A stretch of DNA of 64,000 nucleotides from Cerrena zonata (lineage: Eukaryota; Basidiomycota; Agaricomycetes; Polyporales; Cerrenaceae), in assembly GCA_038087015.1 (NCBI GenBank), contig JASBNA010000005.1, positions 1,984,001-2,048,000 on the forward strand, read 5' to 3'. The translations under genes were made by a program, and so were the position numbers. The notes under the pieces were generated by a model. It was not told where the DNA came from and ran no database searches. It saw only the letters and a list, made by a program, of their open reading frames with translations. Positions 1 to 64,000 of the stretch are shown one piece after another. The number at the start of each line of letters is the position of its first letter. Position 1 is the stretch's first letter.

Positions 1-946
1 ATGAATGTCTTGAAGGCGAATTCGCATTGTGTGGCAAGCAAGAAATCAATGGTGAGTAAGGAGCCATGAATCATGCCCGTCCCCAACGCTGATTGTAGAG
101 CGGTAATTTGAGGCGTCATGAGAGACGGCGGATATGCAGAATACGTTAACCTGCGATCTATCTCTTTGTGTCATGTTCCGAAAGAATTGGACCCCGCAGA
201 AGCTGCCCCATTGTTGTGCGCAGGAATAACGGCCTTTAGTAAGTCACATAACCAGACTCTAATCGGCGAGAGCTTACTATTTCAACGCGACATACCCAGA
301 CTCCCTCAGGAATATGGAAACCTCGGTTGGCGATTTGGTAGCCGTTGAGGGTATTGGGTATGTAATTCTAGAATCAGTTTACGGCATGTCTAACTTCGAA
401 CTAGGGGCGTTGGTCATCTTGCCATTCAGTATGCGAAGGCGATGGGTTTCAGAACTGTAGCGATTTCGTCATCCGATGCGAAGAAGAGCTTTGCACAAGA
501 TTTAGGAGCGAGTCACTACATTAACGCTTCCGAAGGCTCTCTTGCAAAGGCACTCCAGGAACTAGGAGGGGCAAAGGTGGTCATGTGTACCGCTCCGAAC
601 GCTAAATTGATAGAAGACGCTCTCTTCGGTCTCAAAGCGAAAGGCCAGCTTCTTCTGCTTGCTTTGGACAGGGGCGCTATTACAGTTCCAGTTGGTATGT
701 ACCTATCGAATCGGTGGAGTTAGAAAAACCTATTAACCACCGACGCGCTTTCCAGTCCCCATGGTGGCTAAACGTATTTCTGTTAGAGGTTGGGCCACTG
801 GTAACCCCAAAGATAACGCAGATTGCCTGAACTTCTCGATGCAGACGGGGATCAAGTGTCTCATAGAGAAATTCCCCTTGGAAAAGGCCCAAGAGGCCTA
901 TGACCATCGGGCATCTGCAAGATTTAGGGCAGTTATTGTGCCCTAA
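1..946 (+). CDS. Zinc-dependent alcohol dehydrogenase (5' partial)
   Basis: The gene runs off the left edge. It encodes the C-terminal three quarters of a medium-chain zinc alcohol dehydrogenase, which oxidises alcohols to aldehydes with NAD(P) in the cytosol. Exons that keep frame are about 1-51, 113-238, 310-357, 405-694 and 756-946. Visible family motifs are a DGGYAEYV stretch, then PAEAAPLLCAGITAF, the Rossmann glycine motif VEGIGGVGHLAIQYA split by an intron, and a C-terminal end in ARFRAVIVP. The zinc-ligand part of the catalytic domain lies mostly outside the window, although a cysteine-containing segment is encoded by the first 51 bases. A related but broken gene converges on it from 2627. 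Family assignment is firm; the substrate is unknown. Confidence 0.85.
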
Positions 947-1335
947 GATATCATACTCTAAGCAAACTGTAGTTTTATATAAGCCAACGATAGCCCTAAC
1001 CACGCTCAGTGAATTGTAAATACGTACCTCAAGCTCACAGATTCTATATACTCTTGTCATTGGTGTCCAAGTTTGAGTCAAGCTTCAAGTTCACAGCTTG
1101 CAAAACGTATTATTCAAATTCAGATTAGGCTTACCTAATTTTCTCACGATCTTGTCAAACGACAGTTATGCTTATTTTCTCAGTTGTCGTTATCCACTAC
1201 AATGAGCCCTGGTGTCGAAGGAAATAGTACATGAAAACGAGTAAGCTCAGTACATTTCGGCTACATTCTTGAATAATGACCAAAAACTCCAAAAATAGAC
1301 TATAATACAGATCTTCTTCCATACGGCATTGCGAG
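947..1335. other. Intergenic gap between convergent ADH genes
   Basis: This stretch separates the 3' ends of two convergent alcohol dehydrogenase genes. I see no convincing coding region, RNA gene or repeat. It should hold both 3' untranslated regions. Confidence 0.5.
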
Positions 1336-2627
1336 TCAGGCTTGTGTTTGAGGAACGATAACAGCACGGAACCTAGCTTTCGTGCGATATTCATAGGCTT
1401 CAGGTGCTTGATCCAGAGTGAATACCTCATTGAGACTCTTGATGCCGAACGCCCTAGCGAATTGAATTGCCTCTTCACAAGCTTTCGCGTCGCCAGCTGG
1501 CCAACCGCGGATTGAACAACGCTTGACTGCAAGATGATCTAACATAATAACATCAGCACCATGTCCCAAGTAGTAGAATTTGGTAATTCCTCACGAAGAG
1601 CGAGTGGCGTCGGTGTGGGGAAAGAGAGCAGAAGCAACGTGCCACCAATGCACAATCCTTCCAAGAAGCTGTTCAGGACATTTCCGTCGTTCGCTGTGAC
1701 AACGACTATCTTGGCTCCTCCCATTTCAGGTCAATGCCTTGCCTATATCTTCTTTCGAAGAATCTAGGAAGGCCTCTGCTCCTAGTCGAAGTGCAAGATC
1801 CTTCTTCGATGGCGAAGTTGAGATTGCTACAGGACGTAAACCCATTTTTCGGGCGTATTGAATTGCCAAATGTCCCAGTCCGCTAAAAACAGGAGTCGGT
1901 ATGTGGTGATCTTATAACGTGTCAAATTCAGCTCACCCGATACCCTGAACAGCAACCAAATCGCCAGGTCCGTAGTCCATGTGACGTAGCGCATCTTTTA
2001 CAACTTAGGCTTCGTTTTAAGGCATATCAACGAATTATACGTACTGAAGACAGTAACACCAGCGCAAAGAAGGGGAGCAACTTCAGCGGGGTCTGTATCT
2101 GCAGGAAGATTGACCAGGACTTCTGCTCTCAAAGTTACATATTCCTGCGTATCCGCCATCTCTCGCAATTCCTATGCAGATGATAGGTCAACAAGAACAG
2201 CTCCAAAGTTTCGGAGCTACTGACCATTAGGCTGTTCGCTATGGCAATGCATAAAGTCTCCAGATCGACAAGGTGGGCAGGTAAAGCAATGTTTCCCATG
2301 CCATGCTCCCCCAACACGCTGACCAACCTTCCACTGTGTAACAGTAGGGGAAATCTGGACTATGTCACCAACGATTTCGTGTCCTGGAATGCGAGGGTAT
2401 GTTGCTCCGAAGTGCCCTTCTTCTAGGAACTCGTCGCTATTTGAATATCAATACAAGCGTCTTACAGAGAACCACCCATATGCGACTTACCTTCCACAAA
2501 CTCCGCAAGCAAGGACTTTCACGACGACTTCGCCATCCTTTGGATCCTTCCAAGGTAAAGTAATCTTTTGAAGCTTGCCGTGTCTCTCAGGGAAGGCAAA
2601 GGCCTTGAACGACTCAGGGTGGGTCAT
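1336..2627 (-). pseudogene. Frameshifted zinc alcohol dehydrogenase
   Basis: Read on the minus strand from ATG at 2627, this is a near full-length zinc alcohol dehydrogenase. The N-terminal exon (2491-2627) carries the ACGVCGR catalytic-zinc motif. The second exon has HEIVGDIV and the structural-zinc cysteines of CFTCPPCRSGDFMHC. Later come PAEVAPLLCAGVTVF, a Rossmann GLGHLAIQYA, and a C-terminus in ARFRAVIVPQ. Two breaks are visible: an extra G in the GGYA-EYV segment near 2140, and a frame change just before MGGAKIVVV near 1725 that also brings in a TGA. Unless these are sequence errors, the gene is dead. It is about as long as the family norm and is clearly a paralogue of the convergent gene at 1-946. 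Confidence 0.7.
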
Positions 2628-5600
2628 TCTGACGATAAGAGTGGGGAAGAGGGAAGACCCTTTTCTCTGATAAAGAAGAAAGCGGTATTTATACCGGGTT
2701 ACAGAGATGGAATGCAGGGAAGGGCAACCTGTGAACTCTGGAAAACCTCCGGCCCTGCAGAGATGATATCGAACATTCCCCTATACAATCCTATACAATC
2801 AAGGGATGAATGCGGGTAACAGTCCTGACAATCCCGGAGCGTTGTTTCTAGCTCCGTACAGATTTCCCTAGGCACTCAGACAGCATTCCGTGCTTGCTAT
2901 GAATCTCGTCGATAACCCGAACACTGCCCATAGTCCGACACTAAGTATACATATCTTATGAACTCGCACTCGCACTGTGTGAGTGTATACCCTTTGAGAG
3001 CTGACTACGATCAGGGCACCTGACAAACAGGAAGATCGGCCATCTTTGGCGCACCAGACCAGGGATAGATAATCAAAATGATGACAAGAGAGAAGTTGAT
3101 CTATGCCCGTAGGGAGTAACGTTCACGTTACTAATCTTAACAGACAGGTACACCGTTTTCGGGCTGCATCTCTGCTGTGCGCTATAAGAGTAGAGATATG
3201 AGGTAAGTAGTGGAGCTAAACTTACAAGAGAAAACAGAGAACAACCCTGTTCGTTCGTCCGATGATTGGTTCTTTTGCCAGTGATAGGGTAAGTTATAAT
3301 TATGGTCATGTTCAACTTATTAGAATCACACGGTCTAGTTCTGCCTCGAAGTATTCTCACACGTGTTGAGAACTTGGTTCACATTCATGATCATCACAAA
3401 GCCCCAAACTTGCCCCAAGTCTTCATGACACCTCGATATCAGTGATGCCCTTGGACAGTACGTTTGAGTTTGTAGGATTTTTTGCTCGAGCTCAGTTGCA
3501 ATGGCCTCGAGTTTGTGTAATACGATACCAACCGTCGGATCGTCACCGTGCTCGGAATTTGCCTTCCAACGTAAAAATCCCGGTGAGTTACAGTATCGCT
3601 TGAGTCACTCATGAGTGGCATGGGACATAACTAATATATTCCTCGAATATAATAACATACCTACCAATGTAGGTCGGAAGTGTCTCAAGGTCACGTAATT
3701 CTTGCTGAGTTCCCGCATACCAAGGATCGACGATCATTCGCGCCCACCATCAAACAGTGAGCGTATTTCCGGACTGACCTTCACTCGTATGAATGCTAGG
3801 GAGACATCGTGGCGCAAACAACGCTCGTCGCCCATCGATATGTATCTCAAATGACGTGACCTACTTACTGGTGGTGCGCCCCAGACGTACCTCTGATCTC
3901 TGCCAAACGACGTCGAAACGGTGTATCTCCTTTTGATGCTGCATCCATATCCATCGAGATGACTCTCAGGATCGTAGTCTTTTACCGCTTGTCCCCTCTG
4001 TATTCACGGCAATAGATCCAGAGTTTTCCGTTTTCCTCAGTCCCGAGCTCGTAAACCCTTCCACCATCCTCCCGATGTCAAACCTTATCGGTGACCAATA
4101 CCATATTCACTTTCCTTTGGTGTTTACCTGTCTCGCCAGCCTCAACCTTGCCCCGTATACATGTCACTCAACCCAATGGTAATAAGATCAGCGCGACAGT
4201 GATCAGCTTGGCGGTAGTAAGCCTTCATACCTAAGTACCCCAGCATATATGGAAACCAAGCTCCTCATGCAATTCTGTGCAACTTCGATCTTTTCCAGGT
4301 TTGCCAGAAGTCTCGCTCGGATCTCCAACCTGTAGATAATGGCAGTCCAATGAGCATCTTGTGGAGGTGCGCCGGCCCCGGCGAATACTCGAAGGCGAGG
4401 CGAGGTAACATCTGATAGTCAGGCACTCCTTGCTTCTCGCTGTCATGGTTATGACTGCGGTGGGAGCAGCATGGTGTTGGGTAAGTACATATATGTCCGA
4501 TTTGGAATTTGTACTGCAATTACCATACACGACGGAGGAAGAGGGGAAGACTCTTTTTACTCGTGCTCTGTGATGGCTCCGCATGATGCTTGTGGTTCGG
4601 ACACTTTCAGAGTTTCAACCTTTCAATCTATCATTCCGGGTGTATTGCCCACCAAGAGGTGTCTGACATGATGAATTCTAGGAAACACAAATAAGATGGT
4701 TCATAGGATGCCACTGACTGGCATCCGACATGAGAATTGTACCCGCCGTATATGCTCTCGTTCTAATCATGTCAAGTTTGTCAACTGGTACCTGGACATG
4801 ACCAACTAAATATGCCAATACCCTGCATGACGACCTTCTCCGCATTTTAGTGCTCGGTAGCAGAGCCTCCGGCAACTCCAAAACTCTATTCAGGATATTT
4901 TCACCAACCTTCTGACTTAGACGTACAGATGATCCAATGCTTCACGGCCTTTTCTGTCCTACTCCAGCAAGCGAATACAGGTCCCGATACTACTGTATGA
5001 ATAGACCCGACGGAGTCTAGGATCTACTTCACTGTATTGTTCGAACGCGATAGCGCCCCAATGTTGTTGTGCATCATGGTTCAAACGTTGAGATGTCAAC
5101 GCTTAGAATTGTCGGGTGGCCAACTGCAAGGATCGATGTGAAAAGATCGATAGGTGTGCAATCGAATGAGGTAAAGCGTACTTTTTTTATAACCCGAATT
5201 TATATTTTTATTCCCCACCAATCAGCGGCGGTGGGGCGCCAAGGTTTCATGTTATTGGTGAACACACCGTGGTAACATTAAGTTGACTGGAAGAAGACTT
5301 GGTCGAGAGTTCTTTGAGTCTATGAGAATTCAGCACGAGAAATGAAGTCGACCATACGAATAGAAGCGCTTCGATGCGCGTTTCACAAGCCTTCCGAACA
5401 CTTCTACGGAGGAAGGGAGAAGGTCAAAGGGACCAGCAGCACACAGCAACTGCCATGTAAAACGCCTTCGGTAAACGGAGTTAATTCCTCTAACCGGTAG
5501 GTTTTTACTGGGAGGGTAGACGTCGGCAGTGATGCTATTGGTCTCGACTCCAGCGAATGGCCGAGATCTATTTTACAAACCGGGCAGACCATAAGGAGAT

Positions 5601-6868
5601 GGGAAAGAAAGTGACCACTAACACGCTGGGCTCTCTGGAATGACCAACGAAGTGGAGTCGACGAACAAGAGTCTCAGTCGTGATTGGACAAGACCCAAGC
5701 ACTGGAAGAAACCGACACCAGTCTGGGTTTGGTCCAGTTGAAAGAGTCTAGAAACGGAAGGGATCAAGAATGAATGAAAGCCTGCACTTACAAGTTGACA
5801 CCTTGATGTGGTAGGTCTTCGTCATTTCAAACGGAACGTCACGAAGCTTTATCCTATGCCAACATTACAGCTGGACGTGCTTGAAAGTTGGGATGAGCGA
5901 CTCGATTTTGGGGTTCCGATAGCTCGATTCCTGAATAGCTTGGTAGAGGTACAGAGGTCACTTTCAGTGGAGCCCGCCCGCTATGGCCGTGGTGTGATAC
6001 GGATGTAATCAGCGTCGTGGGTCTAAATCCTTAATTAAAAATTTCACCATCGGGAACAGATCATGAGAAATCGCAATGCTACATCGGTATAAACACTACA
6101 CCATGAGTAAAATGCCGTCCGGGTGGACAAGGATCATGTCAGGTGAAAGATATTGCGGTTTGGGAATTCCGAGAGATGGATTGCCGCCATTGACGGGACA
6201 CAGAAGCTTTTGGAACAAAGAGAGTAGGTTACCAGGTATGGTCCGCATTGAAGCCGCCAAGTTCTCACTGGAGTTAGAAGATCACCATCGAGCACTCGGA
6301 GTGTCCTAGGCATGGCGAGACTTGGGTGAGATGAAAGGTCTACGTATTTCACGTTGGCCCCATGCAAACGTTGACGTAGTAGGTGCTACGTAGAGTGAGT
6401 CGCCGAACCCTAGTTGACGCTCAGACCAAACAAGGTTTTCAACTACTACACCAGCCTGATCGTACCCAAATGCGACTTACCGATGGACCCGTAAAAATTT
6501 GCTCCGAAAGACACCCTCGCTTTCGGGATACTTGCAGAGTGCGGCACGAAAAGAAAATTACCTACGTGCGATGCATTTCTGCGGAAATCTTTGGCTACTG
6601 TGACACCTTTTGGCGAAAGTAACCTAATGCCGACCTAGACGCGAACTTACACATCTCTGTGATGTCTGTCGAAAGCCCCGATTCGCCATATGGTAGTGGT
6701 TCTGATTGGCCATAGCGAGTATGACTGGTGAGAACCCCCGTATCGATTTTCGGAAGGGAAAATGTCACTGTGTAGTTCTTTAGTCTATTTCCTTCGCCGG
6801 AAATGAACGTGGCTTAGCCCAGGGATGCCAACCGTCAAGATTTGGAGATCTAAACTTGGCTGGAGAGG
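2628..6868. other. About 4.2 kb without recognisable genes
   Basis: Every open frame here is short, and none shows a recognisable motif, a signal peptide followed by spliceable exons, or consistent codon use. I found no tRNA, terminal repeat or tandem array. It may hold old decayed sequence; I cannot assign any of it. Confidence 0.4.
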
Positions 6869-6875
6869 TATAAAA
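6869..6875 (+). promoter_or_regulatory. TATA box of the hydrophobin gene
   Basis: A perfect TATAAAA lies 120 bases upstream of the hydrophobin start codon, in a short pyrimidine-rich leader context. The position fits a core promoter with an untranslated leader of about 90 bases. Confidence 0.65.
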
Positions 6876-6994
6876 GCCCTGCTGCTCTTACTTGAGGTTC
6901 CTCAGTTCGAACAGCTTCCATAGTCCTTTGAACTACTTACTTCTCTGCGAACGTTTTTCACTCTTGCAACATCCAATTTTTTTGCACAGTCAAT

Positions 6995-7508
6995 ATGCTC
7001 GCTCGCGTTTACACCACCGTCCTCTCTGTCCTCTTCTTTGCTCTCCTTGCGGTCGCCACCCCGGCTCCCTGGGGTGCTCCTCCTCCGACTACCACCACCA
7101 TCACGGTGACCGCACCTGGCTCTGCGCCAACCTCTGTTAGTCAGTGCAACACTGGACCCATTCAGTGCTGCAACTCGGTCCAAACTGTCAGTACTCTTTA
7201 ATTCTCTTTGTCGGCAGGAGACAATGTCTAACAATATTTCAGGCCAGCTCTAGTAGTGCCAACTTCCTTCTTGGTTTACTTGGCATCGTTGTTTCTGATG
7301 TCACGGCCCTCGTCGGGTTGACTTGCTCCCCCATCTCCGTCATCGGTGTCGGCGGAAGCGGGTGCAGTGCCCACCCTGTGTGCTGCGAAAACAACTCATT
7401 CGTAAGTACTTCAACTTCAAGCTTGGTTGGCTAGAGAGAATCTGAATCTGACTTGTTAATTCTTAGGGTGGTTTAATCTCCATCGGCTGTATTCCTATCA
7501 GCCTTTAG
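6995..7508 (+). CDS. Class I hydrophobin
   Basis: This gene encodes a small secreted surface-active protein that self-assembles into a water-repellent layer on aerial hyphae and fruit bodies. Three exons (6995-7186, 7243-7401, 7467-7508) join in phase 0 to give 130 residues. An N-terminal hydrophobic signal peptide ends near [10 protein letters not shown], followed by a short Thr/Pro-rich spacer. The eight-cysteine pattern is complete: C-x6-CC, then about 32 residues, C-x12-C-x5-CC-x12-C and a 4-residue tail. The spacing between Cys3 and Cys4 and the loose pattern mark class I rather than class II. The start codon is the first ATG after the TATA box. Assignment is firm. Confidence 0.95.
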
Positions 7509-7758
7509 TTGAGCAAGGAGAGGATATTTGTTGAGAGCCGGGACAGTCTGTTGGTCATGATGTTGTTGTTTGAGATGGATGTTGGGAACTACTACTAGAT
7601 AAGACACAAGTTTTTGGTAGATAGGGATGCCCTTAGGTTCCAATTTATTGTGTTGACCTGATTTGCTTCAATTGACTGCGCAATAACATAAGGATTAATG
7701 AGGCTAAGGTAAAATATTTGAATTAAAAACTTCCACCGATATTCTGTGTTTGGTCACG

Positions 7759-7837
7759 AGGTGCTACCAGGGTTCGAACCTGGGTTCCGGGAAAGTGAAG
7801 TCAAAATCCCGAGTGATAACCACTACACTATAGCACC
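7759..7837 (-). tRNA. tRNA-Gln (TTG anticodon), possible short intron
   Basis: On the minus strand the sequence folds as a cloverleaf. The acceptor arms GGTGCTA and TAGCACC pair; the D arm has the TAGTGTAGTGGTTATCACT form typical of eukaryotic tRNA-Gln; the T arm holds GGTTCGAACCC. The anticodon loop TTTTGAC gives anticodon TTG. The stem CGGGA/TCCCG encloses 14 bases instead of 7, so about 7 bases just 3' of the loop look like a minimal intron or an extended loop. The genomic 3' end lacks CCA, as expected. Confidence 0.85.
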
Positions 7838-8388
7838 ATGCTATTGTGAGTGCCTTTATGCCTACACAAAGTTACTGGTGTATCATTACAATTCAACTCT
7901 TAAAATTCCTTGTCATGCACGATTTTCCCTCCTGTCACTATGGTCGAAGGATAATAAGTACTATATATATTCGGATTCACCGTCAATTGTACTGTGTTAA
8001 GAATGCGACTGCCTATCTCAGGCTATCTGGAAATTCCGCTGCGACAAATACAACTTCATATACGAGAGATATCGGCTTGGAACACAACTATGATATCACA
8101 ATCGCTGGTACGGAAATTACCACCATTCGGTACTTGGATTAGAACGATGGATTTCGGTTTGCGCGATGAATTCTGTCGAAGAAAAGCGAATAGGTTGGTT
8201 TTCGGACGAATGAACGAAGACCTAAAGTGCATACAACCGTCGCAACGATCACATAGTTCGCGCAAACTAAGAGGGTCGCATGAAGGGAAGTTGTTGAACA
8301 TTTCTCGCATGTCAACAGCAGAGTTGTATAAATACACCTAATCTGAAAGCATCTTCAACGTACCAGACATTTGCCAGTCCAAGTAACA
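7838..8388. other. Gap between tRNA and secreted-protein gene
   Basis: No gene is supported here. It contains the promoter of the following cysteine-rich protein gene; the segment GTTGTATAAATACACC near 8323 holds a TATA-like element about 60 bases before its ATG. Confidence 0.45.
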
Positions 8389-9507
8389 ATGGACAAACTT
8401 TCCAAGTTCTTCATCGTCCTCGCTATCTTCTCGACGACTGCGGTTGCGATCTGCCCAAGCGGATGGTGGCCGGGACGGTAAGTGTAATCAACATGCATCA
8501 AAAATGCTTGCTTGTTTAGATTTGAACCTTTCTCTTAGTTTGATGAATCAGATCCTCGGATATGGGATTGACTATGAAGACGTCCAAAACAGCGTTGACT
8601 TCTTCGAGAGTAACGTTCCGGGCTCCTGCGAGAGCGCGAAGCAACCCAATGGGTCCTACAACTGCGCTAGCTGTCGTAAGCTGTCCTAATCCGGTTCCTG
8701 CAATAACATTTTGGATAACACAAGTTAACTGCACCATAGTTACATTGAAGGATAGAACTGACAAATTTTGTGTTTTCGACACTACCAAGATGCAATGTGT
8801 CGACAGACCTTCTACGATAACGACGGATATTGTGACAAGCAATAACGCAGAAAGATGTCCCACCTTGCAGCAGATCAGTAACGTAGGATCTCCCTATCAC
8901 TCGAGCAGGAAGTCATACTGAATCGCTTTTCGGTCATAGCTCAAGCCTACACAAGTCGAAATCAATACCGCTCGTACCGAGTGGGGTCAGATCAAAGGCC
9001 ATGTCTTGAACGGCGAGACCGGAGACCCCACCTCGGGAAGACATCTTTTCTCAAGCTGGCAAGCTGCCCACAGAGGAGAGCAAGGTATCTGTCAACGCAA
9101 AACCAATCTCTGTTCTTTCCTGGTGAGTTCGGCGGGAGTCGCAATGAAAATAAGCTGTAGTGAACCTGATTATCATTTTGCAGCGTACAACAAAGGTCCA
9201 CAAGACTGTATGGGATGACCGTGCTAGGAGTGCGGACTTTCCAGGCAGGTATTCCACAGACCAAGTAGCAGACATCTGCATTGGGGCGATCATCTTGCAC
9301 GGTAGGAATAAGGGAAGCAACCCCTTCTCGGTGTCGATGCAAACCGCGTCAAATGGACCAACAAATGGTAAATCCATTTGTATCACGCATCGCACTGGAG
9401 CATCATGCTTCCCGGACGGAATTCATCCCACTTTGAATCAGCTGGGTACCCCTTGCGCGAGTACCGGGGACGCGGTGACGACCGATACATATAACGTCAC
9501 TTTGTGA
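8389..9507 (+). CDS. Secreted cysteine-rich protein, unknown function (copy 1)
   Basis: Five exons (8389-8477, 8539-8675, 8740-8882, 8940-9122, 9184-9507) encode 291 residues. The N-terminus MDKLSKFFIVLAIFSTTAVA is a typical signal peptide, followed by CPSGWWPGR. The mature protein has many cysteines spread over its length, so it is probably a disulphide-stabilised extracellular protein. Recognisable family blocks are SGRHLFSSWQ, NLCSFL, VADICIGAI and a cysteine-bearing C-terminal part. I do not recognise the family. The same exon number, and identical sizes for exons 3 and 4 (143 and 183 bases), recur in the paralogue at 30454-31536. A 5'-truncated copy lies at 12146-12970. A secreted effector or enzyme is possible; nothing in the sequence decides it. 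Confidence 0.8.
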
Positions 9508-10067
9508 AGAGATGGGTCTGTGGGGATGGTGGGAGGAAGTCAATCGAGCGGTCTGTGTGAAATCTAGATGGTCAATTGAGGATGAATATCCGAGTCTCCA
9601 ATGAGATATGCCTGTTGTGTATTGTGTCGTTTACTTGTCTTGATGATACGATTGCATCCATCTTAAAAGTGCGTCAACTAGTGATTATAATCTTGAAGTT
9701 AGATAAGCAATAGCAAATAAGCATTAGGGACGAAACAACTCGTACGAGAACGTGGAGTCAAGTAGGTCCAGGTATTTGAATTCAACGTCAGCGAGCTCGT
9801 CCGATTCGATCGCCGGCTTGTCAGAGACGATTATGAACGGGAGCGGGAAGTACGGAAACAAGATCTAGATCTTTTGCCAAGTGTACAATGTGCGTGGATG
9901 CGGTACCAAGCAGTGTAACCAGCCTGGCACCAGTTTGAGCGTTGAAGGAACTGCCCTGAGACATATCTATCGAACAACACTCGGGTAAGTATGAGTCATA
10001 TTTAACAAAATCGCCTGTCCGCGTGGAGCGGATAGGAACTCACGGCCAAAGATTATTGGTCCAGATC
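8677..10067 (+). repeat. Direct repeat, copy 1
   Basis: About 1.39 kb starting in intron 2 of the cysteine-rich gene and ending at GGTCCAGATC is repeated in the same orientation at about 12141-13557. The two copies differ by scattered substitutions and a net 25-base length change. The repeat therefore contains the 3' half of the gene plus about 560 bases of downstream flank. Its origin is a segmental duplication; I see no terminal repeats or target duplications at its edges. Confidence 0.85.
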
Positions 10068-10992
10068 GAATAGAATTGGATTTGGTGGAACACTTACGGA
10101 AACAAGCTTGCAGACTTCCTGGATACGATCTCGACTGAGTATCGCTCAAAACCACGGAAACTACAAGGTGACAGTCCGCCGGATGAAAACCTAGCAAGCT
10201 CCAATGGCCAGAAAGCGGGAGGACCAGAGTCTTCACTATCACAAACCAAGAGCCATACCTTTTCCATGGTGTACCCTGGACCACCAGTCGTTAGCCCACT
10301 GATCGGCACATACGAAAACATACATTTCATATTTGAAAGCGGTACCGATCATTGCACATTAGGGAAGACGAGTACAATTCCCCTTGTACCCTGCCCTACT
10401 CCATCAGCAATACAATCAGAGGGTCACAAGCCTCGACCATTACTTCGCCTACAAAAGCGGGGATAAATACTCACAGATGATCTGGACCCGTTTATTCTTC
10501 CTCCACGAAATTTCACCAACCAAGTGCAAGGTCAAGAACTCGACCGGTGAAGCTGGTGGAAGGTTCAGGGGAGTGAAGCGGCCCTCAGTGGTAGAGGACT
10601 ATGTAGTTCAGAAGCAAAAGAGGCAATAATAAATACCTTATGAGTGCATATGCATCTTACTCCGGCAATAAGAGGCATCAGATGTGGAAGTACAATACAG
10701 ACAATATAGGCGTACAACAAGAACTGTGTTTCGAACAACACACATACATGCTATTTCACCAAGTCCGAATTCTCACGCTGGGCGCTTCCGTGCCATGGCT
10801 GAAACGAGGTCTAGTTGGCCTAGTCTGTTCGCAAGCTCACGTCCCGCCTGCCTTTTTGAGCTTGCGTTCGTGACCGGCCCCGCGAGTCTAAACTTAACGC
10901 ACTCTTCCCTACTCTTCCCCGAATTGCAATTGCATCGGAGTCTTTGCATCCGTTGAGCTACTCAACTACCAAAGACGATTGGCTCAGGAGCT
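10068..10992. other. Unique segment between repeat copy 1 and kinase-like gene
   Basis: A plus-strand frame is open from about 10090 to 10466, but it has no recognisable domain and no clear start. The rest shows nothing. It could be a decayed gene fragment; I cannot name it. Confidence 0.35.
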
Positions 10993-11138
10993 ATGGCCTT
11001 GAAATACAATGATACACAAACGGTCAGTGAGTGTGTATGCATCTAGAACCTGCGAAATGTTCTGACTCTGCCTACTAGTTCGCCCTCATGGCACTACTCC
11101 TCGGTCAGTGGCAGACAGTCGAGGGGAAGATATAGGCT

Positions 11139-12125
11139 TTGAGGTACGATAATCTCCTCCCTTTACCTCGAATAGAAGGTCAACTAAATGACCGACAGTC
11201 CTCGGTGGAGACTGTATCTCCCGCCACACCATTTGACGAAGCATTGCTCAACAGCTACTCGGACGACGAGCTTGTCAAATACATTCAACAATCCCCCTAC
11301 CTCGTTACTACTCGTCAAGAACCTGTCATAGTTCTTTCTCCCAATCTCATTGTAAAACAAGTGGGGCAAGATTGGGACCAAGATGCTCTTGACGAAGTTC
11401 TTGCGATCGAACGCGCGCGCGCGGTTGGTGTTAGGGCTCCGGCAGTGCATCGTCTAGTTCCCATCGATGATATTGATGACAGGGGCGCCCATTATATGGT
11501 TATGGAACGTGTCCACGGTTTCACATTAGAACAGTTGTGGCGCAACCTTGGTTGGTTGGGCACCTTCCGTGCCGCGTGGCAATTGAGATCATATCTACGA
11601 CGCCTCCGAACTGTCACCTCCCAAACAACGGGAGGGTTAAAATCTGGACGCACCCGCTCACAATGGCTCCAAGATCTACATGGCGCCGTTCTTCACGCCT
11701 CCCCCGCTGAATTTATCGGTTATATCAATTGGTGGCTCACGGACTGTCGTCCGATGTACTGCAAGCCACGACCTGAGCTCGTTTTAGAGCCGGAACACGA
11801 ACACGTCCTTGTTCACCAGGACCTTGCACCTCGCAACATGATATTGGACTCTGGTGGGAGGCTGTGGCTTGTTGACTGGGGAAACTCGGGCTTTTATCCA
11901 GCATATATAGAATATTTCGGGCTGCAGGCGCGAACGGGGGCAATGCCATGGCTTACCGAGCACACATGGACGGCCTGGTGGGGTCGTTTGCGATGGTCAT
12001 TCTTTCGTTGGATTGTCGCGGGTTTCTCTTATCAGTATCATCGTCCATGGCGCGCCTTTGGCGTAGTAGGAACACGAACACAGAGGTTTAGAATGGATAA
12101 GACACCATACTCACAGCCGTCTTGA
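11139..12125 (+). CDS. APH/choline-kinase-like phosphotransferase domain protein
   Basis: The uninterrupted frame encodes a protein of the aminoglycoside-phosphotransferase fold, a kinase-like family that in fungi phosphorylates unknown small molecules. The ATP-side segment has IVKQ as the probable nucleotide-binding lysine. It is followed by the hinge-like YMVMERVHG, the catalytic loop HQDLAPRNMILD (the HxDxxxxN brace) and the metal-binding VDWG (equivalent of DFG). Length (about 330 residues) fits the family. The start is not settled: the frame has no early ATG, and an upstream exon beginning MALKYNDT at 10993 is plausible, but I could not join it in frame without a second unsupported splice. 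The gene is sandwiched between two copies of a 1.4-kb direct repeat. Confidence 0.8.
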   Translation: MRYDNLLPLPRIEGQLNDRQSSVETVSPATPFDEALLNSYSDDELVKYIQQSPYLVTTRQEPVIVLSPNLIVKQVGQDWDQDALDEVLAIERARAVGVRAPAVHRLVPIDDIDDRGAHYMVMERVHGFTLEQLWRNLGWLGTFRAAWQLRSYLRRLRTVTSQTTGGLKSGRTRSQWLQDLHGAVLHASPAEFIGYINWWLTDCRPMYCKPRPELVLEPEHEHVLVHQDLAPRNMILDSGGRLWLVDWGNSGFYPAYIEYFGLQARTGAMPWLTEHTWTAWWGRLRWSFFRWIVAGFSYQYHRPWRAFGVVGTRTQRFRMDKTPYSQPS

Positions 12126-12140
12126 TTATATCGCTATCTG

Positions 12141-13557
12141 TTAAGCTGTCCTAATCCGGTTCCTGCAACAACATTTTGGTTAACACAAGTTAATTACACA
12201 CAGTTACATTGAAAGATAGAACTGACAATTTTGTGTTTTCGACACTACCAAGATGCAATGTGTTGACCGACCTTCTACGATAACGACGGATATCGTGACA
12301 AGCAATAACGCAGAAAGATGCCCCACCTTGCAGCAGATCAGCAACGTAGGATATCCCTATAACCCGAGCAGGAAGCCGTACTGAATCGTCTTTCGGTCAT
12401 AGCTCAAGCCTACACAAGTCGAAATAAATACCGCTCGTACCGAGTGGGGTCAGATCAAAGGCCATGTCCTGAACGGCGAGACCGGAGACCCCACTTCGGG
12501 AAGACATCTTTTCTCAAGCTGGCAAGCTGCCCACAGAGGAGAGCAAGGTATCTGTCAACGCAAAACCAATCTCTGTTCTTTCCTGGTGAGTTCGGCGGGA
12601 GTCACAATGAAAATAAATTGTAGTGAGCCTGATTATCATTTTGCAGCGTACAACAAAGGTCCACAAGACCGTATGGGGTGACCGTGCTAGGAGCGTGGAC
12701 TTTCCAGGCAGGTATTCCACAGACCAAGTAGCAGACATCTGCATTGGGGCGATCATCTTGCACGGTAGGAATAAGGGAAGCAACCCCTTCTCGGTGTCGA
12801 TGCAAACCGCGTCAAATGGACCAACAAATGGTAAACCCATTTGTATCACGCATCGCACTGGAGCATCATGCTTCCCGGACGGAATTCATCCCACTTTGAA
12901 TCAGCTGGGTACCCCTTGCGCGAGTACCGGGGACGCGGTGACGACCGATATATATAACGTCACTTTGTGAAGAGATGGGCCGATAGGGATAGTGGAAGGA
13001 GGCAATCGAGCGGTCTGTCACGGTGTGGAATCTAAATGGTCAATTGAGGATGAATATCCGAGTCTCCAATGAGATATGCCTGTTGTGTTGCCTGTTGTGT
13101 ACTGTATCGTTTACTTGTCTTAATGATACGATTGCATCCATCTTAAAAGTGCGTTAACTAGTGATTATAAGCTTGAAGTTAGATAAGCAATAGCAAATAA
13201 GCATTAGGGACGAAACAACTCAGATAAGGTCGTACGACAACGTGGAGTCAAATAGGTCCAGATATTTGAATTCAACGTCAGCGAGCTCGTCCGATTCAAT
13301 CGCTGGCTTGTCAGAAACGATTATGAACGGGAGCGGGAAGTACGGAAAGAAGATCTTGATCTTTTGCCAAGTATACAATGTGCGTGGATGCGGTACCAAG
13401 CAGTGTAACCAGCCTGGTACCAGTTTGAGCGTTGAAGGAACTGCCCTGAGACATATCTATCGAACAACACTCGGGTAAGTATGAGCCGTATTTAACAAAA
13501 TCGCCTGTCCGCGTGGAGCGGATAGGAACCCACAGCCAAAGATTACTGGTCCAGATC
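12141..13557 (+). repeat. Direct repeat, copy 2
   Basis: This is the second copy of the 1.4-kb repeat described at 8677-10067, in the same orientation. It begins a few bases after the stop codon of the kinase-like gene. The offset is 3465 bases at the left edge and 3490 at the right edge, so small insertions have accumulated in this copy or deletions in the other. Confidence 0.85.
12146..12970 (+). pseudogene. 5'-truncated cysteine-rich secreted protein (copy 2)
   Basis: This carries exons 3 to 5 of the gene at 8389-9507, with no signal-peptide exon in front. In exon 3 one A is missing from an A-run near 12226, which shifts the frame relative to copy 1. The last exon (ending at 12970) stays open and almost identical to copy 1. 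Without exons 1 and 2 and with the frameshift, it cannot give the secreted protein. Confidence 0.8.
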
Positions 13558-13935
13558 AAATGTCATGAAGATGTTCAAAAGAAAAGTGTGTCTAATGTCG
13601 TAAGTCGCTGTTGAGGGCTAAATCTCAGATGATCTCAAACAAGTCTAAACAATGCCAAATGTGTATAACATTTAATCCAGCCACTACAAGATGTAAGACG
13701 TATCTGAAGGTATACGCGAATAAGACCAAAGACACGAATGATGATTATAAAATATGAACTACGAGAAAATGCATATCGCTAGTGACACACCGAGAATGAG
13801 ATGGAGGCGACTTTTATCTAGGTATTGCCTCCCCATTGTCCTTGATCAGAGTAGAATGAGGGGAGGTGGGGACTCAGGTCGGACAACGACATCTTGCCAA
13901 TACTGATACATAAATGAAACATCACAAACTCATCT
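13558..13935. other. Gap downstream of repeat copy 2
   Basis: There is no coding region or repeat I can support. It holds the 3' flank of the MFS transporter gene that ends at 13936. Confidence 0.4.
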
Positions 13936-16252
13936 TTAATCGTGCCTTGCGTATTTGCTGTTCATCCTCATCTCCTCCCCTTTGAAGTACAACCAGATTG
14001 GGAATGGAATACCGATAACGATGGCCAGTCCTGCGAGCAGCGAATTACCGCCGCCATACCCAAGGGCAGCGAACATTTGTTCTCCGAATAGAGGGAATGC
14101 GAATCCAAACATCGATCGGAAGACGGAGGCGGCGGCGAGAGAACTTGCGGCGAATTGGAACGTATCGACAAGATAAAGCTGAATCGGCAGGCTACGCGAG
14201 AAATTGTAAGGAAGAGAACAAAATAGTAGACTTCAAAAACTCACAAAGTGGCCATCATACCGAATCCGAAGAAGGAGGTCCCGATGATGGGCATGATCCA
14301 GAAAAGTTGTGCCTGTGCAGACCACCCGTACCAGCTAGTGACAGCGTCAGGCTAAAGATCAATTTCAGAATATAAATACACGCACAAGAGTCCTACAGGC
14401 GGGAAGATAGAGCCCACGACCAGAGCAGGCAGACGGTATTCGGGTTTACCTTGTCCACCGTTCCGAAGAGTAAGCTGGTATGGCTAAGTGAGTTGCGCCC
14501 GACAGACAAATGGGGAAAAAATTGCGTACAGTTTGGTAGACCTTGTCACCGAACCAACCACCAAAGATGGTAGACAAGAGGAAACCAACTCCGAGACCGA
14601 TGTAGGCGAGACCAACCGCACCAGTATTGAAGTGGTAAACATCCGAGAAGAGAGCTGCGAGAATAGGTCAATCAGCGTTTCGAAGATGAGTGGGTGAATG
14701 ACTGATTACATACCAGGGAAAGTTGCAAACATAAGATAATAGAAACCGTATTGACTGTAGGGGGGTGAATTAGACATATGTACGTTGACACAGAAAAGGA
14801 GGACATACAGAGCCATGTACAAGGAGAGCAGGAAACAAGTCATACTTCTTGTCAATAGCACAAACGGCCTTGCCACACTGATCCAAATGAGATGCATCTG
14901 GGTACCTGGACCATGAGCAGCCTGCAATTGCGGATGTTTTTGAGCAATTTTCTCTGGATCGCCGGCACTCTTTTTAGCGATTCTCAACCTAATGACGGGG
15001 CCGTATGTCTCCCTAAGGAGGGGGATACCAAGTGCACCGGAGAGCGCACTCAAACCACCAATGACGACGAAGATATACTTGTAGCCAATTGACTGAGCAA
15101 TATAACCACCAGCAATCGGACCGACAGCAGGACCGAGAAGGGGGCCGAGAGAGTAGATTGCCATAGCAGACGAACGATCCCTCTCACTGAAGAGATCAGA
15201 GATGGTTCCACCGCCAATTGCGATCGGTGCACTACCAGCAAATCCAGCGAGGATACGGAGGCCAATGAGGGAGCCTGTTGTGGAGACGAAGCCACATCCG
15301 ATATTGAAACCGAGAGAACAGATGTTGGCAATGTGAAGAACCTAGTGTATTCAGTCCGAGTCAATGAGTGGGCATAAATAATGGACCAGAGAATAGGACA
15401 TACCCATGTGCGACCGTAAATTTCAGAGAGTGGTGCCAAGATAAGAGGCCCGATTGCGAATGTGACCAAGAAGATAGAGAGGGTCAACGAAACCAGAGTC
15501 GGGTTTGTGATGTTCAGGTGTTCGGCAATGTCAGGCAGAGCCGGTGCCATCATGGAACTGGCAAGCGGCGGGACTAGTGTGTAGAATGACACCTACAATG
15601 GTTTCCATTGAGCTAACAGCGCGGCATAATGATGTCGGGACCAAGTGATACGTACAATGAGTACCATGGTCCATTTCTTCCCAACGGGCCAGTTGCGCGC
15701 ATTCCGAGGGTCGTGTACCCAATCCTCTTCTCTGTTTTCAATTTCTTCCTCCTAAGTTGACAAATTGACATATCGTAAGTTTCAATTCGAGTGTAATTCC
15801 GTATAAGGCAATCGCGGCATGTATGGAGCTCCGAGTCCGTTTCGGACATACAATACAGTAAGGGAGCATGTCACAACAAAACGACATTGCGACCCAACGG
15901 ATATGGTAGGGTAGAATCCACCGGTGTTGCAGTAATGTCAATCTTTCGGAGCACAGCACAGATCACAGTCTTCGGGCGGGGCGGGGGGGTCGAGCTCAAC
16001 TTGAAGTACGACTTGGAAGGAAGAACTTACCTGTGCATCATCCGGTATAGCACCCTCGCCTTCATGGGGAGAGTACTGCGGCTTCTCCAAAGCAATTGTA
16101 CTAAAGTCTCTCGGAATCGGCGGGACAGGCGGGACATAGTCGTCTCGTCCAGGTTCCACTACTCTTGTCGCAGTGGTTGAGACGGTCGAGGGACGAGTGA
16201 GCGGGTTGATCTCGATCACACTCGGATTGTAGACTGAGTTGTCTTCGGCCAT
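13936..16252 (-). CDS. MFS transporter, DHA1 multidrug/polyamine type
   Basis: A multi-exon minus-strand gene starts at ATG 16252. The first exon (16031-16252) is a hydrophilic cytosolic tail. Next comes the DPRNARNWPVGKKW entry motif seen just before TM1 in fungal DHA1 proton antiporters. Transmembrane segments follow, with the loop 2-3 signature LAPLSEIYGRTW and the TM5 antiporter motif SLGPLLGPAVGPIAGGYI. The last exon encodes further membrane segments and a short tail ending KYARHD. It should sit in the plasma membrane and export drugs or polyamines by proton exchange. Exon joins in the second half (14200-14900) were not all fixed. The subfamily call rests on the motifs named; the substrate is unknown. 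Confidence 0.88.
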
Positions 16253-17666
16253 GGTGTGCAGTCTAAGGAATCCTGGAACTTATATGTGAGGAGGACAGGC
16301 CTAATAATTTACTTCCTGAAAAGAGTAACTATTCGAGTCCGAAAGGCGCGATCCAAGAGCGCGGGAAGAGCGGACCCGAAAAACGAAAGATGAATTCGCT
16401 GAGCGTAGAAGAAAGCTCGACCTCTAGGGGAGACAACGGGAGGGAGGAAGCTGCTGCGATTCAGCAGGAAGAAAGGCGTGGCGGGAGTGAGACCGATGAG
16501 CGAGGATACATATAGAGAAAGTTTAGTATTACTGTCCAAATCAATGTAAGCATGCATGCCCATCGCTAGCAGTTGGTTTGTATGGGCACAGGTGGCTCTA
16601 GTGGCTCTCATGAGAGCAGCCGAACCCCCGCTGACTCCTCGGTTATCCCATAAGTTTGATAAAGGCAACGGGAACGGTCCTATCTTTGGCAATATTCGGA
16701 GGTTTGGCTTCTTATTTTGTCCATATCTCGGCTATCTTGACAACAACTTTGATGGGAATGTACACACTGGTTTAAAATGGCTGTAATATCATGTTACAAC
16801 CAACTCTATCCACAATTTGAAACCCTATAGATTTGATTATAACCGTCCAAACAGGGCGAATGGATCGGACGGTACGCATTTTGATTGACTCAGCAACATC
16901 CGGCGAATCGGGAAATTTCTCTGTACCTTAATCTTGAATGAGCGCGGCAAGAAACAACATTAGGGGTGAATGAAGAACAACGGTCTGGTTTGGTAGGTTG
17001 TAAGTATTTTTGGATCGATGAATCAGATAACTGCTAGGTGTGAATATCTCAACTATAGGTGGAATGTCCTCGGTCTTCGGGCACAGTTTGTACGGGAACG
17101 GGAGAGAGAATTCACTTCAACGTCTACAACATAATCCTTGCACTTGTTACGTTCGATTCTGAGGGCAATGTGACCACGCCCGAGGCTTCCTGGTGCGCCG
17201 ACTTATCTTCATCATAGGTGTACAATTCCGTTGCATGCGGTGAAATATACCTCTGTGGGATCATTATTCACCATGTATGATGCCAGACACTGATGGGTCC
17301 TACCCACATTGGGCTGAAGTGGACTCGGCATTCAAAACTTTGGTAGAGAATTGGTTAATCTTAGTGATAAGACGCCAGTCTGAGTGCCGGCGGCCTGATT
17401 GAATTTATTAGGACAAAACACATGCAAGAATACGACAGCGAGCGACCCAGCTGAGTGACACAAGAAAAGCAACCAAAAAAACCGATCAGAAGAAAAGAAA
17501 TATAAAGAGAGCACATATCAAGAAGTAAACGACTACATGCTTGAAGTTGTGAAGGGGGAATCTCGAGAAACAGGGTATAACATGACGTCATTGTTCGTTG
17601 CTTGCAATGGTGATATTGGGCGCATGAAAATAGAAACTGGCTTTGCCGAGAGCGAGTAGGGCACTG
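16253..17666. other. Intergenic region, 1.4 kb
   Basis: It contains the promoter of the MFS gene at its left side. Open frames here are overlapping and motif-free. I see no RNA gene or transposon end. Confidence 0.4.
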
Positions 17667-19157
17667 TCAGACAGCACTCATCCGCCTCTCGCCCTTCCTT
17701 ACCTCCCGTCTTACCCCCAAACGGGTGTTCGAGCTTTGACTTCCTCCGCTCTCGTTTTCCGTTTGTTCTGCTTCTTCGTCCTTAGGACATGTAACTTTCG
17801 ACGTCGATTGACTGTGACCAGACGCAATTGGCGAAGAGGGTATAATAGTCCAGGCTCTCTGCCTGGGTTCTCTGAAGAACGCAGAGTCTGATGTAACAAT
17901 TTCAGAGCCGGCATGGATAAGATCCATCAGCCTCGTGTGGTTTTTGGCGATACGCATGTAAAGGGAGGAGATAGGCAGGATGGATGATAGTGGTAGCCTA
18001 GAGGGAACGGCGGACGTCGGTCGTTGGCATTCAGAACGATCTGAGGGGAGCATTCGGAAGCGAGGGGTCTGAGGTGGTTGGCAGGAGTTGGATAATTGAA
18101 TTTCGGCCAAGGATGAGTTTGAAGAAATCTGGAAACCAAATCATACGTAAGTTACATACTCGAAGAGTAAAAGACATGTCCGTATGGGCTAACCTGCAAC
18201 AAAGCTTCGTTCCATACGGTAGGCAATTCGGTTTTGACAACTCGCAATTTTGGTGCTTTCGCTAATGCGGAAACGATCATGGCAGATGGATGTTGGTCTG
18301 ATGACACCGCTGATGTGAGCTGCGGCGAGGAAGGATGCGATTGAATATTGGAAGTTGAGCAGCCGATGGGAGAAAATCGGAATGCAAGATCAACAGAAGT
18401 CTGAAAGTCGTGGCAAATGACGTCAGAGAAGTTCTGTAGCACGCGGAAATAAGGAACAAATGCTCACTAAATCCGACCACCTTCTCGAAACCTTCAGAGA
18501 TATGTTTCATTGCTAGCATCACCCCAGGTTGAGTGAGGTACACCGAGGAAGGTTTCCGAACGACGAATTGTTGGACGTTCGCCACGCAGTCCAAAGCGTC
18601 GCAGAATGATTCAACATCGGGCATTGACGTTGGACCATCAAGTTGTAAATCCAATTTCCTTAACGAAACTGTTCCCATTTGAGCTGATTTCAACACCATG
18701 GCTGTGTAAAGAACTCACTGGTTTGGTCGGAACGTGCAGCCCTCAAACACCTCATGACATCTAGAACCTGAGGGAAGATACCCTCGACCTTGAGTTCCCT
18801 CACGAAAGACCCTAACTGCGGCTGTTCGTTCAGCAGGGAAACAAGTCGGGTGGTCTGTTCGGGTGTTGCAAGAGTGATGCTGTGGAAGTATACAGGGGTG
18901 CCAACTCTGAGCCAGAGTTTGCACACGAGAAGAGGGGATACCCGAGGCGCAATGGCGGTCAAGGGAGATGGAGGGGATATGTCACAAGACGTGAACTGGA
19001 TTGAAAACGTAAGAATGCGTTCGAGGAGCTCCTCTGGTATGGTAGCGATTGGGGAAAACATGTTGAGCTGGGGGTTCAGAGGAGAGGTAGAGCCTTGAGG
19101 AGAAGAACAAGCCGCAAGTGAGCTAAACTTAGATAATATACTCTCGGGTGAGGGCAT
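17667..19157 (-). CDS. F-box domain protein
   Basis: The N-terminal exon holds an F-box-like segment: IPEELLERILTF followed by LLVCKLWLRVGTPVYFHSI, the basidiomycete variant in which the box leads into a short buried strand. Downstream exons give a leucine-rich, repeat-like region without clear LRR periodicity, and a final exon with RIAKNHTRLMDLIHAGSEIV, an ending seen in mushroom F-box proteins. Such proteins link substrates to SCF ubiquitin ligases through Skp1. At least two introns are needed (around 18130-18190 and in the 18445-18715 area). The last exon reads to 17667, so the C-terminus is long and low in complexity. Substrate unknown. Confidence 0.75.
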
Positions 19158-20054
19158 GAGCTGGTGGCGTATCTTCCGTTTTGAAGGATCGAAGCACTAG
19201 TGCGAACCAGAAATGGAAACGTGCTTGCTAGAGGTACCAGGTACGAAGCGATGATTTGAATCTTGAGCCAACGCGTGGTCACCTTGCTTTGGATAAATAC
19301 TAGGATATCTTACGATGTGACGTTAGGAATGATGCACGGATGCTTTTGGAATTCTATGAGCTGGACTCACAGGTCAGGGTGGACTTTGGGGTATCTTTGT
19401 CACAGGTAGCGAGTGGAAGGGTCTTGCGATAATTGCTTGACCTCGGGTTTTAAATATGCCTTCAGACGGCCCTAGCTAGTAGCTAGCAAGTACAGCCCCA
19501 GAAGAATAAATGAGTGACGCTTGAGTTGGGCGTGTAAGAGGGTCAATGCCGCCGCTGTCTGTCAGTCAGAGATGATCGAACAGATAGACAGCACCCAAAC
19601 CCCTGTAACAAACAGGAGATAGTTTGAGTGGGTGTGGGGTGAGCTGAGCTGGACTGTCAGGGCACAATTTATATTCCGGTGCTCGCTTGAAGTCGCTAGT
19701 TCGCTAGTGGTTAAGTAAAATTAGCCGACAACCCGTCGCTTTAGCCTTTTTAAGTTACGGTTACTGCTTTCAAGTCGAACACTTACACTGGTTTCAGTAG
19801 GTTTCAGTGTGGATGGACCCTTTCTTGACCGACCATGAGTATGTGCCTGATTAAGCTTGAATATTTTTGTCTCGGCATATATGGTATTTAAAACCTTTAT
19901 ATTTACCATTATAAATAATAATCTCAGTAAAATTGATAAGAATCTCAAGTACCCTCTACTAACTTACTAATGATGCGTGAATAGCTCTAAGGTTTCAAAG
20001 GAGACGCTACGGTGATGTATTTCCAGAAGATATGAACATATACATAGCCAAAGA
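19158..20054. other. Intergenic region, 0.9 kb
   Basis: Nothing coding is supported. An AT-rich stretch occurs at about 19840-19940. Confidence 0.4.
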
Positions 20055-21597
20055 TTATTTACTACTGAGTTGCTCGAATTCGATACTCGCCAGAACAAAC
20101 GCCGCGACACCCTTTAGATCGTTCAAGTCGATGGGGATCCCAACATAGTACTAAGGAAACAGCGTTGAATCATGAGCCATCTAACAAAACAAAGAGTATC
20201 ACACATACCTCAAAAGACCCATTCGATGAGGGGTCTAAACTTCCAACTAGGACGGTATTGTTCCAGTCCATGGTTCCATCTCCATGATCTACGACCCAGT
20301 TGTCCACCATATATTGGTATGCCTTCTTTGCCGCCGCCACGACTTTACCGTCCGAATCGCACAAATACCCCAGCCTAACGGCTTTCAAGAGTGAATAGAC
20401 GAACATTGCAGAACCGCTGCTCTCGAAATAGTTCCCAGCTCGACCGGGCTGGGTCATTACGAGCCACCATACCCCACTTGTGGGATCTGCGGCTGAGACA
20501 ATTCGGGGGAAGAGTGTCTGGATATAAGATAAGATGATCTTGTGTCCAGGGTGGGAGGTAGGGATGATGGAGAGGAGATCGACCAGAGCCATACTATACC
20601 AGCCTACCGCGCGGATCCATATTTCGGGAGAGTGACCACGATCAGGGTCCGCCCATACAGCCCTAACGATTGCAATGTTAGTCTCCGTATGACAATCGGC
20701 AATCCAAGTGAAGCTCACGTATGTGAATAATCATAGCCATGGTAAAGGAGACCAGTGAATGTATGGTCAGGTGGTGCAGCTGTCTGGATAGTGTTGTTGT
20801 ACATCAGAACAAACTGGGAAATAATGTCGTCTATGAATGTAGAATTAGATATTGAAAATACTTGGCAGAGATTGGCTTACCCCAAGCAGTTATATTATCT
20901 GGTTGGAAAGCCTGGGTATAAGTAGCGTAGAAGATATCACCCATGTAGATTCCGTCCAACCAGCTTACCAACATCCATTAATAGATCGAAACTTTATCTT
21001 AGGATACAACTCACCTTGATCCGGATCGACCTTCTTATGCCAAAATTGACCTTGAGCAGTTCGGGAATTAATCGGTAATTGAGCCCTAAACTCGTCAGCA
21101 GCGGCCTTGTATTTAGCTTGTTTCGTTTGGTTGTATCTAGGAAGGTCTCAGGCCTTAGAGCACATACATTTAATGAGTGTGAACTTACAGGTATAGGAAA
21201 GTCGGGCCCACTCGGAGGGGATCCAATTGGAACTGAGTTGCACTATTTGAGTGTGTGTGAGAGATTTACAATACTTAGTTTTCAAGTTTAAGAAGAAAGC
21301 ACACCTATATCCACCGCCAACATTACCGTTGCTATCGACTACATTGTCGACTCCAGTCTTGATGTAGTTATAGTATGTTTCGTTTCCCGTGCGCTCGTAA
21401 AGTAGTCTGAGTGCCCATTGCAGTTCTCCGTGTTCATATAACAACAGCGGGTTTCCAGAACTATCTAACCCATGTCCTTGCCCTCTGGCGATAGCAGAAT
21501 CTGCACCCCAGAGAGCGTAAGAGGAAGGACGAGCATAGACCAAAGGTAGGACTACTACTATTAGACACCAGAGGGGCAAATTCAGGATCGAGAGCAT
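20055..21597 (-). CDS. Secreted GH105-type unsaturated rhamnogalacturonyl hydrolase
   Basis: This is a multi-exon gene starting at ATG 21597 with a signal peptide (hydrophobic stretch ending near LPLVYA). The mature protein follows the (alpha/alpha)6 plan of family 105 glycoside hydrolases: LYEHGELQWALRLLYERTG, then FWHKKVDPDQ, then WLDGIYMGDIFYATYTQ holding a candidate catalytic Asp. Next come WIRAVGWYSMALVDLL (the family's W-R-x-x-GW-x-x-MALVD motif) and FESSGSAMFVYSLLKA. These enzymes remove the unsaturated uronic acid left after lyase cleavage of pectic rhamnogalacturonan. The protein ends IEFEQLSSK at 20055. Introns are about 50 bases. Secretion suggests plant cell-wall use. Confidence 0.88.
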
Positions 21598-22881
21598 GAT
21601 TCAAGATGATTAGACCGTTGGTCGATATCTATAAATAAGAGTTCAGCGGAGTATCTTCGAGAATATTTTGCTTGAATACATTGTCTCTGATTGGTGCTCA
21701 TGACCGACAATGAGGAGGAATAGCTTTTAAAGACGGGCCGTCAGGAAATGTTAAGATAGATGCACAAGCTCAGGAATAGCTTGCGAGCATAATGATAACA
21801 ACGCTTGCATCGATCACCTGTTTATAGCTGGACCTGTCCCTTGTTACTACTTAGGCAAGGACTTACTTTCAATTCTCTTAGCGGCCCGTGTTGTATTTGT
21901 TATACTGCTAGCACGGTCCTGAAGCCCTGTTGGAAGTTTCGATAAAAAATTCGATTGCAAAGATATCGAGTCATATGATGAGACTCTGTTCACCGTAGCG
22001 AAGTATATTTCTAGAATAATAATAATAGAATAGTGAGTAGCGATTGATGAGAGTGGAATCAAAGTCCCAATCATCCAGAGTGCGAAGGACTTTACAGCTG
22101 TTAGGAAGCTGTGGTGACACGAGAGGCTGAGGTACCAACTCTCTGGGATGCGGAACCTCGACTTGGCTTCCCAGCTAGTGTTCCTGTCAAGGGCTGTCAT
22201 ACTGACTACTGCAATCGAATCGAAAACGATCTCAAGAGCTCACTGCTACCTCTTCAACTTGCTGGGCTGTCGCTGGGCATAAATCGCAAGGATTGACTCT
22301 CCCTCATGTTCGCATTGGCTTGGGCAATTCCGAATTTTACTCAGGTTTCACTTTTGTTGCTCTGTCTCAGGCAAAAAAGTCGTTTCAAGGATTCTACTGT
22401 TAGATAATGTAAGTTACAGCAGAGTTCAGAAAATTGGAGGAAAAGGTTTACAGCTCCGACTTAATGGTTGGACCCATCATTATCCCCAGTGAATGTTGGT
22501 TTTCGATTCATACTAGTAGGCAACCGAAACTGCGAAGCGAGTCTACGGTCCCGACCGCCTATAGTAACTTGAGTGGGGTGGTGAGTAGCAGTTGATTAGG
22601 GATGAGATGTAGGATACAGGTCTAAATCATCCAGGCTGCGAAGACTATTGTAGTAGACTACCTGACTGATTGAACTCGAGGAAGGTGCTATGTCGAACTT
22701 CGGTGCAAGCCGCATCGTGACACAAAGTCACGGGTGCATGGTTGATCGAAATGTGTGTGACATGTCGCGTCCGTGACCATTAAATAGATTGCATACCATT
22801 TCATTTCATATTGACCGCACATTCTCGACATACGACTTGCATATGATACATTAACGCAGACTGTCCAAGAGTCAACTAGTC
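21598..22881. other. Intergenic region between GH105 and POL2
   Basis: No gene is supported. The two flanking genes are divergent, so both promoters are here. A minus-strand frame at 21847-22200 has hydrophobic stretches but no motif, and I do not call it. Confidence 0.4.
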
Positions 22882-25800
22882 ATGGCTCGGGGGAATTTCT
22901 CAGGCTCGACTCGCAGGGGTCGAGGATTTTCTAGATTTGGATATCGCGGAACAGGATTCGCTCGAGGCAGAGGTCGCGGGCGTGGAAGAGGAGGTGGAGG
23001 ATCCACAGACAACATTCCACAGCGGGACGAAGATGGGACGCAACTTGCAGAACGTTTCGAATCAGTCCAACTTCAGGACGAGATAGACGAGAAGCTTGGT
23101 TTCGCTCGCGTTCAGGAAGGACCTGTGAAGGAAGGATGGCTCATCAATATGCACCCAGTAAGTCCCACATAATATGATTGAGGGCTGCCTTTCTGATGTA
23201 TCTCTCAGACTCTCGTAAAGGATGCAGATTGGCCAGGAGGAAAAGCTGCTGTTGATTTCTTTTTCATCCAGGATGACGGAGGGTCGTTCAAAGTTACGTT
23301 ACAATACGAGCCTTATTTTTATATTGCCTGCAAGGTATTCTCATTGCTTCATTTACTGAGAGTGCTTGGTTAATTTTCATTATAGAGCGGGATGGAGTCC
23401 ACGATCGAAGAATGGCTACTCAAGAGATACGAAGGACTTGTTTGTCGAATTACTCGAGAGCCAAAGGAAGACTTGAGCCTCCCTAACCATCTTCTTGGAC
23501 ACCGACGGCTGTATCTCCAACTCCATTTCCGAAACGTCTCTGATTTACTCACTGTTAGACGAGAGATTATGCCGCTCGCTCTGGCTAACAGTGCGAAACT
23601 TAACGCAGTCGATGCCTATGCCGAAGTTGTCCAAGCCACTGCAGACGGTGCAGGTATGTCCATCGAAATAGAGTCTGAATTTGGCATGGAAGCAGAAACG
23701 TCACATTCGAATCGATACTCCCGAGACAAAGACCCTCGAGAAGGAATTATCGACATCCGTGAATACGACGTGCCGTATTATCTACGAGTAGCCATGGACA
23801 ACGAAATCCGCGTCGGTCTCTGGTATGCAGTATCATTCACCGCAGGACAACCTGCATTCAAGAATCTTGTTGAACGTGTGAAGCGTGCTGACCCCGTCGT
23901 CATGGCTTACGATATCGAGACCACGAAGGCTCCTTTGAAATTCCCTGACCAGGCATTAGACCAGGTCATGATGATTTCTTACATGGTTGATGGGCAAGGT
24001 TATCTCATCACTAACCGCGACATTGTCAGTGAGGACATCGAGGACTTTGAATATACCCCAAAGGAAGGGTATGAAGGTCCATTTATTGTATTCAACGAAC
24101 CTGATGAGGTGAATCCATATTTACCTTTCTCAATCAACTGACTCTTATAATGTATTAGGCAGCTACTATCCAGCGTTTTTTCTCTCACATACAAGATGTA
24201 AAGCCTACTGTTATGGCTACCTTTAACGGAGACTTCTTCGATTTTCCGTTCTTGTATGCTCGAGCCAAGGTCCATGGTATTGACATGTACCTCGAGACAG
24301 GCTTCGCGAAGGACTCCGAAGACGAGTTCAAGAGCCACACGTGTGTCCATATGGACTGTTTCCGATGGGTGAAGCGGGATTCATACCTCCCACAAGGAAG
24401 TCAGGGTCTTAAGGCTGTCACAACAGCGAAACTCGGGTACAATCCTATCGAGTTGGATCCCGAATTGATGACTCCGTATGTATTCCATTATTTCTAGCAT
24501 TTATCCCGTATTCAAAACCACTGGATTTTAGTTATGCCATGGAAAAACCGCAGATACTAGCTCAATACTCCGTTTCCGATGCAGTCGCAACATATTACCT
24601 CTACATGAAATATGTTCATCCGTTCATCTTCTCGCTGTGTAACATTATTCCTCTGAAGGCCGATGAGGTTTTGCGTAAAGGCTCTGGTACCCTATGCGAG
24701 ACCCTCCTCATGGTAAGGCAAATCTAATTGTTTGATATTCGAGATTTAATCTTCATGTAGGTGGAAGCATTCCGTGGAAATATTATCATGCCGAACCGAC
24801 ATGAGGAATCATATGGGAACATGTACGATGGTCACTTACTTGCCTCGGAGACCTACGTCGGTGGACATGTCGAGGCACTCGAGGCTGGAGTGTTCCGAAA
24901 TGATATCCCGACGAATTTCAAGATAGTTCCCGATGCTGTTCAGGGGGTAAGTTGCTATGACATCGAAGTAGAATCTGTCTCACTCCCTTGTAGCTCATTG
25001 ACCAACTCGACCTTGCCCTGACGTTCTGCATCGTCGACGAATCCAAGTCGTCTCGCGAGGACGTGACTAACTATGACGAAGTGAAGGAGCAAATCCTGGC
25101 TAAGCTCGAGGAGATGCGCGACAATCCTCAACGTCTGGACAAACCGCTCATCTACCATTTAGACGTCGCCGCCATGTACCCCAATATCATGTTATCGAAT
25201 CGACTCCAGCCGGATTCGGTCGTGGATGAATCGATCTGTGCGGTCTGTGACTATAATCGACCTGGCAAGCAATGCGATCGTAGGATGACATGGGCTTGGA
25301 GAGGCGAATACTTTCCAGCAAGACGAGACGAATATAACATGATTCGCCATGCACTTAACCAGGAATCGTTCCCGTCGAAGAAACCTGGAGGTCCCCAGCG
25401 AAAGTTCGTCGACCTCTCGGAGGCCGAGCAGACTGCTCTCATGCATAAACGATTGGGAGACTACTCACGTAAAGTGTACAAGAAGATCAAGGATACGAAG
25501 GTCGAGAATCGCGAGGCGATCATTTGCCAGAAGGAGAATCCCTTCTACATCGACACTGTGCGCCGTTTCCGTGATCGTCGTTACGAGTATAAAGGCCTCC
25601 ATAAGACCTGGAAGAAGAACCTCGATACTGTGGTCGAGGAGGGAGGTTCTATTACTGAGGTAGATGAAGCCAAGAAGATGATCGTCCTCTACGATTCACT
25701 ACAACTCGCCCACAAGTGTATCCTCAATTCTTTCTACGGTTATGTCATGCGAAAGGGCGCGCGTTGGCATTCCATGGAGATGGCTGGCATCACCTGTCTT

Positions 25801-28800
25801 ACCGGTGCTACTATCATTCAGATGGCACGACAACTTGTAGAGCAAATCGGGCGTCCTCTCGAACTGGATACTGATGGTATCTGGTGTATGCTCCCCGGCA
25901 TCTTTCCCGAGAACTTCAAGTTCAAGTTGAAAAATGGCAAAACCATTTTCTTCTCGTATCCATGTACCATGCTCAACCACCTCGTCCACGCTCAATTCAC
26001 CAATCACCAGTACCACGATATGGACCCCGAAACTGGCGAGTATCATGTGCACAGCGAGAACTCGATTTTCTTCGAGCTGGACGGACCATACAAAGCCATG
26101 ATCTTGCCGTCTTCGAAGGAGGAAGATAAGCTGCTGAAGAAACGTTATGCAGTATTTAACGAGGATGGGTCTCTAGCCGAACTAAAGGGTTTCGAAGTGA
26201 AGCGAAGAGGTGAACTACAGCTCATCAAGATTTTCCAGTCACAAATTTTCGAGAAATTCCTCCTGGGCGATACTACCGAGGAGTGTTACGCTGCGGTAGC
26301 AAAGGTTGCGGATCGCTGGCTTGACGTTCTCTTTTCCAGGGCCCATGAGTTTAGCGACGAAGAACTGGTCGAGCTGATCGCTGAAAATCGAAGTATGTCC
26401 AAGACGTTATCGGAATATGGTGGCCAGAAGTCTACATCAATCAGTACCGCTAAGCGTCTCGCCGAGTTCCTAGGTGACCAAATGGTGAAGGACAAGGGTC
26501 TCGCTTGCAAATTCATCATCTCTGCCAAACCTATAGGTGCACCTGTTACCGAACGAGCTGTTCCAGTCGCCATCTTTTCTTCCGATGAACACGTGAAACG
26601 AACCTACCTTCGCAAATGGCTAAAGGACAACGGCCTGACCGAATTCGACCTCCGGTCCATTCTAGATTGGGATTACTATATTGAACGTCTAGGTTCTGTT
26701 ATTCAGAAACTGATCACTATCCCCGCCGCAATGCAGAAAGTTAACAACCCTGTTCCAAGAATCCGACATCCAGATTGGTTGCATAGGAGAGTTATGGCCC
26801 TAGAGGACAAGTTCCATCAGCACAAGGTCACGGACTTCTTCCGGAAAATGACTGTAGAAGAAGAGAGTCAGGCTAACGAACCAGCTCCTATGGACGTCGA
26901 GGACTTTGGAGAGACCACACACAAGAACCCACTTCGACCACGAGTCGCGGTCATTCGAAAGAAAGATCGCAAGCAGTCTGAAAAAGCTGCTAATGAGCCA
27001 GAATCGCGACGTACTGGGGTAGATCCTAAAGCCAATTATTCAAAGTGGCTACGAGCGATCCGTCCTCGATGGAGACAAGCATTGGCTAATAACGGCACGG
27101 GTGACAATCTCGTTGTCCCGTCTATTTTCAAGGGTGTCCGTACAAAGACCGTTACTAATCGCTGGGATGTTATACAGATACGACCTACCCGAACGCCTGG
27201 TCGATTCATCATGTGGATTTCAGTTGACGGAGCATTGACCCCCATCCCCTTACGCGTTCCCCGCGAATTCTATCTTCACCATCGAACCCCTCCCAAAAAT
27301 GACCGTTTCAATACTGAGCTGTACAGTGTAGAGAAGGTTGTTCGACATCTACCTCGAGACACACCCTGCATCAATCTACACAAAGTATCTGTGAAGGAAG
27401 ATATCTACATCCAAGGTCGTGAACATTTTATCGACTTGACAAACGATCCCAACGTAGATGGTGTATACGAAACTCAGGTGAGCATAGTCCACACCTCCTA
27501 CTTCATACCTTAGCTAATATACGTTAGATCCCCTTAATTACTCGAGCGCTGCTCAAACTCGGGAAGGCCTGCCTTCATGAGGTACATGGCCTTACCTTGA
27601 ATCGAGCTGAATCCACCGGTTTCGATTTACATCAACTGGATCGTGCCACTTCCCATTCCTCTCGGTATAAATACTTGGACGAGGGTCGATCGGGAAAGTA
27701 CATCTTCCTGTATCATGCTTGCTCGACTAATACAGCTGTACATGTATTCGCAATCTTCCTTCCACAGGGCGCAGTTCGACTTCACATCGTAGACCCTGCT
27801 ACTCGCCGTCAGCCTATCATTCGTTTATCCGAAACTTACCAAGATCTTCACGAGAAGAAGCTCCGGTCTTCGGGGAAGAATATCTCCGTCGATTACCCTT
27901 CCTCACACGACTTCTCATCTACGTATCATGCCAACGATGCAACCGCACTGAAGGCTATCTCCCGTGAACTCGGCCTTATAGAGAATCAGTCGTTCATGGT
28001 AGTCATCTCATCCATGAAAGACTCGACCTACTTTGAGTCACAGATTCCTAAGCTAGCGAAGTTCCCGGTTTTGTCAATGCCGAAGACTCGTGCTCCGCAC
28101 TCTCTAGATGTCTTCCCTTGGCAACCTGCAGTTGCGCAGAAAATGATTGGTCGCTATCTTGCCATGGGCAATTGGCTAGACCGTACAGTAGCTCTGGCAG
28201 ACTACTATGATGTCCCCCTTGGTCATATCGAAGGTGACCAACCCCTTCTGTTGGCCGACCTTGACTTTGCACGAAGACTCACCAACCAGGATGTCGTCCT
28301 ATGGTGGTCACCCGGCGATCTTCCAGACCTTGGTGGCATCGAATATGACAGGAGACCGACAGAAGAATTACCTAAAACCGAGTTTATGTCACCTGGGTGC
28401 TACTCCAATGTGTGCCTTGAATTCACTGTTCGGAACCTGGCCGTGAACGCTGTCCTGCATTCAGTTATCCTGAATGAATTGGAAGGCAGCGGTGGTGCCA
28501 CCGCATTCGACTCTTCTCGAACCCTGGACGAATATGCGGGCCCAGATGTTCAACGAGATTTGACTCTCGGAGAATCCAGCATGTCACCCATGGTATTCTC
28601 AGTTCTGAAGAACATGGTCAAGACGTGGCTGATAGACAAGATCCAAGGCAACTTCGAGAGCCCAGCATCAGTCACTGTCGATCACTTTTGGCGGTGGATT
28701 AGCTCAACCTCATCTAACTTATACGACCCAAGCATCCATCGATTTATCCATGGACTAATGCGCAAGACCTTCATTCAAATGCTGGCCGAATTCAAACGTT

Positions 28801-30012
28801 TAGGATCCCACGTTGTCTATGCAGACCTCAGCCGTATCCTTCTGGTCACTTCCAAACCCCCTGGAACAGCACACGCATATGCCACTTACATCACCACTGC
28901 AGTCACCTCTCATGAACTCTTCCAACACGTCTATCTCAGTACCGAACGTTTTTATGACTTCTTGCTCTTCATGGACGAGGCTAATCTTGGTGGTGTCGTC
29001 TGTGAGGACCCACTTGCGTTGGAGATGCCGGAGGAGCTTAGCATCGAGATGCGGTGGAATATAGAAACTTTCCTTCCCCCAGCGATTCAAAAGGACTTCC
29101 GAAATGTCCTTCGCTTCTACCTCGTGGAATTCTTCAGGGCTCGTCAAAAAAGTTCAGACGGACAACGTATGCCTTTACGAGTCTTGCAAAATGGCGCTCC
29201 AGACGCTACGCAAAGAGACGCAGCGAAAACGAAGGAACTGGAGGTCACCCGAGAATTCATTTCCCGTCGTCTTACTCGCAAGATGCTCAAAGTGATCGGA
29301 AGTATCCTAGAAAAACATCGTTCGGCTATGATGGACGAAGACGAGTTAGCCAAATGGGAGTTCCCACAACTACCTGGATCACATCTCGAAATGTCAAATC
29401 CTGTTCTGGAATTTGTCAAATTTGCGTGTGCAGTCTTTGCGCTATCCAAAGAATACCAGATCGAGGTTGGGCTACTCAAGCGTAATTTGCTGGAACTCGT
29501 GGGTGTCAGAGAATTCGCCAATGCTGCCACCTTCCATAACCCTTGCGAGCCTCTGAAGCTCTCCAATGTTCCCTGCCGACACTGCGACGGACTTCGCGAT
29601 TTCGACCTATGCCGAGACCCGGAACTACTACCTAATAATAGGGATGTCCATGCCCGATGGACGTGTTCGAATTGTGGCGGGGTATACGATCGTACCATGA
29701 TTGAGTTCTCTCTTATGGAAAGAGTCAACGAACTGGAACTCAGATCCGCTCAGCAAGATCTACGCTGCGGCAAGTGCAAACAGGTTCAGTCCGATAACAT
29801 CTCGCGTCACTGCCAATGCTCTGGAAATTATCAGCTCACTGTGGCCAAGCCGGACATTCGACGTAAACTGAAGACGATTGTATCCGTTGCTGAAGTGCAC
29901 AATCTGCATCGTCTCAAGGTCAGTAGTATTTATCACCGTATTTTCCGTGTTATTCAAGATACTTATTGATATGTAGGAATGTGCTGAGACCATGTTCGCC
30001 AATTGGGGCTAA
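22882..30012 (+). CDS. POL2: DNA polymerase epsilon catalytic subunit
   Basis: This is the leading-strand replicative polymerase. Nine exons keep frame (22882-23157, 23209-23334, 23386-24108, 24159-24475, 24532-24712, 24761-24946, 24994-27477, 27528-29918, 29977-30012) and give 2239 residues, the normal length. The order is a Gly/Arg-rich N-terminal tail, then the proofreading exonuclease with Exo I YDIETT, Exo [10 protein letters not shown] and Exo III YSVSDA. Polymerase motif A is DVAAMYPNI, motif B is [15 protein letters not shown] and motif C is ELDTDGIW. The inactive second polymerase half follows. C-terminal CysA (CRHC..CSNC) and CysB (CGKC..CQC) clusters bind zinc or Fe-S and the Dpb2 subunit. 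All catalytic acids seen are intact, so both activities should work. The start is the only ATG that fits. Confidence 0.97.
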
Positions 30013-30453
30013 GGTCCTAACGCTATCCGCTAGAGCTTTCTATTTGTATCATGCTTTTATCCAAGTCTTCGCTTTCAGGTTTTTTTTTTTTTTGCACAAC
30101 GTAATTTATTCGTGCCAGCAATGATCCTCCTTGTTTGTAATACAACTGTACGGCTATGTTTGATAATATGTACTCAAGTAATCCTCATGGAAGTGGAATA
30201 ACACTTGCACTCTTCCCAGTGAACGATGTCTGCGATGAGAATTGGGGTTAGTTTAGAACTTTATCTTAGGTGAGCAGAAATGTCGTAAGTCTATCGAATT
30301 GAAGACATGAGATATGTTCTGGTATTCGGAAACAGATACCCCTTCTATTGCTGCAATCAGCTATTCTCTGCAAAGGATAGGCTCTTATAAAAGCACCTAG
30401 AGTCAAGGGGTGTTAGTCCGACAAACCAAATACTTTACCAACTTCAATCATCA
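30013..30453. other. Gap with poly-T tract
   Basis: It contains a T homopolymer of about 15 at 30080-30095 shortly after the POL2 stop, and the promoter of the next gene with a TATAAAA-like element near 30387. No gene is seen. Confidence 0.5.
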
Positions 30454-31536
30454 ATGGCCGACAAGTTCTCCAAACTCTTCATTGTCCTCGGTGTCTTCAC
30501 GATGACCGCAGTCGCGTTGTGCCCTAGCTCATGGTGGCCTGGACGGTAAGCACAACATATTCAGTTATGACCGAGCTGTTGTGTCATCGGGGAGAGTGCT
30601 TCCTACAGCTTCGTGGACCAGGCCATTGGATACGGTATTGCCAATGAAGGCGTTCAAGACATCGCTAAAGCTTCCAACAACCTCGCCAATTGCGACCTCA
30701 GTCCCGGTACGATTCGACCCTGTGGAGAATGCGGTAAGCCTTGTTCGTTCTGCTTAAACAGTGATATGTAGTAAATTAATATGGTCATAGTCAAACTTAC
30801 CAATCCCCAGGGTAAAGAATGCGTCTTTGACGCTATCAATCTGAAATGTGTCGATTGGCCTACCAAGATAACAAACGATTTTATTACCAAGAAAAACACG
30901 GACAGATGCCCTACCCTGGAGCAGATTATTGATGTAAGAATCACGTTCTATAGAAGAAATTTCACTTACTGTCTTAATTCGGGATAGATGAAACCTAGCC
31001 AAGTTGACCTCGATGCTGCTCACAAAGAGTGGGATAATATCAAGAAGCATGTCCTGGATGGAGATGCTACCGACAACACTACGGGTAGACACCTCTTTAC
31101 AACCTGGCAAACGGTTCACAAAGGAGAATCCGGAATCTGTCGTACAAGAACCAATCTCTGCTCGTTCATGGTGAGCCGAAACTGACGAAGATCAAAGCGA
31201 AATGATCCTTACTATGTTATACAGCGTGACAAGCCTGTCCACAAGAATCTGTGGGATGATCGTCCTCGTGACGAAAAGGCCCAGAACAGGTACACCAAAG
31301 AGCACGTTGCAGATATCTGTATCGGAGCGATCCTTCTCCATCGCAAAACTCCTGGAACGAACCCACTCTCGGTATCTATACAAACAGGGGCGAACGGCCC
31401 TATTTGCGTCAGCCATCGTACTGGGGGGTCTTGCTATCCCAATGGAATCCATGGAAGCCATGCTGATTTGGGCACTGAGTGCAAGGAGGGTACTGGAGAC
31501 GGGGAGATGGACGATACAGTTAAGGAAACATTGTAG
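30454..31536 (+). CDS. Secreted cysteine-rich protein, unknown function (copy 3)
   Basis: Five exons (30454-30545, 30609-30733, 30791-30933, 30988-31170, 31225-31536) encode 284 residues. The start MADKFSKLFIVLGVF is a signal peptide followed by CPSSWWPGR. The body aligns throughout with the protein at 8389-9507: KECVFDAINLKC, DRCPTLEQI, TGRHLFTTWQ, NLCSFM, VADICIGAILLH and CVSHRTGGSCYPNGIH. Exons 3 and 4 have exactly the same lengths as in that gene, and intron phases match, so the two are paralogues. It has diverged clearly in sequence, unlike the recent 12-kb copy. Function is not recognised; a conserved extracellular fold held by disulphides is likely. Confidence 0.85.
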
Positions 31537-32286
31537 TCACGATTCTGAGATGAGGCTACTTGGTACGGTGACTGAGACATATTGAGGGTATGTAGGTGGT
31601 AGGAATTTGTACAGACATCGCGAGGATTCCTAGTGGACGAGAATCAGTATTGTTGTACTTACGTGCATGCATGCAGTGAGTAGTCCGTTTAGGGATGTGA
31701 TTCATGCGACTTGGATTCAGATCCGCGGATCATCAGCTACCAACTTGAATGTCTACGGAGGTCGACAGACTCACAGTCGACTCACAGTCATAATATTACA
31801 GGAATCCGCCTGCTATAGTGAAGCTAGAGAACAACTTAACTTGAAAGAATCAATTTATTGTAATTGAGCCCCAGTGCCAGTGGTTCAAGTTGAAGTTGTA
31901 GACAGGATCTTATCTTATCTCGGTCAGAGTCGGTATATATTTGCAATTGGTCTTACATAACCGGTCTTGACAACGCCACTTGTAAGATGCCCAGCTAAAA
32001 GAACATACCAACGATGTCCGACTCTTTTACTAGCTTGCTCAGATCCTTGTACAACATAATATTTATCATACAACTACACTGAGACCAGCAGGATAATTCT
32101 TCAACGGGACCTCATCATCACAAGTCGTTACAGTACGGTAAGAATAACATAAAATGGCAGAGGTATCGGTACCGTGCAAGCAGCACCCACCAAAACATCA
32201 TATAAAAAGACGTCGAACCAAGCGAAAGCTGAATTTATGAAAACAGAAGAACGAAAAAAAAACCAACAGAGAACGGGTCTGGAAAA
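31537..32286. other. Intergenic region between tail-to-tail genes
   Basis: This lies between the stop codons of a plus- and a minus-strand gene. A small imperfect repeat around GACTCACAGTC occurs near 31768-31788. Nothing else is seen. Confidence 0.4.
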
Positions 32287-35087
32287 CTAAAAGTCCTCTT
32301 CTTCCTCCCTTACAGAGCCTCCCGCAAACCCTGGCCACTTCTTACCATCGACCCATGGTTCATCCATACTTGGTCTCGGCTTGAAACTTTCCCTTCGCAT
32401 CCTCGAAGCTTTCCTTGCTGCGCCAGCGGTACCATTAGCATTAGCAACGGCTCCATAAACGCGAATACCTCCTGCTGAAGTACTTCGTTGAGTCTGAGGG
32501 TATGGATGATAACTATGTGAATGATGATTCAATTGAGTAGTGGGCACTCGTCCATGCCCCTAGTACATGGTGTTGTGTACCAGGTTTAGGAACGGGCATA
32601 GCGAGAGGAACGGGTCGAGGGAGGGAAGAAGTCGTAGGGGTCTTTCCAGGTATCTTGGATGGCGAGGCGGGTCGTTGGCTGGGTATTCGAGTGCCTGTAG
32701 GAACCGGAGGGACGTTATTGTGTGATGAAGTTGACTCTCCAAGGCGGGGCCGCTTACTTGATGCTGATCGCGACATACTCGAACTAGGACGGATGGCAGG
32801 AGTGACAGCGTCAGACTTGCTATTACTACGCGTTCGAGTCGTCCCGTGTCCGTGACTAGTCGAAGGTGCGTATGAAGGTGTTTTTGCTCGTGGAGGTGCA
32901 GAGCTTCCTCGACTGGGCGGTTTGGATCGTCGGCCATTGGCATTGGTGCTGTTTTCCTTTTCGGACACGACACCGACCGTCTCTTGGAGGATGCGAAGAA
33001 TACTTTGACTGTGGACGAGGAAAGTTCGTCCTGTCTCAGCTTCCCAAGCTGGGATGGAGATGAGTAGATCTTGCTCGAGCTAGTCAATTACCGAATTAGT
33101 CGCAATCCTTCTGATATCACTCTTTATCGAGTACTCACCCGTGGCTTCTCCTTCTGAACTCTCTTTCGCATCTTCTCTTCCCTCAACAGTCTTCCGGGAT
33201 CTCGTGGACCTCTCCCAAGGAGACGGCTCTGATCAGCCGCGGCAGCAGCCAACTCTTTCTGGTCTTCGCAAATCTCAAAGTACTTCTTAATGCTATTAAG
33301 AAGCGGTCCTTTGAGTTTGCGTTCCTCTTTCAAGCGGCGGATCTCTTCTTCATGAATGGAGAGCAACTCCTCCGTATGCTCATCTATAAATTTAAAATTA
33401 GGAATAGGGTAATAAGTAAGCGTAATGATTAGCTTACCATCTGCGAAAGGCGCAAAGTCAGCCTTCTCATCTTCACCGACCATCAAGTCATCCCACAGTC
33501 TCCGAATCTCGTCCCTCGCATTCTCCACAAACGTACTCATCTTCTCCCTCTTCAACTCCAACATCCTCTCCAACTCCTCTTCATACGCTCTAATGGTTTC
33601 GTCCGTACTTCCCCTTTGCGACTCAACAAAGGCGTCCATATCTTCATCCTGCACGCCCAACCGACGCCACAGAGCTTCAAGTTGATCATACATAGCTTGG
33701 ATATGCGATTCCCGTCGTCTCTTGATATCTTCAAGTGCAGATCGTTTATTCTCTGCCCATGACAGGAGACCGGGAGTAGGTTCGATCCCTTCCAGACCGA
33801 ATATTGGAGTGTTCGATTGTGCCATCTCTTCATCTGTTAACTCTTCGAGACGGAGAACAAAGCGAGCAAATACGCGTTCATATTCCATTTCAGAGACAGT
33901 CGGAGATTCTTCTGATAGAGATGATGCGGCGGTGAGGAGGAACGGGGTGACGGATTTGATGCGGGTTTGAGGGGTCGGTGTCGCGAGTGTCGAGCTTGAG
34001 AGGAACGGGTCGGAGGTGCTGCTCGAGTGGGATGTTCGGGAACTACATGAGGATGTCGAGCGTTGGAATGATGGGATGCCGAGTGTTGAGGAGGATGCAG
34101 AGGTGAGATCGTCTATCGGTGGATGGGGTATTCCTAGTTCGGTATGGAGCCAGTCAATCTGGACGAGGGTGTCTGAAAGTTGTGTTAGTCGTTTCGTCTA
34201 CGAGAAATATAGTTTTCAGTATTTTTCCGAGATCAAAGGTAGTCATTGTAGAAACTCACTACTTCGCCCTTCCCACGAACGAGTTCTTTCTCTAATCGAG
34301 AGAAACGTTCGGGGGAAACATCGCGATTGGAATCGGGGTCGTAGTCAGGTTCACCAGCTACTGGTGTGGGATCGAGGATATCTGAAGGGAAAAAGTCGGG
34401 GCCAAGGGTACGAGAAAGTGTCGCCAATCGGCTTGTTATTGTAAGTAGCTGTTCGAGCTTTGTGTGGTATAGCTAGATGTTCGAAAATGGGTCAGCATTC
34501 AACGCGGTCGCTTTAAAGTCAAAGTATATGCATATAACAGATTATCGTAACCGTCGGAGTGGCGCAACTAGCTTACTTGTGACGCTGAAACGTGTTACGT
34601 TGAAGTAGCTTCTTCCCGTACATCCACGACAATAAAAAGTCTACACCCGCACCACACTCATACTTCCTTCCATAAACCATCGAAGCAAAACTCAAAAACT
34701 CACCTGTCTCAGTTTTTCCTGAAACTCCGTAATCATCTCAAACCTCTTCGGCAACACCTGTTCCTTCCTGACCTCCCCCACACTCCCCGGAGCGGCCTTG
34801 ACATGTCCCCCGAGTGCTTTACTATATCTCACACATTCTTCTTCCACTTCACCACATTTCGCCATCCATTCGTCTACCTGTTTTCTCCGTGTATCGATTT
34901 GCTCTTCCACACATTGCGTGAGCTGCTGCTGGAGCGTCTGGAGGTCGTCTGCGAGGGCGGTGGCCGGAAGTCCGAGTTGCGCGTGGAGAGTGGGGAGAAG
35001 TTGTGTCTGGGATTGCAAGTGACTATGGAGCGAGTTGAGCAGCGAGGTTATCGTCGTCGTCGACATGGCCGTCGTTATGAAAGACAC
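32287..35087 (-). CDS. Microtubule bundling protein Ase1/PRC1/MAP65
   Basis: This protein crosslinks antiparallel microtubules in the spindle midzone. Several exons read from about 35087 down to 32287. The N-terminal third is helical and Gln/Glu-rich (dimerisation rod). The conserved spectrin-like microtubule-binding region includes PTPGLLSWAENKRSALEDIKRRR-type helices, LWRRLGV, and the family signature LNSIKKYFEICEDQKEL plus RDPGRLLREEK. The C-terminal part is basic, Ser/Pro-rich and disordered, the usual target of mitotic kinases. The start could be the first ATG (MSFITTAMS) or the second, a few codons later. Introns are about 50-70 bases; one near 33380-33440 separates FADG from DEHTEELL. 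Identification rests on the signature helices. Confidence 0.9.
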
Positions 35088-35289
35088 ATATGCTTCACCT
35101 GAAACTCAACCGCGTCGGCTAATGCACGCGACGCCTCATGTGACCGTACCTAACACGTGCCACACTCGCCCATATATGGTCTTTGGTATTTGTTTGGAGT
35201 AGGGTATGTGTGTTTTAGACAGAAGAAAGTACATAAGTTAACAGCGGAAACAAACAATGTACGTCTACCGGTACAACAAGCGAGTCTAC

Positions 35290-36232
35290 TTATTTCGCTT
35301 GTGACGTAGGGGACAGCGCGCCCATTACCGAACGTGCAAACAAGAGTAGTGCGACGAACACAAACACGAGAGCAATGACGAGGAGTGCGCTGAACTTGTA
35401 CCAGTAGAGTTCGGCAAGTTGTTCGAGGTACTTAATCATGACCTTTCCTGTCAGTTTCGATTCACCTTCCGCTCGGACACCAAACGAGAAGGGAACTTCG
35501 GCGATAGCGTCTGGGGGAATGTGGGCCTTGATGAGAAGGTCGAGTGCGATTTTGAATCCTTGCGAGTTAAGGCCACGAGCTTTAAGGAACTAGACAGAAA
35601 TGTTAGAATCTCGTAACACATCGCAGCAGAGAAAAATCAAGACATACAGCTTCTTTCCGGATACCAAAGAATCCGGACATGGGATCACTAGCAGTGGTCA
35701 ACGGGAGGGCCAATACTCGTGCACCAGAAGAGATAATTCGTCTGTGGACAGGCCAATCCTTGTCCATCTCGACACCCTTCGCATAACGTGTTCCGAGAAC
35801 GAACGTCGAAGACGGTGACATGGATGCAAGCATGGTAGGGACGTATTCAGGGGGATGCTATGAACACCAACGTACATTCAATAAACATAACATATAACTG
35901 AGAAGATGACTCACTTGTAAATCAGCATCCATACACAACATATTGTCTCCCAACGCCTCCTGGAATCCTCTCACAACCGCACTACTCAAACCCCTCTCTG
36001 TAGTCCTCACAATAATGCGAACGTTGTACCCCTCCCGCTGAAGTCCCTGTACATTCTCTACAGATCCGTCGCGGCTGTTATCATCCACAATGATGATTTC
36101 CACTTGGTCTGGAGGAACGGGAGAGTCGACACGTCGAAGAGCAGTAAAGATACGTGTGACGAGAGGTCGAATGTTTCCGTTCTCCTTATATGCGGGAACG
36201 ATGACAGGAATAGTGAATCGGTGTTCGGCCAG
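35290..36232 (-). CDS. DPM1: Dolichol-phosphate mannosyltransferase
   Basis: It makes dolichol-phosphate-mannose at the ER for N-glycans, O-mannosylation and GPI anchors. The GT-A domain begins TIPVIVPAYKENGNIRPL, continues with EIIIVDDNSRDGS, then the metal-binding MDADLQHPPE spanning an intron, the DPMSGFFGIRK block, and FKIALDLL. A C-terminal hydrophobic segment, LLVIALVFVFVALLLFA, would anchor it in the ER membrane, as in yeast Dpm1 and unlike the human soluble form. The C-terminal stop is at 35290. The frame is open to at least 36232, but I could not fix an in-frame ATG. An ATG at 36236 is out of frame, so either a short 5' exon exists or the frame is off there. Confidence 0.85.
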
Positions 36233-36464
36233 ACATGGTGAGTCGATCGTGTGTTTAGTTCTTTGAATGGGGAAAGGTGGTTATGTGCTGAGCGGAACTT
36301 CTTAAAGTTATCAATGCTCCGAAGGGTTTTGGAGTAAAAAGAGCGGCGAGATTTGACCTAAGTGTGCTTGACCTGGCACTGCAATGATGTGGCACGAAAG
36401 AAAGAGTAGTGGTAGCTATCACGTGTAAGCAATACACTTTGTGTTCTATTCCCAGTTAGATCTG

Positions 36465-36473
36465 TTACCGACA
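36465..36473 (+). repeat. Outer target-site duplication, left
   Basis: TTACCGACA directly precedes the element end TAGACTCGT and matches the nine bases at 56814-56822. Confidence 0.85.
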
Positions 36474-36486
36474 TAGACTCGTAAAA

Positions 36487-36565
36487 CCAGTCCACTCGCA
36501 AGCTGGACGCGCTTTCCTTTTGTGGATTCGGAGTTTGGAATGGCGCGAGCTTGCGAGCGGACTGG
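36487..36565. repeat. Subterminal hairpin in the left terminal repeat
   Basis: An 18-base arm at 36487-36504 (CCAGTCCACTCGCAAGCT) pairs with 36548-36565 with one mismatch and a loop of 43 bases. It begins 13 bases inside the element end. The mirror copy is at 56611-56689. Confidence 0.8.
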
Positions 36566-36730
36566 GCGAATTGGACACTGTTTTGGCGGGGTGCTCTTTG
36601 GCGCTCGTAAAAGTGTGGACTTAGTGAAATCAACGTTCACGCTCTTGGTGAGCACGATGGCCTTTACCTCGCAACCTACCCTACTCATAAGCAACATGTA
36701 CTTTACTCTATCATTACTATGAGGAAATGT

Positions 36731-39465
36731 CTACTTCGGTCTACTCTGTGTATGTTCCTAAGAAATTGACCCTCAAAATGGCGGTATTTATCTTGAAATA
36801 CAAGTGAACTCACTAAGTTAGACCTTGGTCCAGAGCATGTAGTTCCTGATGAACCAGTATCTGGTTGCATAGATGTATGTTGTTGAGCCTGAGATGGGAC
36901 AATATGAGGAGGTTCCGGAAGGTGGGAAGTCGGAGTTAAATGAGGAAATTGAAATGAATAGGGAAAGAGCGAGGGATATTGAAATGACGGAGGTGTGTTG
37001 AATGTAGAGTGATGTAGCATGCTCGACATGGAAGGATTTGGGGATGCTGACATGGAGGCAAGAGGTTGTGATGCATGAACTGGTGTATATGGGGTATGTT
37101 GAACAAATGGCACGGCGAAGCTTGAGGTTGACAGGGTGTGAGAGTGTGATGGCGCATGACTTGAAGTATGGAACTTAACGGGACGGTCTTGACCAGTACC
37201 CTGTTGTCCCGTACTGCTGGCATCTGTTCTCTCATTGATACGAAATCGCTTCGGACTCAGAGAGTCATCCTGCAGTGCTTTGGATGCTGGCATTCGTTTT
37301 CGAGCATTGGAGCTTGGCAATGGTTCAGCCTCGGGCTTCTCCTTCACGGATTCCTTTCGGAGTTTCTTGGGGTTTGGTACAAAAGGAATCTTGAGAGCGA
37401 CAACAAACGAGGTAAGCTCTGTTCCATAACGTTGCCACCATACCCAACTCTCTGATAGCAAGATAGCGACATTACCCTCAGAAAGAGGGCCGTGTGCTGA
37501 CAGTGTGGCTACCAGTTCATTGTTCAAGAGCGACTTTGCTTCGTACTGTGCGAGGGCATGATCACGCTCAAATATGTCTCGTCTCCACTGGCGAAGCTGA
37601 GACTGAATCTCGGGAACCGATTCTCCCTTCTTTGGGACACTTTGTTTTGATGCTTTACGTTGTATTCCTGGGCGTGTTGCATCAAATAGTGATGGGTCAC
37701 AGATGTCGCAGCATGGAACAGAAGGGACTGGCCCATAAAACTATCAGCATGCAGCAAGATCCGCTTGTTAACTTGGATATATTCCATACCTTCAAGTGAG
37801 GCTGCTGGTACATCAAACGCTTCAGCCCAAATCTTACGTCGACATGTGGTGCTTTGAACAAATGCCAGGAGACCTTCATCTGCCGCCCCAGGGTCAAGAA
37901 CAGGCGGTTGTCCTGTTGGTGAATTATCGAGCTTCTTGGTGCCTCCCCGATCGAGACCATGTTCACGTGCATATGTCTTTGATGTAGGGTGAGCCTTTGG
38001 TGTACGGGTACCTCTCCGAGTCTTGGCAACCTTTGACTTTGTTATATCTGACTCGCCTTTCTTGATTAGAGTCGAGAACAATGATCGTTCAGCAAGTAGG
38101 ATCGCCAAACCAATACGGCTCGATTTACGAGCAGCGCGACCTGCTCTTTGAATCCAGTTGGACAGGGTCTTCGGAAGTTTCCATTGTACAACAATGTCGA
38201 CATCGGGAATATTACAACCCTGTGAGTCATTAGTTTACCAGTCGCAACACCTTTCTTGAGTATATCACTTACCATACCGGCAGCATCAGTACAAACCATG
38301 ACACGAATCTTGCCATCGCGGAATGCATTCATTGCCTCTCGTCGGTAATCTGCTGACATAGTTGCGTTGAAGGGTCGAAAGAAATTGTGGGATGTGGGTG
38401 ACTGTTTGAGATCGGGATTTCGCTCATGCAGGACTTCCCGAAGGTGGTCAATGATTTCCATACTGACTGTGATGTTGTCCACGTAGATCCACGTTTTCTT
38501 GATGTTTGACCCTTCGTTAATTGTTTCAGGAAGTATGAAGTCCAGGTCACGATAGGAATTGAGAGGGTGTTCACATGCACGGACAACAATTGATACATTC
38601 GAGCGGTCATTACCGACATTGAGGAATCGACTGGAGCCTTTCGAGAACTGAAGTTTTCCGTGGATATCTCGACGTGCGCGTGATGTCAGGGTTGCTGTCA
38701 TAGCAATAACTGGTGTTCCCCTTGGTAGAAAGGCTCGGACGGTCCCAAGTGTCCCGTACTTTTTGCGGAAGTCAGCGCCCCAGTGAGAGATGCAGTGAGC
38801 CTCATTGACGACCATAGAAAGAATCCTTTTGCTGAAGTTGCCATTCCGCAGAACGCGGTTAATAAATGTTCGCGACTGAATCATTTCTGGTGAGATGAGA
38901 AGTATGCTGTGGTTTCCGGACACTAACTTCTACAGACACATCTTCATTGAGAGTAGCTGGATAAAATCATATAACGTACCTTTGCCATGCTCCAGGAACA
39001 CCCACCATTATTACTATTTACAGCAATAGCTTTAAGTCCGAAATCAGTTTGAAATGTCTCTACCATTTCTTCTTCGAGAGCTAATAATGGTGAAATTACA
39101 AGCGTGATTTTACCCTTGCTATTAGGCCAGAGATGGGGTCCTGCAGCTATAGCAGTCTTCCCGAAGCCTGTAGGGGCTTGTATAATCATGTCAACTCCCT
39201 CCAGCTGTGCTTGGACTCCAGCCAGTTGAAACGGTCGAGGCTCACTATCCCACCCATACTTCTCCTTCATCTTCTGAGCTAGGCTCTTCAGGTCATTGTC
39301 TGATAGCCGTGTTATTTTGGGGGGAAGAGTGTCTTGCAGAGGATGTTTTTGCGACCATTTAGAATGTGGAAGGTGGCGGGAGGGAGCCATAGGTGAACCA
39401 GTACGAGTTGAAGAGAATGAGCTTAGAGTAAGAGACACCGAGTCAGAGAGAGAATGATCGGGCAT
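36731..39465 (-). CDS. RecQ-like DNA helicase of the mobile element (left copy)
   Basis: Five exons on the minus strand (38980-39465, 38273-38929, 37790-38219, 36814-37727, 36731-36757) join in frame to 837 residues. Helicase order: RPFQ motif 0 (residues 77-80), Walker A APTGFGKT (97-104), motif II NEAH (204-207, where RecQ has DEAH), motif III MTAT, motif V CTDAAGMGCNIPD crossing an intron, and motif VI QRAGRAAR (405-412). Then follow a RecQ-type zinc cluster (CRRK at 507, then CCDIC at 530-534), a basic linker and a long Ser/Pro-rich tail with no known fold. It would unwind DNA in the nucleus, perhaps during transposition. It is divergent from the DUF6589-like gene with 89 bases between the start codons. 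Confidence 0.88.
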
Positions 39466-39554
39466 ATTCTAAGCCTTCATTCTGACTTCCTACAACCTAA
39501 AACATTATTTCAACAAGGTAACTTCATTTTTCAACGCATTGCCCAGTTATTAAC
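39466..39554. promoter_or_regulatory. Shared divergent promoter (left copy)
   Basis: Only 89 bases separate the start codons of the helicase and DUF6589-like genes, so the promoter or the leaders must be shared or overlapping. No clear TATA box is seen. The mirror copy is 46766-46854. Confidence 0.55.
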
Positions 39555-42500
39555 ATGATATTAATTAGAATGACTTCCAAGTCTGAGTCGGGAAGTACAG
39601 ATACCAGCCCACTCACCGCCTGGCTTCAGAACCGCTTTTCCACCCCACTCTCAGAACCAGAGACAGATGAGGCTGACGGTGAACCAACAACACCATGCCC
39701 ACCATCCCGAGTCACCCAAACAGCGGATGTCAGCAGAAATCCCCTTTCCGGAGTTTCCGCACCTTTGAACCATTCTACAACAAGTCATACTCCTATCATA
39801 ACAGGAGATATCAGCGACATTGACACCTTTTCCTCACCAATTCGAGGCCGCACCAAGGCAGAGAAACGTGCCAGTAAGGCCAACAAGAAGGCAAAGAAAG
39901 CCGCTATTGCACTGGCTGAGAAAGAAGCTCAGAAAGCTCGTAAAAAAGCTGAAGTTGAGCACGCTCACGCACAAGCCATTGCGCTGAAGCATCACAGAAT
40001 ATGGGATGCCCTTGAATACCTGAAATCTCGACAACTCACAATTGGCGATCTACTTTTATTTGTTGTCAATCCTGAGAACTGGGCTGGGCGAGAACGACAT
40101 GAGGGGCTATTCAAGAAACCAACGCTCTTCCGTGAAGTTCTTGACTTCTTGGTATCAGCGCAAAGTAGTACCACCGCTCGCAACATTATACATGAGTGGT
40201 CCATGTCCTATACCAGCACCGTGCTGTCGAATGAAGCCAATACGATCACATCGAATGGAATACTACGTACGCAAAACAAGACAATAGGTGCTTCATTTGC
40301 ATTGGGTTTCGGCATCCTCAAGCTCTACGACCAAATCCACCACTATTGTCCCAACATGGTTCGCCTTTTGTTCGCTTTCTGTACCTCTGCAAAGCAAAAA
40401 AACATAGCATCGGACCAAGCAATGTTGAAGAAGAAACGAGTAAGTCATCAAGTCAATAATTTGAATATTAACCCTGAAGTATTGAGCTCACATATAGTTT
40501 ATTGCCTCCGCACTCCTCATCCTCCTCGGCGCACGAAGTCAGAAGAATAGTTATGCCCGGCAAGTCATTGGGCTCTACCTGTACGCTACTGGCGCACAGC
40601 GACAGGTATTCAGTGTTCTGTCACATCTTGGTGTGTCGTGTAGTTACAACACACTTGCTGGAAGCGGAACACACCAAAGTAATGGGGCAAGTCCATGTCC
40701 GAGTGAATCCGAGATAGTTTCCTCAACGGATGAGGATGAGGAGTTAGGAAAGGGAGTCAAGACAGCTTTCGGTACCAGACTGGCAGGGTCTGAGGTTGAC
40801 AGTGATAGGGATGATGCGAGTGGTACTAGCTCATGTGATAGCAACAAAGGTGAAGAGCAACAGACGAAACGATCAACATTGCACAAGAGAACTCCGGGTC
40901 GAAGTTCTCAGGATGGGCTCTTGAAACGACTTTCAGATGCTCTTCTCGATGCCGTTCGAACGCTTGCCTCCTCAGGTCTTCTAGCTCATGTTTATGACAA
41001 TATAAATATTGTTTTCAAGATTGCAGAACAAATACTAGGATGAAAGGACTCTCAAGAGAATGGTACCTGTGCCACAGTATTCCCATTGTTCAAAGCTACC
41101 AAGGACGATCTTCAGACCCAAGATCTACTAGACTCTGTTGATCAAGCCCCACCATTGCGCCTTGAGGACATCCTTCTCTCGCCTGACGAGAATAAACATC
41201 TTCATGCTTGTCTCCGTCACACCATTTTACGTGTCATCATCCAGCACAGTGGTGGCCGTTTTGATCATTTCAAGGATGATCTGGAACGTACAACACCTGT
41301 GACTGATCGAAAGATCGAGGTCCACAAAACCGATGTCCTACCTCTTCCTGCTATGCCCATTGATGAGTCAAGCACACTGGGTAATGCTACAGTCGTCAAT
41401 GAAATTTTCACAATACTCAAGTACAAACTTATATCCCCCAAATTCTTAAATATCCTCAGAATTCTATTTGGTGATCAACTCTCAGTTGCCCGTCTCCGAG
41501 GTGTCACTAACACTCGAGTTGGTCACGACAAGCCATCTCATGCACTACTCAACACGGTCCATGCCCCGGGTTTATTTCATTATCAGATTGCCTACACCGG
41601 AGCTACTATGGAGAACCACTGGGGTGATCCACAGGCGTATACTCGTGATCCTGGCTCATTGTGTTTTCACAACACTATCCTGGACCGCAAACCTATCATC
41701 ATGTCATCTCCCCCTCCATATCGCACATGCCGTGATCTTGTATTTGTCTCGTTATATGCCCGCATTTTTCGATGTCTAGAGTTGGTATCTGGAGTCGAGA
41801 ATCTTGACGAGCTAGCAAAGGAAACCTCATTTGAAGAACTCGAGGGCTACTGCTGCGAAATTCTGGACTGTTTTGCCAATCCAACTCTTGTCTCGGAGCT
41901 CCGTGATGAACGCGAGGAAGAATTGACTTCCAGTACTTCTGATTCAATTCCATCTACCGTGAAGACCGGTGATATGGTCTTCGAGAATGCATCGCTATTT
42001 CTACGTGATGCGCTTCTTCTTCGAGAGTTTACTGATTCCATCAAGATGGGCGACTCTGGTCGTATTTTCACTATGCTCAAAGTCATGACTCTAGCTTACC
42101 GTGGTGGTGGTCGTCCAAAATATGCGCACGAATGCCTTCATCAGATTCATAATCTCACACATGTCTGGCCAGAGAAACTACGGTGAGTCAATATAATGTC
42201 TGTGGGTTAGCATTACTCATATTCAACTCTAGTGGTGTAATTCTCAATAACTGGCTTGTGAACCCCACGGGCAAACCAAACGCAAATGTGCCTGTTGACT
42301 TACTGCAAGAACACATCAACTACTGGGTGAAAGTAAGAAGGTCCATCTTCATGTTTTATTTTTGGTATTAACGACAGTTTAAGGTTGTTTACAAGGCCCA
42401 TGGTAGCAACGCATCCTGGGAGTGGCTTGCTGTACTATCTCCTTGTATCGAAATTCTAAGGAAGCTCTCTACAGAGATCAATGCAGATCTCGGGTCACGT

Positions 42501-43025
42501 CAAGGCTCAAAACACACATCGCCCGACCTCGCAAATGACATTTCTGCCATCATCAAGTCATTGCGTGAATACCGTGTTTACGAAATCGAGCATGGCCGCG
42601 TTATTGATAGTGACAAGTCCTCGGTACCGAATATTGTTGCTTCTGGGCTCGAAGCATTACTGGGGCCATTGCGCGAGTACAATGACATGTTTCGGAAGCT
42701 CCAGGAACGCCGCCGAATGACACCTCTTATATATGAACCAGGTATGGTGCCTACTCATGCTCGCACCTCAAATATTCCCCCTTCTACATTGTCAGCGGCA
42801 ACAGACCCCCCAGCCACCATCCCCGACTCCCCAACACAGCCTTCTTTACAAACCAAACTGGCTCCCACACACGACACATATATCGAGGTTGGGAATTCCG
42901 ACTCGGAAGATGATTCCCATGATAGTACAAGTGCCGGAAGTCAAGATGAAGAGCTGGATTTATATGGAGATGACGAGCTGTTGCCCCATGTTGAGTCTGA
43001 GGATGTAGACTTAGATATGGACTGA
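39555..43025 (+). pseudogene. DUF6589-like putative transposase with in-frame stop (left copy)
   Basis: Four exons (39555-40439, 40498-42182, 42233-42332, 42384-43025) keep one frame of 1103 codons. The N-terminal part is Ser/Pro-rich, then a Lys/Ala coiled segment (about 95-135). The core opens with YLYATGAQRQVFSVLSHLG, continues with ENGTCATVFPLF, FGDQLSVARLRGV (Asp near 621) and GLFH (His near 656). It then has NNWLVNPTGKP and YKAHGSNASWEWL, and ends in an acidic tail. These blocks match what I remember of DUF6589 proteins, which are expanded in mushrooms. TGA at 41041-41043 interrupts the frame at codon 477, where CGA (Arg) would fit. A 57-base intron with a weak gtttat donor could remove it but would delete conserved-looking residues. 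Transposase role is inference from context. Confidence 0.75.
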
Positions 43026-43098
43026 ATGTTAATGTGTTTAGAGCTACAACATTGAAAGTGACTATTTCGAAATTTGGCTAAGTCCCCACTTTTCGTTG

Positions 43099-43107
43099 GC
43101 GCTAAAT
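43099..43107 (+). repeat. Inner target-site duplication, copy 1
   Basis: GCGCTAAAT lies here, its complement lies at 43213-43221, and a direct copy lies at 56703-56711 right after the CGAGTCTA end of the right element. It is the target of the nested insertion. Confidence 0.8.
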
Positions 43108-43212
43108 GCACCCAGCCAAAAGCGCGTCCAATTCGCCCAGCCGGTTCCTCACAGAAGAACCAAAGCGGAGCGGCGGAGTCCGAATGTGAGGAACTGGCTG
43201 GGAACGAGCCTA
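43108..43212 (-). repeat. 105-bp terminal segment at the palindrome centre (inverted)
   Basis: This is the outer part of the second terminal repeat, ending in the complement of TAGGCTCGT at 43212. A near-identical 102-base version is at 56712-56813 (it lacks AAG and has one C/T difference). It contains a hairpin with 18-base arms at 43136-43153 and 43185-43202. Its orientation gives mismatched duplications for both elements; turning it round restores both. Confidence 0.85.
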
Positions 43213-43294
43213 ATTTAGCGCCAACGAAAAGTGGGGACTTAGCCAAATTTCGAAATAGTCACTTTCAATGTTGTAGCTCTAAACACATTAACAT

Positions 43295-46200
43295 TCAGTC
43301 CATATCTAAGTCTACATCCTCAGACTCAACATGGGGCAACAGCTCGTCATCTCCATATAAATCCAGCTCTTCATCTTGACTTCCGGCACTTGTACTATCA
43401 TGGGAATCATCTTCCGAGTCGGAATTCCCAACCTCGATATATGTGTCGTGTGTGGGAGCCAGTTTGGTTTGTAAAGAAGGCTGTGTTGGGGAGTCGGGGA
43501 TGGTGGCTGGGGGGTCTGTTGCCGCTGACAATGTAGAAGGGGGAATATTTGAGGTGCGAGCATGAGTAGGCACCATACCTGGTTCATATATAAGAGGTGT
43601 CATTCGGCGGCGTTCCTGGAGCTTCCGAAACATGTCATTGTACTCGCGCAATGGCCCCAGTAATGCTTCGAGCCCAGAAGCAACAATATTCGGTACCGAG
43701 GACTTGTCACTATCAATAACGCGGCCATGCTCGATTTCGTAAACACGGTATTCACGCAATGACTTGATGATGGCAGAAATGTCATTTGCGAGGTCGGGCG
43801 ATGTGTGTTTTGAGCCTTGACGTGACCCGAGATCTGCATTGATCTCTGTAGAGAGCTTCCTTAGAATTTCGATACAAGGAGATAGTACAGCAAGCCACTC
43901 CCAGGATGCGTTGCTACCATGGGCCTTGTAAACAACCTTAAACTGTCGTTAATACCAAAAATAAAACATGAAGATGGACCTTCTTACTTTCACCCAGTAG
44001 TTGATGTGTTCTTGCAGTAAGTCAACAGGCACATTTGCGTTTGGTTTGCCCGTGGGGTTCACAAGCCAGTTATTGAGAATTACACCACTAGAGTTGAATA
44101 TGAGTAATGCTAACCCACAGACATTATATTGACTCACCGTAGTTTCTCTGGCCAGACATGTGTGAGATTATGAATCTGATGAAGGCATTCGTGCGCATAT
44201 TTTGGACGACCACCACCACGGTAAGCTAGAGTCATGACTTTGAGCATAGTGAAAATACGACCAGAGTCGCCCATCTTGATGGAATCAGTAAACTCTCGAA
44301 GAAGAAGCGCATCACGTAGAAATAGCGATGCATTCTCGAAGACCATATCACCGGTCTTCACGGTAGATGGAATTGAATCAGAAGTACTGGAAGTCAATTC
44401 TTCCTCGCGTTCATCACGGAGCTCCGAGACAAGAGTTGGATTGGCAAAACAGTCCAGAATTTCGCAGCAGTAGCCCTCGAGTTCTTCAAATGAGGTTTCC
44501 TTTGCTAGCTCGTCAAGATTCTCGACTCCAGATACCAACTCTAGACATCGAAAAATGCGGGCATATAACGAGACAAATACAAGATCACGGCATGTGCGAT
44601 ATGGAGGGGGAGATGACATGATGATAGGTTTGCGGTCCAGGATAGTGTTGTGAAAACACAATGAGCCAGGATCACGAGTATACGCCTGTGGATCACCCCA
44701 GTGGTTCTCCATAGTAGCTCCGGTGTAGGCAATCTGATAATGAAATAAACCCGGGGCATGGACCGTGTTGAGTAGTGCATGAGATGGCTTGTCGTGACCA
44801 ACTCGAGTGTTAGTGACACCTCGGAGACGGGCAACTGAGAGTTGATCACCAAATAGAATTCTGAGGATATTTAAGAATTTGGGGGATATAAGTTTGTACT
44901 TGAGTATTGTGAAAATTTCATTGACGACTGTAGCATTACCCAGTGTGCTTGACTCATCAATGGGCATAGCAGGAAGAGGTAGGACATCGGTTTTGTGGAC
45001 CTCGATCTTTCGATCAGTCACAGGTGTTGTACGTTCCAGATCATCCTTGAAATGATCAAAACGGCCACCACTGTGCTGGATGATGACACGTAAAATGGTG
45101 TGACGGAGACAAGCATGAAGATGTTTATTCTCGTCAGGCGAGAGAAGGATGTCCTCAAGGCGCAATGGTGGGGCTTGATCAACAGAGTCTAGTAGATCTT
45201 GGGTCTGAAGATCGTCCTTGGTAGCTTTGAACAATGGGAATACTGTGGCACAGGTACCATTCTCTTGAGAGTCCTTTCATCCTAGTATTTGTTCTGCAAT
45301 CTTGAAAACAATATTTATATTGTCATAAACATGAGCTAGAAGACCTGAGGAGGCAAGCGTTCGAACGGCATCGAGAAGAGCATCTGAAAGTCGTTTCAAG
45401 AGCCCATCCTGAGAACTTCGACCCGGAGTTCTCTTGTGCAATGTTGATCGTTTCGTCTGTTGCTCTTCACCTTTGTTGCTATCACATGAGCTAGTACCAC
45501 TCGCATCATCCCTATCACTGTCAACCTCAGACCCTGCCAGTCTGGTACCGAAAGCTGTCTTGACTCCCTTTCCTAACTCCTCATCCTCATCCGTTGAGGA
45601 AACTATCTCGGATTCACTCGGACATGGACTTGCCCCATTACTTTGGTGTGTTCCGCTTCCAGCAAGTGTGTTGTAACTACACGACACACCAAGATGTGAC
45701 AGAACACTGAATACCTGTCGCTGTGCGCCAGTAGCGTACAGGTAGAGCCCAATGACTTGCCGGGCATAACTATTCTTCTGACTTCGTGCGCCGAGGAGGA
45801 TGAGGAGTGCGGAGGCAATAAACTATATGTGAGCTCAATACTTCAGGGTTAATATTCAAATTATTGACTTGATGACTTACTCGTTTCTTCTTCAACATTG
45901 CTTGGTCCGATGCTATGTTTTTTTGCTTTGCAGAGGTACAGAAAGCGAACAAAAGGCGAACCATGTTGGGACAATAGTGGTGGATTTGGTCGTAGAGCTT
46001 GAGGATGCCGAAACCCAATGCAAATGAAGCACCTATTGTCTTGTTTTGCGTACGTAGTATTCCATTCGATGTGATCGTATTGGCTTCATTCGACAGCACG
46101 GTGCTGGTATAGGACATGGACCACTCATGTATAATGTTGCGAGCGGTGGTACTACTTTGCGCTGATACCAAGAAGTCAAGAACTTCACGGAAGAGCGTTG

Positions 46201-46765
46201 GTTTCTTGAATAGCCCCTCATGTCGTTCTCGCCCAGCCCAGTTCTCAGGATTGACAACAAATAAAAGTAGATCGCCAATTGTGAGTTGTCGAGATTTCAG
46301 GTATTCAAGGGCATCCCATATTCTGTGATGCTTCAGCGCAATGGCTTGTGCGTGAGCGTGCTCAACTTCAGCTTTTTTACGAGCTTTCTGAGCTTCTTTC
46401 TCAGCCAGTGCAATAGCGGCTTTCTTTGCCTTCTTGTTGGCCTTACTGGCACGTTTCTCTGCCTTGGTGCGGCCTCGAATTGGTGAGGAAAAGGTGTCAA
46501 TGTCGCTGATATCTCCTGTTATGATAGGAGTATGACTTGTTGTAGAATGGTTCAAAGGTGCGGAAACTCCGGAAAGGGGATTTCTGCTGACATCCGCTGT
46601 TTGGGTGACTCGGGATGGTGGGCATGGTGTTGTTGGTTCACCGTCAGCCTCATCTGTCTCTGGTTCTGAGAGTGGGGTGGAAAAGCGGTTCTGAAGCCAG
46701 GCGGTGAGTGGGCTGGTATCTGTACTTCCCGACTCAGACTTGGAAGTCATTCTAATTAATATCAT
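43295..46765 (-). pseudogene. DUF6589-like putative transposase with in-frame stop (right copy)
   Basis: This is the mirror of the gene at 39555-43025, with exons 45881-46765, 44138-45822, 43988-44087 and 43295-43936. The same TGA is present at 45277-45279, so the change is older than the split of the two copies, or was copied by conversion. The sequence is otherwise identical at protein level. If the stop is real, neither copy makes the full protein and mobility would depend on another copy. Confidence 0.75.
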
Positions 46766-46854
46766 GTTAATAACTGGGCAATGCGTTGAAAAATGAAGTT
46801 ACCTTGTTGAAATAATGTTTTAGGTTGTAGGAAGTCAGAATGAAGGCTTAGAAT
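46766..46854. promoter_or_regulatory. Shared divergent promoter (right copy)
   Basis: Mirror of 39466-39554, between the same two start codons. Confidence 0.55.
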
Positions 46855-48274
46855 ATGCCCGATCATTCTCTCTCTGACTCGGTGTCTCTTACTCTAAGCT
46901 CATTCTCTTCAACTCGTACTGGTTCACCTATGGCTCCCTCCCGCCACCTTCCACATTCTAAATGGTCGCAAAAACATCCTCTGCAAGACACTCTTCCCCC
47001 CAAAATAACACGGCTATCAGACAATGACCTGAAGAGCCTAGCTCAGAAGATGAAGGAGAAGTATGGGTGGGATAGTGAGCCTCGACCGTTTCAACTGGCT
47101 GGAGTCCAAGCACAGCTGGAGGGAGTTGACATGATTATACAAGCCCCTACAGGCTTCGGGAAGACTGCTATAGCTGCAGGACCCCATCTCTGGCCTAATA
47201 GCAAGGGTAAAATCACGCTTGTAATTTCACCATTATTAGCTCTCGAAGAAGAAATGGTAGAGACATTTCAAACTGATTTCGGACTTAAAGCTATTGCTGT
47301 AAATAGTAATAATGGTGGGTGTTCCTGGAGCATGGCAAAGGTACGTTATATGATTTTATCCAGCTACTCTCAATGAAGATGTGTCTGTAGAAGTTAGTGT
47401 CCGGAAACCACAGCATACTTCTCATCTCACCAGAAATGATTCAGTCGCGAACATTTATTAACCGCGTTCTGCGGAATGGCAACTTCAGCAAAAGGATTCT
47501 TTCTATGGTCGTCAATGAGGCTCACTGCATCTCTCACTGGGGCGCTGACTTCCGCAAAAAGTACGGGACACTTGGGACCGTCCGAGCCTTTCTACCAAGG
47601 GGAACACCAGTTATTGCTATGACAGCAACCCTGACATCACGCGCACGTCGAGATATCCACGGAAAACTTCAGTTCTCGAAAGGCTCCAGTCGATTCCTCA
47701 ATGTCGGTAATGACCGCTCGAATGTATCAATTGTTGTCCGTGCATGTGAACACCCTCTCAATTCCTATCGTGACCTGGACTTCATACTTCCTGAAACAAT
47801 TAACGAAGGGTCAAACATCAAGAAAACGTGGATCTACGTGGACAACATCACAGTCAGTATGGAAATCATTGACCACCTTCGGGAAGTCCTGCATGAGCGA
47901 AATCCCGATCTCAAACAGTCACCCACATCCCACAATTTCTTTCGACCCTTCAACGCAACTATGTCAGCAGATTACCGACGAGAGGCAATGAATGCATTCC
48001 GCGATGGCAAGATTCGTGTCATGGTTTGTACTGATGCTGCCGGTATGGTAAGTGATATACTCAAGAAAGGTGTTGCGACTGGTAAACTAATGACTCACAG
48101 GGTTGTAATATTCCCGATGTCGACATTGTTGTACAATGGAAACTTCCGAAGACCCTGTCCAACTGGATTCAAAGAGCAGGTCGCGCTGCTCGTAAATCGA
48201 GCCGTATTGGTTTGGCGATCCTACTTGCTGAACGATCATTGTTCTCGACTCTAATCAAGAAAGGCGAGTCAGAT

Positions 48275-48279
48275 ATAAC
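48275..48279 (+). repeat. Retrotransposon target-site duplication, left
   Basis: ATAAC sits just before the TG of the LTR and matches ATAAC at 55131-55135 right after the CA of the other LTR. Five bases is the usual length for Ty3/gypsy integrases. Confidence 0.9.
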
Positions 48280-48881
48280 TGTCAGCGACTAACTAAACTT
48301 ACCTGCCTAGGTTGCCACAAGAACTCTGTCTTAATACTTAAGTAACAATGTTAAGAGGTTAAAACCCAGATAAGTCTCAGTTAGGAGATTCAGGCAACCA
48401 CCTTGAATCAGGTGACTAAGAGTAGGAACTGTCTTAGTTGAATACTCCTATTGAGTAGTATCTCAAGTCTGGGGGATGTATTGCTGAAAACAAGGTCTAT
48501 ATATACTAATCGGCCTGTGGCTATGCACATGTCCTTCTAACCAATCAGATCACTCCTTCCCACGCCCTATACTAGATTACCAATCCAATATCTGCAACCA
48601 ACCAATAGCATTAAAGCCTCACTAGTCATGAGTCAGCCAACTTGATGATGAGTAAGCTAAACCGCCAAACTAACCAATAGCATAAAAGCCTCAAAGGCTG
48701 CTTGGTAATATACTATTGCACAAGCCAATAGCATAAAGAGCTCAGAGAATGCTGAGTAAGCTATGTACATTGGTAAGCATGTGATTATCGAGAGCTTAGT
48801 CATTCCACTTATATCGTGAGAACCTTAGACATGCTTAGTTATGAAAGTAGAAGTATTGCCAAAAACAGTAAGTTCATGACA
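48280..48881 (-). repeat. 3' LTR of the chromovirus
   Basis: 602 bases, TGTCAGCG at the left and CATGACA at the right on the plus strand, matching the LTR at 54529-55130. It contains TATATATA with a downstream AGACTTGAG (minus-strand reading), as in the other copy. Confidence 0.93.
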
Positions 48882-48899
48882 TTACCCCCTCCTTAAGGA
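48882..48899 (-). promoter_or_regulatory. Polypurine tract
   Basis: Read on the minus strand, AAGGAGGGGGTAA directly precedes the 3' LTR. This purine run is the expected primer site for plus-strand cDNA synthesis. Confidence 0.8.
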
Positions 48900-51800
48900 T
48901 CACGTCCTTGTGATCTTGCAAGAGTTCTTTCATATACACCATCTTCCCAGTTAAAAAGCCATGATGGGTACATTCTAGATGGTTTAGTTGGCCGAGTTAA
49001 ATGGTCCAGTTCTACAAATCTCAGCTGTTTAGGCTTAGGCCTGGGTGCACTTGGATGACGCTTATGAAAGTCCTTGACAGCTTTCTGAGCATTTGTCAAC
49101 TGTGATGCAGGTTCCCAAGTTTCCTCTGATCTAGGATAGCCTTCCCAGTGGATAAGATACTTTAATATTCCTCGTTCAACCTTTGAATCTAAAATACTTT
49201 CAACATTGTACTCCTCTTTACCTTCAATGATCTCAGGTAGGGGAGGGAGTGGCTTCTGTTGTGAGGAATAAATAGGTGCAACATATGGAGTTAGAACTAC
49301 TTCATTGAAAACAGGATGTATTGACCTCCAAGTACTTGGTAATTGAAGTCGATATGCAGACTTTCCTATCTTCTCTGTAATCTTAAATGGTCCATACCGC
49401 TTGTCTTCCAGTTTCTTCATTGGTCTGTTGGTCTTAATATTGTATCCTTCTAACCATACTCTATCTCCAACATCATATTTCCTGGATTCCTTCTTTGTAC
49501 GATCATAGTATCGTTTCATCATTTCTTGTGATGCTTTCATTGCAGATGCAGCCTCAGATTGAATTTCCTTGATACGATCTGCAAATTGCTCAGCTGTCAC
49601 ATTCTTGACTTCACGTCTTGCCTCATGACCTTTCCAAGGGTGAAAACCTTTGTTAACATAGAATGGAGAAAATCCTGTGGAAGACTGAGTTTTGTCATTA
49701 TAAGCAAAACCAGCCATTGGTAACCACTCAGCCCAATCATCTTGTCTGTGATTTACAAACACACGAAGATATTGCTCAATTTCTTGATTAACACGTTCAG
49801 TCTGTCCATCAGTTTGAGGATGATATGCTGTGGATGGATTTCCTTTAATACCTAGTAGCTCATAAAGAGCCTTAATGAACTTAGATACAAACTGGGGTCC
49901 TCTGTCACTGATAATCTTGCATGGAAGGCCATGATATACAAATACATGATCACGTAGTATTTTAGCCCAACCTTCTGATGTAAGTTCAATATTAGTTGGA
50001 AGAGGTATAATCTGCTTTCCACCAACATCAACTATTACCAGAATTGCATCATATCCTTGTGACTCTGGAAGAGGTCCAATCATATCAACAGAGATAATTT
50101 CCCAAGGCCGAGATGGAACTTCATTAGGTTGCAAGGGTGCTGCAAGCTTCTCATGATGGGGTTTAGTTCTTTGACAAACCTCACATCCAGTCACATAAGC
50201 TTGAACATCTGCACGGATCCTTGGCCACCAGTAATTGCGAGTAATCAGCTCATGAGTTTTATAACGACCAGGATGTCCAGCCATTATAGAATCATGATGT
50301 ATTTGAATGATCTCTTCACGAAGTTGTTTATCTCTTGGTACATAGATACGACCATGCCAGGTGATAATTCCATCAGATTCTTCCCATCCCTTCTCCTGAT
50401 TGACCAGTGCTTTTTCCACTGCACTGTCATGATTTCTTCCAAGTTTCTTGATTCGTTCTAGAAGACTATTATCCTGAACAATCTCAAATTCCATAGCTCT
50501 GAACCAGTAAGGTTTTAACAGTACCACATTCTCATTATCATCTTGACCTCGATAATGGTCTACACGCCTTGACAGAAGATCTGGCTTAGTGTGTAATCTC
50601 CCAGGTTTATGATGTAAACTGAAATGATAGTTTGCTAACTCTGTTACCCATCTAGCTTGCCTGCGATTGAGTTTCTGGGGTTTCCTAAAGTACTCAAGGT
50701 TCTTGTGGTCTGTCCAGATCTCAAACTCATGCTTTGCACCCATCAGATAGTGTCTCCACTCATCTAATGCAGTCATCATAGCTAAAAGTTCCTTGTCATA
50801 AATCTCATAATTGCGCTCAACAGCAGTCATAGATTTAGACAGAAAGGCAACAGGATGCCACTTCCCATCATGCATTTGAGACAAAACTGCTCCAACTGCA
50901 TAATCAGATGCATCACATTCCACCCGATAGGGTTCATCATCTGTAGGAATAACAAGAACAGGTGCTGTGATAATGCTTTCTTTGATCTGCTCAAAAGCCT
51001 TCTGTTGTGAATCTCCCCAAGTCCAATCTGCTTTTCCAGTCAGAGATGTCAATGGTCTTGCAATATCTCCATATCCTAGTATAAAGCGGCGATAGAAATT
51101 GGTAAATCCTAAAAATGCTTGAACATCTCTCTTGCATTTTGGCACAGGCCATTCATATACACCACGGACTTTGACAGGGTCCATTCCAACATGTCCTTCA
51201 GAGATGATCATTCCAAGATACTCAACTTGAGTTGCTTCAAACTCACACTTCTCTGCTTTGAGATATAACTTGTGCTCTCTGAGAATCTGTAATACTTTAC
51301 GAACAATATGTCTATGTTCCTCCAGAGTCTTGGTGAAGATCATAATATCATCTAGGTATACAACAACTACACCTTGATTAATCAAATCCTTAAACAAGTC
51401 ATTCATCAGAGTTTGGAAAGTAGCAGGTGAGTTTGTTAGTCCAAAGAACATAACAAGAGGTTCAAATAGTCCCCGGTTGGTTCTGAAAGCAGCTTTCCAT
51501 TCATCACCTTCCTTGATACGAACATTGTTATATCCCCAACGTACATCAAGCTTTGTAAAATACCTTGCTCCTTTCAACTTGTTCACTAGCTCTGGGATGA
51601 GAGGTATAGGATACCTATTCTTGATAGTCATCTCATTAAGTTTCCGATAATCCTGAACAGGTCTAAGACTTCCATCTTTCTTCTTGACAAAGAAGAATGG
51701 TGAAGCCATAGGAGATTTTGAAGGTCTGATACGTCCAGAGCGTAAATTCTCTTCTAAGAATTCATCAAGCATCTTCTGTTCTTCAAGGTTCAAAGGATAG

Positions 51801-52996
51801 ATCTTGCAATCTAGAGGCTTTGCACCTGGAGTCAGCTCAATCACATGATCCCATGGTCTATGTTCAGGCAGAGTATCAAATTCCTGCTTTGCAAATACCT
51901 CAGCAAAGTCCTGATAGTGCTCTGGTACTATACTCTCAAAGTCCTTCTTAATCTTGTCAGCATTACTTGCTTCTGCTAACTTAGAAGATATAGTTGCCTT
52001 TGCCCGAACATGTAACTTATCTAGACCAAGATAAGATCTGTAATCCATAAGAAAAAGCCTGTCTCCTTCCTCCAAGGGATTTTGACAGTCTTCTTCCTCA
52101 TCTTCATCAGGTTCCAAAATACGCATCATATAGCCACACTGAGAGGGACAGCGATCAAACTTGATAGTTCCTTCCTGCCAGTTAACAGAAGGGTTATGTA
52201 ACTTCAGCCAGTCATAACCAATAAATAAGTCAGACCTGCCAAGATCAGTCACAGAAAGTTCAATAACTTCTCTATGATCTTGAATCTTCATAACAAGTTC
52301 AACAAATTCAGTAATTGGTCCTGCCTTATTACGACTTCCATCTGCATTATAAACTGGTATAGGTCGAGGAGACTTTCTAGTTGTAAGACCATGTTTCTTG
52401 ACAAACTTTGTATCAATAGAAGATCCCATACAGCCACTATCAATAAGTGCTTGTACAGTGAAGGTGTTCAAATTGTCTAGTGTCTGAAGTACAGCTGACA
52501 CATCCAATTGATTACCACGACCTTCCCTGATGATACTTTTAGGTCTTGCATATTCCTCTAGCTCTGCTATTGCTTGCTCATCATTCAAACCAATAATCCT
52601 ATGAAGTTCTTCCCAAGTAGCCTCATGCTGTTTCTTTGGATGTACCCACATTCTGAATATACCAATACTTCTGCAGTTGTTCTCTCGCATACGCCTGAGA
52701 GTCCACACACTACCAAAAGGTTCTGCATATTCTTCCTTAGGTTTATCCTCAGGCTTGTCTAAAATAATCTCCTCATTCTGGGCATTACAGGGAATTAAGC
52801 ATGGCTCTGAACCACCACTGCGCTCATTATCTTGAGGAGACGCCCTAGCCTGAATTTTAGATACTATTTCAACAGCATGTTGACTGATTTGAGTCTGCAG
52901 CTGGGAAGCTACTGAGACTCGTTGCAAAAATCCAAATCCATTTGAGTTGGATTCTCTGGCATCTTGGCATGTACCAGCTCTCTGACCTGATCCCAT
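48893..52996 (-). CDS. pol: Chromovirus Pol polyprotein
   Basis: 1367 residues on the minus strand. Order: an aspartic protease with ALIDSGCMGSS (Asp near 186), then reverse transcriptase with the YLDDIMIF box (near 548). RNase H follows with DASDYAVGAVLSQ and the ELLAMMTALDEWRHYL helix. The integrase has a zinc-binding H-H-C-C region near 900-945 (GHPGRYKT..YWWPRI..C..C) and DDE core pieces SVDMIGPLP, SDRGPQF and NQEIEQYL. A C-terminal chromodomain follows (near 1260-1305, LIHWEGYPRSEETWEP). All key residues are present. The frame overlaps gag by 88 bases and is offset as for a -1 ribosomal frameshift; the listed ATG lies inside the overlap, so the true Pol is probably a Gag-Pol fusion. Confidence 0.96.
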   Translation of the reverse strand: MGSGQRAGTCQDARESNSNGFGFLQRVSVASQLQTQISQHAVEIVSKIQARASPQDNERSGGSEPCLIPCNAQNEEIILDKPEDKPKEEYAEPFGSVWTLRRMRENNCRSIGIFRMWVHPKKQHEATWEELHRIIGLNDEQAIAELEEYARPKSIIREGRGNQLDVSAVLQTLDNLNTFTVQALIDSGCMGSSIDTKFVKKHGLTTRKSPRPIPVYNADGSRNKAGPITEFVELVMKIQDHREVIELSVTDLGRSDLFIGYDWLKLHNPSVNWQEGTIKFDRCPSQCGYMMRILEPDEDEEEDCQNPLEEGDRLFLMDYRSYLGLDKLHVRAKATISSKLAEASNADKIKKDFESIVPEHYQDFAEVFAKQEFDTLPEHRPWDHVIELTPGAKPLDCKIYPLNLEEQKMLDEFLEENLRSGRIRPSKSPMASPFFFVKKKDGSLRPVQDYRKLNEMTIKNRYPIPLIPELVNKLKGARYFTKLDVRWGYNNVRIKEGDEWKAAFRTNRGLFEPLVMFFGLTNSPATFQTLMNDLFKDLINQGVVVVYLDDIMIFTKTLEEHRHIVRKVLQILREHKLYLKAEKCEFEATQVEYLGMIISEGHVGMDPVKVRGVYEWPVPKCKRDVQAFLGFTNFYRRFILGYGDIARPLTSLTGKADWTWGDSQQKAFEQIKESIITAPVLVIPTDDEPYRVECDASDYAVGAVLSQMHDGKWHPVAFLSKSMTAVERNYEIYDKELLAMMTALDEWRHYLMGAKHEFEIWTDHKNLEYFRKPQKLNRRQARWVTELANYHFSLHHKPGRLHTKPDLLSRRVDHYRGQDDNENVVLLKPYWFRAMEFEIVQDNSLLERIKKLGRNHDSAVEKALVNQEKGWEESDGIITWHGRIYVPRDKQLREEIIQIHHDSIMAGHPGRYKTHELITRNYWWPRIRADVQAYVTGCEVCQRTKPHHEKLAAPLQPNEVPSRPWEIISVDMIGPLPESQGYDAILVIVDVGGKQIIPLPTNIELTSEGWAKILRDHVFVYHGLPCKIISDRGPQFVSKFIKALYELLGIKGNPSTAYHPQTDGQTERVNQEIEQYLRVFVNHRQDDWAEWLPMAGFAYNDKTQSSTGFSPFYVNKGFHPWKGHEARREVKNVTAEQFADRIKEIQSEAASAMKASQEMMKRYYDRTKKESRKYDVGDRVWLEGYNIKTNRPMKKLEDKRYGPFKITEKIGKSAYRLQLPSTWRSIHPVFNEVVLTPYVAPIYSSQQKPLPPLPEIIEGKEEYNVESILDSKVERGILKYLIHWEGYPRSEETWEPASQLTNAQKAVKDFHKRHPSAPRPKPKQLRFVELDHLTRPTKPSRMYPSWLFNWEDGVYERTLARSQGRDP

Positions 52997-54021
52997 GTCA
53001 ATTCCTTTGCCATATCTGCAACATCCACTTGTGGAATATCTGCTTGTTCAACTTGTCTAACAACCTGTGGTTTTATTGGACAATTACGACTGATATGTCC
53101 TGGCTGACCACATCTGTAGCAGAGTCTTTCCTTTCTCAACCTATCTATGTCCATAGGCTGACCATGACCACCAAAGGTAACACCAGTACCATCTTTACGT
53201 GCAGGTACAGTTGTGTGATATCCTTCAGATCTTGTAAACCGCCCCATGTTAGTTGTGACTGTGGTGTTGGGTTTCACCACTAAAGGTCCTGACTTCATAC
53301 GACCTTGAAGTCTACGCTGCATGTTATCAATCCTGATAACCTTCTCTTTATAGCTCTCATAACTTGTAGGTAAAGAATCGCTATCATAGACTCTTTCTAT
53401 CAGGCGGTAACTGAGCCCTTGCTCAATCCTAGAGATCAAATACTGCTCATGATCTCCTCCAGTCCTGAATCCTGCTTGAACCATAAGTTGTTCAAACTCT
53501 ACAAAGTATTCATCTGCAGTGCGAGGTCCTTGCCTAAGAGCTTCCAACTTAGCTTGTGCATTCAACCTGAAGTTGGCATCCTTGAAGGACTTGTCCAATG
53601 CTTCCAAGAACTCCTTCCAGGTATCTGTAACAGTAACATCTCCAACATCATCTATCTTAGCTTCCAAATAGTTCTGAGCCCATTTGTCAGCAAACCCTTC
53701 TTTCATATAAGATAAGGTAAACAGAATCTTAGCTTGGTCTGTTGCAAACCTATCTCTCTTTTCAGCAATGAATAGAATAACTTGTCTTCTCCATGAAGCA
53801 TACTTAGCTTTGCTTCCATCAAAGACTGCTGGCTTAGCACCCTGAACTTTGGTGTCAGAGTCATTCATCATACTGAGTAACTGTAAAGGTTTGACTATTG
53901 GTGAGAGAAGTGGGGTAGAGGGATACTGAGGTGATAGATTGACTGAGGGTGTAGAGGGTTCTTCTGAATGTGCTTCTGAAGAAGGTGTTGAAGGTCTTGA
54001 GCGATACACAAAGTAATCCAC
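52909..54021 (-). CDS. gag: Chromovirus Gag with CCHC zinc knuckle
   Basis: 370 residues. The N-terminus is Ser/Thr/Pro-rich. The middle is the retrotransposon Gag capsid-like region with TWKEFLEALDKSFKD, DEYFVEFEQLMVQAGF and YLISRIEQGLS. A single zinc knuckle CYRCGQPGHISRNC follows near residue 300 and binds the element RNA. It forms the virus-like particle in the cytoplasm. The C-terminal coding end overlaps the start of pol. Confidence 0.94.
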   Translation of the reverse strand: MDYFVYRSRPSTPSSEAHSEEPSTPSVNLSPQYPSTPLLSPIVKPLQLLSMMNDSDTKVQGAKPAVFDGSKAKYASWRRQVILFIAEKRDRFATDQAKILFTLSYMKEGFADKWAQNYLEAKIDDVGDVTVTDTWKEFLEALDKSFKDANFRLNAQAKLEALRQGPRTADEYFVEFEQLMVQAGFRTGGDHEQYLISRIEQGLSYRLIERVYDSDSLPTSYESYKEKVIRIDNMQRRLQGRMKSGPLVVKPNTTVTTNMGRFTRSEGYHTTVPARKDGTGVTFGGHGQPMDIDRLRKERLCYRCGQPGHISRNCPIKPQVVRQVEQADIPQVDVADMAKELTWDQVRELVHAKMPENPTQMDLDFCNESQ

Positions 54022-54262
54022 GATGACAATAATATAACTAGGAAAAGATGATACACTGGTCCACCAGTACCTTTCTGGTTTCCGCCCACAGTGGGATCCT
54101 TAATAACTCGGTATCAAAGATCACTGTATCACAAATGAGACTATTTACCAAGGCTTGCTCCTTGATAAACCAAGTCACACAATTCCAAATCCAAGGTAAC
54201 AATAACTAGGTAACACTACTTGTTATCTTCTGATGATAACCAAGTAAACAAACAGTTTGACA

Positions 54263-54420
54263 CCACTAGAGGACTCCTGGCTCCGTGCTTTTGTCAAAAC
54301 TAAAACAATGATTGAACACCACTAGAGAACCCTTGGCTCCGTGCTATTGTTCTAATCACAAACTTATTGAATACCACTAGAGGACTCTTGGCTCCGTGCT
54401 TTTATTCAATAAACTCAGAC
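54263..54420 (-). repeat. Three imperfect tandem repeats in the chromovirus leader
   Basis: Three units of about 55-65 bases share CACTAGAG, then GGCTCCGTGCT followed by a T-rich stretch. They lie between the 5' LTR and gag, in the untranslated leader. A packaging or translation role is possible but not shown. Confidence 0.75.
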
Positions 54421-54515
54421 TAATAGAATTCCAACTAATTCTATATCTGACCACAAAGACACTTCCTTTATAACCAAAGGAGTAAAGGTATAAGAGGGTA
54501 AAGTAGGCAGTAGAG

Positions 54516-54527
54516 AGACTTGAGATA
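54516..54527 (-). promoter_or_regulatory. Primer-binding site, self-priming type
   Basis: On the minus strand, TATCTCAAGTCT lies one base downstream of the 5' LTR. It is the exact complement of AGACTTGAGATA at 54708-54719 inside the LTR, about 35 bases after TATATATA. It does not start with the TGG expected of a tRNA-primed site. Confidence 0.7.
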
Positions 54528-54528
54528 A

Positions 54529-55130
54529 TGTCAGCGACTAACTAAACTTACCTGCCTAGGTTGCCACAAGAACTCTGTCTTAATACTTAAGTAACAATGT
54601 TAAGAGGTTAAAACCCAGATAAGTCTCAGTTAGGAGATTCAGGCAACCACCTTGAATCAGGTGACTAAGAGTAGGAACTGTCTTAGTTGAATACTCCTAT
54701 TGAGTAGTATCTCAAGTCTGGGGGATGTATTGCTGAAAACAAGGTCTATATATACTAATCGGCCTGTGGCTATGCACATGTCCTTCTAACCAATCAGATC
54801 ACTCCTTCCCACGCCCTATACTAGATTACCAATCCAATATCTGCAACCAACCAATAGCATTAAAGCCTCACTAGTCATGAGTCAGCCAACTTGATGATGA
54901 GTAAGCTAAACCGCCAAACTAACCAATAGCATAAAAGCCTCAAAGGCTGCTTGGTAATATACTATTGCACAAGCCAATAGCATAAAGAGCTCAGAGAATG
55001 CTGAGTAAGCTATGTACATTGGTAAGCATGTGATTATCGAGAGCTTAGTCATTCCACTTATATCGTGAGAACCTTAGACATGCTTAGTTATGAAAGTAGA
55101 AGTATTGCCAAAAACAGTAAGTTCATGACA
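54529..55130 (-). repeat. 5' LTR of the chromovirus
   Basis: 602 bases, same sequence as 48280-48881. The TATA box on the minus strand is 54747-54754 and the predicted transcript start is near 54719, giving U3 of about 411 bases and R-U5 of about 191 bases. Confidence 0.93.
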
Positions 55131-55135
55131 ATAAC
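55131..55135 (+). repeat. Retrotransposon target-site duplication, right
   Basis: ATAAC, matching 48275-48279. Confidence 0.9.
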
Positions 55136-56702
55136 AAAGTCAAAGGTTGCCAAGACTCGGAGAGGTACCCGTACACCAAAGGCTCACCCTACATCAAAGA
55201 CATATGCACGTGAACATGGTCTCGATCGGGGAGGCACCAAGAAGCTCGATAATTCACCAACAGGACAACCGCCTGTTCTTGACCCTGGGGCGGCAGATGA
55301 AGGTCTCCTGGCATTTGTTCAAAGCACCACATGTCGACGTAAGATTTGGGCTGAAGCGTTTGATGTACCAGCAGCCTCACTTGAAGGTATGGAATATATC
55401 CAAGTTAACAAGCGGATCTTGCTGCATGCTGATAGTTTTATGGGCCAGTCCCTTCTGTTCCATGCTGCGACATCTGTGACCCATCACTATTTGATGCAAC
55501 ACGCCCAGGAATACAACGTAAAGCATCAAAACAAAGTGTCCCAAAGAAGGGAGAATCGGTTCCCGAGATTCAGTCTCAGCTTCGCCAGTGGAGACGAGAC
55601 ATATTTGAGCGTGATCATGCCCTCGCACAGTACGAAGCAAAGTCGCTCTTGAACAATGAACTGGTAGCCACACTGTCAGCACACGGCCCTCTTTCTGAGG
55701 GTAATGTCGCTATCTTGCTATCAGAGAGTTGGGTATGGTGGCAACGTTATGGAACAGAGCTTACCTCGTTTGTTGTCGCTCTCAAGATTCCTTTTGTACC
55801 AAACCCCAAGAAACTCCGAAAGGAATCCGTGAAGGAGAAGCCCGAGGCTGAACCATTGCCAAGCTCCAATGCTCGAAAACGAATGCCAGCATCCAAAGCA
55901 CTGCAGGATGACTCTCTGAGTCCGAAGCGATTTCGTATCAATGAGAGAACAGATGCCAGCAGTACGGGACAACAGGGTACTGGTCAAGACCGTCCCGTTA
56001 AGTTCCATACTTCAAGTCATGCGCCATCACACTCTCACACCCTGTCAACCTCAAGCTTCGCCGTGCCATTTGTTCAACATACCCCATATACACCAGTTCA
56101 TGCATCACAACCTCTTGCCTCCATGTCAGCATCCCCAAATCCTTCCATGTCGAGCATGCTACATCACTCTACATTCAACACACCTCCGTCATTTCAATAT
56201 CCCTCGCTCTTTCCCTATTCATTTCAATTTCCTCATTTAACTCCGACTTCCCACCTTCCGGAACCTCCTCATATTGTCCCATCTCAGGCTCAACAACATA
56301 CATCTATGCAACCAGATACTGGTTCATCAGGAACTACATGCTCTGGACCAAGGTCTAACTTAGTGAGTTCACTTGTATTTCAAGATAAATACCGCCATTT
56401 TGAGGGTCAATTTCTTAGGAACATACACAGAGTAGACCGAAGTAGACATTTCCTCATAGTAATGATAGAGTAAAGTACATGTTGCTTATGAGTAGGGTAG
56501 GTTGCGAGGTAAAGGCCATCGTGCTCACCAAGAGCGTGAACGTTGATTTCACTAAGTCCACACTTTTACGAGCGCCAAAGAGCACCCCGCCAAAACAGTG
56601 TCCAATTCGCCCAGTCCGCTCGCAAGCTCGCGCCATTCCAAACTCCGAATCCACAAAAGGAAAGCGCGTCCAGCTTGCGAGTGGACTGGTTTTACGAGTC
56701 TA

Positions 56703-56813
56703 GCGCTAAATGCACCCAGCCAAAAGCGCGTCCAATTCGCCCAGCCGGTTCCTCACAGAACCAAAGCGGAGCGGCGGAGTCCGAATGTGAGGAACCGGCT
56801 GGGAACGAGCCTA
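56703..56813 (+). mobile_element. Displaced terminal piece of the host element
   Basis: It begins with GCGCTAAAT (second copy of the inner target duplication) and ends GAGCCTA, the outer end of the second terminal repeat. It carries a perfect 18-base-arm hairpin (56740-56757 with 56786-56803). It is the 102-base end cut off from the left element by insertion of the right one. Confidence 0.82.
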
Positions 56814-56822
56814 TTACCGACA
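56814..56822 (+). repeat. Outer target-site duplication, right
   Basis: TTACCGACA, matching 36465-36473. Confidence 0.85.
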
Positions 56823-57087
56823 CGTCGCCCAATTCCGATCTGCGCAGTAATTGACTAAAGACCATTCAAAATTTCATACCAACTCTACACTGAGACAGAG
56901 GTACAAATATGGGGTGTCAAGGTGGTGTATCGTATAAACACTGAATAAAATATGTCGGCGAATAAAGGGTAGTGTACATTACGGGGATATCAAGTCCATT
57001 GAAGATAGGTAGTAGTCCGTTGAAAGTGCACCGATGAGCCAAGAGCCACTCTAGGGATCTAGAGTCTATCTGAATCTATCTCTCTAT

Positions 57088-57773
57088 TTATAGCTTAGGT
57101 GTTTGCGAACGCTGAGGAGCGTACTTCGCCATCTCATTCTCCTTCTTTTCGAAACCGCACTTCTCGTAGAAAGCTAAAGCACACCACACGTTAACAACTC
57201 ATCCAAGCGACAGAGCATATGAATAGACTTACGAATATTATGGTCGCTGCAGTTCAAGATCGTCTTGTAACAACCACTGTTCTCGCTGATCCCGGTCAAT
57301 GCCTGGATAACCCTCAACCCCAACTTCTTTCCCTGTTGGTTTTTATCGACCGCAATATCCTCAATATGACCAACACTTCCCAACCCCCTCAAGAACTTCC
57401 TCTCAATGAACACGCAACCTACCGCAACAATGCGATCGGTTGCCTTGTCCACGATGACAATAGAATAATACGTCTTGGGTGCAGCGCGCATGGCGTTGAA
57501 TTGCGCTACCCAGGCATCTTCACCTGGGTCTGTGACGACGGTGAGGACAGAGAGAATGTTGAGGTGGCCTCGGCGGTAATCTGTCGAAGCTAATGGGCGC
57601 ACCTAATGGAGTGATCGGTAGGTTAGTGAGAGGCGCGACACGTGAAGGGAAAGCGACCTCACATGAAGAGAAGAGTGAAGTTGGGTCTTGACATCCTCTG
57701 GGATGTACTCCGATGGGAACATGAGATCAAGTTGGTTGTCGGGGGTGAATGACTGGGAAAGTTGAGTGGTCAT
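57088..57773 (-). CDS. GNA1: Glucosamine-6-phosphate N-acetyltransferase
   Basis: It acetylates glucosamine-6-phosphate with acetyl-CoA on the route to UDP-GlcNAc, the precursor of chitin, GPI anchors and N-glycans. Starting at ATG 57773 (MTTQLSQSF), the first exon has FPSEYIPEDV. The GNAT core follows with HVRPLASTDYRRG, VGCVFIERKFLRG, the GHIEDIAVD strand and the acetyl-CoA loop DKNQQGKKLG. After an intron at about 57170-57235 the end reads FYEKCGFEKKENEM, the classic Gna1 C-terminus, and stops at 57088. Two introns split the gene. The total length (about 185 residues) fits the family. Confidence 0.92.
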
Positions 57774-58005
57774 AGCTTCTAGCTTGTACGTTCGATTGAG
57801 TTTATGAGAAGTTGAAAGTAGGGAGAACTAGATGAGCGTTGGGAGAGGGAAGATGTTCTCTAAGCCACGCAATAAAAAGAAAGGAGTTGGAGGGATAGTG
57901 GGTGTCAAGGAGGAGTGAGTTGGATGTGGGGAAGAGTTTGAGGGGGTATCGTTGCTAAACATAGCCACATGAGGGAAACCAATCCAAATCTGGAAAGCGC
58001 TGTAG

Positions 58006-58800
58006 TTGCATGGCACAGCTTCACACGTTCTTCAACACCGCCGTCATATTATCGGCGCAGAGACAGTACCTTCGGTATCCTTTATATCCAATGACGGCCG
58101 ACATCTTTGGGTTCCTCTAAGCTCACTGGGGCAGAGCCTGTTCGGTAACCTGACTCTTCCCACTCCTTCTGAACCACCAGCAAAGTCGTCTCCACCCAAA
58201 GCTGACGCCCCGATCCTCGTGTGGGGTGCAGGAGGGAGTGCCGGTCAACATGCACCACAAGCTCTTCATCTTGCAGACTATGCGAATGTAATTCCAGTCG
58301 TATTATTCCACTACGACGAATATCTTCGTTCGCTTGGCGCCACCGTCACCCTCGATTACAGGACGAAAGACATCAGCGGCCAAGTCCTAAAATCCGCTGA
58401 TAGGCCTCTCAGATACGTCTATGACTGCCATATCAGATGAAAAGAACAGTCTAGGACATATCGCGAAGCTCGTTTCCGCAGGCAGCCAGGTCGCTCATTT
58501 CCTTTCCGTTAGGGATGGTGAGACGGGTGCCGTTCAAGGTGTCAAGTATCAAGTCGACACCGTATTTCCTGATGGCGTCGAACTATTCTATCTGATGTCA
58601 AGGTTTTCCTCTACGATACACAGGCAAGTAACTCATCACTCGGAACTAAATTTAGACCTAACATAATGATCTTTACAGAACGATAAGTTCAAGAGAGAAA
58701 TACAGCCTAAGATCCTTCCAAAGGTTTTGGCTGACGGTCTAATCAAGCCCAATCGTGTGCGCGAGGTCATACGATTGATTATTACGTACGGTACATGGAC
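58006..58800 (+). pseudogene. Decayed MDR / enoyl-reductase-like dehydrogenase
   Basis: Pieces of a medium-chain dehydrogenase of the zinc-lacking enoyl-reductase (ToxD-like) group are visible. They are a substrate-side segment, the nucleotide-binding ILVWGAGGSAGQHAPQAL, YLRSLGATVTLDYRTKD in the later Rossmann part, and further on KVLADGLIKPNRVREV from the C-terminal domain. The catalytic N-terminal third is missing, the pieces lie in two frames around 58430, and no start with family-like N-terminus is found. It is probably inactive, unless unrecognised introns restore it. Confidence 0.6.
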
Positions 58801-59136
58801 AACAGTAACAGCGATGTCTTCGAGAACGTGAGAGTCGAATTTCCACCATCCAGTTCAAGAAGTCACGGATTAAGGTTTTGGCAACAGATCTTTTTTCGTA
58901 TGTCTACAACAGCTGATCGAGTCACAAAAAACAAAGCAAAACGTGTATCAAAGCACGACAACAATCCGGTACAGTACATTAAGCAACGCAGAGCAAACAT
59001 CCGTAACACAGTGACCTGATAACAGAGATTACAACGATACACTCATCGACAATGCGAAATCCAATTTGTGTGGTGAGGGACTCATACATCCGTAACTCCG
59101 ACCTTGTCGTACATCCCGCGATGTAGAACCATGACC
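58801..59136. other. Gap after the MDR remnant
   Basis: No feature is supported. Confidence 0.4.
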
Positions 59137-59762
59137 TCAATAGCTGTAACCGGGACCAGGCCGCCAGGCCGCAGATCGGGTATTGGGGACAGAGTAACCA
59201 GCGTTGCCAGTTCTCATATATCCCCAGCCTCCCAAGCCCATCATAGACTCGTAAGTCTGTACGGCATGGTCATTGCTTTGATAGTTGGAACGAGACTTCT
59301 CAAGCAAGGAGTTGAGATAGTCGATTTGTTTTTCCAACATTTGGATATTGGAAAGACCTTCGTCGCGAACGGAGATCAAGAAGCGGTGGATGAGATGGAC
59401 GGTCTCGGTGTCCATTGACCTGTGTATCTGATTCTCAGGGGTGTAAGGTGTAGTCTGCATACAACTCGAATTAGGACACGCATGTTATGCAGCATAAGGG
59501 ATACTTAGTAACTTACGGGGTAAATGCACCATCCTGTTGTGTCGGTGCTCTGCCATTGAGGGTAGAAATTCGGGTCCTCGCCGACGTTTATGAATGTCTT
59601 GTGAGCATAAGACTCCGTCTGTCCGGCAAGGTCTAACGCTGATGAGTTCGAAGTAACTCGCTCATGTAGGGTGACCACCGGGGACGTGATTGTGTTAGAG
59701 TAGCTAGGGAATGGTCGGACTTCGGTGTCTTCGGCGGAGGGCTGAATATACGATGAGGACAT
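59137..59762 (-). CDS. Small helical protein of unknown family (member A)
   Basis: Two exons (59517-59762 and 59137-59454) give 187 residues. The first half is Ser/Thr-rich and probably unfolded. The second half carries a helical block, HRFLISVRDEGLSNIQMLEK, followed by another helix and a Gly/Tyr-rich end. A related block is in the genes at 60904 and 62818. There is no signal peptide or known domain. The start is supported by the shared promoter and leader with the divergent neighbour at 60904, whose ATG sits at the same place. Function unknown. Confidence 0.6.
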
Positions 59763-59767
59763 AGGAT

Positions 59768-59885
59768 AAGTACACGTAGTCGTAGATCGGTGGCGAGCAA
59801 GTGCTAGGTAGTTGAGGTATTTCTGTTTCTCAAAGACATGCCAGTGGTATTTATATATGTATGCGTAGGTTCGACGTACAGTATT
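59768..59885 (-). promoter_or_regulatory. Conserved promoter and leader of member A
   Basis: Read on the minus strand: AACCTACGCATACATATATA, then GTCTTTGAGAAACA, then CTAGCACTTGCTCGCCACC and TCTACGACTACGTGTAC right before the ATG. The same blocks precede the gene at 60904 on the other strand. Confidence 0.75.
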
Positions 59886-60339
59886 TCAAGATCTAAATGC
59901 GCGCCACGGCTTGAGCGGGCAAGCAGTGCGATGATTGAGGGGAAGGGAGTCTCCTGGTCTCTATCGCGGGGATGTATAATGCGGCGTGCTGCGTATTAGG
60001 TTTTCATGACCAGACAAGGAACATAAGTAGCTAAATTGAGGAATATCAACTGCAAAATGACTGAGTTAATGCACGAGGATCAGGTATCAGTGAATCGGTT
60101 ATCATCGATATCAAGAGGCGTTCACAGAATCGCGGATGGTTGAAGCGCAATGAAAGTGGGGGTAATAGAACGGGCCTGTGTTCTTTATGCCGTGCGTATG
60201 CGTTTAATAAGATGATGCGAAGAAATGAAGAGGTATTCACGTAAAAGTACGGTGCACGGGATTGTTTTTTGTGAGCACCGCGGATACGAGAAGATTAGAA
60301 AAAAGATTGGTACGGGTCAACAGCATTACGATGGGTCTT

Positions 60340-60680
60340 TGGGTTGTGTGGAAAGGCGACTGGAGAGAAAGGCCGAAAAGAGGAGAGAGACCAGGGTAGC
60401 GGAGGTATGCGTCATGACGCATCTGTGGGGCCGACTATACGAGAGGAAGGGCAAATGAAAGAAAAGGACCGGGAGAAAGAGAAGATGAAGGGAAATGAAG
60501 AGCAGAAGAGGGAAATGAAGAGGAGAAGAGCGAAATGAAGAGGAGGGCCTCCAGATTGGGAGGAAGCTCTGCGGATGTTCTCTGCTGGAACTTGAATGGT
60601 GACAGGGCCGTGAGGCAGGTGGAATCACTGTCTTTGGTGCAGCTGTGAAAGGGTGAGGTGAGGTGAGGTGAGGTGAGTCC
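60340..60680 (+). repeat. Purine-rich tract and GGTGA microsatellite
   Basis: A GA-rich stretch contains repeated GAAATGAAGAG-type units at about 60488-60545. Near 60653-60676 a short array of GGTGA units (about five) occurs. It lies between the divergent members A and B. Confidence 0.7.
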
Positions 60681-60784
60681 GAAAGAGGCAAGTGACGAGG
60701 AACACGAGGCAGCCCTACTGCCCAGCGTTTAGCATTTCAAATTCACGACCCCCCCAGCTAGCTTGCTCCCTCCTCAGCTGCTCT

Positions 60785-60903
60785 CGAGCTCGTATGGATC
60801 AAGTGCTGTACGTTGAACCTACGCATACATATATAAACACGATGTCTTTGAGAAACACCTAGCACTTGCTCGCCACCGATCTACGACTACGTGTACATAC
60901 CCC
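60785..60903 (+). promoter_or_regulatory. Conserved promoter and leader of member B
   Basis: TACGTTGAACCTACGCATAC with a following TATATAAA, then GTCTTTGAGAAACA, CTAGCACTTGCTCGCCACC and CTACGACTACGTGTAC end at the ATG. It is an inverted copy of the region at 59768-59885, with only one short insertion difference in the leader. Confidence 0.75.
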
Positions 60904-61580
60904 ATGTCCTCGCCGTATATTCAATCCCCTGAACAGGAGTTACAGGGCACCGAGTCTCTACACCACCGAACTCATGTTACTGACCAACCATCCACCCCCA
61001 CAAGAGATGAATACATCACAACAACCAGGGCACGTATCCAAAGCTGGATGCACAATATTCCCTCGCACACCAGTATTAATACAACCCACACGATTCCTTC
61101 ATTGGTGAACGACAGTAGTATTCAAACAGAAGAAATTGGTCGTCTTGTTAGTATATATACAACCTCCAATGACCCCCAGGCCGAGCTTCCTAACATTCCT
61201 CCTAATCCTTATAGATCGAGATTCTATATCCTCCCCAAGGCTTCGACCATATTGACCTCCGTCGCGTCCATCACTTGATGGGTGTCTGTCGCGACGAAGC
61301 GTTATTCCATCTCATGGCCGCAGAGCATCGGATGAGGTTTTTCGTAGAACGTCTCGAATCTTCTCGCAGAGAGCTCGAGAGAGTTTATCTCAATTATTGT
61401 CGGGCTGTCGAAATATTGGAGTCAGGATTAGACCCTGATAACCAAAATGATGCCGAAATAGGTGGTGAGGGGGAACTTGATATGGCTTTTGTCCAGCCTG
61501 CAGACAATCGCGACATCGATCTCAATGACGACGAGGAGGAGGAGGAGGAGGAAGAGGAGGAGGGTGTTGACAACGAGTAG
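60904..61580 (+). CDS. Small helical protein of unknown family (member B)
   Basis: Two exons (60904-61146 and 61215-61580) give 202 residues. The start MSSPYIQ resembles MSSSYIQ of member A, after which the first half has diverged. The helical block reads HHLMGVCRDEALFHLMAAEH followed by VERLESSRRELERVY. The protein ends in a long Asp/Glu run encoded by GAG repeats. There is no known domain. It is divergent from member A, with which it shares promoter and leader. Confidence 0.6.
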
Positions 61581-62817
61581 ATGTATTGTTCTGAATCTCG
61601 CGTCTTTTCACCTATCCTCCCTCGTTGCTTGTGTATTAGTGTTGAGGTCCAATTTCCTATTTTTGTTATACGTGCTTTTCATTCATAGCCCAGTCACCTG
61701 TTATAGTTACACCATTTGAATCCGTCTCAGACTGGATGGGACACAAGTCTTGTATATTTCGTCTGTAGGAAAAGAGACAGAAAGGTTCGGTCGTATCCAA
61801 GAAGCCATTGACCGAGGTCTGGATCATCTTGTCCTGAGATATCTCGCGGGCCCGAGATGGTGTTGTCAGATTTCTGATAGTCTTAGACGATGCATTCGGA
61901 TCACAGTCAAGCTACTCGTCCAGACTAATGGATCAAGTATACGTGTCCATATCGTCAAGGGAATGAGAGACATCGCTGGCTTGATTTCCGGTTTCAAGAG
62001 AGATAAACAAAGGGGAGTTCACTAGTCACATCAGGGGGGACATTTCCAGCCTAGTCCGAAGATCCTAGAGTAGATAGAAGTTACAGCAATAGCTAGAGCT
62101 GTAGAAAACAAGGATGAGCGAGAGTTGTCTCGAGGCGGATCGATCGCAATCGTCTTCGCTAGGATCTAAGATCTGGAGTCCACAACTGCTGTTTCAGTTC
62201 GATACAGACCTTTCGGAGGGAGTTGGACCAATGGAACACTCACTAGGTGTAACTTCAAGACGTTTACTCGTGGTTGGCGTGTTGAACGTTGGACTCTGTA
62301 TTTCGGCTAGGCCGGGCTAAATGACCCGGGCCGGTAAGACATAAAAAAAGCGGGACTAAACTCCGAGACATACATAAGGGCCCACAATATTCTAATCATT
62401 ATCCACAATAAATATTTGCGGGTCGGGTTCTAGGTATCTTTGGCCAGTAAGCTGTTGAAATAATCACAAGTCACTGTAACCTGCCTTTCCTCTGGGGCGA
62501 GTTTATTTTCTGATAGCAGCGAGGAATCTTCAAAAAACCTGTACTCGCTGACCCGGTATCTCACGTCAATGACCCTCATCTGGTCGGTACATTTGATACT
62601 GGACAATATATAGAATTTTTACTATCAAATACAGGCCCTAATGTGTACACAAATTAAGTCTGGTAACGAGTGAATGAAAGATAGCACGATAACGAACAGC
62701 CTGCGGCGCAACTCAAAACAATACAATGCTGGTCCGACGGAAACCAAGGGGGATATGAGCACAAAGAAACCGTACGTAAAATCAGATTAAATTCGGGTCG
62801 CAAAAAGCGAGAATCAA
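61581..62817. other. Intergenic region, 1.2 kb
   Basis: Short open frames have no motif or sensible splice pattern. The two flanking genes are tail to tail, so 3' regions lie at both edges. Nothing else is recognised. Confidence 0.4.
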
Positions 62818-63609
62818 TCAGCCCATGTAAGCACCTGCGTTTTGGGGACCAAGACCCAACTGTGCCTCCATGGAACGAAGAGCATAATCCATCTGTTCAA
62901 CCGCCCGGCGTGAGGTCTCCAGAAACTGCATGGAAAGTCGGGTGGAAGCTTCCGCAGCAGCAATATTAGAGAGTGCCTCATTGCGAGATGCAATGATGGA
63001 GCGGTAGTACCCTTGAAGATCAGTGTAAGTGTGGTTGAAGGATGCTGATGTGCTAGCCTGCGACAAGTACATATTCAGCAATCAGTTCGACGTACATGCG
63101 GTCAAACTCAAGCAGAAATGCTTACGATATTGCCATATCCTGTTAGATTCATGTTGACTTGGGCAGAGCCAGCAGCATAAGTGGGGACATTGTTTGTTGA
63201 ACTCTGGATGATCATCAGTATAACATCGAAGAGAATGGAGCGAATATTTGATTTACCGCATTGTACTGTTGATAGCCTACAGGCTCAGCATGTGAAGTAC
63301 ACGGTGGATATGAAGTTTCGACGGCCTGGGGAGGAGAAATGTATTAGCGATGGATTCCACATAGGTCAGGTCGTCAAAAGAAAAGAAGTTGCTGACATAT
63401 TGAGCAAGTTCAGGAATATATCCATGGTGATCGAGCTGACCGGCGAGCATAGTCTGGTCCATCCACTGAGGGTTTGAAGGATCCATATTTTGGTACATTG
63501 TCGAGGTGTAGACTTGTTCCAGTCTCGGAGAGGAGGCAGAAGAAAGACATTTCTGTGAAGAGGAATATGCATGGTTAGAGAGTTGGGTGTTGTCGATGTT
63601 ATGGGACAT
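62818..63609 (-). CDS. Small helical protein of unknown family (member C)
   Basis: Starting at ATG 63609 (MSHNIDNTQLSN), several short exons lead to a final exon ending at 62818. The last exon has the helical block SIIASRNEALSNIAAAEAS followed by LETSRRAVEQMDYALRSMEA and the ending LGLGPQNAGAYMG. The RxEALxxI and LExSRRxxE patterns match members A and B. Exon borders between 63060 and 63310 are uncertain. Function unknown. Confidence 0.5.
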
Positions 63610-64000
63610 GATGTGTGCCAGTGCGCGGGTGCGGAATTGTGATGGGGATGCAGTGACTTTGAGATAGTAGAGCCAGGAGATGAGGAACGACTGTGAATGG
63701 ATCCACTGAAGTAGGTATGATTTGAGCCATAGTTAATATAGTACGTAGGTCTGAGGGAGCTGTAACAGAGAGGGGACCTCATTCTTGATCAGCAAGTAGT
63801 GGCAGCGCCGCTGAGATAGAGAGAGCGCCTACTTTTGCAGCCGTTTGCAGAATCCTAGCTCGCCCCCAAAATAAGCGAGTTGGAGCTGTGGTGCCAAATT
63901 ACCACTTTAGGACACCCACGTATTTTGTGTTGCGCTCTTGAAAGCCTCGATACCTCGTCTAAGCTGCTGGAATAAGCTGGCTCGACCTTGCAGATAACTA
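63610..64000. other. Right edge, upstream of member C
   Basis: Probably the promoter of member C. Frames reading through it on the minus strand have no motif. No repeat or RNA gene is seen. Confidence 0.4.

Follow-up and report, generated by a model that had tools for sequence, protein, structure and literature searches.

Positions 36465-56822 of the window (the whole 64,000-nucleotide stretch of DNA analysed here, from the wood-rotting mushroom Cerrena zonata) raise the question of what kind of element brings together a gene for a RecQ-like helicase and a gene for a DUF6589 protein. The first-pass annotation had described a 6.74-kb unit present twice, and the interval does carry two 6.74-kb copies of the same DNA transposon, inverted relative to each other, with unit lengths of 6736 and 6739 bp. 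The features are as follows.

36465-36473, no strand, outer target-site duplication TTACCGACA, left copy, read from the sequence
36474-43107, plus strand, copy 1, beginning with its left end (TAGACTCGT) and reaching the insertion point of copy 2 in its right terminal repeat
36474-36630, plus strand, left terminal inverted repeat of about 150 bp, which matches the right repeat imperfectly, its inner limit being approximate
36703-39465, minus strand, RecQ-like helicase gene of copy 1, proposed exons 39465-38980, 38929-38273, 38219-37790 and 37727-36703, the last exon and its end being uncertain
39555-43025, plus strand, DUF6589 gene of copy 1, transposase candidate, proposed exons 39555-40439, 40498-42182, 42233-42332 and 42384-43025
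43099-43107, no strand, inner target-site duplication GCGCTAAAT, left copy, within the right terminal repeat of copy 1
43108-43212, no strand, right end of copy 2, inverted 105 nt, loop of the palindrome
43108-56702, minus strand, copy 2, in reverse orientation, broken by an LTR retrotransposon
48280-55130, no strand, LTR retrotransposon within copy 2, with ORFs on the minus strand
48280-48881 and 54529-55130, LTRs of the retrotransposon, identical at 602 of 602 positions
56703-56711, no strand, inner target-site duplication GCGCTAAAT, right copy
56712-56813, plus strand, final 102 bp of copy 1, terminating ...GGAACGAGCCTA
56814-56822, no strand, outer target-site duplication TTACCGACA, right copy

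Two pairs of inverted arms are 100% identical, a long pair of 5067 nt (38041-43107 and 43213-48279) and a short pair of 1572 nt (36474-38045 and 55131-56702). The transposon termini read TAGACTCGT... at the left and ...ACGAGCCTA at the right, and the ends and terminal repeats of about 150 bp noted earlier are seen in the window, the repeats matching imperfectly. Both copies are flanked by perfect 9-bp target duplications. These had been placed at two independent sites, and both were found, the second site being copy 1 itself. Copy 2 sits reversed inside the right terminal repeat of copy 1, and the insertion is therefore self-nested. The 105-nt piece at the palindrome centre has the orientation opposite to that expected of a plain nested insertion; joined to the left arm, it gives an uninterrupted right terminal repeat. 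The LTR retrotransposon that interrupts copy 2 is 6.85 kb long and flanked by a 5-bp duplication (ATAAC).

The starts of the two genes at 39465 (minus) and 39555 (plus) agree with the divergent arrangement and 89-base gap described before. The helicase has a Walker A motif (GFGKT), NEAH as motif II and a RecQ-like Cys cluster, and its domains matched PF00270 (E 2.5e-21), PF00271 (E 3.5e-18) and RECQ5 (E 1.7e-29), in line with its earlier description as a RecQ-type helicase with a zinc cluster. A single exon of the other gene matched PF20231 (DUF6589), annotated in Pfam as a family of unknown function, with E 4.2e-79. The public gene model P0001 begins at a later ATG. An in-frame TGA at 41041 in the DUF6589 gene lies inside the arms identical between both copies, and the transposon copies in the window look defective.

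The pairing is not confined to the window. A RecQ-like helicase match was located within 2.5 kb of 16 of the 20 DUF6589 loci in the genome, the other four having none within that distance, which upholds the helicase as a recurring partner of DUF6589. In these pairs the helicase lies on the strand opposite to DUF6589, in divergent order at 5 loci and in convergent order at 11, indicating that the pairing has been rearranged. Both terminal regions were recognised at 10 places, and 7 of these have perfect 9-bp duplications with TAG or CAG ends, while 3 are without a perfect 9-bp duplication. Besides the window, related ends with 9-bp duplications were found at C46, C4, C110, C1 and the C62 miniature. 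The terminal inverted repeats at C46 extend over 341 bp (99%), and a 138-bp miniature consists of two element ends and nothing else, with its own 9-bp duplication. Among the 9-mers at the insertion sites of the element family are TTACCGACA, GGGGACAGA, CCTCTTCTC, ATTTTGAAA and GGTGATAGG.

A duplication scan for 9 or 10 bp with at most one mismatch, adjoining matching ends, gave nothing convincing at C3, C14, C10, C26 (two loci), C62 and C1; the C1 place was resolved under a looser end rule after this stricter scan. The left end alone was recognised at C3 and C65, and the right end alone at C12. In the C62 element the terminal repeats measure 905 bp, and no 9-bp duplication accompanies them. C62:125002 (left-type end) and C62:117772 (right-type end) face each other with differing flanks, and the one 9-mer found at C62:125002, with one mismatch, is at no recognisable end. 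In the short derivative at C6 both ends are recognisable, the right one altered, and the flanks differ. For the single left ends at C26:141354, C27:542611, C26:388030, C65:59321 and C5:155905, and likewise for the right-end fragment at C36, the fetched lengths contained no second end that matched and carried a duplication. Ends were not located at the C37, C48, C77, C14 and C10 loci, at C4 near 2116 kb and at the other C26 loci. Copies of the genes without shared ends, the case named by the first-pass annotation as contrary to its proposal, were encountered nowhere that a locus was resolvable, and five further places share related ends.

These data bear on whether the two genes could simply be ordinary genes of the host that were duplicated together as a segment. 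Such a reading would fit the names of 240 listed relatives, nearly all 'hypothetical' or 'uncharacterized' protein (one is nameless, one is called PRP28 helicase, and 'transposase' is absent from the names in the truncated form listed). It is scarcely credible in view of the inverted terminal repeats, the perfect 9-bp duplications at unrelated sites, the 138-bp ends-only derivative with its own duplication and the gene pairs at 16 loci.

AlphaFold models of two DUF6589 proteins look like DDE transposases, Hermes first. Foldseek alone gave no significant match for either model, and a search of a viral structure library gave none at E 0.001. The second-look structure lists for both models, from which absence of a family does not exclude that family, were headed by DDE recombinases, with Hermes (hAT; PDB 4d1q, 6dww, 8sjd) as the closest solved fold. 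In Hermes, as in the models, an RNase H core carries a large helical insertion ahead of the last catalytic residue; the identity between them is 7-10%. The target duplications of hAT elements are 8 bp, whereas those here are 9 bp in 7 of 7 resolved cases, and to our knowledge Hermes carries no helicase. The proposed catalytic triad of the window protein is D462 (40996), D621 (41473) and E883 (42309), and an alignment of 240 relatives shows the D, D, E triad to be conserved. From the two models, the structure lists and this alignment, the window protein is very probably a DDE transposase whose fold is RNase H-like and whose active site includes the GDQ aspartate, as had been proposed. The other contrary case named by the first-pass annotation, a core fold unrelated to RNase H, was not encountered.

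E527 of P0004, which is the glutamate of KYAHE, was rejected as the third catalytic residue, the position being E in 118 of 120 proteins of clade 1 but Y in 115 of 120 of clade 2. Unlike E527, E570 is conserved in both clades (120 proteins each). Judging by where the aligned segments begin and end, E570 would lie roughly where alignments with Hermes, the P element and RAG put their catalytic glutamates. PF10551, the MULE transposase domain of MuDR in PMC8290104, was not among the matches listed when five DUF6589 sequences were scanned (an exon from the window with E up to 1; P0003, P0010, P0023 and a C10 ORF with E up to 0.1).

PMC9587614 describes KolobokH as known from fungi only and as encoding a RecQ helicase, and Kolobok elements as having TTAA 4-bp duplications and 5'-RR termini. 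A KolobokH element would be a fungal DDE transposon with the appropriate helicase, but all 7 resolved duplications are 9 bp, none is TTAA and the ends are 5'-TAG or 5'-CAG, which makes membership of this Kolobok lineage very improbable.

The AcademH group fits better. Terminal inverted repeats are a feature of the group, and they are present here, imperfect in the window and nearly perfect at C46. According to PMC10045372, PMC10799480 and PMC6416283, AcademH (Kojima 2020) is a helicase-encoding DNA transposon with 9- or 10-bp duplications found in Basidiomycota, and fungal Academ copies were reported in 2019 to have a recQ_fam helicase domain. The window element likewise carries a helicase, with a recQ_fam-type domain, in a basidiomycete host, and the 9-bp duplications of these elements fall within that range. 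The literature searched contained no mention of DUF6589, and for PF20231 it turned up an unrelated use alone; the main text of PMC12730594 mentions neither Academ nor RecQ.

The DUF6589 transposases might instead form a DDE superfamily of their own outside Academ, with a hAT/P-like fold, a RecQ-like helicase gained independently as the usual partner, at least two gene orders and a convergent 9-bp duplication. In favour of it, the divergent order at 5 loci and the convergent order at 11 show that the pairing has been rearranged, and if true this reading would explain many of the hypothetical DUF6589 proteins, and many of the RecQ-like genes, in mushroom genomes. Against it, a helicase, a 9- or 10-bp duplication and a basidiomycete host together make up AcademH as described in later papers, recQ_fam domains have been reported for fungal Academ copies, and we consider an own superfamily rather unlikely. 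The window element is quite probably a transposon of the AcademH kind with DUF6589 as its DDE transposase, the helicase as an accessory and the nested history set out below; the DUF6589 protein would then be homologous to Academ transposases. Until the DUF6589 protein is compared directly with the transposase of a reference Academ element, the element counts provisionally as a new member of a published helicase-carrying kind. The claim of a new transposon family, taken as a new kind, does not hold, AcademH and recQ_fam-bearing fungal Academ having been published already.

As an AcademH-like element, it would probably move by cut-and-paste. Having bound the terminal inverted repeats, with their TAG or CAG ends, the DUF6589 transposase would use the D, D, E residues of its RNase H fold both to cleave the ends and to link them to target strands, whose stagger of 9 bases would give the 9-bp duplications. 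The RecQ-like helicase would act as an accessory, probably opening or remodelling the ends or the joined intermediate. At this locus, copy 1 would have entered first, at TTACCGACA, and a second copy would then have entered its right terminal repeat in reverse at GCGCTAAAT, creating the giant palindrome. Its 105-bp centre may have been flipped when the two perfect arms recombined, and the LTR retrotransposon would have entered copy 2.

These results suggest that DUF6589, a large fungal family of unknown function in Pfam, is a transposase. What is new here is a testable function, that of a DDE transposase, proposed for the family. Gene catalogues could class such DUF6589 genes, together with the adjoining helicase genes, as transposon genes, and the element family supplies ends, a miniature and a proposed triad with which to ask why a transposon carries a helicase.

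The two ~6.74-kb copies with 9-base duplications at two sites reported in the first-pass annotation were recovered as units of 6736 and 6739 bp, the second site being copy 1 itself. The window comprises bases 1984001–2048000 of a 2.07-Mb contig in the 55.5-Mb genome of Cerrena zonata, a wood-rotting basidiomycete. The copies form inverted repeats with 100% identity across 5067 nt and 1572 nt.

Features of the window
7758–7837, minus strand: tRNA-Lys (anticodon TTT)
25114–29969: host gene upstream of the element, DNA polymerase epsilon catalytic subunit (POL2_thumb, DUF1744, zf-DPOE)
36474 to 56813: copy 1, starting with TAGACTCGT and ending with ACGAGCCTA; duplication TTACCGACA on both flanks
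56702, reverse strand: start of copy 2
43099–43107 and 56703–56711: duplication GCGCTAAAT, either side of copy 2
48280–55130: LTR retrotransposon with chromodomain, splitting copy 2; LTRs 602/602 identical, ATAAC duplication
59743–59809 and 60857–60923: 67-nt inverted repeat pair, 93% complementary, ~1 kb apart

GCGCTAAAT borders copy 2 on both sides and is located ~100 bp inside copy 1's right end, which places the insertion of copy 2 within copy 1's right terminal repeat. For this nested insertion, 43099–43212, where the right end is uninterrupted, supplies an internal empty-site sequence. The 105 nt at the palindrome centre (43108–43212), bordered by GCGCTAAAT and its reverse complement, are oriented opposite to a plain nested insertion, which would be explained by a loop flip via recombination of the perfect arms or by an assembly error. 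The LTR retrotransposon is a recent insertion. The 67-nt repeat pair is perhaps another small element.

The two genes are divergent, with the annotated 89 bases between their starts. Four proposed exons of the plus-strand gene give 1103 residues, counting an in-frame stop at 41041 as one, and the protein core matched DUF6589 (PF20231; E 4.2e-79 from a single exon). The protein was deposited for C. zonata as QCA50_005491 (P0001), a model without 19 residues at window 40990–41046, presumably a predicted intron, that hold the stop and the putative first catalytic aspartate. DUF6589 frames open across the whole domain are present at other loci, e.g., on contig C10. The minus-strand gene encodes a RecQ-like helicase whose best solved relative was human RECQ5 (E 1.7e-29). 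RecQ helicases usually carry DEAH as motif II; the window helicase has NEAH (38809), and this motif and the stop are identical in both copies. Among the relatives compared, DEAH was found on contigs C3 and C62, NEAH also on C14, and other variants on C46, C10 and C1. Both window genes may be damaged, and the copies are probably non-autonomous because of the stop in the transposase-candidate gene.

A PF20231 profile search of the genome gave at least 38 matches in at least 20 loci, and the window helicase exon gave at least 20; both searches score the best candidates only, and all counts are lower bounds. Of the 20 DUF6589 loci, 16 had a helicase match within 2.5 kb; conversely, DUF6589 loci accounted for 16 of the 20 helicase matches, with <0.1 pairs expected by chance by our own arithmetic. 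The four unpaired loci were all on contig C26. Paired genes were divergent in five cases (both window copies, C3, C65 and C110) and convergent in 11. At C26:141354, a window-family left end precedes what seems to be a late part of a DUF6589 coding region; this may be a derivative that arose by internal deletion or rearrangement.

Ends related to those annotated in the window recur elsewhere with 9-bp duplications: the tally covers 10 places with both terminal regions recognised, and seven of these, window copies included, had a perfect 9-bp duplication.

Elements with perfect 9-bp duplications
Copies 1 and 2 of the window: TTACCGACA and GCGCTAAAT, respectively
C62, 138-bp miniature consisting of two ends only: GTCATCGTG
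C46:107184–113492, ends CAGGCTCCTGAACC, 341-bp terminal repeats: GGGGACAGA
C4, sibling of the C46 element with the same ends: CCTCTTCTC
C110:50400–56299: ATTTTGAAA
C1:1281626–1287873, TAG at either end: GGTGATAGG, the sole exact match out of ~30,000 end pairs tested

No 9-bp duplication was recognised at C62:129856–137639, where a related element carrying DUF6589 and helicase genes has terminal repeats of ~905 bp that are 99.5% identical, or found for a short C6 derivative with both ends recognised and for two facing C62 ends 7.2 kb apart. Contigs C3, C65 and C12 each yielded a single end, and at the other loci no ends were located.

At the sequence level, the window copies, with 0 differences across 6.6 kb yet different 9-bp duplications, show that the element is mobile; their identity reflects recent activity or homogenisation by gene conversion. 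The miniature made solely of ends shows that the ends suffice for movement. The DUF6589 protein would carry out DDE catalysis with a 9-base stagger, and the RecQ-like helicase would act as a helper.

With the TTAA duplications described for it in published excerpts, KolobokH, another RecQ helicase-encoding transposon of fungi, does not match this element. AcademH was reportedly defined by Kojima 2020. In excerpts of the literature, AcademH is described as helicase-encoding, with duplications of 9 or 10 bp (PMC10045372), and as low-copy in Basidiomycota, Ascomycota and Mucoromycota (PMC10799480); fungal Academ copies carry PF00270 or recQ_fam domains and are frequently annotated as host genes (PMC6416283). 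The window element, compared by description only, fits these accounts in its helicase, 9-bp duplication and basidiomycete host, and the "new family" first proposed is thus not new as a kind of element. We infer that DUF6589 is the Academ transposase. A search for DUF6589 found no paper in the literature library covered, and "transposase" was absent from the shortened names listed for 240 relatives (best 120 of 328 and best 120 of 174 matches); the transposase label for this Pfam family may therefore be new.
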